A stretch of 64,000 nt of DNA. Origin: Micromonospora sp. ALFpr18c. GTDB taxonomy: Bacteria; Actinomycetota; Actinomycetes; Mycobacteriales; Micromonosporaceae. The first letter of the stretch is position 1, and every line of letters starts with the position of its first letter. A program made the position numbers and the translations under genes. Below the pieces are notes generated by a model, which worked only from the letters and a program-made list of their open reading frames with translations, was not told where the DNA came from and ran no database searches. The stretch is from NCBI RefSeq assembly GCF_008868155.1, contig NZ_WBKR01000004.1, forward strand, positions 1 to 64,000, written 5' to 3'. Below are positions 1-64,000 of the stretch, piece by piece.

Positions 1-930
1 GATGAACTCCGAGATCCACACGCCGTTCACCCCGGCCTGCTCGAACAGCTCGAACATCCGCAGGTGGTAGGCGGCCTGCCGGCCCTCGTCACGGACCACG
101 CCGTCGAACACCAGTGGCGTGTCACCCGAGCGGTCGACGACGTCCCAGAAGAAGAACGCCTTCTGCTCCGCGCCCTGGTAGGTGGCGGTGCCGAACTCGG
201 CGACCTGGATGGGGAGACCCCAGCGGCGGTAGCTGTCCAGCACCGCCCGGTGCTGCTCGGGGGTGTGGTACGTCGGCAGGTACTGCCACATCAACCCGAT
301 CCGGTCGAACAGCGACCAGTCGACCTGCTCGAAGGGCGCCGCCGAGTAGCTGATCGGCCCGGCGAACACCTGCTGGGCCACCCCGCTGGCCCTGGCCAGG
401 AACTCGTTGAGCCGGGGCGCCGCCTCGGCGAAGTCGATCCGGCCGGTCGGCTTGAGCAGGTGATGGTCCGCGTCGGCGTACGCGTTCGCCATCCGCTCGT
501 GGTACTGCTCGCCGTCGGCGATGCCGGGAGTGAACAGCAGGTGCACCGCGCCGACCGTCAGGTCGATCCGGGCGTCCTGCTGGCGTAGCGACTCGGCGAG
601 CCGGGCCGCCTCGGCGAGATGATCCAGCACCTCGCCCTGCGGCCGGTCCACGAGCCGGGGCTGCAACCGTACGTGCAGGTCCCGCTCGACGGCGGCCTCC
701 GCGGTCTCCCGCAGCCGCCCGAGGTCACTGCCGTAGATGGTGATCGAGTTGCAGTTGAGCTGGTCGCTGATCAGGCTCAGCTCCTCCAGCATCTGTCGCC
801 TGCTCCACGCCATCCGGGACAGGTCGCCCTGACCGGTGGCGAAGTTCGTACCGGCGTCGTAGGCGACGCCGCGGTACTCCAGGGCCTTGCCGGTCACGTC
901 GCCGGCCTGGTCGGTGCGGGGCTGTGCCAT
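1..930 (-). CDS. TIM-barrel glycoside-hydrolase-like protein (3' end beyond window)
   Basis: An open frame of 310 codons runs from the ATG at 928-930 to the window edge with no stop, so the C terminus is missing. I translated it by hand. The protein opens MAQPRTDQAG and has no signal peptide. It has the alternating strand-helix pattern of a TIM barrel, with segments such as NSITIYGSD, WQYLPTYHTPEQ and the strand-end glutamate in VAEFGTATYQG, followed by GVNGVWISEF near the end. This resembles glycoside-hydrolase-like proteins that sit in actinobacterial natural-product clusters, where a role in removing a resistance sugar is possible. It lies 33 bp downstream of the P450 on the same strand, so the two are probably co-transcribed. 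The enzymatic role is inferred from fold-like features only. Confidence 0.6.
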   Translation of the reverse strand, partial: MAQPRTDQAGDVTGKALEYRGVAYDAGTNFATGQGDLSRMAWSRRQMLEELSLISDQLNCNSITIYGSDLGRLRETAEAAVERDLHVRLQPRLVDRPQGEVLDHLAEAARLAESLRQQDARIDLTVGAVHLLFTPGIADGEQYHERMANAYADADHHLLKPTGRIDFAEAAPRLNEFLARASGVAQQVFAGPISYSAAPFEQVDWSLFDRIGLMWQYLPTYHTPEQHRAVLDSYRRWGLPIQVAEFGTATYQGAEQKAFFFWDVVDRSGDTPLVFDGVVRDEGRQAAYHLRMFELFEQAGVNGVWISEFI

Positions 931-963
931 GCTGCTCCTTCGCCTCGTGGCCGTCGGGGCCGG

Positions 964-2181
964 TCACCACAGCACGGGCAGTTCGTACAGCCGCTGCAGG
1001 GTGCCGTCGTTGTTGTTGCTGGGCAGAGCGTCGAGGGGGGCCGCCGCGCGCAGGTTCGGCATCCGCTCGACCAGCGTCTTGAAGGCGATCTCCAACTCCA
1101 GCCGGGCGAGGTTGTCGCCGGGGCAGCGGTGGATGCCGTGGCTGAACGAGAAGCTCGGCTTGGCCGACCTGCGGATGTCGAACGTGTCCGGCTCCCCGAC
1201 GTGCGCCGGGTCGAAGTTGACCCCGGCGCAGCTGATCAGGATGCCCTCACCGCTGCGGATCACGTTGCCGTCGCCCAGGTCGATGTCCTCCACCGCCACC
1301 CGCGCGAACGCCTCGACCAGGGAGACGTAGCGCAGGATCTCCTCGACGGCGGCGGGCACGATCTCCGGGTCGGCCCGCAGCGCCTCCCACTGCTCGGGGT
1401 TGTCCAGCAACGCCATCGTGCCCAGCGAGATCACGTTGGTGGTGGTGTCGGTGCCGGCCACCAGCATCGCCATGGCGATGTGCACCAGTTCCGAGCGGGT
1501 CAGCTCCCCGGTGTGCAGGTGGTTGGCGATCAGGTCGTCGAGCAGGCCGACGGCCCCGGCGCCCGGGTCGTTCTCCTTCTTCTGGATCAGCCGGTCGAGG
1601 TACTCGCCCAGTTCGGCCGTGGCCTCCTCGGCCAGTTCCGGCACGAAGAGCTTGTGCGCGGGCGTCTCGAAGTCCTCGTGCTCGTCGTACGGCACGCCGA
1701 GCACGGTGCTCATCACCATCGAGGGCACCGGCTGGGCGAACATGGAGACCAGGTCCGCCGGTGCGCCGTGGCGCAGCATCTCGTCCAGCTTCTCGTCGAC
1801 GATGCGTTGAATGTCGTCGCGCAGCAGCGCGGTACGACGCAGCGTGAAACTCGGCATGATCATCGAGCGCTGCTTGGTGTGCTCGGGCGGGTCCACCCCG
1901 AACAGCACGTCCGCGTAGCCGCTGTCGACGACCTTCTCGAACTCCTCGTTCAGCAGCGGGTAGTTGCCGTGGTACGGGCGGATCGACACCCGACGGTAGT
2001 CGGAGAGCACCGCCCTGGCCTGTGCTGCCCCGGTGACCAGCCAGGCCGTCCGTCCGTTGTAGAGCTTTACCTTGGTCATCGGGCTGTCCGCCCGCAGGCC
2101 GACGTGACGGGCCGACGGCCGGTACGGGCATTCCCGGGGGATCGGGAAAGCCGGCACGTCGACGGCTTCGGGCATCGCCAT
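964..2181 (-). CDS. Cytochrome P450 monooxygenase
   Basis: A 405-residue soluble bacterial P450, likely hydroxylating the cluster's aglycone or glycoside using ferredoxin and ferredoxin reductase encoded elsewhere. Visible motifs: the I-helix oxygen-binding segment AGTDTTTN (near residue 240), the K-helix ExxR in EEILRYV, and the haem loop FSHGIHRCPG with axial Cys353. The partner P450-like activators of DesVII/EryCIII-type glycosyltransferases usually lack the haem cysteine. This protein keeps it, so it is probably a true oxygenase. It is divergent from the glycosyltransferase gene and upstream of the TIM-barrel gene. Two in-frame ATGs (2181 and 2175) could serve as start. Confidence 0.93.
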   Translation of the reverse strand: MAMPEAVDVPAFPIPRECPYRPSARHVGLRADSPMTKVKLYNGRTAWLVTGAAQARAVLSDYRRVSIRPYHGNYPLLNEEFEKVVDSGYADVLFGVDPPEHTKQRSMIMPSFTLRRTALLRDDIQRIVDEKLDEMLRHGAPADLVSMFAQPVPSMVMSTVLGVPYDEHEDFETPAHKLFVPELAEEATAELGEYLDRLIQKKENDPGAGAVGLLDDLIANHLHTGELTRSELVHIAMAMLVAGTDTTTNVISLGTMALLDNPEQWEALRADPEIVPAAVEEILRYVSLVEAFARVAVEDIDLGDGNVIRSGEGILISCAGVNFDPAHVGEPDTFDIRRSAKPSFSFSHGIHRCPGDNLARLELEIAFKTLVERMPNLRAAAPLDALPSNNNDGTLQRLYELPVLW

Positions 2182-2442
2182 GGGTCACCCCTCACTGACC
2201 ACGGGTCGTCTGCGCGTGCTGACACACACATCGCCCGCAGGATCCGATGTCGTCCGGCGCTCATCGTCCAACCGGCCGGGAGACGGCGGCAACTTCCCGA
2301 TTGCCCACCGCCAACCGATGGTGCCGCCCGTCGGCCGGACGGCTGCCGGCCTGCGCACTGCAGGAGAAGCCGGGCCGGCGCGGTGTCGGCATCCTGATCA
2401 CCAGACCGACCGGAGCCATCCCGTGTGCCCAAGGAGGACCCT

Positions 2443-3855
2443 GTGCGCGTGCTGATCACCGTCTATCCCGCCGTGGCGCATCTCTACCCGGTGGTGCCGT
2501 ACGCCTGGGCGTTGCAGACCGCCGGGCACGAGGTCCGCGTCGCGTCCCACGCGGGCTTCGCCGACACCATCGCCAGCACCGGCCTGGTCCCGGTCGCGCT
2601 GGGTGACGCCGGGGCGCCCGAGCCGCGGCTGCGCGAGGACGCCCGGCAGCCGCCGACCCCGGAGGAGGTCAACGCGTACGCGCGGGCCATGGGGCTGAGC
2701 CCGGAGGAACGCGAGCACTGGATCGCCTTCTACCAGTGGAACCTCAACCCCGCCTCGGACTACGTCCGCGCCGACCTGTCCGACGCGCCGGACCTGGTGG
2801 AGTTCGCCCGCGCGTGGCGGCCGGACCTGGTCCTGTGGGATCTGGTCTTCCCGGCCGGAGCGGTGGCGGCACGGGCCGCGGGAGCCGCGCACGGGCGGCT
2901 GCTCGGCAGCAACCTGGACTACTTCGCGTACAGCCAGGAGCGGCTGGCCGCGCACCGCACCGCGGTACGCGCCGCCGGGCTCGCCGACGACCCGCTGGCC
3001 GACCTGGTCCGTCCGCTCGCCGAGAGGTACGGGGTGAGCGTCGACGACGAACTCCTGCTCGGACAGTTCACCGTCGACCCGCTGCCCAAGGGCCTCAGCC
3101 TGCCCACCGCGACGGTGAAGGTCCCGGTGCGCAAGGTTCCCTACACCGGCGCGGCGGTCTTCCCGCGCTGGTTGTACTCCCGCCCGCAGGACCGGCCCCG
3201 GATCGCCGTGTCGCTGGGCGAATCGACCCGCCGGTACGTCGCCGGTGACTGGGGCCGTACCCCCAAACTGCTCGCCGCCCTGGCCGGCCTCGACGTCGAG
3301 GTGGTCGCCACCCTCAGTCCGCTGCAACTGGCGGCCGTGGACACGTTGCCGGACAACGTGCGGGCGATCGAGTGGGTGCCGCTGACCCAACTGCTGCCCA
3401 CCTGCGACGCGCTCGTGCACCACGGCGGCATGGGGACGCTCAGCTCCGCCGTCGCCGCGGGCATCCCGCAACTGGTCTGCGATACCGACGACTCGCTGTT
3501 GTTCCGGCCCGCGACGGCCGCGCCGGCCGAGGCCGACAGCGGCACCTACCGGGCCGGCCGGGAGTTCGGCGCCACCGCGACGGAGGAGGCGGTCGAGGAG
3601 GCGGCCGGGTGGCTGCACCCGGAGAAGAACCTGCTGGCCACTCCCTGCGCCAGCTTTGTCACCGAGCAGGGTGCCGGACTCCGGATCGACCACCAGAAGC
3701 AGACCGTCGAGGAGATCCGGGCGGAGATCCAGCGGGTGCTCACCGAGCCGGCCTTCCGGGAGGGGGCCACCGCGCTACGCGAGGCGTGGCAGGCGACGCC
3801 CGGACCCAACGAGATCGTCGCGACGCTGGTGGCGCTCGCCGACCGGCGGTCCTGA
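2443..3855 (+). CDS. Macrolide-type (EryCIII/DesVII-like) glycosyltransferase with an insertion
   Basis: A GT-B (GT1) glycosyltransferase of 470 residues that would transfer an NDP-activated deoxysugar to a polyketide-type acceptor. I chose the GTG at 2443, not the upstream in-frame GTG at 2425, because AAGGAGG lies five bases before it and the product then begins MRVLITVYP, the usual start of this family. The donor-binding C-terminal domain shows EWVPLTQLLPTCDALVHHGGMGT. Between PQLVCD (near residue 346) and GAGLRID (near 408) there are about 40 more residues than in typical family members of about 420 residues. The family usually needs a P450-like activator; none lacking a haem cysteine is seen here. 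Confidence 0.9.
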   Translation: MRVLITVYPAVAHLYPVVPYAWALQTAGHEVRVASHAGFADTIASTGLVPVALGDAGAPEPRLREDARQPPTPEEVNAYARAMGLSPEEREHWIAFYQWNLNPASDYVRADLSDAPDLVEFARAWRPDLVLWDLVFPAGAVAARAAGAAHGRLLGSNLDYFAYSQERLAAHRTAVRAAGLADDPLADLVRPLAERYGVSVDDELLLGQFTVDPLPKGLSLPTATVKVPVRKVPYTGAAVFPRWLYSRPQDRPRIAVSLGESTRRYVAGDWGRTPKLLAALAGLDVEVVATLSPLQLAAVDTLPDNVRAIEWVPLTQLLPTCDALVHHGGMGTLSSAVAAGIPQLVCDTDDSLLFRPATAAPAEADSGTYRAGREFGATATEEAVEEAAGWLHPEKNLLATPCASFVTEQGAGLRIDHQKQTVEEIRAEIQRVLTEPAFREGATALREAWQATPGPNEIVATLVALADRRS

Positions 3856-4036
3856 CCGGATCGCCGTGACGGCCCCGGTGGTGCGGCAATCGCGAGGATG
3901 TACCGGCGGTTGGTGCGGGGCGAGCATGCAGGGGCGGTACGGGCGGGCCAGCATCCCGTCCGCGCCGACGGTCTGACGCCGTGGCGTCCGGACAGTTCCT
4001 CCTTCGAGTCGTGCACAGGACGGGTGGTGGTTCGTG

Positions 4037-5059
4037 ATGAGAGCGGCGGTTGTGCCGGGAGTCGACGTGGCCTGGGAGTTGCGTGAGGTGGCGGATCCCT
4101 CACCCGGCCCCGGCGAGGTGCTCGTTCGGGTGCGGGCGTGCGGGGTGTGCGTGAACGACGTGCTGGCCACCCGGGGGATGCTGCCGTTCCCGGCGGTCGA
4201 CCCGGCCGTCACCGGGCACGAGCCGGTCGGCGAGGTGGTCGAGGTGGGCGTGGGGGTGACGAGCCGACGGCCCGGTGACCGGGTCGGGGTGACCTGGGTA
4301 CGGTCCGGCTGCGGTCGCTGCGACTATTGCCGCCTCGGCCTCCCGGTGACCGGCCAGACCGCGCTGAACTGCCCCGCGCCGACGACCACCGGGTTCACCG
4401 CGCCGGGCGGGCACGCCGAATACCTGGTGGCCGCCGCCGAGTCGACCGTGCTCCTGCCCGACGGGCTCGCCTGGGAGCTGGCCGCCCCGGTGATGTGCGC
4501 CGGTTACACCGCCTGGTCGGCTCTGCGCGCGGCGGAGCCCCGCCCGCAGGACCGGATCGCCGTGATCGGCATCGGCGGGCTCGGCCACCTGGCCCTGCAG
4601 TACGCGAAGGCGTGCGGGCACGAGACGATCGCGGTGACCAGCTCGGCGGACAAGCACGACGCGGCACGCCGGCTCGGCGCCGATCTGGTGGTCGCCGACG
4701 GGGAGCAACTGCGCGCCGCCGGTGGCGCCGACGTGGTCGTCCTCACCGCACCGTCCCACCGGGCGGCCGCGGCCTGCCTGGCCGGGCTGCGCGTGCAGGG
4801 GCGGATGGTGCTGGCCGGCATCGACGGCATCGAACCGTTCACCATCCCGCCGGCCATGGCCTACCCGTTCTTCTCCCAGGGGCAGCGGATCACCGGCGCC
4901 ACCCACGGTGGCCCGCACCTCCTGCGGGAGGCACTGGACCTCGTCGCGGCGGGGAAGGTCACACCGTGGGTGGAGACCTTCGAGGCACACCGGGTCGCCG
5001 AGGCCGTCGACCGGGTCGCCAAGGGCGAGGCGCGGTTCCGCGCCGTCGTCGAGTACTGA
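4037..5059 (+). CDS. Zinc-dependent alcohol dehydrogenase (MDR family)
   Basis: A medium-chain dehydrogenase of 340 residues oxidising an alcohol or reducing a carbonyl with NAD(P). Visible features are the catalytic-zinc cysteine in RACGVCVND, the GHE motif in VTGHEPVGEV, the structural-zinc cysteines in GCGRCDYC plus a fourth at LNCP, and the Rossmann loop GIGGLGHLALQYA. All family ligands appear present. GTG4034 and ATG4037 are adjacent; I prefer the ATG because it gives MRAAVVPG. It sits between the glycosyltransferase and deoxysugar genes, but whether it acts on a sugar, a precursor or a general alcohol cannot be decided from the sequence. Confidence 0.88.
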   Translation: MRAAVVPGVDVAWELREVADPSPGPGEVLVRVRACGVCVNDVLATRGMLPFPAVDPAVTGHEPVGEVVEVGVGVTSRRPGDRVGVTWVRSGCGRCDYCRLGLPVTGQTALNCPAPTTTGFTAPGGHAEYLVAAAESTVLLPDGLAWELAAPVMCAGYTAWSALRAAEPRPQDRIAVIGIGGLGHLALQYAKACGHETIAVTSSADKHDAARRLGADLVVADGEQLRAAGGADVVVLTAPSHRAAAACLAGLRVQGRMVLAGIDGIEPFTIPPAMAYPFFSQGQRITGATHGGPHLLREALDLVAAGKVTPWVETFEAHRVAEAVDRVAKGEARFRAVVEY

Positions 5060-5172
5060 GTCACGGGCGGCCCCGTCCGCCCCTCCCGCGCCGTGTCGCC
5101 GCAGGCCAACTCGTGTACGACACGCCGAGCCGGGCCGCGCGGCGATGACTTTCCCGCCTGCCGACCGTCGTA

Positions 5173-5221
5173 CAGGTAGGGCCCCGGTGGCGCCAGGACA
5201 GGCGTCTGCCGGGGCCACCTG
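5173..5221 (+). terminator. GC-rich hairpin between dehydrogenase and TIGR03086 gene
   Basis: GGCCCCGG at 5180-5187 pairs with CCGGGGCC at 5209-5216, extended by CAGGT at 5173-5177 against ACCTG at 5217-5221 with a two-base bulge. There is no U-tract. It may end transcription of the dehydrogenase gene or insulate the following gene, whose start is 24 bp away. Confidence 0.45.
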
Positions 5222-5244
5222 ACGTCGAGTGGCAGGAGAGCGGT

Positions 5245-5862
5245 ATGTCAACGGTGAAGCCCGGACGGACGGCTGGTCCGTCGGTGAGCGGTGCGGGTCT
5301 CACGGCGGAGGAACAAGCCGTCGCTGACCGGTACGCCCGACTCGGAGCGCAGTTCGCCGACCGGATCGCTGCGGTCGGAGCGGACGCGTGGTCGGGGCCG
5401 ACGCCCTGCACCGAGTGGACCGTGCGTGACCTCGTCGCGCACGTCGTCGAGATGAACGAGATCCACCTGAACATGGTCGACCTGCCGGTGCCGGAGGGCC
5501 CCGGGGTGGACGTCGACCCGTACAAGGCGTTCGTGCGGGTGCGCGACCAGATCGAGACCAGCCTGAACGACCCCGAGCAGGCCCGCGCGGAGTTCGACGG
5601 GCGGTTCGGGCTGCGCACCTTCTCCCAGGCGATCGACAGCGCGGTCTCCACCGAGCTGGTCGTGCACGGCTGGGACCTGGCCCGGGCCACCGACCAGGAC
5701 GAGCGGATCGAGCAGGCCGACATCGACAAGGCGTGGGAGGCGCTTCGGATGGTCGGCGAGGAGGTGGTGCGCAGTCGCATGGTCAGCGGGCCCGCCCTCG
5801 AGGTGCCGCCCGACGCGGACGAGCAGACCAAGCTCCTCGCATACCTGGGGCGCCGCGCCTGA
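5245..5862 (+). CDS. TIGR03086-family (DinB/mycothiol maleylpyruvate isomerase-like) protein
   Basis: A 205-residue actinobacterial protein of the mycothiol-dependent maleylpyruvate isomerase N-terminal superfamily. The N-terminal half shows the TPCTEWTVRDLVAHVVEMNEI segment, where the His after DLVA is one of three metal-binding histidines. A second lies in TELVVHGWDLARAT, a typical third-helix motif. Members bind zinc or nickel and act as mycothiol S-transferases or of unknown activity. The ATG at 5245 follows CAGGAGAG. Substrate is unknown. In a biosynthetic cluster it could act in detoxification or thiol transfer, but this is inference. Confidence 0.8.
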   Translation: MSTVKPGRTAGPSVSGAGLTAEEQAVADRYARLGAQFADRIAAVGADAWSGPTPCTEWTVRDLVAHVVEMNEIHLNMVDLPVPEGPGVDVDPYKAFVRVRDQIETSLNDPEQARAEFDGRFGLRTFSQAIDSAVSTELVVHGWDLARATDQDERIEQADIDKAWEALRMVGEEVVRSRMVSGPALEVPPDADEQTKLLAYLGRRA

Positions 5863-5868
5863 CGGGCC

Positions 5869-5902
5869 GCACCGCCGGCCGGGACGACCCGGCCGGCGGT
5901 GC
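5869..5902 (+). terminator. Perfect 15-bp hairpin after the TIGR03086 gene
   Basis: GCACCGCCGGCCGGG at 5869-5883 pairs perfectly with 5888-5902 around a 4-base ACGA loop, starting six bases after the stop codon. It is a strong GC-rich stem without a U-tract, typical of actinobacterial factor-independent ends. Confidence 0.75.
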
Positions 5903-5981
5903 CTCCACCGTTCCTCGACGCATCCTCGACCGGCGCCGTTGACCATGGGCGTACCCATCGTGGAGCGGAGAGGGCGCGGAG

Positions 5982-7283
5982 ATGACATCGCTGAAGGAGC
6001 TGGTGCTCGAGCAGACCCGGAAGTACCACCGGGAGCAGGAGCCGGGAGACTTCGTGCCCGGGGTGACGCCGATCCTGTCGTCGGGGGCGGTGCTCGACGA
6101 GGACGACCGCGCGGCCTTCGTGGAGGCCGCACTGGACATGCGGATCGCCGCCGGCATCAGCGCCCGGCGCTTCGAGAGCGCGTTCGCCGCCTACTACAAG
6201 CTGCGCAAGGCGCACCTGGTCAACTCGGGCTCGTCGGCCAACCTTCTCGCGCTGACCGCGTTGACCTCACCGAAGCTGGGTGAGGCGCGGCTGGAGCCCG
6301 GCGACGAGGTGATCACGGTCGCCGCGGGCTTCCCGACCACGGTCAACCCGATCCTGCAGAACGGTCTGGTGCCGGTCTTCGTCGACGTGGAGCTGGGCAC
6401 CTACAACACCACCGCCGAGCGGGTCGCCGAGGCGATCTCGCCGCGTACCCGGGCCATCATGATCGCGCACACCCTCGGCAACCCGTTCCCCGTCGCGGAG
6501 ATCGCCGACCTCGCCACCGAACACGACCTGTACCTCGTCGAGGACAACTGCGACGCGGTCGGCTCGACGTACCGCGGTCGGCTGACCGGCACGTTCGGCG
6601 ACCTGACCACGGTGAGCTTCTACCCGGCGCACCACCTCACCGCCGGCGAGGGCGGCTGCGTGCTGACCGGCAGCCTCGAACTGGCCCGGATCGTCGAGTC
6701 GCTGCGCGACTGGGGCCGGGACTGCTGGTGCGAGCCCGGCACCGACAACACCTGCCTCAAGCGGTTCGACTACCAGTTGGGCACCCTGCCCGCCGGCTAC
6801 GACCACAAGTACGTCTACTCGCACGTCGGTTACAACCTGAAGGCCACCGATCCGCAGGCCGCGCTGGTGCTCAGTCAGCTGCGCCGACTGCCGGAGTTCA
6901 TCGAGGCCCGGCGGCGCAACTTCCGTCGCCTCTACGAGGGGCTGGCGGATTTGCCCGGCCTCCTGCTGCCGCAGGCCACCCCGGACAGCGACCCGAGCTG
7001 GTTCGGCTTCCCGATCAGCGTCCGGCCCGAGGCGCCGTTCACCCGCCAGGAGCTGGTGGCGTGCCTGGAGGACCGGAAGATCGGCACCCGGCGGCTCTTC
7101 GCCGGCAACCTGACCCGCCACCCGGCGTACCAGGACGTGCCGTGCCGCATCGTGGGGGACCTGGCCAACTCGGACTTCGTCACCGAGCACACCTTCTGGA
7201 TCGGCGTGTATCCGGGCATCACGCTGGAGATGGCCGACTTCGTCATCGACACCATCCGCGGCTTCGTGACCACTCGGCGCTGA
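5982..7283 (+). CDS. NDP-4-keto-6-deoxyhexose 3-dehydrase (E1/SpnQ/RfbH type, PMP and 2Fe-2S)
   Basis: A 433-residue member of the DegT/DnrJ/EryC1 fold that removes the C-3 hydroxyl of an NDP-4-keto-6-deoxyhexose. Two features identify the dehydrase branch. First, the usual PLP-binding lysine is replaced by histidine in [14 protein letters not shown] (His217/218), so PMP is used without a Schiff-base lysine. Second, four cysteines at 190, 248, 250 and 258 reproduce the C-x57-C-x1-C-x7-C spacing of the 2Fe-2S site known from the CDP-sugar enzyme E1. Electrons would come from a reductase or ferredoxin elsewhere. The start ATG follows GAGAGGGCGCGGAG. It converges with the 4-ketoreductase, with 3 bp between stops. 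Product type: a 3,6-dideoxy or 2,3,6-trideoxy sugar. Confidence 0.93.
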
Positions 7284-7286
7284 CGT

Positions 7287-8210
7287 TCAGCCCTGCTCCC
7301 ACAGGGCCTCGATCGACTCCCGTACCCCGGCCCGCGGGCACCACCCCAGCAGACACCGGGCCTGACGGATGTCGGCCCGGGTCCACGCGCCACCGTTACT
7401 GGACACCGGGGCATCGACCAGGGGCACCGCCCCCGGTCGGAGCCCGGCCGTCTCCAACAGGACCTGCACCAGCTCCCGAACCTCCTCGGCGACGCCGCGC
7501 CCAATGTTGATCACCTTGCCGTTGACCGGAGCGCGGCCCGCGAGGACCACCGCGTCGGCCAGGTCGCGGGCGTCGACGAAGTCCCGGCGGGCCGGGGCGA
7601 CGCGCACCGTCAACCCCTCCGGCCCGGCCCGCCGCAGCCGCTCGCGCAGCGCCCCCAGGAAACTCGTGGGCGTGGTGTACGGGCCGTACACGTTGACCGC
7701 CCGCAGCACCACGGCGTCCACCGTGCCGGCCTGCGCCGCCCGGAGCACGATCCGGCTGCCGGCCAGCTTCACCCGGCCGTACGCGCTGTCCGGCCGCGGC
7801 ACAGTGTTCTCGCTGACGCTGGTGCCCTCGGCGATCGGGCCGTACTCGTGGACCGAGCCGATGTGCACCAGCCGGGGCCGGGTCTCCATCGCGCCGAGGG
7901 CCGCCACGAGCCGGCGGACGAGCCGCACATGTCCCCGCCGCAGTTCCTCGGCGCGTCCCCACCCGCCGGCGGCGTTCACCACCGTGTCCACCCCCTCCTC
8001 GGCGAGGATCCGGGCCAGGTCGGCGGGCGCGGTGGCGGCGAGGTCGAGGGACCGGAAGGGGTACTCGGCGCGGGGTGGCGGTGTCCGGGCGATGCCGACG
8101 ACCCGGGCGCCGCCGCGGGCGTACGCGACACAGACCGCACGCCCGACGCAGCCGGTCGCCCCGAGGACCGCGACTCGCGTCGCGCCGGCGGTGGTTGTCG
8201 GATCGATCAT
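7287..8210 (-). CDS. NDP-hexose 4-ketoreductase (extended SDR)
   Basis: A 307-residue extended short-chain dehydrogenase with the N-terminal cofactor loop VLGATGCVGRA and catalytic Tyr-Lys in SAYGRVKLAG. A serine lies upstream in the HIGSVHEYG segment. It is of the family that reduces the C-4 ketone of activated deoxysugars, which would follow the 3-dehydrase. The ATG at 8210 is preferred over the GTG at 8216 because GAGGAGG lies eight bases before it. The gene converges on the dehydrase and is divergent from the SARP gene across a 236-bp region that holds regularly spaced heptamers. Confidence 0.88.
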   Translation of the reverse strand: MIDPTTTAGATRVAVLGATGCVGRAVCVAYARGGARVVGIARTPPPRAEYPFRSLDLAATAPADLARILAEEGVDTVVNAAGGWGRAEELRRGHVRLVRRLVAALGAMETRPRLVHIGSVHEYGPIAEGTSVSENTVPRPDSAYGRVKLAGSRIVLRAAQAGTVDAVVLRAVNVYGPYTTPTSFLGALRERLRRAGPEGLTVRVAPARRDFVDARDLADAVVLAGRAPVNGKVINIGRGVAEEVRELVQVLLETAGLRPGAVPLVDAPVSSNGGAWTRADIRQARCLLGWCPRAGVRESIEALWEQG

Positions 8211-8344
8211 CCCCACACCTCCTCACCGGCCCGCGACGGGCGGCGGGCCGGGACGCGCCCCGGCTCCGCGGCCGGGCCGTACGAAGCGGGGGGCCATGAT
8301 CGGGTCGGCGGGGCCGACCGGTGCCGGCAAGCGTAGGGCGCACC

Positions 8345-8373
8345 GCTCGACGGCTGGTTGAAGCTCGCTCAAG
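8345..8373. promoter_or_regulatory. Three heptamers at exact 11-bp spacing, candidate SARP operator
   Basis: GCTCGAC (8345), GGTTGAA (8356) and GCTCAAG (8367) start exactly 11 bp apart; on the other strand they read CTTGAGC, TTCAACC and GTCGAGC. SARP proteins are known to bind direct heptamer repeats with 11-bp periodicity near the -35 region. The site lies in the divergent gap between the 4-ketoreductase and SARP genes, so it could serve either. Confidence 0.45.
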
Positions 8374-8446
8374 GGCCCGTGACCACGGCACCGCGACGGC
8401 CGGCACGGTAGAGGATGCGTACCCGACGCGCCGCCAATGACCATGA

Positions 8447-9337
8447 GTGTCCGCTCACAGTCGATACGAGCAGGTGGCGCGCGTGGAAGCTACGGGTCAA
8501 CCCATCGACATGGCCGTGCTGGGGCCGCTGTCCGTCCGGGTGCGTGGCGTCGACTGGACCCCGACGGCACCGAAGGTGCGCAACGTTCTCGCCGTGCTGA
8601 TCGCGCACGCCGACCAGTTGGTGCCCGCGTCCTCGCTGAGCACCGAACTCTGGGGCGAGGACCCGCCGGCCAGCGCGTCGACCACCGTGCAGACGTACAT
8701 CCTCAGTCTGCGCAAGCATCTCGCGGCGGCGACCGGTTGGTCGGTCGCGGCGGTCAGCAACGATCTGCTGGAGACCCGGACCGGCGGATACCTGCTGCGC
8801 ACCCGCCTGACCGGCCTGGACCTGCGCCGGTACGAGCTGCTGGCCCTGCGGGGGCGGCAGGCGCTGGCCGGCGGGGACGACGACGGGGCCGTCCGGCAGC
8901 TGTCCGAGGCGTTGCGGGTGTGGCAGGGCCGGGCTCTGGTGGACGTGCCGGTGGGACGGCTGCTGGAGGCGCGCCGCCGGCAACTGGAGGAGTCCCGGCT
9001 GGTCACTCTGGAGTACCTGGTGGACGCCGAGCTGCGGCTGGGCATGCACCGCGAGGTGTTGACCGAGCTGGCCGCCCTGATCGTGGAGAACCCGCTGCAC
9101 GAGGGGCTGCACGCGCAGTACATGTGGGCGCTGCACCTCAGTGGCCGACGAGCCCAGGCGCTGGAGGTCTTCCACCGGGTGCGGGGCAACCTCGTCAGCG
9201 AGCTGGGCCTCGAACCCGGCGCTCCGGTCCAGCGCCTGCACCAGGCGATCCTCAACGCCGACAGCGACTTCGACATCTGGTCGTCGGAGCGGCGCCCCCT
9301 CGTCGGGCCGCTTCCGTCCCCGGCCGGCCGGCCCTGA
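8447..9337 (+). CDS. SARP-family transcriptional activator (AfsR/DnrI-like)
   Basis: A Streptomyces antibiotic regulatory protein of up to 296 residues. The N terminus has an OmpR-type winged helix (MAVLGPLSVRVRG... through TTVQTYILSLRKHL), followed by the bacterial transcriptional activation domain (segments such as LVTLEYLVDAELRLGMH, LHEGLHAQYMWALHLSGR and GNLVSELGLEPG). It has no ATPase or TPR extension, so it is the short pathway-specific type. The start is uncertain among GTG8447, GTG8474, GTG8483 and ATG8510. AGCAGG before GTG8483 is a reasonable ribosome site. It likely switches on the adjacent glycoside biosynthesis genes. Confidence 0.9.
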   Translation: MSAHSRYEQVARVEATGQPIDMAVLGPLSVRVRGVDWTPTAPKVRNVLAVLIAHADQLVPASSLSTELWGEDPPASASTTVQTYILSLRKHLAAATGWSVAAVSNDLLETRTGGYLLRTRLTGLDLRRYELLALRGRQALAGGDDDGAVRQLSEALRVWQGRALVDVPVGRLLEARRRQLEESRLVTLEYLVDAELRLGMHREVLTELAALIVENPLHEGLHAQYMWALHLSGRRAQALEVFHRVRGNLVSELGLEPGAPVQRLHQAILNADSDFDIWSSERRPLVGPLPSPAGRP

Positions 9338-9511
9338 TCAACCGGTGACCGTCCCGCTCCGCACGGCGGAAGAAGCGCACCCGCGCGGGTGGCGACGACA
9401 CTACCGGGGAGATCGACAGCTGTATGAGGCGTTCGGTGCCGGCGATGGGATCGCCGAGGTCGCCAGCCTCCGTCCCATCGTGTTCGTCAAGTCAAAGGGG
9501 AGGAGATGGGC

Positions 9512-11683
9512 ATGCGCGTAGTCGCATCCGGCCGGCGTGGTCGGGCCCGATCAACCAGGGCGGCCCAGGCCGCGGTCGTCGCTCTCGTGGTGGCCGCCGG
9601 GGTGGGGCTGAGCGGTCCTGCCCAGGCCGGCGCCACCCGTTCGGACCGGATCCTCGGCCTGTGGGAGGTGCAGAGCATCGACGGGTACGGCAACAACCGG
9701 GCCAACCCCAGCTGGGGGAAGATCGACACCATCTATCCCCGGGTCGGACCGGCCTGGTACGCCGACGGCATCAGCGAGATCGTCGACCTGCCGCCCGAGC
9801 GGTACGTCAGCAACCGGATCTTCAACGACGCCGACGTGAACATCTACTCGCCGAACGCGGTGAGCCAGTGGGGGTTCGTGTGGGGTCAGTTCGTCGACCA
9901 CACCATCGCTCAGCGGCTCGGCCGGCGGCTGGTCAGCCCTCCGGGTGAGACCCGCAACATCCCGTTCGACAACAACGATCCGATGGAGTCGTTCCGCAAC
10001 GACATCGGCATCGTCCCGTTCGACCGGTCCCGGCCGGCCGACGACACCGGCGTCACCACGCCCCGGGAGCAGATCAACACCGTCAGCTCCTACCTCGACG
10101 CGGCCACCGTCTACAGCAACAGCAACGAACGGCTGGACTGGATGCGCGAGGGCGCCGTCGACGGCGACGTGCGCAACAACAAGGCCACGCTGCTGATGCC
10201 CGGTGGCTACCTGCCCCGGCGCGACACCCGGGGGGACGCCGCCACCGCCCCGAACATGGTCGCCGGCGGGCAGCTGTTCAACACCCCGGAGAAGGCCGCG
10301 GTCGCCGGCGACCAGCGGGCCAACGAGAACCCGGCGTTGCTGGCCATCCAGACCCTTTTCGCCCGGGAGCACAACCGGATCGTCGCGCAGCTGCCGACGT
10401 GGCTCCCCGAGCAGGACCGGTTCGAGATCGCCCGAGCGGTGGTGATCGCCGAGCAGCAGCACATCACCTACACCCAGTTCCTGCCGGCGCTCGGCGTCGA
10501 CCTGCCCCGCTACACCGGCTACAAGCGCACCGTGGACGTGTCGGTGAGCAACGAGTTCGCAACCGTCGGGTACCGCGCGCACAGCCAGATCCGCGGTGAC
10601 TTCCGGCTCGAGGTGGAGGCTGGCCGTTACGACCAGCAGACCCTCGACCGGCTGCGGGAGCTGGACGTCGAGGTAACCACCGAGGGCGACACCGTCCGGC
10701 TGATGATCCCGCTCGGTGAGGACGCCTTCTTCAACCCGGACCTGTTGGAGCTGCTCGAACTCGGACCGATGCTGCACGGCGTCGGCCTGCGCCCGCAAAC
10801 CCGCAACGACGAGATGATCAGCAACATGCTGCGCAGCTTCCCGTTCTTCGTCCCCGTGCCGGGCAACCCCACCTGCGCGGACGATCCGGCTCTGCCGCCC
10901 TGCCTGCCGGGCCGCAACGATCTGGGCGCGATCGACATCGCCCGCAGCCGCGACCACGGCATGCCGAGTTACAACGACATGCGGACCGCCTACGGGCTGC
11001 CGACGAAGTCGTCGTTCGCGGCGATCACCCGGGAGTCGTCGGAGTCCTTCCCGGCCGACCCGGAGCTCACCCCCGGTGCGGAGATCGACGATCTGGACAG
11101 CCTGGACTTCACCGCCCTGTACAACGCCGCCGGGCGGCGCACCACGGCGGCGGCCGACGACGCCGTCCGCGCCGACCGTCGTACGCCGCTCGCGGCCCGG
11201 CTCAAGGCCGTGTACGGCAGTGTGGACCGGCTCGATGCGTTCGTGGGCATGATGGCCGAGCCCAACCTGCCGGGTCGGGAGTTCGGTGAGTTGCAGCTGG
11301 CCATCTGGAAAAAGCAGTTCACCGCGATGCGCGACGGGGACCGGTTCTACTACGGCAATGACCCGCTGCTGCCCCTGATCCGGGCCGCCTTCAAGATCGA
11401 CTACCGCAAGTCGCTCGGAGACATCATCGCCCTGAACACCGACATCCCCCGCTCCCGCCTGGCGGCCGACGTGTTCCGTACGCCGCAGGGCCAGCACCGG
11501 ACCGTCCGCGTACCCGGCGGCGAGAAGCTGCTGCCCGGCACCGGGACACGCAACCTGGGCATCGGCAAGGCCGGCCCGGTGAAGCCGGCGGCGGAGGCCG
11601 GGCTGCTCCCGCCGGGCCTGGCGCCGAGCGGCTCGGCGTCCCGGGCGCCCCGGCGAGGATCGCGCCGCCACAGCCGTCCGTAA
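9512..11683 (+). CDS. Secreted animal-type haem peroxidase (peroxidasin-like)
   Basis: A 723-residue protein with a signal peptide (Arg-rich start, hydrophobic AAVVALVVAAGVGLSG, then AQAGA) and a full animal haem peroxidase domain. The distal histidine is in WGQFVDHT (His130), the catalytic arginine region in LFAREHNRIV, and the proximal histidine in GYRAHSQIRGDF (His357). Later conserved segments include DIARSRDHGMPSYNDMR. It probably oxidises halides or phenolics outside the cell. The ATG at 9512 is chosen over 9506 because GGGGAGGAG overlaps the latter and is well spaced for the former. Its C-terminal 50 residues are basic and rich in Gly/Pro. It follows the SARP gene by 174 bp, but co-regulation is unproven. 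Confidence 0.9.
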   Translation: MRVVASGRRGRARSTRAAQAAVVALVVAAGVGLSGPAQAGATRSDRILGLWEVQSIDGYGNNRANPSWGKIDTIYPRVGPAWYADGISEIVDLPPERYVSNRIFNDADVNIYSPNAVSQWGFVWGQFVDHTIAQRLGRRLVSPPGETRNIPFDNNDPMESFRNDIGIVPFDRSRPADDTGVTTPREQINTVSSYLDAATVYSNSNERLDWMREGAVDGDVRNNKATLLMPGGYLPRRDTRGDAATAPNMVAGGQLFNTPEKAAVAGDQRANENPALLAIQTLFAREHNRIVAQLPTWLPEQDRFEIARAVVIAEQQHITYTQFLPALGVDLPRYTGYKRTVDVSVSNEFATVGYRAHSQIRGDFRLEVEAGRYDQQTLDRLRELDVEVTTEGDTVRLMIPLGEDAFFNPDLLELLELGPMLHGVGLRPQTRNDEMISNMLRSFPFFVPVPGNPTCADDPALPPCLPGRNDLGAIDIARSRDHGMPSYNDMRTAYGLPTKSSFAAITRESSESFPADPELTPGAEIDDLDSLDFTALYNAAGRRTTAAADDAVRADRRTPLAARLKAVYGSVDRLDAFVGMMAEPNLPGREFGELQLAIWKKQFTAMRDGDRFYYGNDPLLPLIRAAFKIDYRKSLGDIIALNTDIPRSRLAADVFRTPQGQHRTVRVPGGEKLLPGTGTRNLGIGKAGPVKPAAEAGLLPPGLAPSGSASRAPRRGSRRHSRP

Positions 11684-11698
11684 CCGCCGACCGATTAC

Positions 11699-11733
11699 GA
11701 TCGGGCCGGGTGCCGCGCGCACCCGGCCCGATC
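11699..11733 (+). terminator. Perfect 15-bp hairpin after the peroxidase gene
   Basis: GATCGGGCCGGGTGC at 11699-11713 pairs perfectly with 11719-11733 around a CGCGC loop, 16 bp after the peroxidase stop. The opposing copC-like gene ends at 11932, so it mainly serves the peroxidase transcript. Confidence 0.8.
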
Positions 11734-11931
11734 CGTGTGCTCGCACGAGACCCGGCCCGCGGCACCGACTGTCCACCAGCTCGATGTGGACGCCGTCGAT
11801 CAGCCCGGCCGGCGCGGCCGAGCCGCCAGGTAGTTGCCGCACCCTGGTCGTCCACTCCCGATCGGCCTGTGTGCAGCACGAACGCGACGCGCCGGGCCGG
11901 CATCAGCCGGCCCGGCGCAGGGTTTCGCCGC

Positions 11932-12501
11932 TCAGTGAACCAGGGGCTCGGACCCGGTGGACGGTCGTCGACGCAGCAGCAGGACGAGGACGACGAGGAG
12001 CACCAGCCCGTCCACGACCAGCAGGGTGGCGCCCACCGGATCGACGCCGTGTCCGTGGCCGGCGCTGCCCGGTATGGCGTCGGGGATCTCGCCGGTGTCG
12101 CGGGGCGCCGTGCCGGTGCCCACGCTGAACCGCAGCGCGCCGCTGGCATCCTGGCCGTTGGTGAAGGTGACGTGGTACGCGACGGTGTAGTCGCCGGAGC
12201 GGTCGGCGCGGACCGGCTGGCGTAACCCGGTCTCCCCGGTGGTCCGGAGCCGGCCGTCGTTGACCGTCTCTCCGGCGCTGTCGCGCACGGTGATGTGCGA
12301 CAGCGCCGGGTCGGCGCCGGTCGACAGCCGCAGGGTGACCTCGCCGGGCGTGGTCGCCAGGGCGGTGTCGCCGGCCGGGGCCACCGCCAGCACCCGGGCC
12401 GGTCGGTCGTCCGACTGACGGACGACCGCCCCGACGACGACGGCGATGCCGACCGAGGCCAGGGCGGTCACGACCGCCAGGGTACGGCGCGTGGCGGACA
12501 A
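11932..12501 (-). CDS. CopC-domain copper-resistance-like exported protein
   Basis: A 189-residue protein with an N-terminal signal/anchor, a CopC-like beta-sandwich (roughly residues 35-135, with GEVTLRLSTG, SGDYTVAYHVTFTNGQ and GALRFSVG) and a C-terminal transmembrane helix (ATLLVVDGLVLLVVLVLLL) ending in an Arg-rich tail. Classical CopC proteins bind Cu(II) through the mature N-terminal His and a His in the DGH loop. Here the mature region starts without a His and the loop reads TNGQD, so the usual Cu(II) ligands appear lost. A short HGHG motif precedes the transmembrane helix. The gene lies 10 bp downstream of the histidine-rich membrane protein gene, on the same strand. Confidence 0.8.
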   Translation of the reverse strand: MSATRRTLAVVTALASVGIAVVVGAVVRQSDDRPARVLAVAPAGDTALATTPGEVTLRLSTGADPALSHITVRDSAGETVNDGRLRTTGETGLRQPVRADRSGDYTVAYHVTFTNGQDASGALRFSVGTGTAPRDTGEIPDAIPGSAGHGHGVDPVGATLLVVDGLVLLVVLVLLLRRRPSTGSEPLVH

Positions 12502-12511
12502 CGCGGCCCGC

Positions 12512-13102
12512 TCAGCCGGCGGTCGGCGCGAGCGTCATCCGCCGCTGGGCCGTGGGGGCGCAACTGCACTGCATCTGCCACAGTTCACTGTCGTTCGGGC
12601 GCAGGTGCAGGTACATCGCGACGAGCATCGGGATGAAGACGATCGAGTTGTAGAAGAGGTGCAGCTCGACGCGGGGCACGACGAGTTGGACCAGGCTGGT
12701 CGGCGCGGTCGCGCCGGGCAGCAGGAAGCCCAGCTGAACCTGCAACAGCAACAGCAGGTGCTCGATGTGATGCCAGAACTGGATCACCAGCGCGACCGTC
12801 CACCAGGTACGGGCCCGACCGACGAAGCCGGGACGCAGGGCGAACAGGCCGATGAGCATGACGATCGCGTACCCGTAGTGCAGCCACTCCGAGCTGACCA
12901 GCCAGGGGAACGGCATGCCCAGGACGCCGCGTGCCTGCGGGCGGGCCCACCCGAGCGCCCAGATCTGGTAGGCCTGGACCAGGTGTTCGGCCCAGTGGGC
13001 GAGCACGATCACCATGTACAACCCGAGGATCGCGCGGTGGTGCGCTCCGTTGATCGCGCCGAGCACACCGCGACGCGAGGTGTTCCCCTTGACCACACTC
13101 AT
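12512..13102 (-). CDS. Histidine-rich polytopic membrane protein, unknown function
   Basis: A 196-residue protein with about five predicted hydrophobic helices. Histidines cluster within or at the ends of helices: HWAEHLVQ, WHHIEHLLLLLQ and ELHLFYNS, plus HLHL in the last helix. Such pairs can bind haem or metal, but I recognise no named family. I chose the ATG at 13102 because GGAG precedes it by five bases; the ATG at 13117 is possible. Its C terminus contains CSC. The 10-bp gap to the copC-like gene suggests an operon and a shared copper or redox role; this is inference from context. Confidence 0.75.
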   Translation of the reverse strand: MSVVKGNTSRRGVLGAINGAHHRAILGLYMVIVLAHWAEHLVQAYQIWALGWARPQARGVLGMPFPWLVSSEWLHYGYAIVMLIGLFALRPGFVGRARTWWTVALVIQFWHHIEHLLLLLQVQLGFLLPGATAPTSLVQLVVPRVELHLFYNSIVFIPMLVAMYLHLRPNDSELWQMQCSCAPTAQRRMTLAPTAG

Positions 13103-13382
13103 CTGCACTCCATCCACAGAGCTGGATACTCAGCACGACACTAGGTGTCTCGGCGGTGCGGTTCTTCTTCGTTGTTGCGCACCCTTCGGCGCCCGGCACG
13201 GCGTGGTCGCGGACCGGCCGGTGGCGATGAGTTTTCCGGTCCCCGGCCGTCATATCAGCAAGCACGTCGGTCGCGGCGAGACGCCGCCAGGCGGAACGGG
13301 GACTGGCATTGACTGTCGTTCAGGCGGGGCGGGCCCCGCACGCTGGAGCGCAGGTGCTGCCCGACCCACGTATCGCCCGCTG

Positions 13383-13694
13383 ATGGGCGATGGTGAGGGG
13401 CCACTGTCCTTCCTGCGTTCCCGGCTCAGACCGGACCTGCAGCTGCGGGTGGTGACCCTGCCCCCGGGCGGTGTGCTCGACTACGACGAGGCCGACTGGC
13501 GCGACGCGATCGTGGTGGTCGAGCAGGGCCAGATCGAGTTGGAGGCGGTCGGCGGCACGCGGCAGACCGTCGGGTGCGGCGACGTGCTGTGGTTGGCCGC
13601 GCTGCCCCTGCGGGCGCTGCGTAACCGGGGCGCGGTGACCGCGACGCTGGCGGCCGTCTCGCGCCGGACCCATCCCGCCCCGCCCGACGTCTGA
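13383..13694 (+). CDS. Small cupin-like protein
   Basis: A 103-residue protein with a single cupin-like barrel pattern: LQLRVVTLPPGGVLDYDEADWRD resembles cupin motif 1 without the metal histidines, and AIVVVEQGQIELEAVGG plus CGDVLWLAALPLRALRNRG resembles the second half. The ATG at 13383 (MGDGEG) is the probable start; the open frame extends far upstream but that part looks non-coding. It lies 189 bp before the ECF sigma factor gene, which suggests, but does not show, a regulatory or sensing link. Confidence 0.6.
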   Translation: MGDGEGPLSFLRSRLRPDLQLRVVTLPPGGVLDYDEADWRDAIVVVEQGQIELEAVGGTRQTVGCGDVLWLAALPLRALRNRGAVTATLAAVSRRTHPAPPDV

Positions 13695-13732
13695 TCCGAC
13701 CGAGGTGGACGCGCCGCGTTCCGGAGGCGTCG

Positions 13733-13758
13733 GGAACTTTTCCGGACCGGCCGACGAC
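13733..13758 (+). promoter_or_regulatory. Possible ECF-type promoter upstream of the sigma factor gene
   Basis: GGAAC at 13733-13737, a 17-base spacer and CGAC at 13755-13758 resemble an ECF sigma -35/-10 pair. The position, about 125 bp before the sigma factor start, fits autoregulation. The -10 half is weakly diagnostic. Confidence 0.35.
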
Positions 13759-13883
13759 AACCATGGTGCGCGGCTGACCGGTCGTGCCCCGACGACGGCA
13801 CACCCACGCGGAGGACCTGAGCCGATGACGCGTTCCCGCTCATCTCGCCCGACCACCTCCCCTGCGCCGCAGGGCGGTGGTCG

Positions 13884-14462
13884 GTGCTGAACGGCGCTGC
13901 CGACGACGCGCAGGTGACCCGGTGGGCGCGGGAGGCGGGGCAGGGCGACCCGCAGGCCGCGGCGGCGTTCGTCCGGGCACTCCAGGGTCAGGTCCGGCGG
14001 TTCCTGTCGCACCTCGCCGGGCCGGGGGAGGCCGACGACCTCACCCAGGAGACGTTCCTGCGGGCGCTGCGCAGCCTGCCCGGCTTCGCCGGCCGCTCCT
14101 CGGCGCGGACCTGGGTGTTCACCATCGCCCGGCGCGTCGCCGTGGACCACGTCCGGGCCGCGGTGGCCCGCCCGAGGGTGGCGTCGGTGCCGGACTGGCA
14201 GGCGGCGGCCGAGGCCGCCGGCGCGGTCGTCGCCGGCGCCGACGACGCCGTCACCCTGGACCAGTTGATCGCCGGCCTTTCCCGCGAACGTCGGGAGGCG
14301 TTCGTCGCCACGCAGGTGCTCGGGCTGTCCTACGCCGAGGCCGCGGACGTGTGCCAGTGCCCGGTCGGCACGATCCGGTCCCGCGTCGCCCGTGCTCGCG
14401 AGGATCTCGCCGCCGCCTGGCGGGCCGAGGGCCCGCCGAGCCGGGAGCAGCGGATCGGCTGA
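13884..14462 (+). CDS. ECF-family RNA polymerase sigma factor
   Basis: A 192-residue extracytoplasmic-function sigma factor. Region 2 is visible as EADDLTQETFLRALRSLPGFAG with the -10 recognition segment ARTWVFTIARRVAVDHVR. Region 4 is LSRERREAFVATQVLGLSYAEAADVCQCPVGTIRSRVARAREDL, a helix-turn-helix that reads the -35 element. A 50-residue Ala-rich linker joins them. The start is GTG13884. No anti-sigma factor with the usual zinc motif is adjacent; the next gene encodes a small membrane protein and the previous one a cupin-like protein, either of which could be a non-canonical partner. Confidence 0.93.
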   Translation: MLNGAADDAQVTRWAREAGQGDPQAAAAFVRALQGQVRRFLSHLAGPGEADDLTQETFLRALRSLPGFAGRSSARTWVFTIARRVAVDHVRAAVARPRVASVPDWQAAAEAAGAVVAGADDAVTLDQLIAGLSRERREAFVATQVLGLSYAEAADVCQCPVGTIRSRVARAREDLAAAWRAEGPPSREQRIG

Positions 14463-14512
14463 GAGCCGTGCCCGGGCCGTGGGATCGTTGACCTGGCCCT
14501 AGGATCACGCCG

Positions 14513-14983
14513 GTGAAATCAGAACCGATCAGCGTGGCTGGCGTGGCCGGCCCCATCGTCGTCACCACCAACGCCTTCTGGGGCCGTCCGGCCGTCACCG
14601 TCGGCGGCGTGCCGGCCCCCAGGACCGGCAGGCGCCGGTACGCGTTGCCAGCAGCCTCCGGTGGCGCCATCGACGCCACGGTCCGCAACGCGTTCGCCGA
14701 CCCCTACCCGACGGTGGAGGTCAACGGCGTGCCCCATCGGACCGGTCCCGCCATTCCGGTGATCCTGCGCGTCCTGGTCCTGCTGCCGATCCTGCTGGTC
14801 GCCGTCGGAGGCGCCCTCGGTGGGCTGATCGGCGCGCTGGGCGTCGGGGCGAACCTGGCCGTGGCCCGTCTCCCGATCCCGTCCGCCGCCAAGGCGGCGG
14901 CCATGCTCGGCGTCACGGTCGTCGCGTCCGTCGTCTGGCTCGCCGTGGCCCTCGCGATCGGCGCGGCGGTCAGCGGGAGTTGA
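14513..14983 (+). CDS. Conserved membrane protein of unknown function
   Basis: A 156-residue protein with a GTG start. The first 75 residues form a soluble beta-rich domain (VVTTNAFWGRPAVTVGGVPAPRTGRRRYALP and PYPTVEVNGVPH), followed by two long hydrophobic helices (ILRVLVLLPILLVAVGGALGGLIGALGVGANLAVA and AAAMLGVTVVASVVWLAVALAIGAAV). I do not recognise a named family beyond the general actinobacterial membrane-protein type. It is 50 bp downstream of the ECF sigma gene on the same strand and could be its membrane partner. Confidence 0.7.
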   Translation: MKSEPISVAGVAGPIVVTTNAFWGRPAVTVGGVPAPRTGRRRYALPAASGGAIDATVRNAFADPYPTVEVNGVPHRTGPAIPVILRVLVLLPILLVAVGGALGGLIGALGVGANLAVARLPIPSAAKAAAMLGVTVVASVVWLAVALAIGAAVSGS

Positions 14984-14990
14984 CGATGCC

Positions 14991-15033
14991 GCCCCTCCGG
15001 CGGCCGGCTGATGCGGCTGGCCGCCGGAGGGGC
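14991..15033. terminator. Perfect 15-bp bidirectional hairpin
   Basis: GCCCCTCCGGCGGCC at 14991-15005 pairs perfectly with 15019-15033. It lies between two convergent genes whose stops are at 14983 and 15042, so it probably serves both. Confidence 0.8.
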
Positions 15034-15041
15034 AGTACGCG

Positions 15042-20498
<5,457 letters not shown>

Positions 20499-20695
20499 CC
20501 GACTGACCCCTTTGGTAGACCATGACCTGCGCGCCGCGAGTGGACGACTCCCGGCAGTGATCACTTTTCCGGCTGTCGGCGGGCGGCGCCATGGCGCAAT
20601 CACCGAACCAACCGGCCCTCAGTTGTAGGAACCCCACAAATGTTTTGGTCCCCGTCCGACATAAGACGAGGGTGGCACGTCTCGTGCCGAGATTG

Positions 20696-21046
20696 CTACT
20701 CGGAGTGAGCGGAGGTTCGCATCCGCCACGCGTCGGTGACCAGCTCCGTCAGACGCTCCACGTCCACCCGATCCAGCCACAGCATCACCAGGGGCAGCCC
20801 GTCGTACCCGGGGGTGGTGAAGAACAATTCGGGCTCGCCGAGCAGGAGCGCCTGCTTCTCCGCCTCGTCGCCCACGTAGAGCACCGCGACGTCGGTCCGG
20901 ATGCGGCGGCGCTCCCCGGGCCGGCGCTCGGGGTAGGACCACACGAAACCCTTGTTGGTGACCCGGAAGTCGAAGCCCTCGCTGTCGATCTCGACGACGT
21001 CGGGCAGCGACCGGGCCAGATGTCGGACGTCGTCGGCGTCAGCCAT
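20696..21046 (-). CDS. MmcQ/YjbR-family DNA-binding-fold protein
   Basis: A 116-residue protein of the MmcQ/YjbR (CyaY-like fold) family. Characteristic segments are ADDVRHLARSLPDVVE at the start, FDFRVTNKGFVWSYPER, the turn ELFFTTPGYDGLPLVMLWL, and the final helix VERLTELVTDAWRMRTS. The start ATG at 21046 is chosen because it gives the family's usual N terminus; upstream codons in the same frame look non-coding. The biochemical role of the family is not established. It is next to the carboxylase gene but has its own upstream region. Confidence 0.85.
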   Translation of the reverse strand: MADADDVRHLARSLPDVVEIDSEGFDFRVTNKGFVWSYPERRPGERRRIRTDVAVLYVGDEAEKQALLLGEPELFFTTPGYDGLPLVMLWLDRVDVERLTELVTDAWRMRTSAHSE

Positions 21047-21289
21047 CGGGATCACTCCCGGACACCGGCTCTCCCATGCGAACAGGTTATCCACCGCGTC
21101 CAGACCGGAGAAGCCGCCCGGTTGCTGGCCGGGTGTCCGATTCACCTGCTCTGCGACTGTTGTGCCGGTCCCACCGACCTGGCGTGATCTGGGTGCGGCC
21201 CGCCGAATCAGGTACCGTCGCCTGTCACACAGTCTTCGCACCAACCTGGCTGCCCGCGACAAGGGGAGCCGCACCGGAGGGACACAGCC

Positions 21290-22108
21290 GTGAGGTTCTC
21301 AAGCGCAGTCCGCCAGGCCGGACTCGTCGCGACGATCGCCGCCCTGGCGGTCACCGCGGGATGCGCCAAGAAGGATGACAGTGAGGTCCAGGCGAACGGC
21401 GTCAAGCTGGTCCAGGCGGGCAAGCTGACCGTCTGCACCCACCTGCCGTACCCGCCGTTCCAGTCCAAGGACGCCAGCGGCAAGGTGACCGGCTTCGACG
21501 TCGACGTGATGGACCTGGTCGCCAAGGACCTGGGCGTCGAGCAGACGATCATCGACACCCCGTTCGAGGGGATCAAGTCCGGCCAGGACCTCAACACCGG
21601 CAAGTGCGACGCCGCCGCCGCCGGCATGACGATCACCGCCGAACGCCAGAAGGTGATGAACTTCTCCGACCCGTACTTCGACGCGACGCAGGCGATGCTG
21701 GTGAAGGCCGGCAAGCCGTACAAGGCGCTCGACGACCTTCGGGGCAAGAAGCTCGGCGTCCAGGCGGCCACCACCGGCCGTGACTACGCCAAGAAGTTCG
21801 AGAAGGAGAAGGGCCTGCAGATCGTCGAGTTCGAGGACCTCGCCGCCCTGCAGCAGGCCGTCGCCAACGGCCAGGTCGAGGCCGCCATCAACGACCTGCC
21901 CGTCTGGACCGAGTACCTCAAGAACAACCCGGGCGGGTTCGAGGTCGCCGCCGAGTTCGACACCGGCGAGCAGTACGGCTTCTCGGTGAAGAAGGACGGC
22001 AACCCGGAGCTGCTCAAGAAGATCAACGAGGCGCTGGCCAAGGCCAAGCAGGACGGCACGTACAACACGATCTACGAGAAGTGGATCGGCAAGCGGCCGA
22101 ACGCCTGA
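21290..22108 (+). CDS. Polar amino-acid ABC transporter substrate-binding lipoprotein
   Basis: A family-3 solute-binding protein of 272 residues. The N terminus is a lipoprotein signal (VATIAALAVTAGC lipobox, Cys near residue 25). The fold markers are KLTVCTHLPYPPFQSKD, GFDVDVMDLVAKDLG, FEGIKSGQDLNTGKCDAAAAGMTITAERQKVMNFSDPYFD and a C-terminal INEALAKAKQDGTYNTIYEKW. It probably captures glutamate, glutamine or another polar amino acid. GTG21290 is the start. It leads a three-gene operon with a permease and an ATPase; a hairpin right after it should raise its transcript level over the downstream genes. Confidence 0.93.
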   Translation: MRFSSAVRQAGLVATIAALAVTAGCAKKDDSEVQANGVKLVQAGKLTVCTHLPYPPFQSKDASGKVTGFDVDVMDLVAKDLGVEQTIIDTPFEGIKSGQDLNTGKCDAAAAGMTITAERQKVMNFSDPYFDATQAMLVKAGKPYKALDDLRGKKLGVQAATTGRDYAKKFEKEKGLQIVEFEDLAALQQAVANGQVEAAINDLPVWTEYLKNNPGGFEVAAEFDTGEQYGFSVKKDGNPELLKKINEALAKAKQDGTYNTIYEKWIGKRPNA

Positions 22109-22121
22109 TCCAGGCTCCGTG

Positions 22122-22152
22122 GGGAAGGGCGCGCGTCTCGCGCGCCCTTCCC
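22122..22152 (+). terminator. Perfect 14-bp hairpin between binding protein and permease (attenuator or mRNA stabiliser)
   Basis: GGGAAGGGCGCGCG at 22122-22135 pairs perfectly with 22139-22152 around a TCT loop. It stands 14 bp after the binding-protein stop and 33 bp before the permease start. Such intercistronic stems commonly cause partial termination or protect the upstream mRNA, giving excess binding protein over membrane parts. Confidence 0.8.
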
Positions 22153-22184
22153 GTCAGCAACCTCCGGGAAGGCAACGAGCGAAC

Positions 22185-22979
22185 GTGAAGCTGCGACGCC
22201 GCCAGCGGGAACGACTCTCCCTCGGCATCCAGTACCTGGTCTTCATCGCCGTCATCGCCGTGGTGCTCTTCGCCGCGGACTGGGGCCGGCTGAGCGACGC
22301 GTTCTTCCGCGTCGACATCATCAGGTCGATGTTCCCGACGATCATCACCGTCGCGCTGCGCAACACCGTCCTCTACACGCTGGGCGCGTTCGCCTTCGGT
22401 CTCGTGTTCGGCACCGTCCTCGCGCTGATGCGGCTGTCCCGGGTGGCGCCGTACCGCTGGGTGGCGACGGCGTACATCGAGCTGTTCCGGGGTCTGCCCG
22501 CTCTGCTGGTGCTGTTCCTCGTCGGCTACGGCATCCCGATCGCCTTCCCGGAGCGCGAGATCCCGGGCGGTGTGTTCGGTTCGATCGCGATCGGCCTCGG
22601 GTTGACCGCCGCCGCGTACATGGCGGAGACCATCCGGGCCGGCATCCAGGCCGTCCCCAAGGGTCAGATGGAGGCGGCGCGCACCCTCGGCATGTCGCAC
22701 TTCACCGCCATGCGCACGATCGTCATCCCGCAGGCGTTCCGGATCGTGATCCCGCCGCTGACCAACGAACTGATCCTGCTCACCAAGGACTCGTCGCTGG
22801 CCTACGTGCTGGGTGTGACCGCGCAGACCATCGAGATCACCAAGTTCGGTCGGGACATGCTCAACGACCGGGTGAACGCCACCCCGCTGCTGGTGGCCGG
22901 CCTCGCCTACCTGGTGATCACCCTGCCGCTGTCCCAGGTGGTACGACGCCTCGAACTCCGCTACGCCAAGGCCCGGTGA
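22185..22979 (+). CDS. Amino-acid ABC transporter permease
   Basis: A 264-residue HisM/GlnP-type inner-membrane permease. It shows the polar-amino-acid permease pattern: [35 protein letters not shown], and the EAA loop [23 protein letters not shown] that docks the ATPase. The GTG at 22185 ([12 protein letters not shown]) is preferred to an upstream frame start at 22119, which would include the hairpin. GGGAAGG lies upstream. It is the second gene of the importer operon and almost abuts the ATPase gene. Confidence 0.93.
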
Positions 22980-22984
22980 CCCGC

Positions 22985-23824
22985 ATGACGACCACGCCAT
23001 CCCGCCCCGCCGTCGAGATCCGCGACCTGCACAAGTCCTTCGGGCCGCTCGAGGTGCTCAAGGGCATCGACTTCGAGGTCGGCCAGGGCGAGGTGGTCTG
23101 CGTCATCGGACCGTCCGGCTCCGGCAAGTCCACCCTGCTGCGCTGCGTCGACCTCCTGGAGGAGCCGACCGCCGGCCGGATCTGGGTGAACGGCGTCGAG
23201 ATGACCGACCCGGACGTCGAGGTCGACGCCGTACGCCGTGGCATCGGCATGGTCTTCCAGTCGTTCAACCTGTTCCCGCACCTGACCGTGCTGAACAACC
23301 TCACCATCGCGCAGCGCCGGGTGCTGCGGCGTGGCCGTGCCGAGGCCGAGCGGATCGCGCGGGCCAATCTGGAACGCGTCGGGCTGACCGACAAGGCCGA
23401 CGCGTTCCCCGCGCAGCTCTCCGGCGGGCAGCAGCAGCGGGCGGCGATCGCCCGGTCGCTGTCGATGGAGCCGAAGCTGATGCTCTTCGACGAGCCGACC
23501 TCCGCGCTCGACCCGGAACTGGTCGGCGACGTGCTCACCGTCATGCGCAAGCTGGCCGAGGACGGCATGACGATGATGGTGGTGACCCACGAGATGGCGT
23601 TCGCCCGCGACGTCGCCGACCGGGTCGTGTTCATGGACGGTGGGGTGGTGGTCGAGCAGGGGCCGCCGCAGGAGGTGCTCGGCGCACCGAAGCACGAACG
23701 AACCCGTGCGTTCCTCTCCCGGGTCCTCGACCCGACGCGTGTCGCGCAGCTCGGTCTGCCCGACCAGTCGCCCGAGCCGCCCGAGGCCCCCGGCCTGCCG
23801 GCCGACGACCGCCACACCATCTGA
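22985..23824 (+). CDS. Amino-acid ABC transporter ATP-binding protein
   Basis: A GlnQ-type ATPase of about 279 residues that powers the importer. Motifs: Walker [13 protein letters not shown]-loop [13 protein letters not shown], signature LSGGQQQR, Walker [13 protein letters not shown] and the H-loop VVTHEM. The ATG at 22985 lies just after the permease stop; a GTG at 22976 would overlap the permease by 4 bp and is an alternative start. The C-terminal 35 residues are Pro/Glu-rich and beyond the usual family end. Confidence 0.94.
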
Positions 23825-23841
23825 CCGCCACGTCGCGTACG

Positions 23842-24148
23842 TCCGTCCGCCGGCCTGCGTCGGCGGGCGGACGCCGCGTGCGGTGACGACGGCGACGACC
23901 TGCTGATCCCCGTGTGGGGCAGGTCGATGATCGATCGAAACACGTCGTGATGTCAAGGTAATCTTTTTGCAATAAGACCTGTACTTTCGTCGATGGATTA
24001 CATAAGTTGCTGTCATCCACCGAAAGTTCTGAGTCTTCCGAGCAAAGCCCGCGACGAGCCTCACCCTCAGTCGTGCTTCCGCCCCGTGCTCGGCGGTCGA
24101 TGCACCCTGCCCTTCGTCGCGTCTTCGCCCGGTCGGGAACGGAGACCC
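23842..24148 (+). promoter_or_regulatory. Intergenic region: hairpin, then AT-rich promoter-like stretch
   Basis: No gene is seen between 23825 and 24148. A GC-rich inverted repeat (GTCCGCCG against CGGCGGGCGGAC, about 23844-23871) likely ends the ABC operon. From about 23925 to 24040 the base composition drops sharply in GC, with runs such as AATCTTTTTGCAATAAG and GGATTACATAAG. This is the strongest promoter-like composition in the window and precedes the laccase gene. I could not assign a convincing -35/-10 pair. Confidence 0.5.
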
Positions 24149-25153
24149 ATGGACGATCATGCCGTTGGCTCCCACCGCCACCTGTCCCGCCGATCACTGA
24201 TCGCCACCGGGGCGCTCGCCGCCGGAGCGCTGGGCGCGTCCGCCCCCACGCTCGGCACCGCGTTCGGAGGCAGCCCAGCCCGGGCCGCCGCCGGCGTCAC
24301 GAAGAAGGTCACCATCTACGCGGAGCAGTTGCCCGACGGGTTGTTCGGGTACGGCCTCGCACCCGGTCAGGCCACCGTGCCCGGGCCGATCCTGGAGATG
24401 TACGAGGGTGACACGCTGGAGATCACCCTGGTCAACACCACCAACCAGCGACTGTCCATCCATCCGCACGGGGTGGACTACAGCACCGACTCGGACGGCA
24501 GTCCGTTCAACGCCTCGTTCAACAACCCCGGCGAGACCCGGACGTACGTCTGGCGCTCGCACGAGATGGTGGCCGCGGCGGGCCGGCGGTACATGCCGGG
24601 CAGCGCCGGCTACTGGCACTACCACGATCACGCGATGGGCACCGACCACGGCACCGCCGGTGTCGCGAAGGGCCTGTACGGGGCGCTGATCGTCCGGCGA
24701 CGCGGCGACATGCTGCCCGCGAAGCAGTTCACGGTCGTGTTCAACGACATGATGATCAACAACCGGATGGCACCGGACACCCCGATGTTCGAGGCGAACC
24801 TCGGCGACCGCGTGGAGTGGATCGCCATCGGGCACGGCGGCACCTTCCACACCTTCCACCTGCACGCGCACCGCTGGGCGGACAACCGCACCGGGATGCT
24901 GGAGGGCCCGAGCGATCCGAGCCTGGTGATCGACAACAAGGACCTGAACCCGGGCAGCTCGTTCGGCTTCCAGGTGCTGGCCGGGGAGGGCGTCGGCCCC
25001 GGGGCGTGGATGTACCACTGCCACGTGCAGTTCCACTCCGACGGCGGGATGGCCGGGATCTTCCTGGTGCGCAACGCCGACGGCAGCATGCCGCCCGGTG
25101 CCGAGGAGGCGATCCACCGGTTCCAGGGCCACACCCACACGCACGGAAGCTGA
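24149..25153 (+). CDS. Two-domain (small) laccase, Tat-exported multicopper oxidase
   Basis: A 334-residue secreted multicopper oxidase that oxidises phenols or metals with O2. The Tat signal HLSRRSLIATGALAAGALGA matches export of a folded copper protein. Copper motifs appear in order: SIHPHGV (HxH), WHYHDH (HxH), FHTFHLHAH (HxxHxH) and YHCHVQFHSDGGM (HCHxxxH plus axial Met). This is the two-cupredoxin-domain, trimer-forming type known in Streptomyces. The ATG at 24149 is used because it places the twin-arginine signal at the N terminus. It leads a run of four exported-protein genes on the same strand. Confidence 0.95.
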   Translation: MDDHAVGSHRHLSRRSLIATGALAAGALGASAPTLGTAFGGSPARAAAGVTKKVTIYAEQLPDGLFGYGLAPGQATVPGPILEMYEGDTLEITLVNTTNQRLSIHPHGVDYSTDSDGSPFNASFNNPGETRTYVWRSHEMVAAAGRRYMPGSAGYWHYHDHAMGTDHGTAGVAKGLYGALIVRRRGDMLPAKQFTVVFNDMMINNRMAPDTPMFEANLGDRVEWIAIGHGGTFHTFHLHAHRWADNRTGMLEGPSDPSLVIDNKDLNPGSSFGFQVLAGEGVGPGAWMYHCHVQFHSDGGMAGIFLVRNADGSMPPGAEEAIHRFQGHTHTHGS

Positions 25154-25171
25154 CCGAAAGTGGGGACGGGG

Positions 25172-28100
25172 ATGACCAGACACGTACGACGAGCCCTCGC
25201 CGCGGTAGCGGCCATCGCGACACTGATCCCGGCGACGACGGCGGCAGCCGCGCCACGACCCGTAACACCACAGTCGACGCCGCAGACGCCGACCGCGGTC
25301 CTGGTGTTCCACGGGCCGGTGGCCGAGCAGCAGGACCCGGTTTCGCGCGCCGTGGACACCATCCGACAGCTTGCTGTCAGTAATGACATCGATGTCACGG
25401 CCACCACGGACCCGGGTGTGTTCACCGCGGCCGGGCTGTCCGCGTACCGCAGCGTGGTGTTTCTCTCCGCGACGGGCGCCGCGCTCAACCGCGACCAGGA
25501 GTCGGCGCTGCAGAGCTACATGAAGGCAGGCGGAGGGTTCGTCGGCATCGCCGACGCGGCCCGCGCCCAGGTCGACTCCACCTGGTTCACCGGCCTGATC
25601 GGCACCCGCCCGGCGGGTGCCATCCCGGTCGCCGAACCGGTGGCCCGGGTGACCGCCAGCGGCGAGAACGGGCCCAACGAGACCAAGGAGAAGCTCACCG
25701 ACGGTGACGCCAACACCAAGTGGCTGGTCCGCACCCCGACGGCCTGGGTGGCGTACGAGTTGGCCGCCGCCAAGCGGATCACCGGGTACGCGCTGACGTC
25801 GGCCAACGACTCCGCCGGGCGTGACCCGAAGGACTGGACCCTGCAGGGCTCCACCGACGGACAGAACTGGTCCGATCTGGACCGACGCACCGGGCAGACC
25901 TTCCCGGACCGGTTCCAGACCCGCCGGTTCGACATCGCCACGCCACAGGAGTTCACCCGTTACCGGCTCACCATCACCGCGAACAGCGGTGAGCCGCTGG
26001 CCCAGCTCGCCGACCTGCGCCTGTTCACGGGCAGCACCACCGCACCGCCGGCGCCCGCCGTGAACCGCGCGGTCGTCGACATCCTGGACCGCGAACACCC
26101 GGCCACGGCGTCGCTGCCGCTGACCGTCACCCGGTCGGACCGCTGGGAGAACTGGGACCCGAACCCGATCGGCACCGTGCACACCCTGGCGCAGGTGCAG
26201 GAGCGGCACTACGACCCGGGTCCGGCCGCGAACGGCCCGTTCCACCCGGTGTCCTGGTGCCGGGACTACGACGGCGGCCGGTCGTTCTACACCGGCATGG
26301 GTCACACCGAGGGCAGCTACGGCGAGGAGGCGTTCCGCACCCACCTGGCCGGCGCCCTCAACTGGACCACCGGCCGGGTACGCGGCGACTGCCAGGCGAC
26401 GATCGCCGCGAACTACAAGGTGGAGCGGCTCACCGCGGCCAACCAGACCGGGCAGCTGGACCAGATCGGCGAGCCGCACGGGCTCACCATCGCCCCGGAC
26501 GGCACGGTGTTCTACGTCGGCAAGGCGGCCTGCCCGAGCGGCCCGGTCGCGGACTGGAACAACCCGAACGTCGGCCTCGGCTGCGGCACCATCCACTCCT
26601 GGGATCCGCGCAGCAAGCAGGTCAAGCTCCTCACCACCCTCAAGGTGATGGGCAACCGGGGCAGCGGCTCCGAGTTGGTCAAGAACGAGGAGGGCCTGCT
26701 CGGCATCGTGCCCGACCCCGCGTTCGCCGACAACGGCTGGCTCTACGTCTACTGGATGCCGCACGAGTCGATCGACCGGGTGAAGCGGGTCGGGCAGCGC
26801 ACCATCTCCCGGTTCACCTACGACCGCACGACGCAGACCATCGACCAGGCCACCCGCAAGGATCTGCTGCAGTTCCCGGTGCAGATCCACAGTTGCTGCC
26901 ACGCCGGCGGCGGCATGGCGTTCGACGCCCAGGGCAACCTCTACGTCGGCTCCGGCGACAACAACTCCTCCGAGGGATCGGAGGGCTACTCCGGCAACAA
27001 CTGGACCGAGGAGTACCAGGGGATCTCGTTCCAGGACGCCCGGCGTACCTCGGGCAACACCAACGACCTGGCCGGCAAGATCATCCGGATCCACCCGGAG
27101 GCGGACGGGACGTACACCATCCCGGAGGGCAACCTGTTCCCACCGGGCACCGAGAAGACCCGACCGGAGATCTACGTGATGGGCGTGCGCAACATCGCCC
27201 GCCTGCAGATCGACCCGGTGCACCAGTGGCTCACCGCCGGCTGGGTCGGCCCGGACGCGTCGACGCCCAGCCCCACCCTGGGTCCGGCCAAGTACGAGAC
27301 CGCCACCATCATCACGTCCGCCGGCAACCAGGGCTGGCCGTACTGCATGGGCAACCGGCAGCCGTACCGCGACCGCAGCAACACCGACGCGAAGGTGCTG
27401 ACCGGCTGGTACGACTGCGACAACCTCCGGAACACCTCACCGCGGAACACCGGTCTGGAGGACATCCCGGCGGCCCGGGACAACATGATCTGGTACTCGC
27501 CGGGCGGCGGCGGGCCGGTGTTCCCGAAGCGGACCGACGGCAGCGGCCTCCCGACGTACGTCGCCGCGGACGCCACCTACACCCAGCCGTACCTGCGCGG
27601 CGGCGGGCAGGCCATCATGTCCGGCCCCACCTACCACCGGGACCTCGTCGACACCGACAGCGGCGTGGCGTGGCCGGAGCACTGGGACGGCAAGTGGCTC
27701 ATCGGCGACCAGTCGAACCCCGCCAACCGGGTCGCGGTCACCGTCGACGAGGCCGGCGTGCCACAGGCCGCCCCACCGGTGTACGCCGAGTCGCTGCGGG
27801 CCATCATCCCCAGCGGCAACGGTGACAACCGGCTGCAGAGCTGGATGGACGCCAAGTTCGGCCCGGACGGCGCGCTCTACCTGCTGGACTACGGAGGCGG
27901 GTTCTTCAGCCTGCACCCCAACCAGAAGCTGATCCGGATCACGTACACCGGCGGCGCGCCCACGCCGGCACCGGCCGCGACCTCGGTGGCCGTCCAGAAC
28001 AAGCCGTTGACCATCGCCTTCACCGGCTCCCGATCCGGCGGCGTCAGCTACCGGTGGGAGTTCGGCGACGGCGCCACCTCCACCGAGGCGAACCCCCGGC

Positions 28101-29104
28101 ACACGTACGCCCGGGTCGGCACCTACACCGCGAAGCTCACCGTCACGTACGCCGACGGCGAGACGGCCACGGTGCAGACCGCCGTCACCGTGGGCTGCGC
28201 GGTGCCGGACGCCCGGCAGAACGTGTGGCTCGGCGACACCGACACCGGGGTGCCCAGCCGCACGGTCGGGCAGGGGTGCACCGTCAACGACCTGCTCGAC
28301 GACGAGAGCACCTGGGCCGATCACAACAGTTTCGTCCGGCACGTGACCGCGGTGACCCGCGCGTTGCAGGACGACGACCTGCTGACGGCCCGCGAGGTCG
28401 GCACGCTCACCCGCCTGGCCGCCGCGTCCGACATCGGCCGCGACGGTCGCACCGGCTACGAGCCACTCTTCGACGGCACCGCCGAGTCGCTGCTCGGTTG
28501 GCAGCAGGCGCCATCCGGGTCGTTCAGCATCCAGCCGGACGGCGCGCTGCGCTCCAGCGGTGGTCTGGGCATGCTCTGGCACACCAGGGAGTTCGGGGAC
28601 TTCTCGCTGAAGGTGCAGTTCAAGGACATTGCGCCGGGCACCGGCCGGGCCAACACCGGCGTCTTCACCCGCTTCCCGGATCCGCGGATCCCCCTGGAGC
28701 AGCGGCCACCGGGCAGTTGCGGCACGGTCGGCTCGGCCCGCACCTCCCAGGCGTGGGTGGCGATCTACTGCGGACACGAGATCCAGATCTACGACGGTGA
28801 CACCGGCGAGCCGCAGAAGACCGGCTCGGTCTACAACTTCGACCCGGTGCCGCTCGCCCAGGCCGGTGTCACCCCGAAGGGGCAGTGGAACGACTACGAG
28901 ATCCGCGTGGTCGGGCAGCACTACACGATGATCCGCAACGGCGTGGTGATCAACGAGTTCGACAACACGCCGGGCAAGCAGTCCTCCCGTGCCGGCGACC
29001 CGCCGACCGACCTGCGGCAGTTCCTCCGCGGCTTCATCGGCCTGCAGAACCACGGCGACAACGACCTGACCGAGTTCCGCAACGTCCGCGTGCGGGAACT
29101 CTAG
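25172..29104 (+). CDS. Secreted ThuA / discoidin / PQQ-type sugar dehydrogenase / PKD / DUF1080 fusion
   Basis: A 1310-residue exported protein with a signal peptide (ALAAVAAIATLIPATTAAAA). Domains in order: ThuA-like N half (VLVFHGPVAEQQDPV, GGGFVGIADAAR); a discoidin/F5-8C-like domain (about 165-290; KLTDGDANTKWLVR, DWTLQGSTDGQNW) inserted in ThuA; ThuA C half ending GRSFYTGMGHTEGSYGEEAFRTHLAGALNW; a sorbosone/glucose dehydrogenase beta-propeller (about 415-930; GEPHGLTIAPDG, CCHAGGGMAFDAQGNLYVGSGDNN, MGVRNIARL); a PKD domain (SYRWEFGDGATSTEANPRHTY); an unnamed module of about 75 residues (GCTVNDLLDD, SFVRHV); and a C-terminal DUF1080 lectin-like domain. It probably oxidises or binds sugars outside the cell. 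It starts 18 bp after the laccase. Confidence 0.9.
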   Translation: MTRHVRRALAAVAAIATLIPATTAAAAPRPVTPQSTPQTPTAVLVFHGPVAEQQDPVSRAVDTIRQLAVSNDIDVTATTDPGVFTAAGLSAYRSVVFLSATGAALNRDQESALQSYMKAGGGFVGIADAARAQVDSTWFTGLIGTRPAGAIPVAEPVARVTASGENGPNETKEKLTDGDANTKWLVRTPTAWVAYELAAAKRITGYALTSANDSAGRDPKDWTLQGSTDGQNWSDLDRRTGQTFPDRFQTRRFDIATPQEFTRYRLTITANSGEPLAQLADLRLFTGSTTAPPAPAVNRAVVDILDREHPATASLPLTVTRSDRWENWDPNPIGTVHTLAQVQERHYDPGPAANGPFHPVSWCRDYDGGRSFYTGMGHTEGSYGEEAFRTHLAGALNWTTGRVRGDCQATIAANYKVERLTAANQTGQLDQIGEPHGLTIAPDGTVFYVGKAACPSGPVADWNNPNVGLGCGTIHSWDPRSKQVKLLTTLKVMGNRGSGSELVKNEEGLLGIVPDPAFADNGWLYVYWMPHESIDRVKRVGQRTISRFTYDRTTQTIDQATRKDLLQFPVQIHSCCHAGGGMAFDAQGNLYVGSGDNNSSEGSEGYSGNNWTEEYQGISFQDARRTSGNTNDLAGKIIRIHPEADGTYTIPEGNLFPPGTEKTRPEIYVMGVRNIARLQIDPVHQWLTAGWVGPDASTPSPTLGPAKYETATIITSAGNQGWPYCMGNRQPYRDRSNTDAKVLTGWYDCDNLRNTSPRNTGLEDIPAARDNMIWYSPGGGGPVFPKRTDGSGLPTYVAADATYTQPYLRGGGQAIMSGPTYHRDLVDTDSGVAWPEHWDGKWLIGDQSNPANRVAVTVDEAGVPQAAPPVYAESLRAIIPSGNGDNRLQSWMDAKFGPDGALYLLDYGGGFFSLHPNQKLIRITYTGGAPTPAPAATSVAVQNKPLTIAFTGSRSGGVSYRWEFGDGATSTEANPRHTYARVGTYTAKLTVTYADGETATVQTAVTVGCAVPDARQNVWLGDTDTGVPSRTVGQGCTVNDLLDDESTWADHNSFVRHVTAVTRALQDDDLLTAREVGTLTRLAAASDIGRDGRTGYEPLFDGTAESLLGWQQAPSGSFSIQPDGALRSSGGLGMLWHTREFGDFSLKVQFKDIAPGTGRANTGVFTRFPDPRIPLEQRPPGSCGTVGSARTSQAWVAIYCGHEIQIYDGDTGEPQKTGSVYNFDPVPLAQAGVTPKGQWNDYEIRVVGQHYTMIRNGVVINEFDNTPGKQSSRAGDPPTDLRQFLRGFIGLQNHGDNDLTEFRNVRVREL

Positions 29105-29112
29105 GAGAGACG

Positions 29113-30642
29113 ATGATCCGACGACTCACGGCCGCGCTGTCGGCGCTGCTGCTCACGGTGACCCCGTTGGCCGCGACGCCCGCCACCGCCGCCCCGCGCG
29201 TCGCCGCGGACCAGGTGCTGACCTGGACCGCCGACGACGACATCACCCGCTACAAGTCCGCGCCCACCCAGGCGGTGGCCGGCGCGACCACGATCATCTG
29301 GGAGAACAGCGCGGCCACCGGCAACACCACCGGCATGCCGCACACGCTGACCTTCGACACCACCACCGAGGGCTACAACCACGACGTCACCCTGAACATC
29401 CTGGCCAGCCCGTTCGACGCCAACGACGGCCGCCACCAGGCGACCGTCACGCTGACCCCGGGCCGCTACCGCTACTTCTGCTCGATCCCCGGCCACAGCC
29501 AGATGGTCGGCGAACTGGTGGTCACCGACGGCGGCGGAGGCGGCGACACCACGCCGCCGACGGTCACCGCCGCCGTGGCCGGTGACCGCGACCAGGACGG
29601 CAACTACGTCGGCGCGGCGACGGTGACCGTCACGGCCACCGACGCCGGCTCCGGTGTGGACACCGTCGAGTACCAGGTCGACGACACCAGCTTCCAGCCG
29701 TACACGCAGCCGGTGCGGGTGACGGCGGTCGGCGACCACTCGGTGCAGTTCCGTGCCACCGACCAGGCCGGCAACACCAGCACCGTCGGCTCGGTGTCGT
29801 TCCGGATCGTCGAGCCGACCGAGGAGGACACCACCGCACCGGTGGTCACGGCCGCGCTGTCCGGTGAGAAGGACAGCGACGGCAACTACATCGGTACGGC
29901 AACCGCCACGCTGACCGCCACCGACGCCGGATCCGGCGTCGCCACCATCGAGTACGCGTTGGACGGCGCTGCCTTCAGCGCGTACACGAACCCGTTCGTG
30001 GTGACCGCGACCGGGATGCACATGCTGCACTACCGGGCGACCGATGTCGCCGGAAACACCTCGGCCGAGCAGATGGCCCACTTCACCGTCGTCGCCCCGC
30101 CGCAGGAGGACACCACGCCACCCGCGGTGTCCGCCACGGTCACCGGCGAGCGCAACGACGACGGCGCGTACGTGGTCGCCGCCACCGTCACCCTCACCGC
30201 GACCGACGCCGGCTCGGGTGTCGCATCCGTCGAGTACGCGCTCGACGCCGGGGCCTGGACCGCGTACGCCGCTCCGGTCTCCGTCCGGGCCGTCGGCGCG
30301 CACACCCTGCGGTACCGGGCGACCGACGCCGCCGGTAACGCCTCGGCCGAGCAGTCGGCGACGTTCACGGTGGTGGCCGGCGGCACCGACGCCTGCCCCG
30401 AGTCCGACACCCGGGCCACGGTGATCATCGACGGCGACGACACCGGAGTGGCCAACGCCGACACGGGTGACGGCTGCACCATCAACGATCTGATCGACGA
30501 ACACGCCGACTACCCCGGCCACGCCGACTTCGTCCGGCACGTCGAGGCGGTCACCACCGCGCTGGTGACCGGCGGAACGCTCAACAAGCGCCAGCAGGGC
30601 GCCATCGTCCGCGCCGCGGCCCGATCGGACGTCGGCGCATGA
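29113..30642 (+). CDS. Secreted cupredoxin with three OmpL47-type repeats and a shared C-terminal module
   Basis: A 509-residue exported protein. After a signal peptide (LTAALSALLLTVTPLAATPATA) comes a plastocyanin/azurin-like domain with complete type-1 copper ligands: His77 (GMPHTLTF), Cys123, His128 and Met131 (FCSIPGHSQM). Three tandem Ig-like repeats follow, each exactly 94 residues (DNA 29545-29826, 29827-30108, 30109-30390), each with TATDAGSGV and YRATDxAGN signatures. The last 75 residues (GCTINDLIDEHADYPGHADFVRHVEAV) match the unnamed module of the preceding gene. It likely shuttles electrons between extracellular partners. The start ATG follows AGGAGAG, 8 bp after the previous stop. 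Confidence 0.9.
   Translation: MIRRLTAALSALLLTVTPLAATPATAAPRVAADQVLTWTADDDITRYKSAPTQAVAGATTIIWENSAATGNTTGMPHTLTFDTTTEGYNHDVTLNILASPFDANDGRHQATVTLTPGRYRYFCSIPGHSQMVGELVVTDGGGGGDTTPPTVTAAVAGDRDQDGNYVGAATVTVTATDAGSGVDTVEYQVDDTSFQPYTQPVRVTAVGDHSVQFRATDQAGNTSTVGSVSFRIVEPTEEDTTAPVVTAALSGEKDSDGNYIGTATATLTATDAGSGVATIEYALDGAAFSAYTNPFVVTATGMHMLHYRATDVAGNTSAEQMAHFTVVAPPQEDTTPPAVSATVTGERNDDGAYVVAATVTLTATDAGSGVASVEYALDAGAWTAYAAPVSVRAVGAHTLRYRATDAAGNASAEQSATFTVVAGGTDACPESDTRATVIIDGDDTGVANADTGDGCTINDLIDEHADYPGHADFVRHVEAVTTALVTGGTLNKRQQGAIVRAAARSDVGA
29545..30390 (+). repeat. Three in-register 282-bp coding repeats
   Basis: The cupredoxin gene holds three consecutive units of exactly 282 bp (94 codons) starting at 29545, 29827 and 30109, each beginning GACACCAC. 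They encode the Ig-like repeats. The identical length without indels suggests fairly recent duplication or strong structural constraint. Confidence 0.85.
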
Positions 30643-30674
30643 GTCCTCGAATCTCACCGACAGGGAGTACCACG

Positions 30675-31652
30675 ATGCCCGGACGTACCGTCGCCAAGCT
30701 GGCCACCGTGAGCGCCGTCGTCGCCGCCTCGGTGCTGGCCGTCGCGCCCACCGCCCACGCCGACCTGGTCACCCACTGCATCGGCACCGGCGGTGCGGTG
30801 ACCGTGCCCAACGACCTGCTCGTGCCGGCCGGCGAGTCCTGCGCGCTGACCGGCACCACGATCACCGGCAACGTCACCGTCGCCGCCGGCGCCAACCTCG
30901 TGGTCACCGGCGGGCGGGTCAGCGGCGAGGTCCGCGTCGCGGCCGACGGCTACCTCGACGCCACCGAGACGACCGTCGACGGCCAGGTGGTGCTGGCCGC
31001 CGGAGGGTACGGCGTCTTCCTCAAAGACGCCCGCACCGGTGCCGTGACCGTACGGCCGAAGGGCACCGCGACCATCGACAGCTTCCTGTTCGCCGAGGCG
31101 GCGACGATCACCGGCAACGTCACCGTCGGCGCCGGCGAGGTCCGACTCGACCGGGGCACCCAGGTGGACCGCAACGTCAGCAGCACCGGCACCTACTACA
31201 CCGACGTGCACGACTCGTTCGTCGACGGAACCCTGTCGGTGCTCAACAGCGCCACCGGCAGTGTCCTGTGCGGCAGCGCGGTCCGCGGTCGGGCCACGTT
31301 TGCCGGCAACCTGGGCGGCGTCCAACTCGGCCCGAACGGCACCCTCGACAGTTGCGCCTCCGGTGGCTACTGGGGTGCCGACGTCAGCGTCACCAACACC
31401 ATTGGCGGTGTCACCGTCGACGACAACATCATCAATGGTGGGTTGACCGTGACGGGCAACAACCCGGCCGCCCAGGTGGCCGCGAACAACCGGATCCGCG
31501 GCGGCGTGACCGGTGACCAGGCGGCCGCGACCACCAACCGGGCCGCCCGGGTTGCCGACCCGGATCGGGAGAGCGCCGGCGACGAGCGGGCGGAGGTTCG
31601 CCGGACCTCGGCCGTGCAGGCGGCCACCGAGGCGGGTGCTGCCCGGCTCTAG
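30675..31652 (+). CDS. Exported beta-helix-like repetitive protein
   Basis: A 325-residue protein with a signal peptide (VSAVVAASVLAVAPTAHA). The mature part is Gly/Val/Thr-rich with short irregular repeats (ITGNVTVAAGANLVV, SGEVRVAADGYLD, ITGNVTVGAGEVRLD), the pattern of a right-handed parallel beta-helix. Two or more cysteines (HCIG, SCALTG, VLCGSAV, DSCASGG) suit disulfides outside the cell. The C-terminal 60 residues are Ala/Arg/Glu-rich and probably disordered. I chose ATG30675 over the overlapping ATG30639 because GGGAG lies seven bases before it. It is the last gene of the laccase island; function unknown, possibly a surface scaffold. Confidence 0.75.
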   Translation: MPGRTVAKLATVSAVVAASVLAVAPTAHADLVTHCIGTGGAVTVPNDLLVPAGESCALTGTTITGNVTVAAGANLVVTGGRVSGEVRVAADGYLDATETTVDGQVVLAAGGYGVFLKDARTGAVTVRPKGTATIDSFLFAEAATITGNVTVGAGEVRLDRGTQVDRNVSSTGTYYTDVHDSFVDGTLSVLNSATGSVLCGSAVRGRATFAGNLGGVQLGPNGTLDSCASGGYWGADVSVTNTIGGVTVDDNIINGGLTVTGNNPAAQVAANNRIRGGVTGDQAAATTNRAARVADPDRESAGDERAEVRRTSAVQAATEAGAARL

Positions 31653-31747
31653 CCGATCGACGCGACGGCGGCCGGCCGCCCCGGATCGAGGGGTGACCGG
31701 CCGCCGCCGTCGTACCGCGTCGCTGTCGGCGACGTCGACCGATGCCT

Positions 31748-31795
31748 GTGATCGTCAACCCGGGGCTGAGACACCGGCCCCGGGTTGACGATCAC
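31748..31795. terminator. 19-bp perfect inverted repeat ending the laccase island
   Basis: GTGATCGTCAACCCGGGGC at 31748-31766 pairs perfectly with 31777-31795 around a 10-base loop. It lies 96 bp after the beta-helix gene and 2 bp before a gene remnant on the other strand, so it may act in both directions. Confidence 0.85.
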
Positions 31796-31796
31796 G

Positions 31797-31967
31797 CTAG
31801 AAGTTGCCGGCCGAGTTGCACTTCACGCCCTGGTCGAGGCAGTTGCGCACCCGTGCGGCGAGCGCCTCGTCCTTCCAGGCGTTGAAGAAGTCGGCGTGCA
31901 TCGAGAACGACGTGCCGGACGCGAGGGTGATGCCGTCGGTGTTCGCGCTCAACGGGTACGAGATCAT
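31797..31967 (-). pseudogene. C-terminal remnant of a DUF1996-like secreted protein
   Basis: The last 56 codons of a minus-strand frame encode a segment resembling the C-terminal end of DUF1996-domain proteins: GITLASGTSFSMHADFFNAW, then a helix with RVRNCLDQGVKC. Upstream in that frame the translation turns into unstructured Arg/Ala-rich sequence, with no signal peptide or domain body. I read it as the 3' stub of a deleted gene that still retains its terminator hairpin. The rest of 31653-32074 holds no gene that I can see. The family assignment rests on pattern memory of the C-terminal motif. Confidence 0.5.
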
Positions 31968-32074
31968 CGCCCTGCGCCGGCTCGCGGGCCGGCCGATGGC
32001 GGCACGGGTGCCCGCCCGGCTGCCCTGAACCGCCGACCGGGGTTCAGGACAGCCGAGATCGCGGGCCTCCGACG

Positions 32075-32770
32075 CTAGGCGCGCCCGGCGTCGAGGGTGA
32101 GATTGACACCGTTGGCGGCCGCGTTCTCCAGCAGGAAGACGCATCCGTCGACGATCTGCCGCATGGTGGGCAGCTCCCCGGTCAGGGAGATCTTGCGCAG
32201 GGGGTCGAGGATGGCCTGCTTGTCCACCCACGCGGGACTGTCGGCGACCGCGCCCGGGTGGATCGAGTTGACCCGCGCCGGGGCGAGTTCCACGCTCAGG
32301 GTGCGCACCATGCCCATCACCCCGGCATTGACGGTGGACAGCACGGTGGAACCCGGGTAGGGATGGTCTTTCGCCATCCCACCGAACAGCAGCACGGCGG
32401 CACCCGGTGCGAGGCGGTCGCGCAGGGCGGCCGCCACCGCGGCATAGCCGACGATCTTGGTGGTCGCGAGCGTCACCGCGTCCTCCACCGAGAAGGACCC
32501 GACGGTGTTGCGGTCTCGGATCATGCCGGCGACAGCGACCCGGTCCACCCGCTCCACCGTGCTCAGCGCCTCCGCCACCGACTCCGGCTGGGACAGGTCG
32601 AGCGCCAGTCCGGACACGTGACCCCCGGTCTCGGCGTGAAGTCGCTTCGCCTCGGCCTCGGCCCGTTCCGCTGCCCGTCCGGTAATGGTCACCTCGTCAC
32701 CCCGCCTGGCGTACTCGGCGGCCAATTCGCGACCGATGCCCTGAGTGGCGCCCACCACAAGGATTCTCAC
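32075..32770 (-). CDS. Atypical short-chain dehydrogenase-like protein without the YxxxK pair
   Basis: A 231-residue SDR-fold protein. The cofactor loop is intact (ILVVGATQGIGRELAAEYARRG), followed by ALDLSQPES. Where classical SDRs have Tyr-x-x-x-Lys, this protein has TVLSTVNAGVMGMVRTLSVEL, so the catalytic Tyr and Lys are absent. The later NSIHPGAV segment is normal. Related actinobacterial proteins with NAGVEG-type motifs exist and may bind NAD(P) without classical catalysis. I used the GTG at 32770 (VRILVVG), preceded by GAGCAGG; the longer frame start at 32839 lies in likely promoter DNA. Confidence 0.8.
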   Translation of the reverse strand: MRILVVGATQGIGRELAAEYARRGDEVTITGRAAERAEAEAKRLHAETGGHVSGLALDLSQPESVAEALSTVERVDRVAVAGMIRDRNTVGSFSVEDAVTLATTKIVGYAAVAAALRDRLAPGAAVLLFGGMAKDHPYPGSTVLSTVNAGVMGMVRTLSVELAPARVNSIHPGAVADSPAWVDKQAILDPLRKISLTGELPTMRQIVDGCVFLLENAAANGVNLTLDAGRA

Positions 32771-33056
32771 AACCTGCTCACTCTCTACGGTCTGGAAATT
32801 CACCGTACCTGTCACGAAACCCGAGCAGCGGTGGTTCACCGCTGCCCCAATGTAGTCACGTGTCTCGACATCCGCGTTGGTGCGGTTGCGGACGTCAGTC
32901 GCCGGTCAGTCGGAATAAAGCGGTCGTACACCGGCCCTCCCTAGTCTTTGCAAGCGTGGAAGGTTGACAGGTCGACTGTCACCAGAACGCGACTGCCGGG
33001 ACATGGCGTCGCCACCACGCCGTTGCCAACATTTACGGAGTAGTTGAACCCGCGCC

Positions 33057-34724
33057 ATGCCCGCGATGAAGAAGACCAGAACCGCGCCGCGCCGCCTCGA
33101 TCAGGCGTGGACCCGCGGCGTTGAGCCGTCCGGTATCGACGATTTCGCCGCCGCCGAGTACGGGAAGCTGTTCGCGTCCTTTGCTGTGGACACCGACGGC
33201 ACGGTCGCGGTGACCGAACTCGTGGACCGGCTGCGCGTTGCGGGCATCTCCGAGACGGACCCGCGCCTGGTCGAGGTGCGGGCCGCCACCAGCGCCGACG
33301 GTCGGGCGCGGATCGATCTGGCCGGCTTCATCGCGCTGTGCAGGACGGGTGGCGGTGTCATCGAGAGGTCACTTCGCGGGGACCTCGTCATTCCGGACTT
33401 CGCCGCGTTGCAGACGGAGATATTCGCGATCTTCGAGGGCCTCCGGGATGTCGAGGATGGGCGGGTCGCCGACTACATCCCGCAGTTGGGCCGGGTGGAT
33501 CCGGAGAAGTTCGGCATCGCGTTGTGCACCACCGACGGCCAGCGCGCCGCGGTGGGGGACGCGGAGACCCCGTTCTGCGTCCAGTCGGTCTGCAAGCCGA
33601 TCAACTACTGTCTCGCGCTGGAGCAGCACGGTGCCGAACAGGTGCACCGGCACGTCGGGCGGGAGCCCAGCGGTCGCGGGTTCAACGAGTTGACGTTGAA
33701 CAACGAGGGGCTTCCGCACAACCCGATGATCAATTCTGGGGCGATCATGTGTTGTTCGCTGCTGCGCCCCAGTTGGGAGATGGCCGACCGTTTCGACCAC
33801 GTGGCCGAGACGTGGCGCCGGTTGGCCGGGGGCGGGACGGTCGGTTTCAACAATGCCGTCTATCTCTCGGAACGGCGTTCGGCGGATCGGAACTTCGCTC
33901 TCGGGTACTTCATGCGCGAGCACCAGGCCTTTCCGGACGGGACCGACCTCACCGAGACGCTGGAGTTCTACTTCCAGTGCTGTTCCATCGAGGTCGACGC
34001 CCGGTCGTTGTCGGTCGTGGCCGCCTCGCTCGCCAACGGTGGTGTCAATCCCCTCACCCGGGAGCGGATCTTCTCCGCCGACACCGCGCGCAAGTGTCTG
34101 TCGCTGATGTCCTCGTGCGGGATGTACGACTATTCCGGTGAGTTCGCCTTCACCATCGGCCTGCCGGCGAAGAGCGGCGTCTCCGGCGGACTCATGATCG
34201 TGGTTCCCGGCGTGATGGGCATCTGCGTCTGGTCGCCGCGCCTCGACGCGCTCGGCAACTCCGTCCGGGGGGTCGCGTTCTGCAAGGAACTGATCAACCG
34301 GTTCAACTTCCACGTCTACGACTCGTTGGCCGCCGGCGAGGACTCCGGCAAGCGCGATCCGCGGCGCGGGAGGAACGAGGACGAGGTGGGGTCGACCACG
34401 CGGTTGCTCTGGGCCGCCAGTCACGGCGATCTGGAGTACGTCCGGCTCGCGCTCGCGGCGGGGAAGGATCCGAACTCCGCCGACTACGACCGGCGGACCG
34501 CGCTGCACCTCGCGGCCTCCGACGGAAACCTCGACGTGGTCCAGTACCTCCTGGACCGCGGGGCCGATCCGACGCTGCGGGACCGTTGGGGAGGCACCGC
34601 GCTCTCCGACGCCGAGCGAGGAGCACATGACAACGTTGTCACCGTGCTCACCTCGACGCTGGGCGAAAGCCGGGCGTCAGCCACCCACCTCCTACGAACC
34701 GACGAGCCGCTCGCGGCGGTCTGA
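33057..34724 (+). CDS. Glutaminase with animal-type architecture (N-terminal helical domain, glutaminase, ankyrin)
   Basis: A 555-residue enzyme converting glutamine to glutamate and ammonia. The N terminus (about 30-105) resembles the EF-hand-like helical domain of animal glutaminases, with LRVAGISETDPRLVEV. The catalytic core (about 115-425) has VADYIPQLGRV (catalytic Tyr), FCVQSVCKPINYC (nucleophile Ser and Lys of SxxK), EPSGRGFNELTLN, HNPMINSGAI, SCGMYDYSGEFAF and PAKSGVSGG. The C terminus has ankyrin repeats (DYDRRTALHLAASDGNLDVVQYLLDRGADP). This order is that of human kidney glutaminase; ordinary bacterial GlsA has only the core. It heads a run with GSII and Amt. Confidence 0.94.
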   Translation: MPAMKKTRTAPRRLDQAWTRGVEPSGIDDFAAAEYGKLFASFAVDTDGTVAVTELVDRLRVAGISETDPRLVEVRAATSADGRARIDLAGFIALCRTGGGVIERSLRGDLVIPDFAALQTEIFAIFEGLRDVEDGRVADYIPQLGRVDPEKFGIALCTTDGQRAAVGDAETPFCVQSVCKPINYCLALEQHGAEQVHRHVGREPSGRGFNELTLNNEGLPHNPMINSGAIMCCSLLRPSWEMADRFDHVAETWRRLAGGGTVGFNNAVYLSERRSADRNFALGYFMREHQAFPDGTDLTETLEFYFQCCSIEVDARSLSVVAASLANGGVNPLTRERIFSADTARKCLSLMSSCGMYDYSGEFAFTIGLPAKSGVSGGLMIVVPGVMGICVWSPRLDALGNSVRGVAFCKELINRFNFHVYDSLAAGEDSGKRDPRRGRNEDEVGSTTRLLWAASHGDLEYVRLALAAGKDPNSADYDRRTALHLAASDGNLDVVQYLLDRGADPTLRDRWGGTALSDAERGAHDNVVTVLTSTLGESRASATHLLRTDEPLAAV

Positions 34725-34788
34725 GACGCCGGTTCGACCGATCACGATTTCGTGGGCCATCCGGCCCGGACACAGGAGAAAGAGACCC

Positions 34789-35808
34789 ATGGCGTACAAG
34801 GCTGAATACATCTGGATCGACGGCACCACGCCGACCGCGAAGCTCCGGTCGAAGACGAAGATCATCGAGGACGGCGTCGCGCCGGGCACGTGGGGCTTCG
34901 ACGGCTCCAGCACCAACCAGGCCGAGGGCAGCAGCTCCGACCGCGTCCTCGAGCCGGTCGCCACCTACGCCGACCCCATCCGCGGCGGTGCGCACCTGCT
35001 GGTGCTGTGCGAGGTGTTCAACATCGACGGCACCCCGCACGAGTCCAACACGCGGGCGCTGCTGCGCCCGGTGGCCGAGCAGTTCGCGGCCCAGGAGTCG
35101 CTGTTCGGCATCGAGCAGGAGTACACCTTCTTCAAGGGCTCCCGCCCGCTGGGCTTCCCGGACGGCGGCTACCCGGCCCCGCAGGGTGGCTACTACTGCG
35201 GCGTCGGCGCCGACGAGATCTACGGCCGCGCCGTGGTCGAGAAGCACCTGGACAACTGCCTCGCCGCGGGCCTGTCCCTCTCCGGCATCAACGCCGAGGT
35301 CATGCCCGGCCAGTGGGAGTTCCAGGTCGGCCCGCTGTCCCCGCTGGAGGTCGCCGACCAGCTGTGGGTCGCCCGCTGGCTCCTGCACCGCACGGCCGAG
35401 GAGTTCGGCATCTCCGCGACCCTGGAGCCGAAGCCCGCGCGGGGTGACTGGAACGGCGCCGGCGCCCACACCAACTTCTCGACGCGTGCCATGCGGGAGA
35501 ACTACACGGCGATCATCGAGGCCTGTGAGGCCCTCGGCCGGGGCGACAAGCCCGCGGAGCACATCCGCAGCTACGGCGCCGGCGTCGAGGCCCGCCTGAC
35601 CGGCGCGCACGAGACGGCTCCCTGGAACGAGTACAGCTACGGCGTCTCCGACCGCGGCGCCTCGGTGCGCATCCCGTGGCAGGTGGAGATCGACAAGAAG
35701 GGCTACATCGAGGACCGCCGGCCCAACGCCAACGTCGACCCGTACACCGTCACCCGCCTCATCGTCGACACCTGCTGCAGCGCCCTGGAGGCCGCCGACC
35801 TTGTGTGA
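34789..35808 (+). CDS. glnII: Glutamine synthetase type II (eukaryote-type)
   Basis: A 339-residue GSII that makes glutamine from glutamate, ammonia and ATP, as a decamer. The short length and motifs distinguish it from GSI: GTWGFDGSSTNQAEGSSSD at the N terminus, GIEQEYTFFKG, NAEVMPGQWEFQVGP, GDWNGAGAHTNFST (ATP region) and EDRRPNANVDPYTV at the C terminus. No adenylylation-site loop is present. AGGAG precedes the ATG. It lies 64 bp after the glutaminase gene and 66 bp before the ammonium transporter gene, so a transcript could encode both the making and breaking of glutamine. Confidence 0.95.
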   Translation: MAYKAEYIWIDGTTPTAKLRSKTKIIEDGVAPGTWGFDGSSTNQAEGSSSDRVLEPVATYADPIRGGAHLLVLCEVFNIDGTPHESNTRALLRPVAEQFAAQESLFGIEQEYTFFKGSRPLGFPDGGYPAPQGGYYCGVGADEIYGRAVVEKHLDNCLAAGLSLSGINAEVMPGQWEFQVGPLSPLEVADQLWVARWLLHRTAEEFGISATLEPKPARGDWNGAGAHTNFSTRAMRENYTAIIEACEALGRGDKPAEHIRSYGAGVEARLTGAHETAPWNEYSYGVSDRGASVRIPWQVEIDKKGYIEDRRPNANVDPYTVTRLIVDTCCSALEAADLV

Positions 35809-35874
35809 GGTCTGCGGTCCGCGCTCACGGACGACATTCCAACCACGCCGCACTGACGCGGCAGTTATCAAGAC

Positions 35875-37209
35875 ATGGAGTACATCTCGATGCCAGACGG
35901 CTTCGACGCGGGTGATACCGCATTCGTGCTGATCAGCGCCGCGCTGGTCATGCTGATGACCCCGGGCCTGGCGTTCTTCTACGGCGGCATGGTTCGCGTG
36001 AAGAGCGTGCTCAACATGCTGCTGATGAGCTTCATCAGCCTGGGCATCGTCAGCGTGCTCTGGGTGACCTACGGATACTCGCTCGCCTTCGGTGAGGACG
36101 TCGGTGGCAGTGGGCTCGTCGGTGACCTGGCCAACGTGGGTATGAGCGGAATCTCGGACACCACGTTGACGGGCAGCATTCCGGTGCTCGCCTTCGCGGT
36201 CTTCCAGATGATGTTCGCCGTCATCACGCCGGCGCTGATCAGCGGGGCGATCGCCGACCGTGCCAAGTTCGGTGCGTGGATGCTGTTCGTCGCGCTCTGG
36301 GTGACCGTGGTGTACTTCCCGGTGGCCCACTGGGTGTGGCAGGCCGACGGCTGGATCTTCAAGCTCGGCGTGAAGGACTTCGCCGGAGGCACGGCGGTCC
36401 ACATCAACGCCGGCATGGCCGCCCTCGGCGCGCTTCTGGTCCTCGGCAACCGGGTCGGCTTCCGGCGGGAGTCGATGCGGGCGCACAGCCTGCCGCTCGT
36501 GATGCTCGGCTCGGGCCTGCTGTGGTTCGGGTGGTTCGGCTTCAACGCCGGATCGGCCCTCGCCGCGAACGGCACCGCCAGCGTCGCCTTCATGAACACC
36601 CAGGTCGCGGCCGGTGCCGGCATGATCGGTTGGCTCGTCTGGGAGCGCGTACGCAAGGGTGGCTTCACCTCCCTGGGCGCCGCGTCGGGTGCGGTCGCCG
36701 GTCTGGTGGCCATCACCCCGGCCTGCGCGGTCGTGAACACCTGGGGTGCGATCGCCATCGGTGTCATCGCCGGCGTCGTCTGCGCCTGGGCCGTCAGCCT
36801 GAAGGACCGGTTCGGCTACGACGACTCGCTGGACGTCGTGGCGGTGCACGCGGTCGGCGGTTTCGTGGGCACGCTCCTCATCGGAGTGTTCGACACCACG
36901 GACGGCCTCGTCGCCGGTGCCGGTGCCGAGCAGTTGCTCAAGCAGGCGGTCGGTGCCTTCGCCGTCGCCGCGTACTCGGTCGCACTGACGTGGCTGCTCG
37001 TCAAGATCATTGACATGACGATCGGCTTCCGGGTGCGGCGGGAGGACGAGGTCAGCGGCATCGACCAGATCCTGCACGCGGAGAGCGCCTACGACTTCGA
37101 CACGAGCAAGGTGCACACCGCCCCCGCCGGCTCGACCGCCGACCGGGCGCAGGACAAGACCGCTCAGCACCAGATCAGCGGTGTCGTCAACGGTCCGTAC
37201 ACCCGCTGA
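35875..37209 (+). CDS. amtB: Ammonium transporter (Amt/AmtB family)
   Basis: A 444-residue, roughly 11-helix ammonium channel. Typical features are the N-terminal LISAALVMLMTPGLAFFYGGMV, the first pore histidine in VYFPVAHWVW, the second in LDVVAVHAVGGFVGTLL, and FNAGSALAANG. The C-terminal tail is longer than usual (about 45 residues after EDEVSGIDQILHAESAYDFD). The start ATG at 35875 has no strong Shine-Dalgarno; an ATG at 35890 (MPDGFDAG) is an alternative that matches the family N terminus better. It imports ammonium for the preceding glutamine synthetase. No glnK/PII gene follows here. Confidence 0.95.
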   Translation: MEYISMPDGFDAGDTAFVLISAALVMLMTPGLAFFYGGMVRVKSVLNMLLMSFISLGIVSVLWVTYGYSLAFGEDVGGSGLVGDLANVGMSGISDTTLTGSIPVLAFAVFQMMFAVITPALISGAIADRAKFGAWMLFVALWVTVVYFPVAHWVWQADGWIFKLGVKDFAGGTAVHINAGMAALGALLVLGNRVGFRRESMRAHSLPLVMLGSGLLWFGWFGFNAGSALAANGTASVAFMNTQVAAGAGMIGWLVWERVRKGGFTSLGAASGAVAGLVAITPACAVVNTWGAIAIGVIAGVVCAWAVSLKDRFGYDDSLDVVAVHAVGGFVGTLLIGVFDTTDGLVAGAGAEQLLKQAVGAFAVAAYSVALTWLLVKIIDMTIGFRVRREDEVSGIDQILHAESAYDFDTSKVHTAPAGSTADRAQDKTAQHQISGVVNGPYTR

Positions 37210-37236
37210 CCGACTGCGACGGACGTCGCTGCCGTC

Positions 37237-37271
37237 CGGACCGGGAGGGGTGCCCCAACCCTCCCGGTCCG
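37237..37271 (+). terminator. Perfect 13-bp hairpin after amt
   Basis: CGGACCGGGAGGG at 37237-37249 pairs perfectly with 37259-37271 around a 9-base loop, 28 bp after the amt stop. The remaining 240 bp to the MerR gene hold no gene that I can support. Confidence 0.8.
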
Positions 37272-37510
37272 CTGGCGTGGGAGACCTCGCTCGGATCGAG
37301 TCGGGGATCGGTGGCAGTTCAGCAGCGCGATGCTCGGCGTGTCGAATTGCTCAGCCGCCAACGATCGAGCCGACTCACGGCGCTTTCGGTCCAGCGGCGG
37401 TCGCGGCGGCCCGTGCTCAATGACGGTCCGTCGCGGGGGCTACGCTGGAACCTGACGCTGACGTTAGAGGCAAGTGTTGTGCCGGCGTCACCAGGTGAGG
37501 GGGAGAGATC

Positions 37511-37894
37511 GTGCGGATCGGTGAGCTCGCCAGCAGCACCGGCGTGTCGGTGCGAGCGCTGCGCTACTACGAGGAGCAGGGGCTGCTCGCGTCCACCCGC
37601 AGCAACGGCGGCCAGCGCCACTACGGCGATGCCGCCGCCGACCGGGTGCACCTGATCCAGATGCTGTACGCGGCCGGCCTGTCCAGCAGGACGATCCTGG
37701 ACCTCCTGCCCTGCGTGGACGCGAAGGTCAGCACGCCGCAGTCCCGCGCCCTGCTGAACGCCGAACGCGCCCGCATCGACGAGCAGATCACTCGACTCGT
37801 GCAGGCCAGGGACCGGCTCGACGCGGTCATCGCGCACAGCCAGAGCTCGGCCAGTGGCTGCACCACGGCGGACGCCGCCGCGGTGGCGGCATAA
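37511..37894 (+). CDS. MerR-family transcriptional regulator
   Basis: A 127-residue regulator. The N-terminal winged helix reads RIGELASSTGVSVRALRYYEEQGLL, then LASTRSNGGQRHYGDAAADRV, followed by the dimer coiled coil (ALLNAERARIDEQITRLVQARDRLDAVI). Only one cysteine occurs in the middle (LLPCVDAK) and one near the end (SGCTTAD), without a clear metal-binding trio, so an organic ligand or redox signal is as likely as a metal. The GTG at 37511 is preceded by GGGGGAGA. Its target gene is not obvious; the next same-strand gene is the flavin oxidase 383 bp away. Confidence 0.9.
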   Translation: MRIGELASSTGVSVRALRYYEEQGLLASTRSNGGQRHYGDAAADRVHLIQMLYAAGLSSRTILDLLPCVDAKVSTPQSRALLNAERARIDEQITRLVQARDRLDAVIAHSQSSASGCTTADAAAVAA

Positions 37895-37951
37895 CCGGCG
37901 GCGCTGCTCACCGGCGGGGACGCCGCGATCCGCGCGGCGCCGGGCGGTCGG

Positions 37952-38071
37952 TCAGGTGACCGTCCTGGCGAGCAGGTCACCGACGGCGGCGCGGACGGGG
38001 TCGGACGCCGCCGGGGTCTGCCCGGCCGAGCCGAACCCGACCCTGTTACCGGCGGCGTCGGTCGCGATCAC
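37952..38071 (-). pseudogene. Short coding-like fragment, possible gene remnant
   Basis: Inside the 383-bp gap between merR and the flavin oxidase gene, the minus strand has a 39-codon frame (VIATDAAGNRVGFGSAGQ... ending LLARTVT) with nearly all codons ending in G or C, as in real genes here. The frame stays open a little further upstream (FGWSDPGGS), and an overlapping frame gives ARMLDEADLRVE. It may be a frameshifted 3' remnant or a small gene. I recognise no family. The rest of this gap shows only a likely promoter for the next gene. Confidence 0.3.
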
Positions 38072-38277
38072 GGAACCACCCGGGTCACTCCACCCGAAGG
38101 TCGGCCTCGTCCAGCATCCTGGCCGCTATCCGACAACCGCGTGGAGCTGTCAAGGCAGCATCCGGCCGTGTGCAACGATCGTCGGGCAATCGCGACGACC
38201 GTCCACCGTCCCGTCCGTGCCGCACCCGCCGACGAGTACGGCACGGTCACCATGCCTCGCATCTCTTGGAGAGCACG

Positions 38278-39651
<1,374 letters not shown>

Positions 39652-39773
39652 CCCGCGCAGACCTTCGAGCTGGGCACGACGCTCGTGCGGCCCCGGTGCT
39701 GGCGCGATGACGATCGGTCCGGCGGCACGGCCCCGGCGGCCTCGCGGTGCGGCCGCCGGGGCCGACCGGGCGG

Positions 39774-40250
39774 CTAGCCCGGAAGCTTGCGGAGGACGTC
39801 GACGACGAAGCGGTGGTCGTCCAGTTGCGGAAGGCCGGACACTCCGAACCAGCCCACGACGCCGGCGCTGCGAACGCGCAGGGGCACCGCGCCGCCGGCA
39901 GCCGCGTACCGCGAGGCCGGCAGGCCGAACTTCTCGGTGAGCGTCGTCTGCTTGTCCTGGCAGAGCCGGGCCATGTACAGCGACGAGCGCTCGAACCGCA
40001 GCACCACGCGCCCCTTGCGGCGCAGCCACCCGTCGTTGTCCGCCGTCGAGCCCGGCAGACCGCTGTGGAACAGCTGGCGTCCGGTCCGCCACACGCCCAC
40101 CGAGATCGGGAGCCGCTGCTGCGCGGCGGCGGTGACGGCGAGCACGCCCAACTCGAACGCGTCGGTCTCGGTCAGGCTCGCGAGCTCCAGCTCGCTCTCC
40201 TCGCGCAGCAGCTCGTCCAGCGTCGGCCACTGGTCATGGTCGGATGACAT
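39774..40250 (-). CDS. UPF0303 haem-degrading-domain protein
   Basis: A 158-residue protein of the UPF0303 group, fold class of GlcG/HbpS-like haem-degrading-domain proteins. Recognisable segments are LPISVGVWRTGRQLFHSGLPG, NDGWLRRKGRVVLRF and the C-terminal PLRVRSAGVVGWFGVSGLPQLDDHRFVVD. The domain sometimes binds haem or cobalamin, but activity is not established for this branch. It is 29 bp... downstream-to-upstream spacing with the neighbouring SDR gene (which ends at 40285) shows they face the same way with a 34-bp gap, so the SDR gene may be read into from this one. Confidence 0.8.
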   Translation of the reverse strand: MSSDHDQWPTLDELLREESELELASLTETDAFELGVLAVTAAAQQRLPISVGVWRTGRQLFHSGLPGSTADNDGWLRRKGRVVLRFERSSLYMARLCQDKQTTLTEKFGLPASRYAAAGGAVPLRVRSAGVVGWFGVSGLPQLDDHRFVVDVLRKLPG

Positions 40251-40284
40251 GTACCTTCTCCTCGTCGAGCGGTGGGAACATCGA

Positions 40285-41745
40285 TCACCAGGCGCAGGGG
40301 GCGTAGTCCTTCAGGAAGACCCCGTGCAGGTCCTCGCCCAGCTCACCACGGACGATCGGGTCGTACACCCGGGCCGCGCCGTCGACCAGGTCGAGTGGGG
40401 CGTGGAAGCCCTCGTCGGCCAGCCGCATCTTCGTCGGGTGGGGCCGCTCGTCGGTGATCCAGCCGGTGTCGACGCTGGTCATCAGGATGCCGTCGGTCAG
40501 CATCTCCTGGGCGCTGGTCCGGGTCAGCATGTTCAACGCGGCCTTGGCCATGTTGGTGTGCGGATGCCCCGGCCCCTTGTAGCCGCGACCGAACTGACCC
40601 TCCATCGCTGAGACGTTCACGATGTACTTGCGGCGCGCCTGCGCCGCGGCCATCGCCGGTCGCAGTCGGCTGACCAGCACGAACGGCGCGGTCACGTTGC
40701 AGAGCTGCACCTCGAGCAGCTCGACCGGGTCGACCTCGTGCACCCGCTGGACCCAGCTGTTGACCGAGTCGAGGTCCGGCACCAGGCCGCCGGCGTCGAT
40801 GGCGGTGGACGCGGCGATCCGTTCCGGTGAAGCGGAGCCGCTGGTCAACGCCAGGGCGGTGAGCGCGTGCGGGGTCAGCGCGGTCGACTGCGGGCCGACG
40901 GTCAGGCTGCCCGCCGGGGCACCGTGGCCGTCCGGCTTGGCGAACGTGATCAGCTCCGGCAGCGGCCCGTCCGGCAGGGCCGCGGCCTCCGCGGCGATGA
41001 GCTGCGCGTACGCCCCGGGGGAGCGGCGAACCGTCTGCGCCGCGTTGTTGATCAGGATGTCGAGTGGCCCCTGGCTGCTGACCGAGTCGGCGAGGGCGAT
41101 CACCTGGGCGGGGTCGCGCAGGTCGATCCCGACGATCCGCAGGCGGTGCAGCCAGTCCGCGCTGTCCGGCATCGCGGCGAACCGGCGCACCGCGTCGTGG
41201 GGGAACCGCGTGGTCACCGTCGTGTGCGCGCCGTCGCGCAGCAGCCGCAACGCGATGTACATGCCGATCTTCGCCCGGCCGCCGGTGAGCAGCGCGCGCC
41301 GACCGGTCAGATCGGTGCGGGCGTCGCGGCGCTCCCGGTTGAGCGCGGCACAGGACGGGCAGAGCTGGTGGTAGAAGGCGTCGACCTCGCGGTAGCGCTG
41401 CTTGCAGACGTAGCAGCCGCGCGGGTTGTGCAGGAAGCCGGCCGTGGTGCCCTCGGTGGGCGAGGCGAGGGGGATGCCCTGGGTTTCGTCGTCGATGCGG
41501 CCCGGAGCGCCGGTCGCGGTGGCCTCCGTCACCGCACGGTCGGCCGCGAGGATGGCGTCGCGCCGTTCCTCACGTCGCCGCTGCTTGATGATCTTGTAGA
41601 GCTTCGCGGTGGCCCGCTGCACACGCACCACGTCGGGGTGGTCGGGCGGCAGGGACTCCAACGCCTCGAAGACGCTGAGACAGGTCTCCAGTCGGCTGCG
41701 GTCGATCCCATGCTGACCGTTTTCGGTAATGCTGTCTGCCGTCAT
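40285..41745 (-). CDS. SDR-fold oxidoreductase with an N-terminal zinc-ribbon-like module
   Basis: A 486-residue protein. Residues 1-100 are helical and charged (KLYKIIKQRRREERRDAILA). Then comes a four-cysteine zinc-ribbon-like element, GCYVCKQRYRE and LCPSCAALNRER, followed by an SDR domain (GRRALLTGGRAKIGMYIALRLL, INNAAQTVRRSP, YIVNVSAMEGQFGRGY). At the active site the Tyr-x-x-x-Lys is replaced by Thr-x-x-x-Lys in HTNMAKAALNML. The serine before it is present. The ATG at 41745 (MTADSITEN) is preferred to the longer frame. Function is unknown; it may be a nucleotide-binding or RNA/protein-binding regulator as well as an enzyme. Confidence 0.85.
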   Translation of the reverse strand: MTADSITENGQHGIDRSRLETCLSVFEALESLPPDHPDVVRVQRATAKLYKIIKQRRREERRDAILAADRAVTEATATGAPGRIDDETQGIPLASPTEGTTAGFLHNPRGCYVCKQRYREVDAFYHQLCPSCAALNRERRDARTDLTGRRALLTGGRAKIGMYIALRLLRDGAHTTVTTRFPHDAVRRFAAMPDSADWLHRLRIVGIDLRDPAQVIALADSVSSQGPLDILINNAAQTVRRSPGAYAQLIAAEAAALPDGPLPELITFAKPDGHGAPAGSLTVGPQSTALTPHALTALALTSGSASPERIAASTAIDAGGLVPDLDSVNSWVQRVHEVDPVELLEVQLCNVTAPFVLVSRLRPAMAAAQARRKYIVNVSAMEGQFGRGYKGPGHPHTNMAKAALNMLTRTSAQEMLTDGILMTSVDTGWITDERPHPTKMRLADEGFHAPLDLVDGAARVYDPIVRGELGEDLHGVFLKDYAPCAW

Positions 41746-41872
41746 GCGCCTTTGTCTCGTCCCGTTCCCCACGCCGGTTTCCCCCGGCCCGCCCACGTCC
41801 GACCCGGAACTGTACGCACTTCACGGCCGCGGCTGCATCCCGTGCGTCGGCACATCGGCGGGCAGGGGAGTG

Positions 41873-41908
41873 GTCGTGCGTGGCGACCGCCGCGTCGCCA
41901 CGCACGAC
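41873..41908 (-). terminator. Perfect 15-bp hairpin after the deacetylase gene
   Basis: GTCGTGCGTGGCGAC at 41873-41887 pairs perfectly with 41894-41908 around a CGCCGC loop. It lies 19 bp past the stop of the minus-strand deacetylase gene. Confidence 0.8.
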
Positions 41909-41927
41909 CGGTGGAGCCGACGGCGTG

Positions 41928-42947
41928 TCAGCCGGCGGTACAGGAACGGATCTGCGGGCGGGCGCCGCTGTTGCCGTTGAACATCGTGGTGAAGCCGAAG
42001 GTGTTGCCGCTGCCGTTGGATCGCATGGTCATGACGGTGCCGCTGCCGTCCCAGCTGGGGGTGCCGTTCCAGGTGGTGGCGACCGTCTGCGGTGCGGTGA
42101 GGGCCACGACCACGGCCCAGGTGGTGGCACCGCTGACCGTCACCGAGGTGTTGTACCGGTCACCCCAGACGTTGGTGGTGGTCGCGGTCGCGGAGCAACT
42201 GCCGGCGGGCGGCGGGGTCGTGCCGGGCGGCGGGGTCGTGCCGTCGGGCGCGACCGCCCGGCCGGTGGACGGCGAGATCATGCCGGGGCACAGGTTGCGG
42301 CTGGTGAGGTTTGCCATGATCTGCGGGATCGCGTCCCGGGTGTTCTGGATGCCGTCGTGCATGAGGATGACCTGGCCGCTCTGCAGGCGGCTGGCGTTGG
42401 CCACGATCTGGCTGACGCTGGCGCCGTTCCAGTCCTGGGAGTCCACGTCCCAGATCACCTGGCGCATGCCCAGCGACGAGGCGACCGACTGGAGGGTGCC
42501 GTTGGTCTCCCCGTACGGCGGGCGGAACAGCTGCGGCCGGCTGCCGGTGGCCGACTGGATGGCCGAGCTGGTCTGGGACAGGTCGGACTGCATCTGCGCC
42601 TGGCTCATCGAGGTCATGTGCGCGTGGTTCCAGCTGTGGTTGCCGACCCACATGCCAGCGGCCACCTGCGCCTGCGCCGCCGACCGGTTGTTCTGCACGT
42701 TCTGCCCGACGTTGAACATGGTGGCCCGTGCGCCGTTGGCGCGCAGCACGTTCAGCAGTGCGCCGGTGCTGCCGGTCGGTCCGTCGTCGAAGGTCAGCCC
42801 GACGTAGCCGTTGCAGGCGGCCGCGCTTGACGCGGTGGCGGTGGCGGCGATGACGACGCCGCAGGTCGCGACGGCGGTGGCGAGGACGGCGAGCGCCGCA
42901 CGAAGCCGCTTGGGACCGGCGACCACGCCAGCGGAGACAGTGCTCAT
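41928..42947 (-). CDS. Secreted CE4 polysaccharide deacetylase with C-terminal CBM2
   Basis: A 339-residue secreted esterase removing acetyl groups from xylan or chitin-type polymers. After a signal peptide ending TASSAAACNG, the NodB/CE4 core shows all five motifs: TFDDGPTGST (metal Asp), HSWNHAHMT (metal His pair), RPPYGETNG, WDVDSQDWNG and LMHDGIQNT. A TTPPPGTTPPPAG linker leads to a family-2 cellulose/chitin-binding module (SATATTTNVWGDRYNTSVTVSGATTWAV, conserved Trp residues). The ATG at 42947 follows AAGGGGCA; a start at 42962 is possible. The upstream gap to 43327 carries an AT-rich stretch suited to its promoter. Confidence 0.94.
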   Translation of the reverse strand: MSTVSAGVVAGPKRLRAALAVLATAVATCGVVIAATATASSAAACNGYVGLTFDDGPTGSTGALLNVLRANGARATMFNVGQNVQNNRSAAQAQVAAGMWVGNHSWNHAHMTSMSQAQMQSDLSQTSSAIQSATGSRPQLFRPPYGETNGTLQSVASSLGMRQVIWDVDSQDWNGASVSQIVANASRLQSGQVILMHDGIQNTRDAIPQIMANLTSRNLCPGMISPSTGRAVAPDGTTPPPGTTPPPAGSCSATATTTNVWGDRYNTSVTVSGATTWAVVVALTAPQTVATTWNGTPSWDGSGTVMTMRSNGSGNTFGFTTMFNGNSGARPQIRSCTAG

Positions 42948-43327
42948 CTGGTGCCCCTTCAACCAGGCCCGAACGCGCGCCGGACATGCGGCGGCGCGCC
43001 ACGGACAGGTGGGTATGGGTGGGAAGGTCGACTGGTACCCGACGAACTGATCGCATCGACCTCAATGAATCGAAGTATTACAGCGAGAATTCCGGCACGT
43101 CAACAAGTTCCGGAAGGGCTCCGGAACCGCAGCGGCGCGGACGCGCGGGTCGGGTGTCAGACGACGAAGAGCCCATCCAGCACCGAATAAAGATCGACTC
43201 AGTTCGATCCGGAAAACACCCGAAAGTTTCGACGGCACCCTCAGGGTCGCGGCGGTGTCCGGCGCACCGGCACGACGACGTCCACGGCCGGCACCGGTGG
43301 GTGCCGACCGTGGACGATCCGTGGTGG
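42948..43327. other. 380-bp gap: deacetylase promoter region and DoxX terminator
   Basis: No gene is supported here. The side next to the deacetylase (about 43050-43110) is AT-richer (TCGAAGTATTACAGCGAGAA), consistent with a promoter reading leftward. The side next to doxX holds a 17-bp stem with one mismatch (43279-43295 against 43300-43316) that probably terminates the leftward DoxX transcript. Confidence 0.55.
43279..43316 (-). terminator. 17-bp hairpin (one mismatch) after doxX
   Basis: Arms beginning CGTCCACGG at 43279 and ending CCGTGGACG at 43316 pair over about 17 bp with one mismatch around a short GGTG loop. It is 12 bp past the minus-strand doxX stop. Confidence 0.7.
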
Positions 43328-43924
43328 TTACCGGAGCCAGGGTAGGCGCTGGACGAGGGGGAGCCTGGCCCACGGCTTGCCGAGGCCGAGGGTGTCGCCG
43401 GCGGCGGTCAGGGCGAGGACGGCGAGGACAGCGGCGTAGATCAGGTGGTCGTCCATGACGGGGTTGTTCTCCGGGGGCAGCACCGCGGTGAACATGAGGA
43501 CCAGGAGCAGGCCACCGGCGACCGCGGCGACGCGCAGGCCGATGCCGAGGATCAGCGCGGTGCCGATGGCGGCCAGGCCGATCATGAAGAGCCAGTCGGC
43601 CCAGGCGGCGCCGGCGAAGCCCTTGTACACGTCGGCGAACGGGCCGGTGACGGCGTTGCCGAGGAAGCCCTTGGTGGGGCTGCCGCCGTCGATCCAGGCG
43701 CCCTGGGCCTTGGTGGCGAAGCCGAGCCCGAAGACCTTGTCGATGAAGGCCCAGAGGAAGATCCAGCCGAGGGCGATGCGCAGGCCGGCGAGGGTGAACC
43801 GGGTGGCCTTCTGCGTCCTGGTCTCGGTGGTGGTGATGACGGTCGCGGGAGCGGTCACCGTGGTGCCGTTGCGTCCGGCGGGGGTGTCGTGCCGGGGAGT
43901 CGTGGGGAGCTGAGTGGCGGTCAT
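43328..43924 (-). CDS. DoxX-family membrane protein
   Basis: A 198-residue protein with a 45-residue Thr-rich cytoplasmic N terminus and four hydrophobic helices of the DoxX/thiosulfate:quinone-oxidoreductase large-subunit type: FTLAGLRIALGWIFLWAFIDKVFGLGF, then ADWLFMIGLAAIGTALILGIGLRVAAVAGGLLLVLMFTAVL. The PENNPVMDDHLIYAAVLAVLAL segment between helices 3 and 4 is typical. The ATG at 43924 has AGGACGTG before it. The role is not certain; such proteins are linked to quinone or thiol oxidation. Confidence 0.85.
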   Translation of the reverse strand: MTATQLPTTPRHDTPAGRNGTTVTAPATVITTTETRTQKATRFTLAGLRIALGWIFLWAFIDKVFGLGFATKAQGAWIDGGSPTKGFLGNAVTGPFADVYKGFAGAAWADWLFMIGLAAIGTALILGIGLRVAAVAGGLLLVLMFTAVLPPENNPVMDDHLIYAAVLAVLALTAAGDTLGLGKPWARLPLVQRLPWLR

Positions 43925-44310
43925 GGTGTCCACGTCCTTTCTCGTTCGTCGGTGTCGCCCCTATTCCACTCGCCGCGCGGGCTGCCGATCAGTGCCGCCG
44001 TACCGCTCCTGGGGGGACCTTCGGCCCCCTCTGTCAGACCCGGGTCGTATTCCTCTGCCGCGTGCGTCGGCGGATGCGGGAGTCTGTCCACGGCGGACAC
44101 GGGCCGGATCGCCAGGCGACGGACGGACGGCGACATGGCGGTGCCGGCGGTCAGCCTCCCGCCGCACCGCCCGTCGTCGGTTCGGCCGGTGTTCGCCTGA
44201 CGACCGCCACCGTGACGTTTCGGTGTGATCAACCCGTTGACATCGCTGTGCCCTGCCCGGAACTATCAGCGGCAGTCCCCCTAACTCCCGCCTTCATCGT
44301 CACGAGCTCG

Positions 44311-44457
44311 ATGACAACGATGTCAGGCCGACTCCGAAGGAGAGCGCAGCCGACCATCGGAAGGGCCCTGAGCGTCTTGACCAGCGACATCAGCTGGGTG
44401 CTCGGGGCGTACCTGTTGGCCGCCTCGGTCCTGACGCCCATCCTCGGCCGCCGTTGA
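44311..44457 (+). pseudogene. Remnant of an EmrB/QacA-type (DHA2) MFS transporter
   Basis: This 48-codon stretch ends in a stop but its translation matches the helix 1-2 region of DHA2 drug transporters: AQPTIGRALSVLTSDISWV, then GAYLLAASVLTPILGRR, where intact members continue with GDMFGKR. Everything downstream has been lost and a phosphatase terminator follows within 25 bp. No complete domain remains, so I call a decayed gene. The rest of 43925-44529 shows no other gene. Confidence 0.6.
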
Positions 44458-44479
44458 CAGGCGCCCGGAGCCGGGCTCA

Positions 44480-44511
44480 GGCCGTGGCCGTCCAGAAGGA
44501 TGGCCACGGCC
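44480..44511 (-). terminator. 14-bp hairpin (one mismatch) after the phosphatase gene
   Basis: GGCCGTGGCCGTCC at 44480-44493 pairs with 44498-44511 around AGAA, one G-T mismatch. It is 18 bp past the phosphatase stop and closes the cobalamin-controlled operon. Confidence 0.7.
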
Positions 44512-44529
44512 TGCCGGCCGGGCCGACGC

Positions 44530-45138
44530 TCAGGCGGACATCCGCGGTGTCGCGGGTGCGGCCAGTCGTAGCTGCCATCGTGCGCCGTGGTCGGTGAGTC
44601 GGACGACCGCCAACGGTTCGACGTCCACCTGGCGGTACGTCGCCGTCGGGAGCCCGAGGGCGTGCACGACCGCGACCCGGATGACGAGCGGGTGGGTGAC
44701 GGCCACGACCCGCCGCCCGCGTCCGCGCTGCCCGTCCAACCAGTGGCCGACGCGGTCCCGCACCGCGGTCACGGACTCGCCGCCATGGGGTGCCGCGTCC
44801 GGTGTGGACAGCCACTCGTGCAGCGCCTGCGGTTGGTCGGCCGCGACGTCGTCGAGTGACCGTCCGGTCCAGTGGCCGTAGTCGCAGTCGGTCAGCGCCG
44901 CCTCGACGGTCGGCGTGAGGCCGAGGGCGTCGGCGGTCTGGACGGCCGCCGCCGCGGGACTGGACAGCCCGACATCGGCGGCGCCCAGGTGTCCCCACCG
45001 GCCCTCTGGGGCGCAGGCCAGGGCGAGGACGGCCCGCAGGCCACCCTCGTCCAGACCGTCGTCCGTTCCGCCGAAGCGTGCCCTGCGCAGGGCGGCGGTG
45101 TGCCCGTGTGCGACCAGCCGCAGGCTGGTGGCGGTCAC
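44530..45138 (-). CDS. Histidine-phosphatase-family protein with altered RHG motif
   Basis: A 202-residue protein of the histidine (phosphoglycerate-mutase-like) phosphatase fold, related to alpha-ribazole phosphatases that act in cobalamin nucleotide-loop assembly. The first catalytic motif reads LVAHGHTAA where the family has RHG: the His is present but the Arg is Ala. The second His is in VVAVTHPLVI, and the middle acid region is DCDYGHWTGR. The GTG at 45138 overlaps the cbtA stop by GTGA, so it is translated with cbtA under a cobalamin riboswitch. That context suggests corrin or cobalt salvage; activity needs to tolerate the missing Arg. Confidence 0.8.
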   Translation of the reverse strand: MTATSLRLVAHGHTAALRRARFGGTDDGLDEGGLRAVLALACAPEGRWGHLGAADVGLSSPAAAAVQTADALGLTPTVEAALTDCDYGHWTGRSLDDVAADQPQALHEWLSTPDAAPHGGESVTAVRDRVGHWLDGQRGRGRRVVAVTHPLVIRVAVVHALGLPTATYRQVDVEPLAVVRLTDHGARWQLRLAAPATPRMSA

Positions 45139-45899
45139 GTCACCGGCGCCGCGCTCGTGGCCCGGCGCCGGTCGTGCATCAGGGCCGCGAACAGCAGACC
45201 GATCCCGGTCCAGAGCACGACCTGGGTGCCGAGCGAGGCCAGCCGGAAGTCCCACAGCAGGGTCGCCGGGAAGTCGGCCGGGACCTCCTGGAAGGACGGC
45301 ATCACCACGTACGACACCACGGTGACCAGCAGGAAGCCGCCGACGGCTGCGGCCACGCGCAGCCACGTCGGTGCCCCGACGCCGACCGCCCGGTAGCCCA
45401 ACGAGCCCGCCCAGACCGCCACCAGGCCGAGCACCACCATCAGCAGGTAGGTGACGGTGCGCTGGTTGATGGTCGCCGGGTCGCCGACCGCCGGCGGATT
45501 CGCCGGATACTTGAGGAACGGCACGATCACCGCGCCGAGCAGCGCCGCGCCGGCCAGCAGCAGCCCCGACCGTCCGTCGTCGTAGGCGCGTCGCCGGCGC
45601 GACAGCAGGACGTACGCGGTGGCCAGCAGGCCACCCATCGCGGCACCGAACAGGCCGGTGGCCAGGAACAGCCCACCCCGCTGACCACTCCTGCTGACCA
45701 GGGCGTCCTCGTGCTGGTGCCCGCCGGCGGCCGGCTCGGCGTGCGTGGCCGCCTCCTCGATCGCGATGGCCGCCTCGATCCGCGGTTCACCGGCGACGTA
45801 GGCGAACGCCCCCGCGAGCAGGCCGGCTACCAGTCCGGCGAGCAGGCCACGGACGAGGACGGTGACGAACGGGGGAGCGGTGGTGGTGTTCAGTGGCAC
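45135..45899 (-). CDS. cbtA: CbtA-family cobalt transporter subunit
   Basis: A 254-residue membrane protein with about six helices (LVRGLLAGLVAGLLAGAFAYVAGEP, FLATGLFGAAMGGLLATAYVLL and others). A histidine pair lies in a loop (AGGHQHEDALV). The family is predicted to move cobalt together with CbtB and is typically behind cobalamin riboswitches. The GTG at 45899 lies inside the end of cbtB (10-bp overlap), and its stop overlaps the phosphatase start. The longer frame upstream is the cbtB region in another frame. Confidence 0.9.
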   Translation of the reverse strand: MPLNTTTAPPFVTVLVRGLLAGLVAGLLAGAFAYVAGEPRIEAAIAIEEAATHAEPAAGGHQHEDALVSRSGQRGGLFLATGLFGAAMGGLLATAYVLLSRRRRAYDDGRSGLLLAGAALLGAVIVPFLKYPANPPAVGDPATINQRTVTYLLMVVLGLVAVWAGSLGYRAVGVGAPTWLRVAAAVGGFLLVTVVSYVVMPSFQEVPADFPATLLWDFRLASLGTQVVLWTGIGLLFAALMHDRRRATSAAPVT

Positions 45900-46093
45900 G
45901 GGACACCCAGCAGGTGCCGCCCGTCGTGCATGAGTTCGTGCAGGTACATGCCGCTGCGCGAGACCGCGCCCTGGTCGAAGGCGACAAGGTAGGCCAGCAG
46001 GGTGAGCACGGCGACGGTCGTCAGGACCGTCCACAGAAGACGTGCGGTGCCAGCGGGGTGCACCAACGGCTGGCTGGACGTGGAACTGGACAT
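45890..46093 (-). CDS. cbtB: CbtB-family cobalt transporter subunit
   Basis: A 67-residue protein with a single transmembrane helix (LLWTVLTTVAVLTLLAYLVAFDQG) and the diagnostic His-rich end YLHELMHDGRHLLGVPCH. It partners CbtA in predicted cobalt uptake. The ATG at 46093 follows GGGGAGG by 11 bases in the riboswitch expression platform. A longer in-frame extension to 46195 runs through the riboswitch and is not coding. Confidence 0.92.
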   Translation of the reverse strand: MSSSTSSQPLVHPAGTARLLWTVLTTVAVLTLLAYLVAFDQGAVSRSGMYLHELMHDGRHLLGVPCH

Positions 46094-46104
46094 GCGTACA
46101 CGAA

Positions 46105-46262
46105 CCTCCCCGGGGATGACGCGTCCCCATCGCAAGGCTGCGGACGACCGAGCGTCCTGGCTCGCGGGCCTCCGTCGAAACGGTGGACCGCTCACAGTGG
46201 CGCGACCGCGCCGGATTCACACCGGCTTCCCTCGCGTCGCCGCAGATAGTGGGTCGACGGTA
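46105..46262 (-). ncRNA. Cobalamin riboswitch upstream of cbtB
   Basis: On the minus strand the leader contains GGGAAGCCGGTGTGAATCCG, then GCGCGGTCGCGCCACTGTGA and the B12-box-like AGCCAGGACGCTC, in the order of the cobalamin aptamer. It is followed by a hairpin GGGGA...TCCCC at about 46110-46126 and then GGGGAGG, the cbtB ribosome site. Cobalamin binding would probably hide that site and reduce cobalt uptake. Confidence 0.92.
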
Positions 46263-46548
46263 TCGGTGCCGCCTCGGGCGGTCAACCCGGCCGCACGGGC
46301 CCGGACCCGAAGCCGTCGGTGCCTGCGGTCGTGGTGCGGGTGCGGCTGGTCGGTGGCTGTTCGAGCCGGATCGGTGTCGGCTGATTCGTCATACCAAAGC
46401 TCGATGCCAATGGTGGCCACCGCCTCTGTCGGTGCGCGGGTCCGATCCGGCTGCGGGCCGATGGTAGGTGCCTGTTACCGCTAACACGTCAATGCTGCCG
46501 ACCGATCCACCGGCCGGGCGGGTGCCTGAGCGCACCAGGGCGTGGCCG

Positions 46549-46620
46549 ATGACGACCAGCGACCCGCTCGCGTCGGGCATCGTCGACGCGCACCACCACC
46601 TCTGGGTCCGGCCGCGGCGC
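46549..46620 (+). pseudogene. N-terminal stub of an amidohydrolase-2 (fuconolactonase-like) gene
   Basis: The frame from ATG46549 begins MTTSDPLASGIVDAHHHLWV, with the HxH metal motif and following Leu-Trp that open amidohydrolase-2 lactonases. After about 22 residues the sequence becomes Arg-rich and unlike the family. A fuconolactonase is the step between fucose dehydrogenase and fuconate dehydratase, both encoded nearby, so the stub probably marks a deleted pathway gene. Confidence 0.6.
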
Positions 46621-46639
46621 GGACGCCTTCGCGATCCGG

Positions 46640-46665
46640 TATCGATACATCGTGTGTTATCGATA
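46640..46665. promoter_or_regulatory. Paired TATCGATA palindromes, candidate operator
   Basis: The self-complementary octamer TATCGATA occurs at 46640-46647 and again at 46658-46665, centre spacing 18 bp, in an AT-richer patch after the lactonase stub. The overlapping CGATACATC (46643-46651) recurs at 53363-53371 in front of the fuconate dehydratase gene. The FadR-type or ROK regulator could bind; unproven. Confidence 0.4.
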
Positions 46666-47066
46666 AGATGCACGGGCCGACGATGGTCGATCCACGATGC
46701 CGTGTGCGTGGCTCGCCACCTCGCCGCATCCTGCCGACATTCCGGTGTGGACGCCCGAGTGGGCCGCATCGCCGACGTCCGGCGGTGCCACGTCCGGGGC
46801 CGTCGTGGTGGTGGCAGTTTGATCGGACGTATGCGGCCGGCGGCTCGGATAACGATGGCAAAACATGGTCGTAAGACCTTGGCAACATACCTGAATGCAT
46901 GGCATGGTAACGCCTGATCGAGCGAAACATCCGACCTATCTCGACGGTGATGCGGGCTTCGGTTCGTGCTCTCCCTGCCGAGGAGGCTCGGTTCTCACAG
47001 GTGCTCCGCTCACCGGCGGTGATCCGTCGGGTGTCGGAGCCACGGCTGGGGAGGTCAGGTCCGACG
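46666..47066. other. Non-coding upstream region of the sugar ABC operon
   Basis: About 400 bp with no supportable gene. It includes an AT-richer part at about 46850-46930 (GGCAAAACATGGTCG, GAATGCATGGCATGG) likely to hold the promoter of the permease gene. Frames on both strands have no recognisable domain. Confidence 0.4.
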
Positions 47067-48074
47067 ATGAGTACCGTCGAGGCAACCGCCGGCAGGCAGC
47101 GCGGCGAACTCAGCGACTGGTTCCGAGAACGGATCTCGCACGCCGTCTCCGAGTTCACCGCCGCCACCGCGCTCGTCGTCCTGTTCATCGCGTTGAGCTT
47201 CGCCAGTCCCTATTTCTTGACGGCGGACAACCTGTTCAACATCGGGGCGCAGACGGCAGTGATCGCCATCATCGCCGCGGCGCAGACGATGGTCATCATC
47301 ACCAAGGGCATCGACCTGTCGGTGGGGTCGGTCGCCGCCCTCGCCGGCGTCGCCGGGGCGATGGTCGTCCGTGACCTCGGCTTCCCGCTCTGGGCCGCGA
47401 CCGCGGTCGCAATCGGCGTCGGCGCGCTGGCCGGGCTGGTGAACGGGCTGCTGGTCACCATCGCCCGAATTCCGCCGTTCATCGCGACGCTGGGGACGAT
47501 GTCGGTGGGTCGCGGTCTCGTCTTCATCATCACCGGCGCGGTCGGCGTCTACGGACTGCCCCGGTCCTTCCAGCTGCTGGGCAACGGCGAGATCATCGGC
47601 ATCCCGTTCGCCGTGGTGATCACCGCCCTCGTGGCCGTCGGAGTCGCCTTCCTGCTCTCCCAGACCCGGTTCGGTCAGTACACCTACGCGATGGGCTCCA
47701 ACCTGGAGGCGGCCCGCCGCTCGGGCATCCGGGTGGGTCGCTACCTGACCGGGGTGTACGTGCTGGCCGGGGTCCTGGTCGGGCTGGGCGGCATGATCGC
47801 CGCCTCCCGGGTCAACTCGGGTCAGCCGAACTACGGCATCTCACTGGAACTCGACGTCATCGCCGCCGCGGTCATCGGCGGCGCCAGCCTCTTCGGCGGG
47901 CAGGGCCGGATCGTCGGGACCATCATCGGCGCCTTCCTCATCGCCCTGGTGCGCAACGGCGCCGTCCTGCTCGACATCAGCATCCACTACCAGCAGGTGA
48001 TCGTCGGCCTGATCATCTGGGCCGCCGTCTACTTCGACCAGTACCGCCGCCGGCGGCTGCAAGCACGGGGTTGA
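47067..48074 (+). CDS. Sugar ABC transporter permease (RbsC type)
   Basis: A 335-residue ribose/xylose-class permease. The sequence shows SFASPYFLTADNLFNIGAQTAVIAIIAAAQTMVIITKGIDLSVGS-type helices, then PPFIATLGTMSVGRGL and the C-terminal GGASLFGGQGRIVGTIIGAFLI motif of this family. The ATG at 47067 gives a short cytoplasmic N terminus. It is the first gene of permease, binding protein, ATPase order, with enzymes of sugar oxidation following, so the substrate is probably L-fucose or a related aldose. Confidence 0.93.
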   Translation: MSTVEATAGRQRGELSDWFRERISHAVSEFTAATALVVLFIALSFASPYFLTADNLFNIGAQTAVIAIIAAAQTMVIITKGIDLSVGSVAALAGVAGAMVVRDLGFPLWAATAVAIGVGALAGLVNGLLVTIARIPPFIATLGTMSVGRGLVFIITGAVGVYGLPRSFQLLGNGEIIGIPFAVVITALVAVGVAFLLSQTRFGQYTYAMGSNLEAARRSGIRVGRYLTGVYVLAGVLVGLGGMIAASRVNSGQPNYGISLELDVIAAAVIGGASLFGGQGRIVGTIIGAFLIALVRNGAVLLDISIHYQQVIVGLIIWAAVYFDQYRRRRLQARG

Positions 48075-48114
48075 CATGCCATTTCGAGAGTCCGAACGAG
48101 GAAGGACACACACC

Positions 48115-49167
48115 ATGGCACACACCACCACCAGCCGGCGCGCGCGAGGGCACCTCCTGCGCACACGAGCCATCCTGGCTGCCGCCGCGGCGACTGCTCT
48201 GCTCAGCGCCTGCGGCGGGGTCGAGGTCCGCGACGGAGGCGACGGCGCGACCAAGGACGCGAGCGGGCCGCTGAAGCTCGCCGTGGTGCCGAAGGCCGTC
48301 GGGGCCGACTACTGGAACACGGTGAAGGCGGGTGCCGACTGCGCCGCGCAACGCGCGGGCAACGTCACCGTCCAGTGGGACGGGGTGACGACCGAGACCG
48401 ATGTCGAGGGCCAGGTCAACCTGATCCAGAACTTCGTCACCAAGAAGGTCGACGGCATCGTCTACGCGGCCACCGACTCCCGCGCCTTGGCGCCGGCCAC
48501 CGACCAGGCGCTCGCCGCCAACATCCCGGTCGCGATGATCGACTCCGGCACCAGCCCGCAGCCGTCGGCCGTTCCGCTCTTCGCCACCGACAACCGCGCA
48601 TCGGCGGTCGAGGCCGCGAAGCTGCTCGCCACCGAACTCGGCCCCGGCAACCACGAGGTGGCGCTGGTCGAGTTCCAGCCCGGATCGCAGACCAACACCG
48701 AGCGGGTCGACGGCTTCAAGGCCGGCCTGGCCCAGTTCCCCAACCTGAAGCTGGTCGGTCAGCAGCCCAGCCGCAGTGACGTCAACGAGGCACGGCGGGT
48801 CACCGAGAACATCCTCACCGCCAACCCCAACCTCGCCGGCGTCTTCGCGGCCAACGAGCCGAGCGTGCTCGGCGCCGCGCAGGCGATCCAGGCCGCCGGC
48901 AAGTCCGGCAAGGTGGTCATCATCGGCTGGGACGCCGCCCCCGACGAGATCGCCGGTGTGCGCAGCGGTCAGATCTCGGCGCTGGTCGTGCAGAACCCGT
49001 TCAAGATGGGCTACTTCGGGGTCGACAAGATGGTCAAGCACCTCCGGGACAAGGCGCCGCTGGCGTCCGCCGACACCGGGGTCACGTTCGTCACCAAGGA
49101 GAACATCGACTCCGCGGAGATCAAGGCGGTGCTCGAGCCCAGCTGCGCCAACCCCCCGGTGCAGTGA
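48115..49167 (+). CDS. Sugar ABC transporter substrate-binding lipoprotein
   Basis: A 350-residue periplasmic-binding-protein-like (ribose/galactose class) lipoprotein. The lipobox is LLSACGG. The mature protein starts KLAVVPKAVGADYWNTVKAG and shows KKVDGIVYAATDSRALAPA and VFAANEPSVLGAAQAIQAAGKSGKVVIIGWDAAPDE, typical of aldose-binding proteins. The ATG at 48115 follows GAGGAAGG. Its stop overlaps the ATPase start (TGATG). It should determine the sugar specificity of the importer. Confidence 0.94.
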   Translation: MAHTTTSRRARGHLLRTRAILAAAAATALLSACGGVEVRDGGDGATKDASGPLKLAVVPKAVGADYWNTVKAGADCAAQRAGNVTVQWDGVTTETDVEGQVNLIQNFVTKKVDGIVYAATDSRALAPATDQALAANIPVAMIDSGTSPQPSAVPLFATDNRASAVEAAKLLATELGPGNHEVALVEFQPGSQTNTERVDGFKAGLAQFPNLKLVGQQPSRSDVNEARRVTENILTANPNLAGVFAANEPSVLGAAQAIQAAGKSGKVVIIGWDAAPDEIAGVRSGQISALVVQNPFKMGYFGVDKMVKHLRDKAPLASADTGVTFVTKENIDSAEIKAVLEPSCANPPVQ

Positions 49168-49985
49168 TGGGCGCGACCCCAACGGCATTCACCGACACCG
49201 ACGAGAGCCCGGCCGCCGCGGAACCGCCGGTCCTCGAAGCCCGCGGCATCGTCAAGCGGTTCGGGCACGTCGAGGCGCTGCGCGGCACCGACTTCACGGT
49301 CCACCGGGGTGAGGTCGTCGCGCTGATCGGCGACAACGGCGCCGGCAAGAGCACGCTGATCAAGACGCTGTCCGGTGTGCACCCGCCCGACGAGGGTGAG
49401 ATCCGGGTGGGCGGTCGTCCCGTCCAGTTCTCCAACCCGGTCGACGCCCGGCGCGCGGGCGTGGAAACCGTCTACCAGGATCTCGCCGTCGCCGACGACC
49501 TCAGCGTGGCGGCCAACCTGTACCTGGGGCGGGAGATCCTGCGCTCCGGGCCGCTCGGCCGGCTCGGGCTGCTCGACAAACGGGCCATGCGGCAGGGCGC
49601 CGCCGCCGCGCTGGACGAGCTGGGCGTACGAATTCCCCGGGTCACCACCCCGATCGCCGTGTTGTCCGGTGGGCAACGGCAGTGCGTGGCGGTGGCCCGG
49701 GCGATCATCTGGGCGACCAACGTGGTCATCCTCGACGAGCCCACCGCGGCGCTCGGCGTCGTCCAGACCGGACGGGTGCTCGACGTCGTCCGGCGCGCCC
49801 GTGACGCCGGCATGTCGGTGGTGCTGGTGAGCCACAACATGCCGCAGGTGCTGGAGATCGCCGACCGGGTCGAGGTGCTGCGCCTCGGCCGGCGGGCGGC
49901 CCGGATGCGCGCCGACGAGGTGACCACCGACGACCTGGTCGCCGCGATGACCGGAAGCACCAGTAGGGAACGGGAGGATCGGTGA
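49167..49985 (+). CDS. Sugar ABC transporter ATPase (single nucleotide-binding domain)
   Basis: A 272-residue ATPase with Walker A GDNGAGKSTLIK, Q-loop VYQDLAVADDLSVAANLYLG, signature LSGGQRQ, Walker B VVILDEPTAALG and a switch His in VLVSHNM. Many ribose-class importers use a fused two-domain ATPase; this one has one domain and would dimerise, like FrcA. It starts in TGATG with the binding-protein gene and its own stop overlaps the next frame by GTGA. Confidence 0.92.
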   Translation: MGATPTAFTDTDESPAAAEPPVLEARGIVKRFGHVEALRGTDFTVHRGEVVALIGDNGAGKSTLIKTLSGVHPPDEGEIRVGGRPVQFSNPVDARRAGVETVYQDLAVADDLSVAANLYLGREILRSGPLGRLGLLDKRAMRQGAAAALDELGVRIPRVTTPIAVLSGGQRQCVAVARAIIWATNVVILDEPTAALGVVQTGRVLDVVRRARDAGMSVVLVSHNMPQVLEIADRVEVLRLGRRAARMRADEVTTDDLVAAMTGSTSREREDR

Positions 49986-50125
49986 CGGCAGTCGTCTGCC
50001 GGGGCGCGCCCGATCCCGCGATCGTGGACCGCGCCCTGCAGCCGCCCGGCCCCGGGCAGGTCCGCATCGCGGTGGCATACACCGGCATCGTCCCGGCCGT
50101 CGGCGGCGGCTGGCTCGGCCGGTGA
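49982..50125 (+). pseudogene. N-terminal stub of a zinc alcohol dehydrogenase
   Basis: A 47-residue frame linked by GTGA overlaps to both neighbours. Its first 35 residues read like the start of a zinc-type sugar dehydrogenase (TAVVCRGAPDPAIVDRALQ, then PGPGQVRIAVAYTGI) but stop before the catalytic Cys and GHE motif, ending VPAVGGGWLGR. An in-frame deletion of a full dehydrogenase gene that preserved translational coupling would explain it. A functional short peptide cannot be excluded. Confidence 0.55.
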
Positions 50126-51084
50126 CGGGCCGTCAGCCGCACCTCACCGCGCTGGGCTTCGGCGCTTCGCAGGGCGGCAACCTCTACCGGGTGACGTCGG
50201 ACGAGGACTTCGCCGCCGCGGTGGACGCCGCGTGGGACGGCGGGATCCGGTACTTCGACACGGCGCCGCACTACGGGCTCGGCCTGTCGGAGCGGCGCCT
50301 GGGTGCCGCGCTGCGCTCCCGCCCGCGCGACGAGTACGTGGTGTCGACGAAGGTCGGCCGGTTGCTGGTGCCGTCGCCGGAGACCGCGCATCTGCGGGAT
50401 CCGGACGGGTTCGATGTGCCGGCCGAGCACCGGCGGGTCTGGGACTTCAGCCGGGACGGCGTACGACGCTCGCTGGAGGCCAGCCTTCGGCGTACCGGCC
50501 TGGACCGCATCGACGTGGTGTACCTGCATGACCCGGACGAGCATTGGGAGCAGGCCGCGTACGAGGCGGTGCCGGCGTTGGTGGAGCTGCGCGAGCAGGG
50601 TGTGATCGGGGCGATCGGGGCCGGGATGAACCAGTCCGCGATGCTGGCCCGGTTCGTGGCGGAGACCGATGTGGACGTGGTGATGTGCGCCGGCCGGTTC
50701 ACCCTGCTGGAGCAGGGTGCGTTGACCGACCTGCTGCCCGCCGCGCAGGCCCGCCGCGTCGGTGTGGTGATCGCGGGGGTCTACAACTCCGGGCTGCTGG
50801 CCCGGGACATGCCGCCGTCCGACGCCGTCTACGACTATCAGCAGGCCCCGGCGGAGGTGATCGAGCACGCGCGGCGGGCGGCGCAGGTGTGCCGGGCGTA
50901 CGGCGTCACCCTGCCCGAGGCGGCGTTGGCGTTCGTCCGCCGGCACCCGGCCGTGGTCTCCACGGTGGTCGGCATGCGCGACGCGGCCCAGGTGACCGAA
51001 ACCCTGCGCCGCACCGACGCCGACGTCCCGGATCAGCTCTGGACGGCGCTGTACGAGGTGGGGCTGCTCGACGTGCAGTCGTGA
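50122..51084 (+). CDS. Aldo/keto reductase, probable L-fucose (aldose) dehydrogenase
   Basis: A 320-residue AKR that would oxidise L-fucose or a similar aldose to its lactone with NAD(P). The catalytic tetrad is visible: Asp and Tyr in YFDTAPHYGLGLSE, Lys in VVSTKVGRLL and His in VVYLHDPDEHW. The late segments GVVIAGVYNSGLL and VVSTVVGMRDAAQV are typical of the fucose/arabinose dehydrogenase group. The GTG at 50122 overlaps the preceding stub by GTGA. Neighbouring importer and fuconate dehydratase support the substrate call. Confidence 0.87.
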   Translation: MTGRQPHLTALGFGASQGGNLYRVTSDEDFAAAVDAAWDGGIRYFDTAPHYGLGLSERRLGAALRSRPRDEYVVSTKVGRLLVPSPETAHLRDPDGFDVPAEHRRVWDFSRDGVRRSLEASLRRTGLDRIDVVYLHDPDEHWEQAAYEAVPALVELREQGVIGAIGAGMNQSAMLARFVAETDVDVVMCAGRFTLLEQGALTDLLPAAQARRVGVVIAGVYNSGLLARDMPPSDAVYDYQQAPAEVIEHARRAAQVCRAYGVTLPEAALAFVRRHPAVVSTVVGMRDAAQVTETLRRTDADVPDQLWTALYEVGLLDVQS

Positions 51085-51094
51085 GGGTGGACCT

Positions 51095-51817
51095 TCACGT
51101 CCGGGGGGTCTCGGCGGTCGCGTCACCCTCGTCGGGCAACCAGTGCAACGACTCCTCCACCCCGATCAGGTGGTTGGCCATCCGGATGCGGGCCCGTTCG
51201 GGGTCGCGTGCCACGAGGGCCTTCAGGATCGCCACGTGCTCGTCGTGGGTACGCCGGTCCGCGCCCTCCTCGTGCAGGCTCCGCCACAAGCGCCCCCGCA
51301 GGGTGCGCCCGGCGAACGCCTCGATCAGGCCGACGAGCACCGGATTCTCGGCGTGCACGGCGATGATCCGGTGGAAGGCGATGTCGATCTCCATGATTCG
51401 TTCGTGGTCCTGTGGAGACTGACCGGCGATCCGGGCCGCCTCGTCGAGCAGTTCCCCTGCCTGGGTGAGGGCCTCGTCGGTGATCCTGGTCGCCGCCAGC
51501 CGGGCGGCCTCGCACTCCAACAGCCGTCGGACGGTGTGGATGTGCCGCGGGTCGCCCTGGCCCTGGAAGTCCACGACGAAGCCCATCGGGGCCAGCAGTT
51601 GCGGCGCGTCGAGGTTCGTGACGTAGGTGCCGTCGCCCTGGCGGATGTTGACGATGCCGAGGATGGACAGGGCCGACATGCCCTCGCGCAGCGATCCCCG
51701 TGAGACGCCGAGCGACTCGGCGAGGTCTTTCTCGATGGGCAGCCGGTCGCCGGGCTTGAACTGCCCTTCGAGGATCATCCGTTTGATGCCGTTGACCACT
51801 TCGTCGGTGCGGGACAT
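51095..51817 (-). CDS. FadR/GntR-family transcriptional regulator
   Basis: A 240-residue regulator with an N-terminal GntR winged helix (VVNGIKRMILEGQFKPGDRLPIEKDLAESLGVSRGSLREGMSAL-type sequence) and a C-terminal FCD helical domain (ECEAARLAA, DIAFHRIIAVHAENPVLVGL, HDEHVAILKALVARDPERAR) with its metal/ligand histidines. AGGAGGT precedes ATG51817, 8 bp after the fuconate dehydratase stop, so the two share an operon. It probably senses a sugar acid such as fuconate and controls this locus. Confidence 0.92.
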   Translation of the reverse strand: MSRTDEVVNGIKRMILEGQFKPGDRLPIEKDLAESLGVSRGSLREGMSALSILGIVNIRQGDGTYVTNLDAPQLLAPMGFVVDFQGQGDPRHIHTVRRLLECEAARLAATRITDEALTQAGELLDEAARIAGQSPQDHERIMEIDIAFHRIIAVHAENPVLVGLIEAFAGRTLRGRLWRSLHEEGADRRTHDEHVAILKALVARDPERARIRMANHLIGVEESLHWLPDEGDATAETPRT

Positions 51818-51825
51818 GACACCTC

Positions 51826-53220
51826 CTAGCGGCCGGCGGGGGTGGCCGTTCCACCCGCGATCACGTACGGCTCCGGAGATGACACGGTAGTCGGGTCCGC
51901 CGCGGCCCAGTAGTGGCCGTCGGGGAACCGGTAGAGCGCGACCGACTCGGTCCGCATCCGGGTGGAGTAGCCGGGCCGCTCGGGCAGGACGTAACCGCTG
52001 CCCGACCCGGTGTCCCGGATGACGCACGGGTCGGTGAAGTGCTCGTGCAGGTGGTCGACGAACTCGGTGACACGGCCGGTGAGATCGCCGGAGATCGCCA
52101 CGTAGTCGAGCACCGACACGTGCTGGACCATCTCACACAGACCGACGCCGCCGGCATGTGGGCACACGGGGACGTCGAACTTCGCGGCGAGGAGCAGCAC
52201 CGCGACGATCTCGTTGATGCTGGCCAGCCGGCCGGTGTCCAACTGGCAGAAGTCGATGGCCTCGGCCTGGAACAGCTGCTTGAACATCACCCGGTTGTGG
52301 CAGTGCTCGCCGGTGGCGACCCCGATGGGCGCGACGGCGCGGCGAACGGCCGCGTGGCCGAGGATGTCGTCGGGGCTGGTGGGCTCCTCGATCCAGAGCG
52401 GGTTGAACTGGGCGAGAGCCTTGACCCACTCGATGGCCTGACCGACGTCCCACACCTGGTTGGCGTCGATCATCAGGCTGCGGTGCGGGCCGAGGATCTG
52501 CCGGGCGATCGCGCAGCGGCGGATGTCGTCGTCGAGGTTGGCGCCGACCTTGAGCTTCACGTACCCGTAGCCGGAGTCGACCGCCTCCTGGCACAGCCGG
52601 CGCAGTTTGTCGTCGCCGTAGCCGAGCCAGCCGGCCGAGGTGGTGTACGCGGGATAGCCGGTCCGGTCGAGCTCGGCGAGGCGATCGGCCTTCGTGCCCT
52701 CCTTGGCGCGCAGGATGGCCAGCGCCTCGTCCCGGGTCAGCGCGTCGGACAGGTAACGCAGGTCCGCGATGTCGACGAGTTGCTCGGGGGACATGTCGAC
52801 GAGCAGCCGCCACAGCGGCTTGTCGGCGGCACGGGCCACCAGATCCCACGAGGCGTTGAGCACGGCGGCGAGGGACAGGTGGACGACGCCCTTCTCCGGC
52901 CCGAGCCACCGCAGCTGCGAGTCGGAGGTGAGCAGGCGGTAGACCGCCCCCATGTCCGCCGCCATCGTCGCCACGTCCAGGCCGACCAGGCGGTGGGCCT
53001 GGTGAACGGCCGCCGCGACGACGATGTCGTTGCCTCGGCCGATGGTGAAGGTCAGCCCGTGACCCGCGAGCGGCGCACCCGCGCTGTCCACGCCGTCGGT
53101 GTGCAGGACGACATAGGCCGCCGAGTAGTCACCGTCCTTGTTCATGGCGTCGGACCCGTCGGCGGTCAGGGAGGTGGGGAAGCGGACGTCCTCGACGGTG
53201 ACGGCAGTGATCTGCGGCAT
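51826..53220 (-). CDS. L-fuconate dehydratase (enolase superfamily)
   Basis: A 464-residue enolase-superfamily enzyme that dehydrates L-fuconate to 2-keto-3-deoxy-L-fuconate. Family features: the N-terminal [21 protein letters not shown] typical of fuconate dehydratases, the KxK base in [10 protein letters not shown], metal ligands Asp in MIDANQVWD, Glu in IEEPTSPDD and Glu in ATGEHCHNR, and His in CPHAGGVGL. The ATG at 53220 gives MPQITAVTV; the frame's earlier start at 53259 is less likely. It is followed by its regulator and faces the aldose dehydrogenase and importer, defining an oxidative fucose pathway. Confidence 0.93.
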
Positions 53221-53392
53221 GCGCTCCTCGCCCGGCTCGGGGAAAGATCGGATGATCACTGGGAGTATACGGAGGCTTGATCCGGTGCGTCAACGACGTC
53301 GATGGACTCGGACGTGCGTTTTGATGAGGGATCGCGAGCTGTGGTCGCCTCGCCGATTGGCCCGATACATCAAATCTTTGAACCGCTGATCG

Positions 53393-54493
53393 TCACCCCT
53401 GGAGCAGGGCGAGTTCCGGCACGCCGTAGTGCCGGTCGAGGACCTGCATGGCGGCGCCCGCCGCGATCACGTCGGCGCCCAGGCTGGAGAGGGTGACGTC
53501 GGTGGTGAGCCAGTCGGCGCGCGGCACGTCGGTGTGCACGGCCTCCTCGACCGCCGCGAGGTAGGGCTGCGCGTACCGCAGCAGGTCGGCGCCCGCCAGC
53601 ACCACGTGGGCGAGGTCGAGGGTCTGCAGCAGGTTGACGACGCCGACCGCCAGGACCCGCGCGGCCCGGGCGATGTCGCCGGCCTCGGCGGCCCGGTTGT
53701 GCACGATCTCCAGGCATCCGTGGCGTCCGCACACGCAGAGCGGGCCGTCGAGTTCGACGACGGTGTGGCCGAACTCGCCGGCGTTGGTGTGTGCGCCCCG
53801 GTGGGCCGTGCCGCCCAGCCAGAAGCCGCCGCCGATGCCGGACTCGACCATGATGAGGACCGCGTCGCCGAAGGTTCCGCCGTGCCGCCAGGCCTCGGCC
53901 GTGACCCCCGCGGTGACGTCCTTGTCGAGGTGGACCGGCAGGCCGAGGTGCGCCTCGGCGAGCTCGCGCAGCGGTACGTCGTGCCAGTGCCGCAGACCGT
54001 GGGCGTCGCGGACCAGGCCGTGCTCGTGGTCCAGCGGGCCGATCATCCCGATGCCGACGCCGGTGAGCCGGCCCCGCAGATCCCGGCCCGCGGTGATCGC
54101 GCCGATGCCGGTGCGCAGGGCGTGCAGCAGCTGCTGCGGGGTGAAGTCGTCGGGCAGCGGGCTGACCGCCGAGTGGTGCACCGCGCCGGCCAGGTCGACG
54201 AGCACCAGGCGCAGCGTGCGCCGGGCGACGTGGGCGCCGATGGCGTACCGGCTGTCGGGGACCAGCTCGTAGACGACCGCGGGTTTGCCGATGCCCGGGC
54301 GGCGGACGCCGGCGGTACGGATCAGGCCGTCGGCGGTCAGGCGGGCGATCACCTTGGAGACCGCCTGTGGTGTCAGGCCGGTGGCCTGGACGATGGTCGA
54401 CCGCTCGAACGTCGGCACGGTACGCCCCACCGCCATGACCAGCGCCTGGTTGTAGCCGCGCAGGAACGTCACGTCGGCTGTGGTGCGCGTCAT
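53393..54493 (-). CDS. ROK-family transcriptional regulator
   Basis: A 366-residue ROK protein. The N-terminal helix-turn-helix is STIVQATGLTPQAVSKVIARLTADGLIR. The sugar-kinase-like core has GIGMIGPLDHEHG, HLDKDVTAG, and the zinc motif CVCGRHGCLE. It probably responds to a sugar. Divergent from an MFS gene across 41 bp, and upstream of the fuconate dehydratase gene on the same strand; either could be its target. The ATG at 54493 is close to the shared promoter. Confidence 0.92.
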   Translation of the reverse strand: MTRTTADVTFLRGYNQALVMAVGRTVPTFERSTIVQATGLTPQAVSKVIARLTADGLIRTAGVRRPGIGKPAVVYELVPDSRYAIGAHVARRTLRLVLVDLAGAVHHSAVSPLPDDFTPQQLLHALRTGIGAITAGRDLRGRLTGVGIGMIGPLDHEHGLVRDAHGLRHWHDVPLRELAEAHLGLPVHLDKDVTAGVTAEAWRHGGTFGDAVLIMVESGIGGGFWLGGTAHRGAHTNAGEFGHTVVELDGPLCVCGRHGCLEIVHNRAAEAGDIARAARVLAVGVVNLLQTLDLAHVVLAGADLLRYAQPYLAAVEEAVHTDVPRADWLTTDVTLSSLGADVIAAGAAMQVLDRHYGVPELALLQG

Positions 54494-54534
54494 CTCGCCA
54501 CCCTATTACGCAACGCTGTTGCTAAATTCTCCCG
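54494..54534. promoter_or_regulatory. Short divergent promoter with GCAAC-GTTGC palindrome
   Basis: Only 41 bp separate the ROK and MFS starts. Centred in it, GCAAC (54510-54514) and GTTGC (54518-54522) form an inverted repeat around GCT, with AT-rich flanks TATTAC and TAAATT. This is a good candidate for autoregulatory binding by the ROK protein. Both transcripts would be nearly leaderless. Confidence 0.5.
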
Positions 54535-55761
54535 GTGGATGGATTGAGCAGAAATCGACGGCTCTCGGCGGTGGCCGCCCTGGCCCTGGGCGGTGTGGCC
54601 GTCGGTCTGACCGAGTTCGTGGCGATGGGCCTGCTGCCCGACATCGGCCGCGACCTGCTGTCCGAGCAGTACGCGCGGTCGCCGTCCGACGCGGTGGCCC
54701 GCGCGGGCTGGATGATCACCGCGTACGCGCTCGGGGTGGTCGTGGGCGCCCCGCTCATCGCCGCGCTGAGCGCGCGCCTGCCCCGCAAGAAGCTGGTGCT
54801 CGGCCTGCTCGTCCTCTTCACCGTCGGCACCGTCGCGTCGGCGACCGCCCCGACGTTCGACCTGGTGCTGGTGGCACGGTTCGTCGCGGCCCTGCCGCAC
54901 GGCGCGTACTTCGGGGCGGCCGGCCTGCTCGCAGCGACCCTGCTGGGCCCCGGCAACGAGGCCCGCGGCTTCGCCGCCGTGCTCAGCGGACTGACCGTGA
55001 GCAACGTGGTCGGCGTACCCCTGATCACCCGACTCGGGCAGGCGGCCGGCTGGCGCACCGCGTACCTGGTCATCGCCGGGGTCTTCGTGCTCACCCTGTT
55101 GGCCGTGCTGGCGGTCGTCCCGGAGGTCGCCGCGGCGGTGGAGGGCTCGCCCGCCGCCGAGCTGCGGGCCCTGCGGACCAGGCAGGTGTGGCTGGTCGCG
55201 GCCACCGGGGCGATCGGCTTCGCCGGCTTCTTCGCGGTCGACACGTACATCGCTCCGGTCACCACCGACGTCGCCGGCCTCTCCGCCGCGACCGTGCCGT
55301 GGGCGCTCGTCGCGGTGGGTCTCGGCATGACCGTCGGCAACGCCCTGGGCGGCTGGCTCGCGGACCGGGACCTGCGCCGCAGCATGATCGTCGGCTTCGT
55401 CGCGATGATCGTGAGCATCGCCGTGTTCGGCCTCGTCGCGTCGAACCCCGCCGGCCTGTTCGTGGGCGCGTTCCTGGTCGGCGCGACCAGCCTCTACCTG
55501 GGGCCGGTCCTGCAGGCCCGCCTCATCACGGTGGCGCCGGGCGCCCAGCTGATGGGCGCGGCGATGAACCAGTCGGCCATGAACATCGCGAACAGCCTCG
55601 GCGCCGCCCTGGGCAGCGTCGCCATCGCCGCCGGGTTCGGCTACCTCGCGCCGGCCTGGGTGGGCGTGGTCCTGGCGATCCTCGGACTGGGCCTGGCGGC
55701 AGTCAGCTTCGCGGTCGAACGCCGCTCGCGCGTGCCGCAGCCGGTCACCGTCGGGAACTGA
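54535..55761 (+). CDS. MFS transporter (DHA1/AraJ-like)
   Basis: A 408-residue major-facilitator protein with 12 helices. The N-terminal half shows ALGGVAVGLTEFVAMGLLPDIG, an acidic Asp-free loop motif ALSARLPRKKLVLGL resembling the conserved MFS A-loop, and FVAALPHGAYFGAAGLLAA. The C half includes GNALGGWLADRDLRRS and SLGAALGSVAIAAGFGYLAPAW. This is the sugar-efflux/drug-efflux DHA1 group. The start is a GTG at 54535 with very little leader. The ROK regulator beside it suggests a sugar or sugar-like substrate, possibly export. Confidence 0.88.
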   Translation: MDGLSRNRRLSAVAALALGGVAVGLTEFVAMGLLPDIGRDLLSEQYARSPSDAVARAGWMITAYALGVVVGAPLIAALSARLPRKKLVLGLLVLFTVGTVASATAPTFDLVLVARFVAALPHGAYFGAAGLLAATLLGPGNEARGFAAVLSGLTVSNVVGVPLITRLGQAAGWRTAYLVIAGVFVLTLLAVLAVVPEVAAAVEGSPAAELRALRTRQVWLVAATGAIGFAGFFAVDTYIAPVTTDVAGLSAATVPWALVAVGLGMTVGNALGGWLADRDLRRSMIVGFVAMIVSIAVFGLVASNPAGLFVGAFLVGATSLYLGPVLQARLITVAPGAQLMGAAMNQSAMNIANSLGAALGSVAIAAGFGYLAPAWVGVVLAILGLGLAAVSFAVERRSRVPQPVTVGN

Positions 55762-55828
55762 CCCGCCCTCCGGTGACGGGTGTCACCGACACGCCCGGCC
55801 CGACATGTGGGGTGTGACAACCACGGCG

Positions 55829-55844
55829 TCCCTATATATGGTGT
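55829..55844 (+). promoter_or_regulatory. NrdR-like box upstream of nrdAB
   Basis: TCCCTATATATGGTGT matches 13 of 16 positions of the NrdR consensus ACACTATATATAGTGT. It overlaps an obvious AT-rich -10-like segment in GC-rich DNA and lies just before the cobalamin riboswitch. A second, weaker box may end near 55815. It predicts control of this operon by the ribonucleotide-reductase repressor NrdR. Confidence 0.65.
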
Positions 55845-55854
55845 CGAGCGCAGC

Positions 55855-56045
55855 TGGTTCGGCCGCTCACCCGGAGTGGTCGAGGCAACAGGGAACCCGG
55901 TGGAAATCCGGGACTGTCCCGCAGCGGTGAGTGGGAACGACCGCCGTCATCAGCACTGGGCCACCACACGGCCTGGGAAGCGACGGCCAGTAGGAGACCG
56001 GCGAACCCGGTCGTGCCCGCGAGTCCGAAGACCTGCCAGCGCGCC
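55855..56045 (+). ncRNA. Cobalamin riboswitch upstream of nrdAB
   Basis: The leader carries CAACAGGGAACCCGGTGGAA, ATCCGGGACTGTCCCGCAGC and GGTGAGTGGGAACGACC, and ends with the B12 box GAGTCCGAAGACCTGCC (about 56021-56037). This is the full cobalamin aptamer order. A similar arrangement is known for Streptomyces coelicolor nrdABS, where cobalamin shuts off the class Ia reductase because a B12-dependent class II enzyme is available. Confidence 0.93.
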
Positions 56046-56071
56046 GTACGCCCACACCCGGGCGTACGGCG
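56042..56071 (+). terminator. Expression-platform hairpin of the nrdAB riboswitch
   Basis: CGCCGTACGCCC at 56042-56053 pairs perfectly with 56060-56071 directly after the B12 box. It is well placed to act as the cobalamin-dependent terminator or as part of an anti-ribosome-site switch. The start codon of nrdA is 118 bp further on. Confidence 0.65.
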
Positions 56072-56189
56072 GTCCGAGGCCGCGTGGGACGGCCGACGCC
56101 ACCTGACCCACGCCGTCGCGGCGTGGCGTCCGCCGGTGTCTGTCTCCTCGTGTCCGGACCATCAGGTCTCGAACTCCGAGGAGCGAGTG

Positions 56190-58646
56190 GTGACAGTTAC
56201 CGAGGTAGCCCCGGCCGCCAGCGGCGCGGCCCCCCGCCGGACGCAGATGCGCGTCCGCAAGCGCGACGGCGCCACCGAGGCGGTGGACGTCAACAGGATC
56301 GTCCGGGCGGTCGAGCGGTGGACCGACGACCTCACCGACGTCGACCCGCTGCGGGTCGCCACCCGCACGATCAGCGGCCTCTACGACGGCGCGACCACCG
56401 CCGAGCTGGACCGGCTGTCCATCCAGACCGCCGCCGAGATGATCGGCGAAGAGCCGCAGTACTCCCGCCTGGCCGCCCGCCTGCTGGCCGTCTACGTCGA
56501 CAAGGAGGTCCGCCGCCAGGGCGTCACCTCGTTCAGCGCGGCGATCCGGACCGGTCACGCGGAGGGCCTGATCGGCGACGAGACCGCCGCGTTCGTCGCC
56601 GCGCACGCCACCATGCTCGACGACGCCGTCGACCCGGACGGCGACCGGCGCTTCGAGTACTTCGGGTTGCGCACGGTCTACGACCGGTACCTGCTGCGCC
56701 ACCCGAGCACCCGGCTGGTGCTGGAGACTCCGCAGTACTGGCTGCTGCGGGTGGCCTGTGGCCTGTCCACCACCCCCGACGAGGCGGTCGGCTTCTACCG
56801 GCTGATGTCCAGCCTGGCCTACCTGCCCAGCTCACCGACGCTGTTCAACTCCGGTACCCGGCACACCCAGATGTCCTCCTGCTACCTGGTCGACTCCCCG
56901 CGCGACGAGTTGGACTCCATCTACCAGCGGTACGCGCAGGTCGCGAACCTGTCCAAGTTCGCCGGCGGCATCGGCATCGCGTACTCCCGGGTCCGGTCCC
57001 GGGGCGCGCTGATCCGCGGCACGAACGGGCAGTCCAACGGGATCGTGCCGTGGCTGCGCACGCTGGACGCCAGCGTGGCCGCGGTCAACCAGGGCGGCCG
57101 GCGCAAGGGCGCGGCCTGCGTCTACCTGGAGCCGTGGCACCCGGACATCGAGGAGTTCCTGCAACTGCGGGACAACACCGGCGAGGACGCCCGCCGCACC
57201 CACAACCTGAACCTGGCCAACTGGATCCCGGACGAGTTCATGCGCCGGGTCGAGGCCGACGAGGTGTGGTCGCTGTTCGACCCGCACGAGGTGCCCGAGC
57301 TGCCCGACCTGTGGGGGGAGCGGTTCGACGCCGCGTACCGGGCCGCCGAGGCACAGGGCCGCTACGTGCGGCAGGTGCCGGCGCGGGAGCTGTACGGCAA
57401 GATGATGCGCACCCTCGCCCAGACCGGCAACGGGTGGATGACCTTCAAGGACGCCGCCAACCGGCTGTGCAACCAGACCGCCGAAGACGGCGACGTGGTG
57501 CACCTGTCCAACCTGTGCACCGAGATCATCGAGGTGTCCAGCGACGCCGAGACCGCCGTGTGCAACCTCGGCTCGGTGAACCTCGCCGCCCACCTCGCCG
57601 ACGGCGACCTCGACTGGGAGCGGCTGCGCGCCACGGTCCGCACCGCCGTGACGTTCCTCGACCGGGTCATCGACATCAACTACTACCCGACCCCACAGGC
57701 GGCGGCGAGCAACCCGCGCTGGCGCCCCGTCGGGCTCGGGCTGATGGGCCTTCAGGACGTGTTCTTCGCGTTGCGGCTCCCGTTCGACTCGCCGGCCGCG
57801 CGGGAGCTGTCCACCCGGGTCAGCGAGGAGTTGTACCTGACCGCGCTGGAGACCTCCGCCGATGTGGCGCGCCGCTTCGGCGCGCACCCGGCGTACCCGC
57901 AGACCCGCGCCGCGCGGGGCCAGCTCCAGCCGGACCTGTGGGGCGTCGAGGGTACGCAGACCGCGCGGTGGGACGCGCTGCGCGAGCGGGTCGAGGCGTA
58001 CGGGCTGCGCAACTCGCTGCTGGTGGCTGTCGCCCCGACCGCCACCATCGCCTCGATCGCCGGCTGCTACGAGTGCGTCGAGCCGCAGGTGTCCAACCTG
58101 TTCAAGCGCGAAACCCTGTCCGGGGAGTTCCTCCAGGTCAACACGGCCCTGGTCGGTGAGCTGAAGGCCCGTGGCCTGTGGACCGAGGAGATCCGCTCGG
58201 CGATCAAGCGTGCCGAGGGCTCGGTGCAGGACATCCCGGAGCTGCCCGCCGGCGTCCGGGAGCTGTTCCGCACCGCGTGGGAGCTGCCGCAGCGGGCGCT
58301 GATCGACCTGGCCGCCGCCCGCGCGCCGTTCATCGACCAGTCCCAGTCGCTGAACCTGTTCCTGGCCTCGCCCACCATCGGCAAGCTCTCCTCGATGTAC
58401 CTGTACGCCTGGAAGGCCGGCCTGAAGACCACCTACTACCTGCGCTCGCGCCCCGCCACGCGGATCCAGCAGGCCACCGTCGCCGTCGGCGCGCCCGGTG
58501 CTCTCGGCGCGGTCGGCGCTGCCACCGCTGTCGGCGCCCTCGGCGCGGTCGGCGCTGTCGGCGCTGCCACCGCTGTCGGCGCTGTCGACGCGGATGCGCT
58601 GGCCTGCTCGCTGGAGAACCCCGAGTCGTGCGAGGCCTGCCAGTGA
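56190..58646 (+). CDS. nrdA: Class Ia ribonucleotide reductase, alpha subunit
   Basis: An 818-residue alpha subunit reducing ribonucleoside diphosphates. An ATP-cone leads (MRVRKRDGATEAVDVNRIV). Active-site cysteines are seen in SSCYLVDSPRDEL, in HLSNLCTEI (thiyl radical) and in VCNLGSVNLA. The radical-path Tyr pair is in KTTYYLRS. The C-terminal redox pair is SCEACQ. Between the barrel and that tail is a 40-residue Ala/Gly/Val low-complexity tether made by tandem DNA duplication. GTG56190 follows GAGGAG. The gene sits behind a cobalamin riboswitch and an NrdR-like box and overlaps nrdB by 4 bp. Confidence 0.95.
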   Translation: MTVTEVAPAASGAAPRRTQMRVRKRDGATEAVDVNRIVRAVERWTDDLTDVDPLRVATRTISGLYDGATTAELDRLSIQTAAEMIGEEPQYSRLAARLLAVYVDKEVRRQGVTSFSAAIRTGHAEGLIGDETAAFVAAHATMLDDAVDPDGDRRFEYFGLRTVYDRYLLRHPSTRLVLETPQYWLLRVACGLSTTPDEAVGFYRLMSSLAYLPSSPTLFNSGTRHTQMSSCYLVDSPRDELDSIYQRYAQVANLSKFAGGIGIAYSRVRSRGALIRGTNGQSNGIVPWLRTLDASVAAVNQGGRRKGAACVYLEPWHPDIEEFLQLRDNTGEDARRTHNLNLANWIPDEFMRRVEADEVWSLFDPHEVPELPDLWGERFDAAYRAAEAQGRYVRQVPARELYGKMMRTLAQTGNGWMTFKDAANRLCNQTAEDGDVVHLSNLCTEIIEVSSDAETAVCNLGSVNLAAHLADGDLDWERLRATVRTAVTFLDRVIDINYYPTPQAAASNPRWRPVGLGLMGLQDVFFALRLPFDSPAARELSTRVSEELYLTALETSADVARRFGAHPAYPQTRAARGQLQPDLWGVEGTQTARWDALRERVEAYGLRNSLLVAVAPTATIASIAGCYECVEPQVSNLFKRETLSGEFLQVNTALVGELKARGLWTEEIRSAIKRAEGSVQDIPELPAGVRELFRTAWELPQRALIDLAAARAPFIDQSQSLNLFLASPTIGKLSSMYLYAWKAGLKTTYYLRSRPATRIQQATVAVGAPGALGAVGAATAVGALGAVGAVGAATAVGAVDADALACSLENPESCEACQ
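58503..58590 (+). repeat. Tandem repeat inside the nrdA C-terminal tether
   Basis: A unit containing CTCGGCGCGGTCGGCGCT and GCCACCGCTGTCGGCGC occurs at 58503-58537 and again from 58539 with a short extra GTCGGCGCT. It encodes repeated ALGAVGAATAVG segments. The length is a multiple of three, so the reading frame to the redox CxxC is kept. Confidence 0.85.
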
Positions 58647-59680
58647 CCGCCGCCGACGCCACCACCGACACGAGGACCACGCACATGCTGCTCGACCCCG
58701 GGATGGACCTCACCCTGCGCCCGATGCGCTACCCGCACTTCTTCGACCGGTTCCGCGACGCCATCCGCAACACCTGGACGGTCGAGGAGGTCGACCTGCA
58801 CGCCGACCTCGCCGACCTGGACAAGCTCTCGCCGGCCGAGCGGCACCTCGTCAGCCGCCTCGTGGCGTTCTTCGCCACCGGCGACACGATCGTCGCCAAC
58901 AACCTGGTGCTCAACCTCTACCAGCACGTCAACAGCCCCGAGGGCCGCCTCTACCTGTCCCGGCAGCTGTTCGAGGAGGCGGTGCACGTCCAGTTCTACC
59001 TCAACCTGCTCGACACGTACGTGCCCGACGAGACCGAGCGGTACGCGGCCTTCGCGGCCATCGAGAACATCCCGTCGATCCGCCGCAAGGCCGAGTTCTG
59101 CTTCCGCTGGATCGACTCCCTGCACGACCTGCGCGAGCTGCGGACCCGGGAGGACCGGCGCACGTTCCTGCTCAACCTGATCTGCTTCGCCGCCTGCATC
59201 GAGGGGCTGTTCTTCTACGGCGCGTTCGCCTACGTCTACTTCCTGCGCTCCCGGGGCCTGCTGCACGGCCTCGCCTCCGGCACCAACTGGGTGTTCCGCG
59301 ACGAGTCCATGCACATGGCGTTCGCGTTCGACGTGGTGGACACCGTCCGCGCCGAGGAGCCCGACCTGTTCGACGACGACCTCGCCGACCAGGTCCGCCA
59401 GATGCTCACCGAGGCCGTCGAGTGTGAGGTCCAGTTCGCCGAGGACCTGGTGGGCCAGGGTGTACCCGGGCTGACCCTCGCGGACGTGCGGGAGTACCTC
59501 CAGCACGTCGCCGACCGGCGCCTCGCCCAACTCGGCATCGCGCCGCACTTCGGGTCGGCCAACCCGTTCGCCTTCATGGAGTTGCAGGACGTGCAGGAAC
59601 TGTCCAACTTCTTCGAACGGCGGGTGTCGGCCTACCAGGTCGGAGTGACCGGCACCGTGGCGTTCGACGACGACTTCTGA
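58643..59680 (+). CDS. nrdB: Class Ia ribonucleotide reductase, beta (radical) subunit
   Basis: A 345-residue diiron beta subunit. Iron ligands appear in GDTIVANNL (Asp), FEEAVHVQFY (Glu and His), CIEGLFFYG (Glu) and RDESMHMAF (Glu and His). The Tyr in EEAVHVQFY is four residues after the His, the spacing of the radical Tyr122 in Escherichia coli. The C-terminal tail (ERRVSAYQVG) holds a Tyr that can relay the radical to NrdA. GTG58643 overlaps the nrdA stop as GTGA; the ATG at 58685 is a less likely start. Confidence 0.95.
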   Translation: MTAADATTDTRTTHMLLDPGMDLTLRPMRYPHFFDRFRDAIRNTWTVEEVDLHADLADLDKLSPAERHLVSRLVAFFATGDTIVANNLVLNLYQHVNSPEGRLYLSRQLFEEAVHVQFYLNLLDTYVPDETERYAAFAAIENIPSIRRKAEFCFRWIDSLHDLRELRTREDRRTFLLNLICFAACIEGLFFYGAFAYVYFLRSRGLLHGLASGTNWVFRDESMHMAFAFDVVDTVRAEEPDLFDDDLADQVRQMLTEAVECEVQFAEDLVGQGVPGLTLADVREYLQHVADRRLAQLGIAPHFGSANPFAFMELQDVQELSNFFERRVSAYQVGVTGTVAFDDDF

Positions 59681-59690
59681 CCGCCGCAGA

Positions 59691-59760
59691 TCCTCGATCA
59701 CGTGATGCTCAGTAGGTGAATCGGCTCGTCGACGACTGCTGAGCATCACGTGATCGAGGA
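59691..59760. terminator. 22-bp perfect inverted repeat after nrdAB
   Basis: Arms 59691-59712 and 59739-59760 are perfect inverse complements over 22 bp, each containing GATCACGTGATG or its complement GATCACGTGATC-like core, around a 26-base loop that is itself partly paired (CGTCGACG). It is 10 bp after nrdB and likely a terminator. Its length and internal palindrome GATCACGTGATC-like centre also suit a dispersed intergenic palindrome family. Confidence 0.75.
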
Positions 59761-59812
59761 CGCGCGCAGGAGCACGAGCGCGGCGGGCTCTTCGTGTGCC
59801 CGCTCAGGTCGG

Positions 59813-60391
59813 TCAACGGCGTACCCGGTAGCGCAGGTGAAGCACCCGGTTGCCCTGCACCACGTCCGGGTCCTCCAGCAGGTGCTGGGCGTGGGCCGAC
59901 CCGAAGTAGCGTTTGCCGGACCCGAACACGACGGGTACGACGTCCATGCGTACCTCGTCGATCAGGCCCGCGGCGAGCGCCTGGCCGCCGACGTCACCGG
60001 CGGCGACCTCGACGATGCGGTCACCGGCGAGTTCCTGCGCCCTGGCCACGGCTGCCTCGACGCCGTCGACGAAGTGAAACGGCGCCTCGGGATCCCAGCC
60101 CTCGGGCGCCGGCCGGTGCGTCACGACGACCACGTGGTCGATCCCGCCCGGAGGCTTCCCGTCCCAGCCGTCCGTCATGTCGAACACGCGGCGGCCGACG
60201 ATTGTCACCCCGATCGAGTCCCAGTACGGCCGGGTGTGGTCGTAGGACGTCTGCGACACCTTCAGCACGCCGCTGTCGTCCAACGGGACGTCACCGCTGG
60301 ACAGCCAGTCGAACAGCGGCCCGGGCTGGTCGTTCTCGTCCGCGATGAAGCCGTCCACCGACACCGAGCTGTACATGACCACCGTGCCCAC
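59813..60391 (-). CDS. Dihydrofolate-reductase-fold (RibD C-terminal type) protein
   Basis: A 192-residue protein of the bacterial bifunctional deaminase-reductase C-terminal family. It begins VVMYSSVSVDGFIADENDQPG and has TIVGRRVFDMTDGWDG, VVVVTHRPAPEGW, EVAAGDVGGQALAAGLIDEVRMDVVPVVFGSG, matching NADPH-binding reductases of unknown substrate. GTG60391 follows GAGGAG. The upstream same-strand gene is an AraC-type regulator 64 bp away, a common pairing. Confidence 0.9.
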   Translation of the reverse strand: MGTVVMYSSVSVDGFIADENDQPGPLFDWLSSGDVPLDDSGVLKVSQTSYDHTRPYWDSIGVTIVGRRVFDMTDGWDGKPPGGIDHVVVVTHRPAPEGWDPEAPFHFVDGVEAAVARAQELAGDRIVEVAAGDVGGQALAAGLIDEVRMDVVPVVFGSGKRYFGSAHAQHLLEDPDVVQGNRVLHLRYRVRR

Positions 60392-60455
60392 GGGCTCTCC
60401 TCTGCGTTGGGTGCCCCCAAGTTAGCGTGCCCTGAGCCGTCGCTCTGGTACGAAA

Positions 60456-61295
60456 TCAATCGGCCGGCAGCGGCCAGTTGTCCAGCACGTGGCCGGGATG
60501 TTCGCGCAGGAACCGCTGCCGGACGTCGACGTACCGGGTCGGTGTCAGCCCGGTGAAGGCCCGGAACTCGTGGCCGAAGTGGGCCTGGTCGAAATAGCCA
60601 GCGCGACTGGCGAGCTCGCCCCAGTCGATCGGTTCGGCGGGGTTGATCGCCAACACGGCGGCGGCGAAACGGTAGGAGCGGGCCAGCCGCTTCGGCGTGA
60701 CGCCGACGAGCTCCTTGAACCGCTGTGCCAGATGGGTGCTGCTGACACCGGCGGAAACCCTCAGGTCGCCGATCGCCACCGCGCCGCCGGTCGCCGCGAT
60801 GACGCTGCCGGTATGGCGGACCAGCCCCAGGCCGGCGGTCTCATGCAGCCGGCGGATCAGCCCCTCCTCGAGCACCGTCAGCATCTCGTGCGGTCCGTCG
60901 GCCGTGGCCAGCCGGTCGCGCAGCTCGGCGACGGCCGATCGACCCCACACCTGCTCCATCGTCACCGGCCGGTCACACAGCCCGGCCGCGGGCATCGGCA
61001 GGAACGGCGCCACCCCCCACGGCTTGAAGTGCACGCCGACGGACCGGGTCCGGGGCGGGTAGCCGAACTCCAACGCGCGGGTGGGCACGGTGACCACGCA
61101 GCCGTCGGCGTACTCGGCCGTCTCGATGTCGGTGCCCGCGCGGATGCGCAAGGGTGCCCCGAGGTTGACGATGAGGAACGCCGCCGGACTTGCCGGCAGC
61201 ATCAGCCGGGCGTACGGCGACGTGCCCTCCAGGTAGTAAAGGTCGTCGATCAGCCCGTCGAGCGGCGGTCGCGGCACTCTGGACACGTACTCCAT
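60456..61295 (-). CDS. AraC-family transcriptional regulator
   Basis: A 279-residue regulator with an N-terminal ligand-like domain (LMLPASPAAFLIVNLGAPLRI, VGVHFKPWGVAPFLPMPA) and a C-terminal AraC/XylS pair of helix-turn-helix motifs (IGDLRVSAGVSSTHLAQRFKELVGVTPKRL and the second ASRAGYFDQAHFGHEFRAFTGLTPTRY). It resembles the DUF6597-type AraC proteins of actinobacteria. ATG61295 (MEYVSRVPRP) is chosen over the longer frame start at 61364. It probably regulates the adjacent DHFR-fold gene. Confidence 0.9.
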   Translation of the reverse strand: MEYVSRVPRPPLDGLIDDLYYLEGTSPYARLMLPASPAAFLIVNLGAPLRIRAGTDIETAEYADGCVVTVPTRALEFGYPPRTRSVGVHFKPWGVAPFLPMPAAGLCDRPVTMEQVWGRSAVAELRDRLATADGPHEMLTVLEEGLIRRLHETAGLGLVRHTGSVIAATGGAVAIGDLRVSAGVSSTHLAQRFKELVGVTPKRLARSYRFAAAVLAINPAEPIDWGELASRAGYFDQAHFGHEFRAFTGLTPTRYVDVRQRFLREHPGHVLDNWPLPAD

Positions 61296-61418
61296 GCGCC
61301 CAGCATCGCCGACGTCCCGCCGCATCGCCCGCCGGGATGGTCCAGCGATGCGCTCGGTCGGCATGAGCCGATCTCCGGAAACCTGGCCGCTGGCGTCCCT
61401 CCGCTAGCGTGTGGCCTC

Positions 61419-61751
61419 ATGGGATCCGTGGACGTGGTTCTGGCCGGGGTGGTCGCCGCGGCCAATCTGGCCCTCGCCGCTGTGCTCTTCGCCAGGAGCC
61501 GTGGCGGCACGAGGGTGCCCCGGATCTTCGGGCGTCCGCAGCCTTCGCCGCGCCTGCGGGCGGCTATGCACGCCTGCCTGGGGCTGGGGTTGGGCGTCGG
61601 CTGGCTCATCAAGGACATCTTCCCGCCGCACTCCACGGGCGACACGGTGCTGTTCAACGTGGTCAGGATTCTGCTGGCGGCCGGCCTCGTCACCGCCCTG
61701 CTGGCCGCCTTCCGGCACGTGCGACCCGTCCGGGACACCTCGGCCCGCTAA
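61419..61751 (+). CDS. Small three-helix membrane protein
   Basis: A 110-residue protein with hydrophobic helices VVLAGVVAAANLALAAVLFA, ACLGLGLGVGWLIKDIFP and VVRILLAAGLVTALLAAF, and a short basic loop. It resembles uncharacterised actinobacterial membrane proteins. ATG61419 is the only good start. It has no evident partner; the following gene runs the same way 20 bp later. Confidence 0.6.
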   Translation: MGSVDVVLAGVVAAANLALAAVLFARSRGGTRVPRIFGRPQPSPRLRAAMHACLGLGLGVGWLIKDIFPPHSTGDTVLFNVVRILLAAGLVTALLAAFRHVRPVRDTSAR

Positions 61752-61771
61752 TTAGCCGGCCGCGACGGCTC

Positions 61772-62314
61772 GTGCATCTCTCGCCATCCACGCCGGCGGC
61801 TCATTCGTCCGGGCTCGTCTTCGTTGAATACTCATCTTTCTACCTTCAAACCCCTGCAACCACCACATATGAACACCCTCGCCCTCCGATCGAAGGCCGA
61901 TTGAGCGGCGGCACGGGTTGGCTCGCCGTCAGGAGTGCCGGGAGCGGTCACGAGGCCGAGGTGACCCTGCAATTGTGGACAGGGGAGCCTCCCCAGCAAC
62001 CGGTCTCGCCCGCGGCGAACGATGGGTGGGAGGAGCAGGACGCCAGTGATTGCGAGCTATTCGCGGGTGACCTCCGTGCCAGCATCGTGACCGAAGGACC
62101 GACCGACCTCTTCATCGAGATCCCGGCGGCGGGTGGTTACCGTGCGCGTCTCTACGTCCGTGGGAGGCAGGAGCTCGGCCGAGCGTTCGACAGGTGGCAC
62201 ATTGAGCCTGTCGAGATCGATGAGGCGTTGTGTGCGTCGATGGACGACGACGGGGGGCCGAGCTTCCCGGCCGGTCACGAGAAGTTCCTGATCCAGGTGT
62301 GGCCACGCGCGTAG
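61772..62314 (+). CDS. Hypothetical acidic protein
   Basis: A frame of 180 residues from GTG61772. The N-terminal part, GLVFVEYSSFYLQTP, is encoded by DNA of visibly lower GC than the surroundings (61800-61890). The remainder has an even acidic composition with ordered-looking strands (DLFIEIPAAGGYRARLYVRGR and FLIQVWPRA). I recognise no family. The start is uncertain and the 5' part may be non-coding; the body from about 61960 looks real. It could be an acquired gene or the immunity partner of something now lost, but there is no direct sign of that. Confidence 0.5.
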   Translation: MHLSPSTPAAHSSGLVFVEYSSFYLQTPATTTYEHPRPPIEGRLSGGTGWLAVRSAGSGHEAEVTLQLWTGEPPQQPVSPAANDGWEEQDASDCELFAGDLRASIVTEGPTDLFIEIPAAGGYRARLYVRGRQELGRAFDRWHIEPVEIDEALCASMDDDGGPSFPAGHEKFLIQVWPRA

Positions 62315-62417
62315 CGGGGCGTGCCAGGGCTCAGGGTTGCTCGGTGGAAGACCTGACACCAGGATCAGGGGTCGGACCGGGGCTGCGCCCGGAGGTCGGG
62401 CGGGCACCGGCGGCCAG

Positions 62418-63026
62418 ATGATGGCGGGCATGAAACACGCTGCGCTCTCTGTGGTCGCCGGCCCGGTCGGCATCGTGGCCTACGGGCTCGTCCGGCTGTG
62501 GGGGAGATCCGACGACGTGTACGGCCCGGGGCTCGACTGGCAGGCCGCGCACCTGGCCGGCCTCGCCGGCATGGTGTTCTTCGTGCCGGCCGTCGTCGCG
62601 CTGTCCCGTCTGCTGCCGGCCGGTCGGTGGCGCACCGGCGTGGTGGCGGTGACGCTGGTCGGGCTCGCCGCGACCATGGTGCAGTTCGGCGCCGACATGG
62701 TGGAGGGGCTGCTGGCGGCGGACCGGGCCGAGATGTCGGCGCTCAGCAGGGACTTCAAGGACATCCCCGGCGTCGAGATGGCCGTCTACGACGTCGTACC
62801 CCAGCTGTTCTTCGTCGGGCTGCTCGTCCTCACCGGCATGCTCGCGGCCCGACGGCGGCTGCCGTGGTGGAGCGTTCCCCTGCTGCTCGTCGGCATCGTG
62901 CTGCCGGCTGTCACCCTCGACCTGCTCGCGGTCGGTGGCCTGCTCATGCTGGCGGCTCTCGCGCCGGCGCTGCCGATTCTGCCGCGCGAGACGGTGCGGA
63001 CCGAGCCGTCCGTGGTCGCTGGCTGA
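62418..63026 (+). CDS. Multi-helix membrane protein, unknown function
   Basis: A 202-residue protein with about six hydrophobic helices (ALSVVAGPVGIVAYGLVRLW, LAGLAGMVFFVPAVVALSRLLP, TGVVAVTLVGLAATMVQFGADMV, QLFFVGLLVLTGMLAA, VPLLLVGIVLPAVTLDLLAVGG). The pattern resembles actinobacterial DUF998/DUF4386-like integral membrane proteins. ATGs at 62418, 62421 and 62430 are all possible starts. It converges with the CBM2-like gene, whose stop is 23 bp away. Confidence 0.65.
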   Translation: MMAGMKHAALSVVAGPVGIVAYGLVRLWGRSDDVYGPGLDWQAAHLAGLAGMVFFVPAVVALSRLLPAGRWRTGVVAVTLVGLAATMVQFGADMVEGLLAADRAEMSALSRDFKDIPGVEMAVYDVVPQLFFVGLLVLTGMLAARRRLPWWSVPLLLVGIVLPAVTLDLLAVGGLLMLAALAPALPILPRETVRTEPSVVAG

Positions 63027-63048
63027 GGCCGGACGTGTGGCCCCGCCG

Positions 63049-63840
63049 TCAGTCCGGCAGGCCGGTGCACGCCGCCCCGTCGATCGTGCAGGCCGTCGGG
63101 GCGGCGCCGACCGGTGCGCCGTTCACCCGGAACGTCACCCGCACCGACGCGCCACCGGGCACCAGCCCGACGCTGCCGTCCGGCACGAACGTCCACACCG
63201 CACCATCCTGGACGGCTCGTGCGCCCTCGACCTCACTCACCCGCAGCGACTCCCGGGGCAGGGTGACGGCCAGCTTCCACTGCGGCACCGGCACCTGGCC
63301 GGGATTGCTGATCGTCACGCTGGCGCCGTAGCTGAGCAGGGCGGTGTCCGCGATGGCGAACTCGGCGCCCAGGGCGGCCGGGCTCGGCGCGGTCGTGGCG
63401 GCCGACGGCGACGGCCCGGTGGTCGCGGCTCCGGCGGTCGGCGCCACGGTGGGGGAGCCCGGCGGTACGGCCGGTGGGCTGGTGGCCGCCGGGATCGCGT
63501 GCGCCCGGGGCGTACCGGCCGGCGGTGTCCCGACCTGGTCGACCGAGGGTGGCGGGTTGAGCGTCACCGGCGCCAGTTTCTCCGGTGACCGCAGCACCGC
63601 GACGACGGAGACCGTCGTCGCGACCAGCACCCCGAGCGCCGAGATCACCGCCACCCAGGTGGCCCGCGAGATGTCGCCCTGACCGGTGAACACCCGCCGT
63701 GTGGCCGCGGCGAGGGCCACGACCCGGTCCAGCAGGATGATCGCCACGGTACGACGTGGCTGCGGCGGTGGTGCCGGCACTGCCTTTCTCCCCCTCACTT
63801 CGTCACCGGACGCGCGACTGCGCTCCGCCCGGTCGCTCAC
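63049..63840 (-). CDS. Membrane-anchored extracellular CBM2-like protein
   Basis: A 263-residue protein. A 50-residue cytoplasmic N terminus (rich in Arg and Pro) precedes one transmembrane helix (WVAVISALGVLVATTVSVVAVL). A Thr/Ala/Pro linker of about 70 residues leads to a C-terminal domain resembling a cellulose-binding-2 fold (ASVTISNPGQVPVPQWKLAV, VWTFVPDGSVGLVPGGASVRVTFRV, and two cysteines in CTIDGAAC that may form a disulfide). It likely displays a carbohydrate-binding domain on the cell surface. GTG63840 overlaps the DUF742 stop by GTGA, tying it to that operon. Confidence 0.75.
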   Translation of the reverse strand: MSDRAERSRASGDEVRGRKAVPAPPPQPRRTVAIILLDRVVALAAATRRVFTGQGDISRATWVAVISALGVLVATTVSVVAVLRSPEKLAPVTLNPPPSVDQVGTPPAGTPRAHAIPAATSPPAVPPGSPTVAPTAGAATTGPSPSAATTAPSPAALGAEFAIADTALLSYGASVTISNPGQVPVPQWKLAVTLPRESLRVSEVEGARAVQDGAVWTFVPDGSVGLVPGGASVRVTFRVNGAPVGAAPTACTIDGAACTGLPD

Positions 63841-64000
63841 AGGGCGCGTAGCCCGACGAGTATCGACTCGAGCAGCTCCGCGGACGGCAGCTCCGACAGC
63901 GTCGGCGGTTCGTGCGTCTCGATCAGGCCGGCCGCGAGCAGGTCACCGAGGAGCACCCGGACGGTCCCCAACGGCAGGTCCAGTTCGGCGCCCAGCTCGG
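63837..64000 (-). CDS. DUF742-family protein, C-terminal end (5' part beyond window)
   Basis: The last 53 codons of a minus-strand gene. The translation starts ELGAELDLPLGTVRVLLGDL, then LAAGLIETHEPP and ends LLESILVGLRAL, matching the winged-helix C terminus of DUF742 proteins. These are the third partner of roadblock/histidine-kinase/GTPase conservons (cvn) in actinobacteria. Its stop TGA (63837-63839) lies in GTGA with the start of the CBM2-like gene. The rest of the conservon should lie just past the window edge. Confidence 0.85.
   Translation of the reverse strand, partial: ELGAELDLPLGTVRVLLGDLLAAGLIETHEPPTLSELPSAELLESILVGLRAL

Follow-up and report, generated by a model that had tools for sequence, protein, structure and literature searches.

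The four in-line genes at positions 24149-31652 of the window (the whole stretch of 64,000 nucleotides from Micromonospora sp. ALFpr18c, contig NZ_WBKR01000004.1) are one copy of a conserved actinobacterial secreted system, in which a small laccase, a propeller protein and a cupredoxin are linked. The breakdown of glycosides via 3-keto intermediates outside the membrane is the most likely function, for which a putative chemistry and electron route are given below.

Locus organization

The genes are separated by gaps of 18, 8 and 32 bp. The following features were annotated, with positions counted in the window:

23938..24037 (no strand): AT-richest 100 bp in the window, upstream of the operon
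23983..24027 (+): imperfect palindrome ACTTTCG ... CGAAAGT, conserved in Micromonospora, candidate operator or promoter element
24149..25153 (+): two-domain small laccase (SLAC type) with a Tat-like leader, based on phmmer, Pfam and ligands
25172..29104 (+): 1310-aa exported fusion protein (Pfam ThuA, F5/8C, GSDH, PKD, 3keto-disac_hyd)
25283..26383 (+): ThuA domain (PF06283) in the fusion protein, split by a discoidin domain (F5/8 type C, PF00754) at about 25622-26047
26384..27976 (+): GSDH-like six-bladed propeller (PF07995, E 2.7e-18; AF2 model match)
27977..28192 (+): PKD domain (PF18911, E 7.2e-16)
28193..28447 (+): unnamed module of about 80 aa, common to the cupredoxin protein
28448..29101 (+): DUF1080 / 3-keto-disaccharide hydrolase domain (PF06439, E 5.5e-34)
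29113..30642 (+): exported cupredoxin with three OmpL47 repeats and the module of about 80 aa (PF00127, NF047446)
30388..30639 (+): C-terminal copy of the module in the cupredoxin protein, followed in the same protein by DUF1080 in Streptomyces-type clusters
30675..31652 (+): exported beta-helix-like protein, optional part (AF2 model, weak beta-helix matches)

The preliminary description had reported four ORFs in line with these gaps, encoding exported proteins and lying behind the most AT-rich DNA, and all of this stands. The ORFs, strand and gaps are as described, and positions 23938-24037 contain 60% AT, compared to 51% in the next best 100-bp stretch of the whole window. Export is predicted from the leaders, being Tat-type for the laccase, with a conserved Arg pair (Arg14 in 78/79 sequences, Arg15 in 79/79), and, as read by eye, Sec-like for the fusion protein, the cupredoxin and the fourth protein. 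The palindrome at 23983-24027 is recognisable in 18 aligned Micromonospora upstream regions, even with diverged flanks, and may function as an operator or promoter element. A promoter scan was uninformative, yielding a single weak site on the minus strand.

Conservation of the gene cluster

In an order sample of 101 genomes, chosen without regard to the cluster, the laccase, fusion and cupredoxin genes are all held by the same eight genomes (8/101), and no other genome holds any of them. The pattern is also all-or-none in ten genomes of the own genus, two of which carry the genes. The chance figure for 8/101, about 5e-12, ignores shared ancestry and is not taken as a probability. In a class sample of 346 genomes, the laccase was found in 46, the propeller in 45 and the cupredoxin in 43, the sets being nested; this search scored few first-look candidates per genome, and absence in single genomes (e.g. 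G152) is uncertain. The cupredoxin gene lies at most 8 kb from the laccase gene in 41 of these 43 genomes. Genes were read from the frames around tblastn matches, since gene calling by GC content overlooked overlapping starts and gave too low a number of laccases.

Among 80 loci from 24 genera, the fusion gene has the laccase gene next to it in 78 and the cupredoxin gene in 77. Gene order and strand are rearranged in Streptomyces, Peterkaempfera, Microbispora and Planosporangium, with the linkage retained. The near-obligate parts are the small laccase, the ThuA/GSDH-like propeller protein and the cupredoxin-OmpL47 protein. Apart from a PF01261 TIM barrel (isomerase), which adjoins the laccase gene in 8 Amycolatopsis loci and is found nearby in others, clustering of the flanking genes for further obligate members yielded nothing beyond common families (ABC ATPase, ROK-like regulator).

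The beta-helix gene, located downstream of the cupredoxin gene in 49/80 loci (13 genera) and absent in 31/80, is an optional part of the system. The co-occurrence expected from the preliminary description is strong for the laccase, fusion and cupredoxin genes but does not extend to the fourth gene, and the scaffold role suggested for its product is not a required one. This fourth protein has no match in Pfam or NCBIfam. Its AF2 model (mean pLDDT 82.6) consists almost entirely of short repeating strands, and a structure search of the PDB returned only weak matches, none at E <= 0.001, the top ones being mostly beta-helices. Judging from the model, a beta-helix fold is plausible.

The two copper proteins

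The laccase has 334 aa and two cupredoxin domains, and matches 3t9w (phmmer E 3.1e-135) as well as Pfam Cu-oxidase_2 and Cu-oxidase_3. Every copper ligand is present, including the type-1 Cys and Met in the C-terminal domain, and the ligands are kept in 79 sequences with Gln for H157 as the single exception. By size, domains and ligands, the protein can be assigned to the SLAC-type two-domain laccases (type B 2dMCO). SLAC of S. coelicolor (SCO6712; PDB 3cg8) and its relatives 3t9w and 9ix9 are likewise two-domain multicopper oxidases with conserved ligands, and the laccases of the Streptomyces-type clusters, which are nearest to S. coelicolor SLAC, are closely related to 3cg8 and 9ix9. Recent work describes what two-domain oxidases do physiologically as poorly understood (PMC13151041). 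In the available excerpts of the literature on small laccases, SLAC is treated as a stand-alone phenol/lignin or electrode enzyme, whereas it has gene partners here, of which these excerpts make no mention. No description of the cluster itself was found in the open-access literature, subscription journals being outside the search. In vitro, phenols are oxidised by small laccases without a mediating partner, an observation that does not favour a role in glycoside breakdown.

The cupredoxin matches PF00127 (E 6.1e-5) and NF047446 (E 8.7e-81). The complete type-1 copper site ascribed to it earlier was confirmed, with H77, C123, H128 and M131 all present and invariant in 78/78 sequences. Pseudoazurin is the electron donor to NirK, a two-domain trimer, and amicyanin is the electron acceptor from a quinoprotein, methylamine dehydrogenase. 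The present proteins may be likened by analogy to these pairs, in which a cupredoxin gives to a two-domain trimeric copper enzyme or takes from a quinoprotein. Unlike in either pair, the terminal step here would be an extracellular reduction of O2, with a small laccase as the enzyme.

Domains of the fusion protein

The preliminary description rightly listed a propeller in the fusion protein, but its domain list was incomplete, missing both DUF1080 and the module of about 80 aa that is common to the cupredoxin protein. Conservation is highest in the propeller, with a mean identity of 77%, and in DUF1080, with 76%. The ThuA domain scores over the cut-off in two stretches (176.7 bits, E 9.5e-52), and the discoidin domain lies between them (E 3.8e-13; phmmer match of the insert, 7nsn_A). 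Only 10/81 proteins keep the His of the ThuA GIHAA motif (residue 127), the protein of the window having Ala, and several ThuA paralogues in the same genome carry GIHAA or GLHAA.

The best clue to the chemistry is given by the 3-keto-disaccharide hydrolase domain, which matches PF06439 over its full length (profile 1-187/187) with 118.3 bits, compared to a curated cut-off of 26.8, and 3imm with E 6e-9. DUF1080 proteins have been linked to 3-ketoglycoside hydrolysis, and one of them is periplasmic and found beside a lactose 3-dehydrogenase (PMC9007349). According to work cited in the same paper, the family also includes a hydrolase without a redox step (endo-xanthanase/lichenase), which speaks against the 3-keto chemistry.

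The module at 28193-28447 is 43% identical to positions 30391-30639 of the cupredoxin gene, and C2, D33, L34, D36, F47, V48 and H50 are among its invariant columns (19 sequences); a search against the PDB gave no match at E <= 1. In Micromonospora and the Pseudonocardiales, the module and DUF1080 are carried by the propeller protein, whereas in Streptomyces-type clusters they are carried by the cupredoxin protein. Such a swap of the DUF1080 domain between the two proteins can be read as Rosetta-stone evidence.

The propeller and PQQ

The propeller scores over the PF07995 cut-off, and its AF2 model is closest to PQQ sugar dehydrogenases (3a9g, Z 30.8; 3das, Z 27.9). With the soluble PQQ glucose/aldose dehydrogenases of PF07995 (1c9u, 3das, 2g8s, 3a9g) it has in common the six-bladed fold, the His base and the Arg-Asn pair: H577, R673 and N674, the equivalents of His144, Arg228 and Asn229, are invariant in 81 proteins. 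It differs from them in its last blade and in an H-S-C-C-H motif at fusion residues 573-577, likewise invariant in 81 proteins. In sGDH, a last-blade Arg pair binds the PQQ carboxylates. In the sequence alignment this pair, Arg406/Arg408, is replaced in 81/81 proteins, with a LQSWMD-type sequence in place of the GRLR motif. Seven related GSDH propellers encoded elsewhere in this genome lack it too, and no laccase or cupredoxin neighbours were found for them. The structure search of the AF2 model further showed that HHIP, which is non-enzymatic, has the same fold, a point that counts against an oxidising role.

A profile search found no PqqE over the cut-off in the own genome. PqqE is missing in 42/46 positive genomes of the class sample and present in the other 4/46, as well as in 14/38 of a locus set. 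The idea that the clusters are confined to PQQ makers was rejected, as PqqE is missing from most host genomes. The PQQ-type dehydrogenase domain of the preliminary description thus stands as to its fold and the invariant His144, Arg228 and Asn229 equivalents, but not as to the Arg406/Arg408 pair or PqqE in the own genome. Since the pair is replaced in 81/81 proteins and most hosts lack PqqE, a PQQ dehydrogenase appears doubtful.

The earlier proposal, a true PQQ sugar dehydrogenase that feeds the cupredoxin and laccase, taken here to use PQQ scavenged from neighbours, is rather unlikely. It would account for the invariant base and Arg-Asn pair, the nearest folds and the hosts with PqqE, but not for the loss of the Arg pair throughout, and most hosts cannot make PQQ.

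Proposed function

We tentatively propose, at somewhat below even probability, a secreted 3-keto-glycoside system. The propeller would oxidise a sugar ring of a glycan, and DUF1080, fused to the propeller or cupredoxin protein, would by its family function cleave the resulting 3-keto-glycoside, the PF01261 isomerase possibly taking part in some clusters. The cupredoxin would take up the electrons at its type-1 copper and hand them to that of the small laccase, which would reduce O2 to water. With the last-blade Arg pair lost from the propeller and PqqE missing in 42/46 genomes, the cofactor of the electron-giving step is in doubt, which weighs against the scheme. A more specific version is speculative and fairly improbable: the propeller might be a new PQQ-independent glycoside 3-dehydrogenase with an H-S-C-C-H site (perhaps copper or a vicinal disulfide), which together with the cupredoxin and small laccase would form an extracellular, membrane-free electron chain from glycans to O2, and SLAC-family enzymes might natively serve in this chain.

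The LacABC and DUF1080 pathway of Caulobacter (PMC9007349) likewise places an exported DUF1080 protein next to an oxidising enzyme as the putative source of the 3-keto sugar, and sugar isomerase-type genes are near DUF1080 in both systems. The dehydrogenase of Caulobacter is the membrane-bound LacABC, whereas the candidate oxidant here is the GSDH-like propeller, the candidate acceptors are the cupredoxin and laccase, and the route would not involve the membrane.

An attack on lignin or phenols, in which the laccase acts on phenols while the fusion protein, cupredoxin and DUF1080 release or bind lignin-carbohydrate sugar with no electron chain, is unlikely. The discoidin and PKD domains of the fusion protein would suit it, and lignin modification has been investigated with the small laccases from Amycolatopsis and Streptomyces (PMC8559727, PMC5675413). 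However, it leaves a ligand-complete type-1 cupredoxin without a role, and one two-domain oxidase was too slow for efficient lignin degradation (PMC13151041). A non-redox glycan complex is less probable still; here the propeller would be a binding scaffold, DUF1080 a plain glycosidase, and the cupredoxin and laccase a guard against copper or oxidants. The fold shared with HHIP, the lost Arg pair and the plain polysaccharide hydrolase within DUF1080 (PMC9007349) agree with this, but no domain is more conserved than the propeller, all 81 proteins retain its catalytic His and H-S-C-C-H motif, and such a complex would not require so close a co-occurrence of laccase and cupredoxin with the propeller. 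Copper or iron handling, with the laccase and cupredoxin as cuprous or ferrous oxidases, is highly improbable: both are copper proteins, and the four-gene iron transporter FtrABCD employs a periplasmic cupredoxin-like protein (PMC11966278), but a comparison across genera of the flanking 8 kb revealed neither a conserved metal permease nor a copper regulator, and the near-obligate partners are sugar-type domains.

Biocatalysis and electrodes have made small laccases the subject of many studies, and the linkage suggests a natural role for this well-studied enzyme. Being near-perfect, it names a cupredoxin, a propeller of the GSDH-like kind and an enzyme of 3-keto sugars as the partners of the laccase and makes the physiological role testable. 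If the proposed 3-keto-glycoside chain is real, it would represent an extracellular route of O2-linked glycan oxidation that starts from this propeller family.

The four-gene operon and its surroundings

Four plus-strand genes for exported proteins are located at 24149-31652 with spacings of 18, 8 and 32 bp, and the stretch 5' of this operon is the AT-richest DNA of the window, confirming the island observed in the preliminary description. The first gene encodes a two-domain laccase of 334 aa, with small laccases as nearest solved structures (3t9w, E 3.1e-135). The second encodes a 1310-aa fusion protein comprising ThuA with an F5/8 type C (discoidin) insert, a GSDH propeller, PKD, an unnamed module and a full-length DUF1080 (3-keto-disaccharide hydrolase) domain, the latter overlooked in that description. 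The third product joins a cupredoxin to three OmpL47 repeats and ends in a copy of the module, 43% identical to that of the fusion. The fourth had no match in family profile searches; its predicted model contains strands almost throughout, with weak structural matches, chiefly to beta-helices.

The window belongs to a Micromonospora-like genome of 6.7 Mb; among named organisms, M. parastrephiae and M. orduensis come closest in the search with the fusion. In the former (locus L058), the fusion gene match is split in two pieces at about 10939-10941, with the break near residue 351, reflecting a frameshift or, alternatively, a misassembly. At 23983-24027, 5' of the laccase gene, an imperfect palindrome (ACTTTCG...CGAAAGT) is discernible in 18 aligned Micromonospora upstream regions and is a candidate operator. 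Other features of the window are:

964-3855: cytochrome P450 and EryCIII-like glycosyltransferase, perhaps the edge of a natural-product cluster
15042-20603, minus strand: single-chain biotin carboxylase/carboxyltransferase of 1853 aa that includes an ACC_central domain; this acetyl-CoA carboxylase architecture is familiar mainly from eukaryotes
21290-23824, just upstream of the island and likewise on the plus strand: full ABC transporter set of the polar amino-acid type (SBP_bac_3, permease, ATPase)
33057-34724: glutaminase-ankyrin repeat fusion whose N-terminal stretch is EF-hand-like
35875-37209: ammonium transporter gene, near the glutaminase-ankyrin gene

Gene linkage across genomes

A scan with the fusion as query yielded 80 loci, a set thus conditioned on fusion presence, in which the laccase gene adjoins the fusion gene in 78 loci and the cupredoxin gene does so in 77, each across 24 genera. 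The exact order laccase-fusion-cupredoxin on a single strand is found in 67 of the 80, and in 15 the laccase and fusion reading frames share 4 bp. The genes are still together where the order is altered: in Streptomyces and Peterkaempfera the cupredoxin gene is divergent, in Microbispora the laccase gene is divergent, and in Planosporangium the laccase gene lies downstream. Three loci depart from this: L071 lacks the cupredoxin, L084 lacks both it and the laccase, and in L081, where the contig begins at the fusion, neither is seen.

Among 101 genomes of the order drawn independently of the fusion, the three genes each occur in the identical eight genomes, with none in the remaining 93 at the cut-offs set (laccase and cupredoxin E <= 1e-60, fusion E <= 1e-150). 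In the window's own genus, two of ten genomes have all three genes and eight have none; therefore, the block is gained or lost as one unit. Across 346 genomes of the class, 46 have the laccase, 45 the propeller protein and 43 the cupredoxin; shared ancestry inflates co-occurrence counts of this kind. The propeller protein is present in every laccase-positive genome except G152, and all 43 cupredoxin genomes have the laccase, at most 8 kb away on the same contig in 41. For these three genes, the linkage greatly exceeds, in strength and breadth, what was initially claimed, and a functional link is argued from the changed gene orders together with the block-wise absence within a genus. The beta-helix gene, present in 49 of the 80 loci (13 genera), is an optional part and so not a required scaffold.

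Domain re-shuffling

Seven clusters (L117-L123) are labelled Streptomyces-type from the best PDB matches of the L117 and L119 laccases, the S. coelicolor SLAC structures (3cg8 group). They encode a short ThuA-GSDH protein lacking discoidin, PKD and DUF1080, and their cupredoxin protein carries DUF1080 beyond its OmpL47 repeats and module (Pfam check on L119). In Micromonospora and Pseudonocardiales, module and DUF1080 are instead carried by the propeller protein. This re-shuffling explains the module on both proteins and, as direct evidence from fusions, assigns propeller, cupredoxin and DUF1080 to one shared function. In a further cluster (L124, G100:C9:47000-60000), two DUF1080 copies are seen, the first adjoining the propeller and the second forming part of the cupredoxin protein, with an isomerase and the laccase also present, all on one strand; the same genome has a second fusion on another contig (L125).

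A PF01261 TIM-barrel gene lies directly 5' of the laccase gene, or slightly overlaps its start, in eight Amycolatopsis loci (the L051 protein has a Tat-like leader), and relatives are close to clusters L028, L074, L117, L124 and L126. The window's genome holds seven further GSDH propeller proteins, most with ThuA, on contigs C22, C8, C158, C48, C25, C46 and C156 (L087-L093, L110-L116), none with laccase or cupredoxin neighbours. On C156 (L116:525-2839) a PF01261-like isomerase gene directly adjoins the GSDH gene, echoing the isomerase beside the laccase in Amycolatopsis, and on C46 a ThuA-DUF1080 protein gene is the neighbour. Therefore, DUF1080, ThuA, GSDH and PF01261 form a recurring set. 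Among DUF1080 proteins, BT2157 hydrolyses 3-ketotrehalose, and CCNA_01705, encoded beside the LacABC 3-dehydrogenase, was proposed from genetics to be a periplasmic 3'-ketolactose hydrolase (PMC9007349).

The propeller and its possible cofactor

Based on mean pairwise identities among 22 diverse fusion proteins, the propeller (77%) and DUF1080 (76%) are the most conserved domains and thus look like the catalytic core; the two ThuA halves reach 61% and 69%, PKD 61%, discoidin 60% and the module 55%. The His of the ThuA GIHAA motif is retained in only 10 of 81 proteins. All cupredoxin copper ligands are invariant, and the laccase ligands nearly so (a single Gln in one sequence).

The AF2 model of the propeller (mean pLDDT 76.4) best matches PQQ sugar dehydrogenases (3a9g, Z 30.8; 3das, Z 27.9); the match list also includes the non-enzymatic HHIP. 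The catalytic His and Arg-Asn pair align with soluble glucose dehydrogenase, and H577, R673 and N674 are invariant in 81 proteins. This part of the presumed PQQ site stands; the last-blade Arg pair does not, the canonical GRLR..APDG aligning with an LQSWMD..GPDG-type sequence. None of the 81 proteins has Arg at these two positions, and none of the seven GSDH paralogues of the genome keeps both. PqqE is absent above the curated cut-off from the window's genome and occurs in 14 of a test set of 38 genomes (nearly all cluster-bearing); in the class sample it was found in 4 of 46 genomes with the laccase versus 2 of 300 without. Given the lost Arg pair and the scarcity of PqqE, PQQ dependence is doubtful; if needed, PQQ would usually come from outside the host. 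H573, C575, C576 and H577 of the H-S-C-C-H motif do not vary across the 81 proteins or in the Streptomyces-type ones, and a metal or vicinal disulfide at this site is a matter of speculation.

Proposed mechanism

A PQQ-type dehydrogenase passing electrons to cupredoxin, laccase and O2 was originally suggested. This proposal finds partial support: the gene linkage holds, the PQQ premise is weak and the beta-helix component is optional. Physiological roles of two-domain oxidases were recently called poorly understood, in a paper whose main text has no mention of operons, gene clusters or genomic context (PMC13151041). No link of small laccases to DUF1080, ThuA, OmpL47 or GSDH genes was found in the open-access literature covered by the search, so an earlier description may exist elsewhere.

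In the scheme proposed here, the propeller would oxidise a sugar ring within a glycan or glycoside (we infer both the oxidised carbon and the cofactor), DUF1080 would then cleave the 3-keto product, and electrons would follow a putative route via cupredoxin and small laccase to O2. Both hand-overs have known parallels: amicyanin accepts electrons from a quinoprotein, and pseudoazurin donates electrons to NirK, a two-domain copper enzyme. This is the simplest model giving every near-obligate part a job. The L117 and L119 laccases are SLAC-like, and the one from L069, a named Streptomyces carrying the long fusion, has 9ix9/8aip as its nearest match; judging from these matches, the small laccases on which so much work has been done appear to be part of this gene system.
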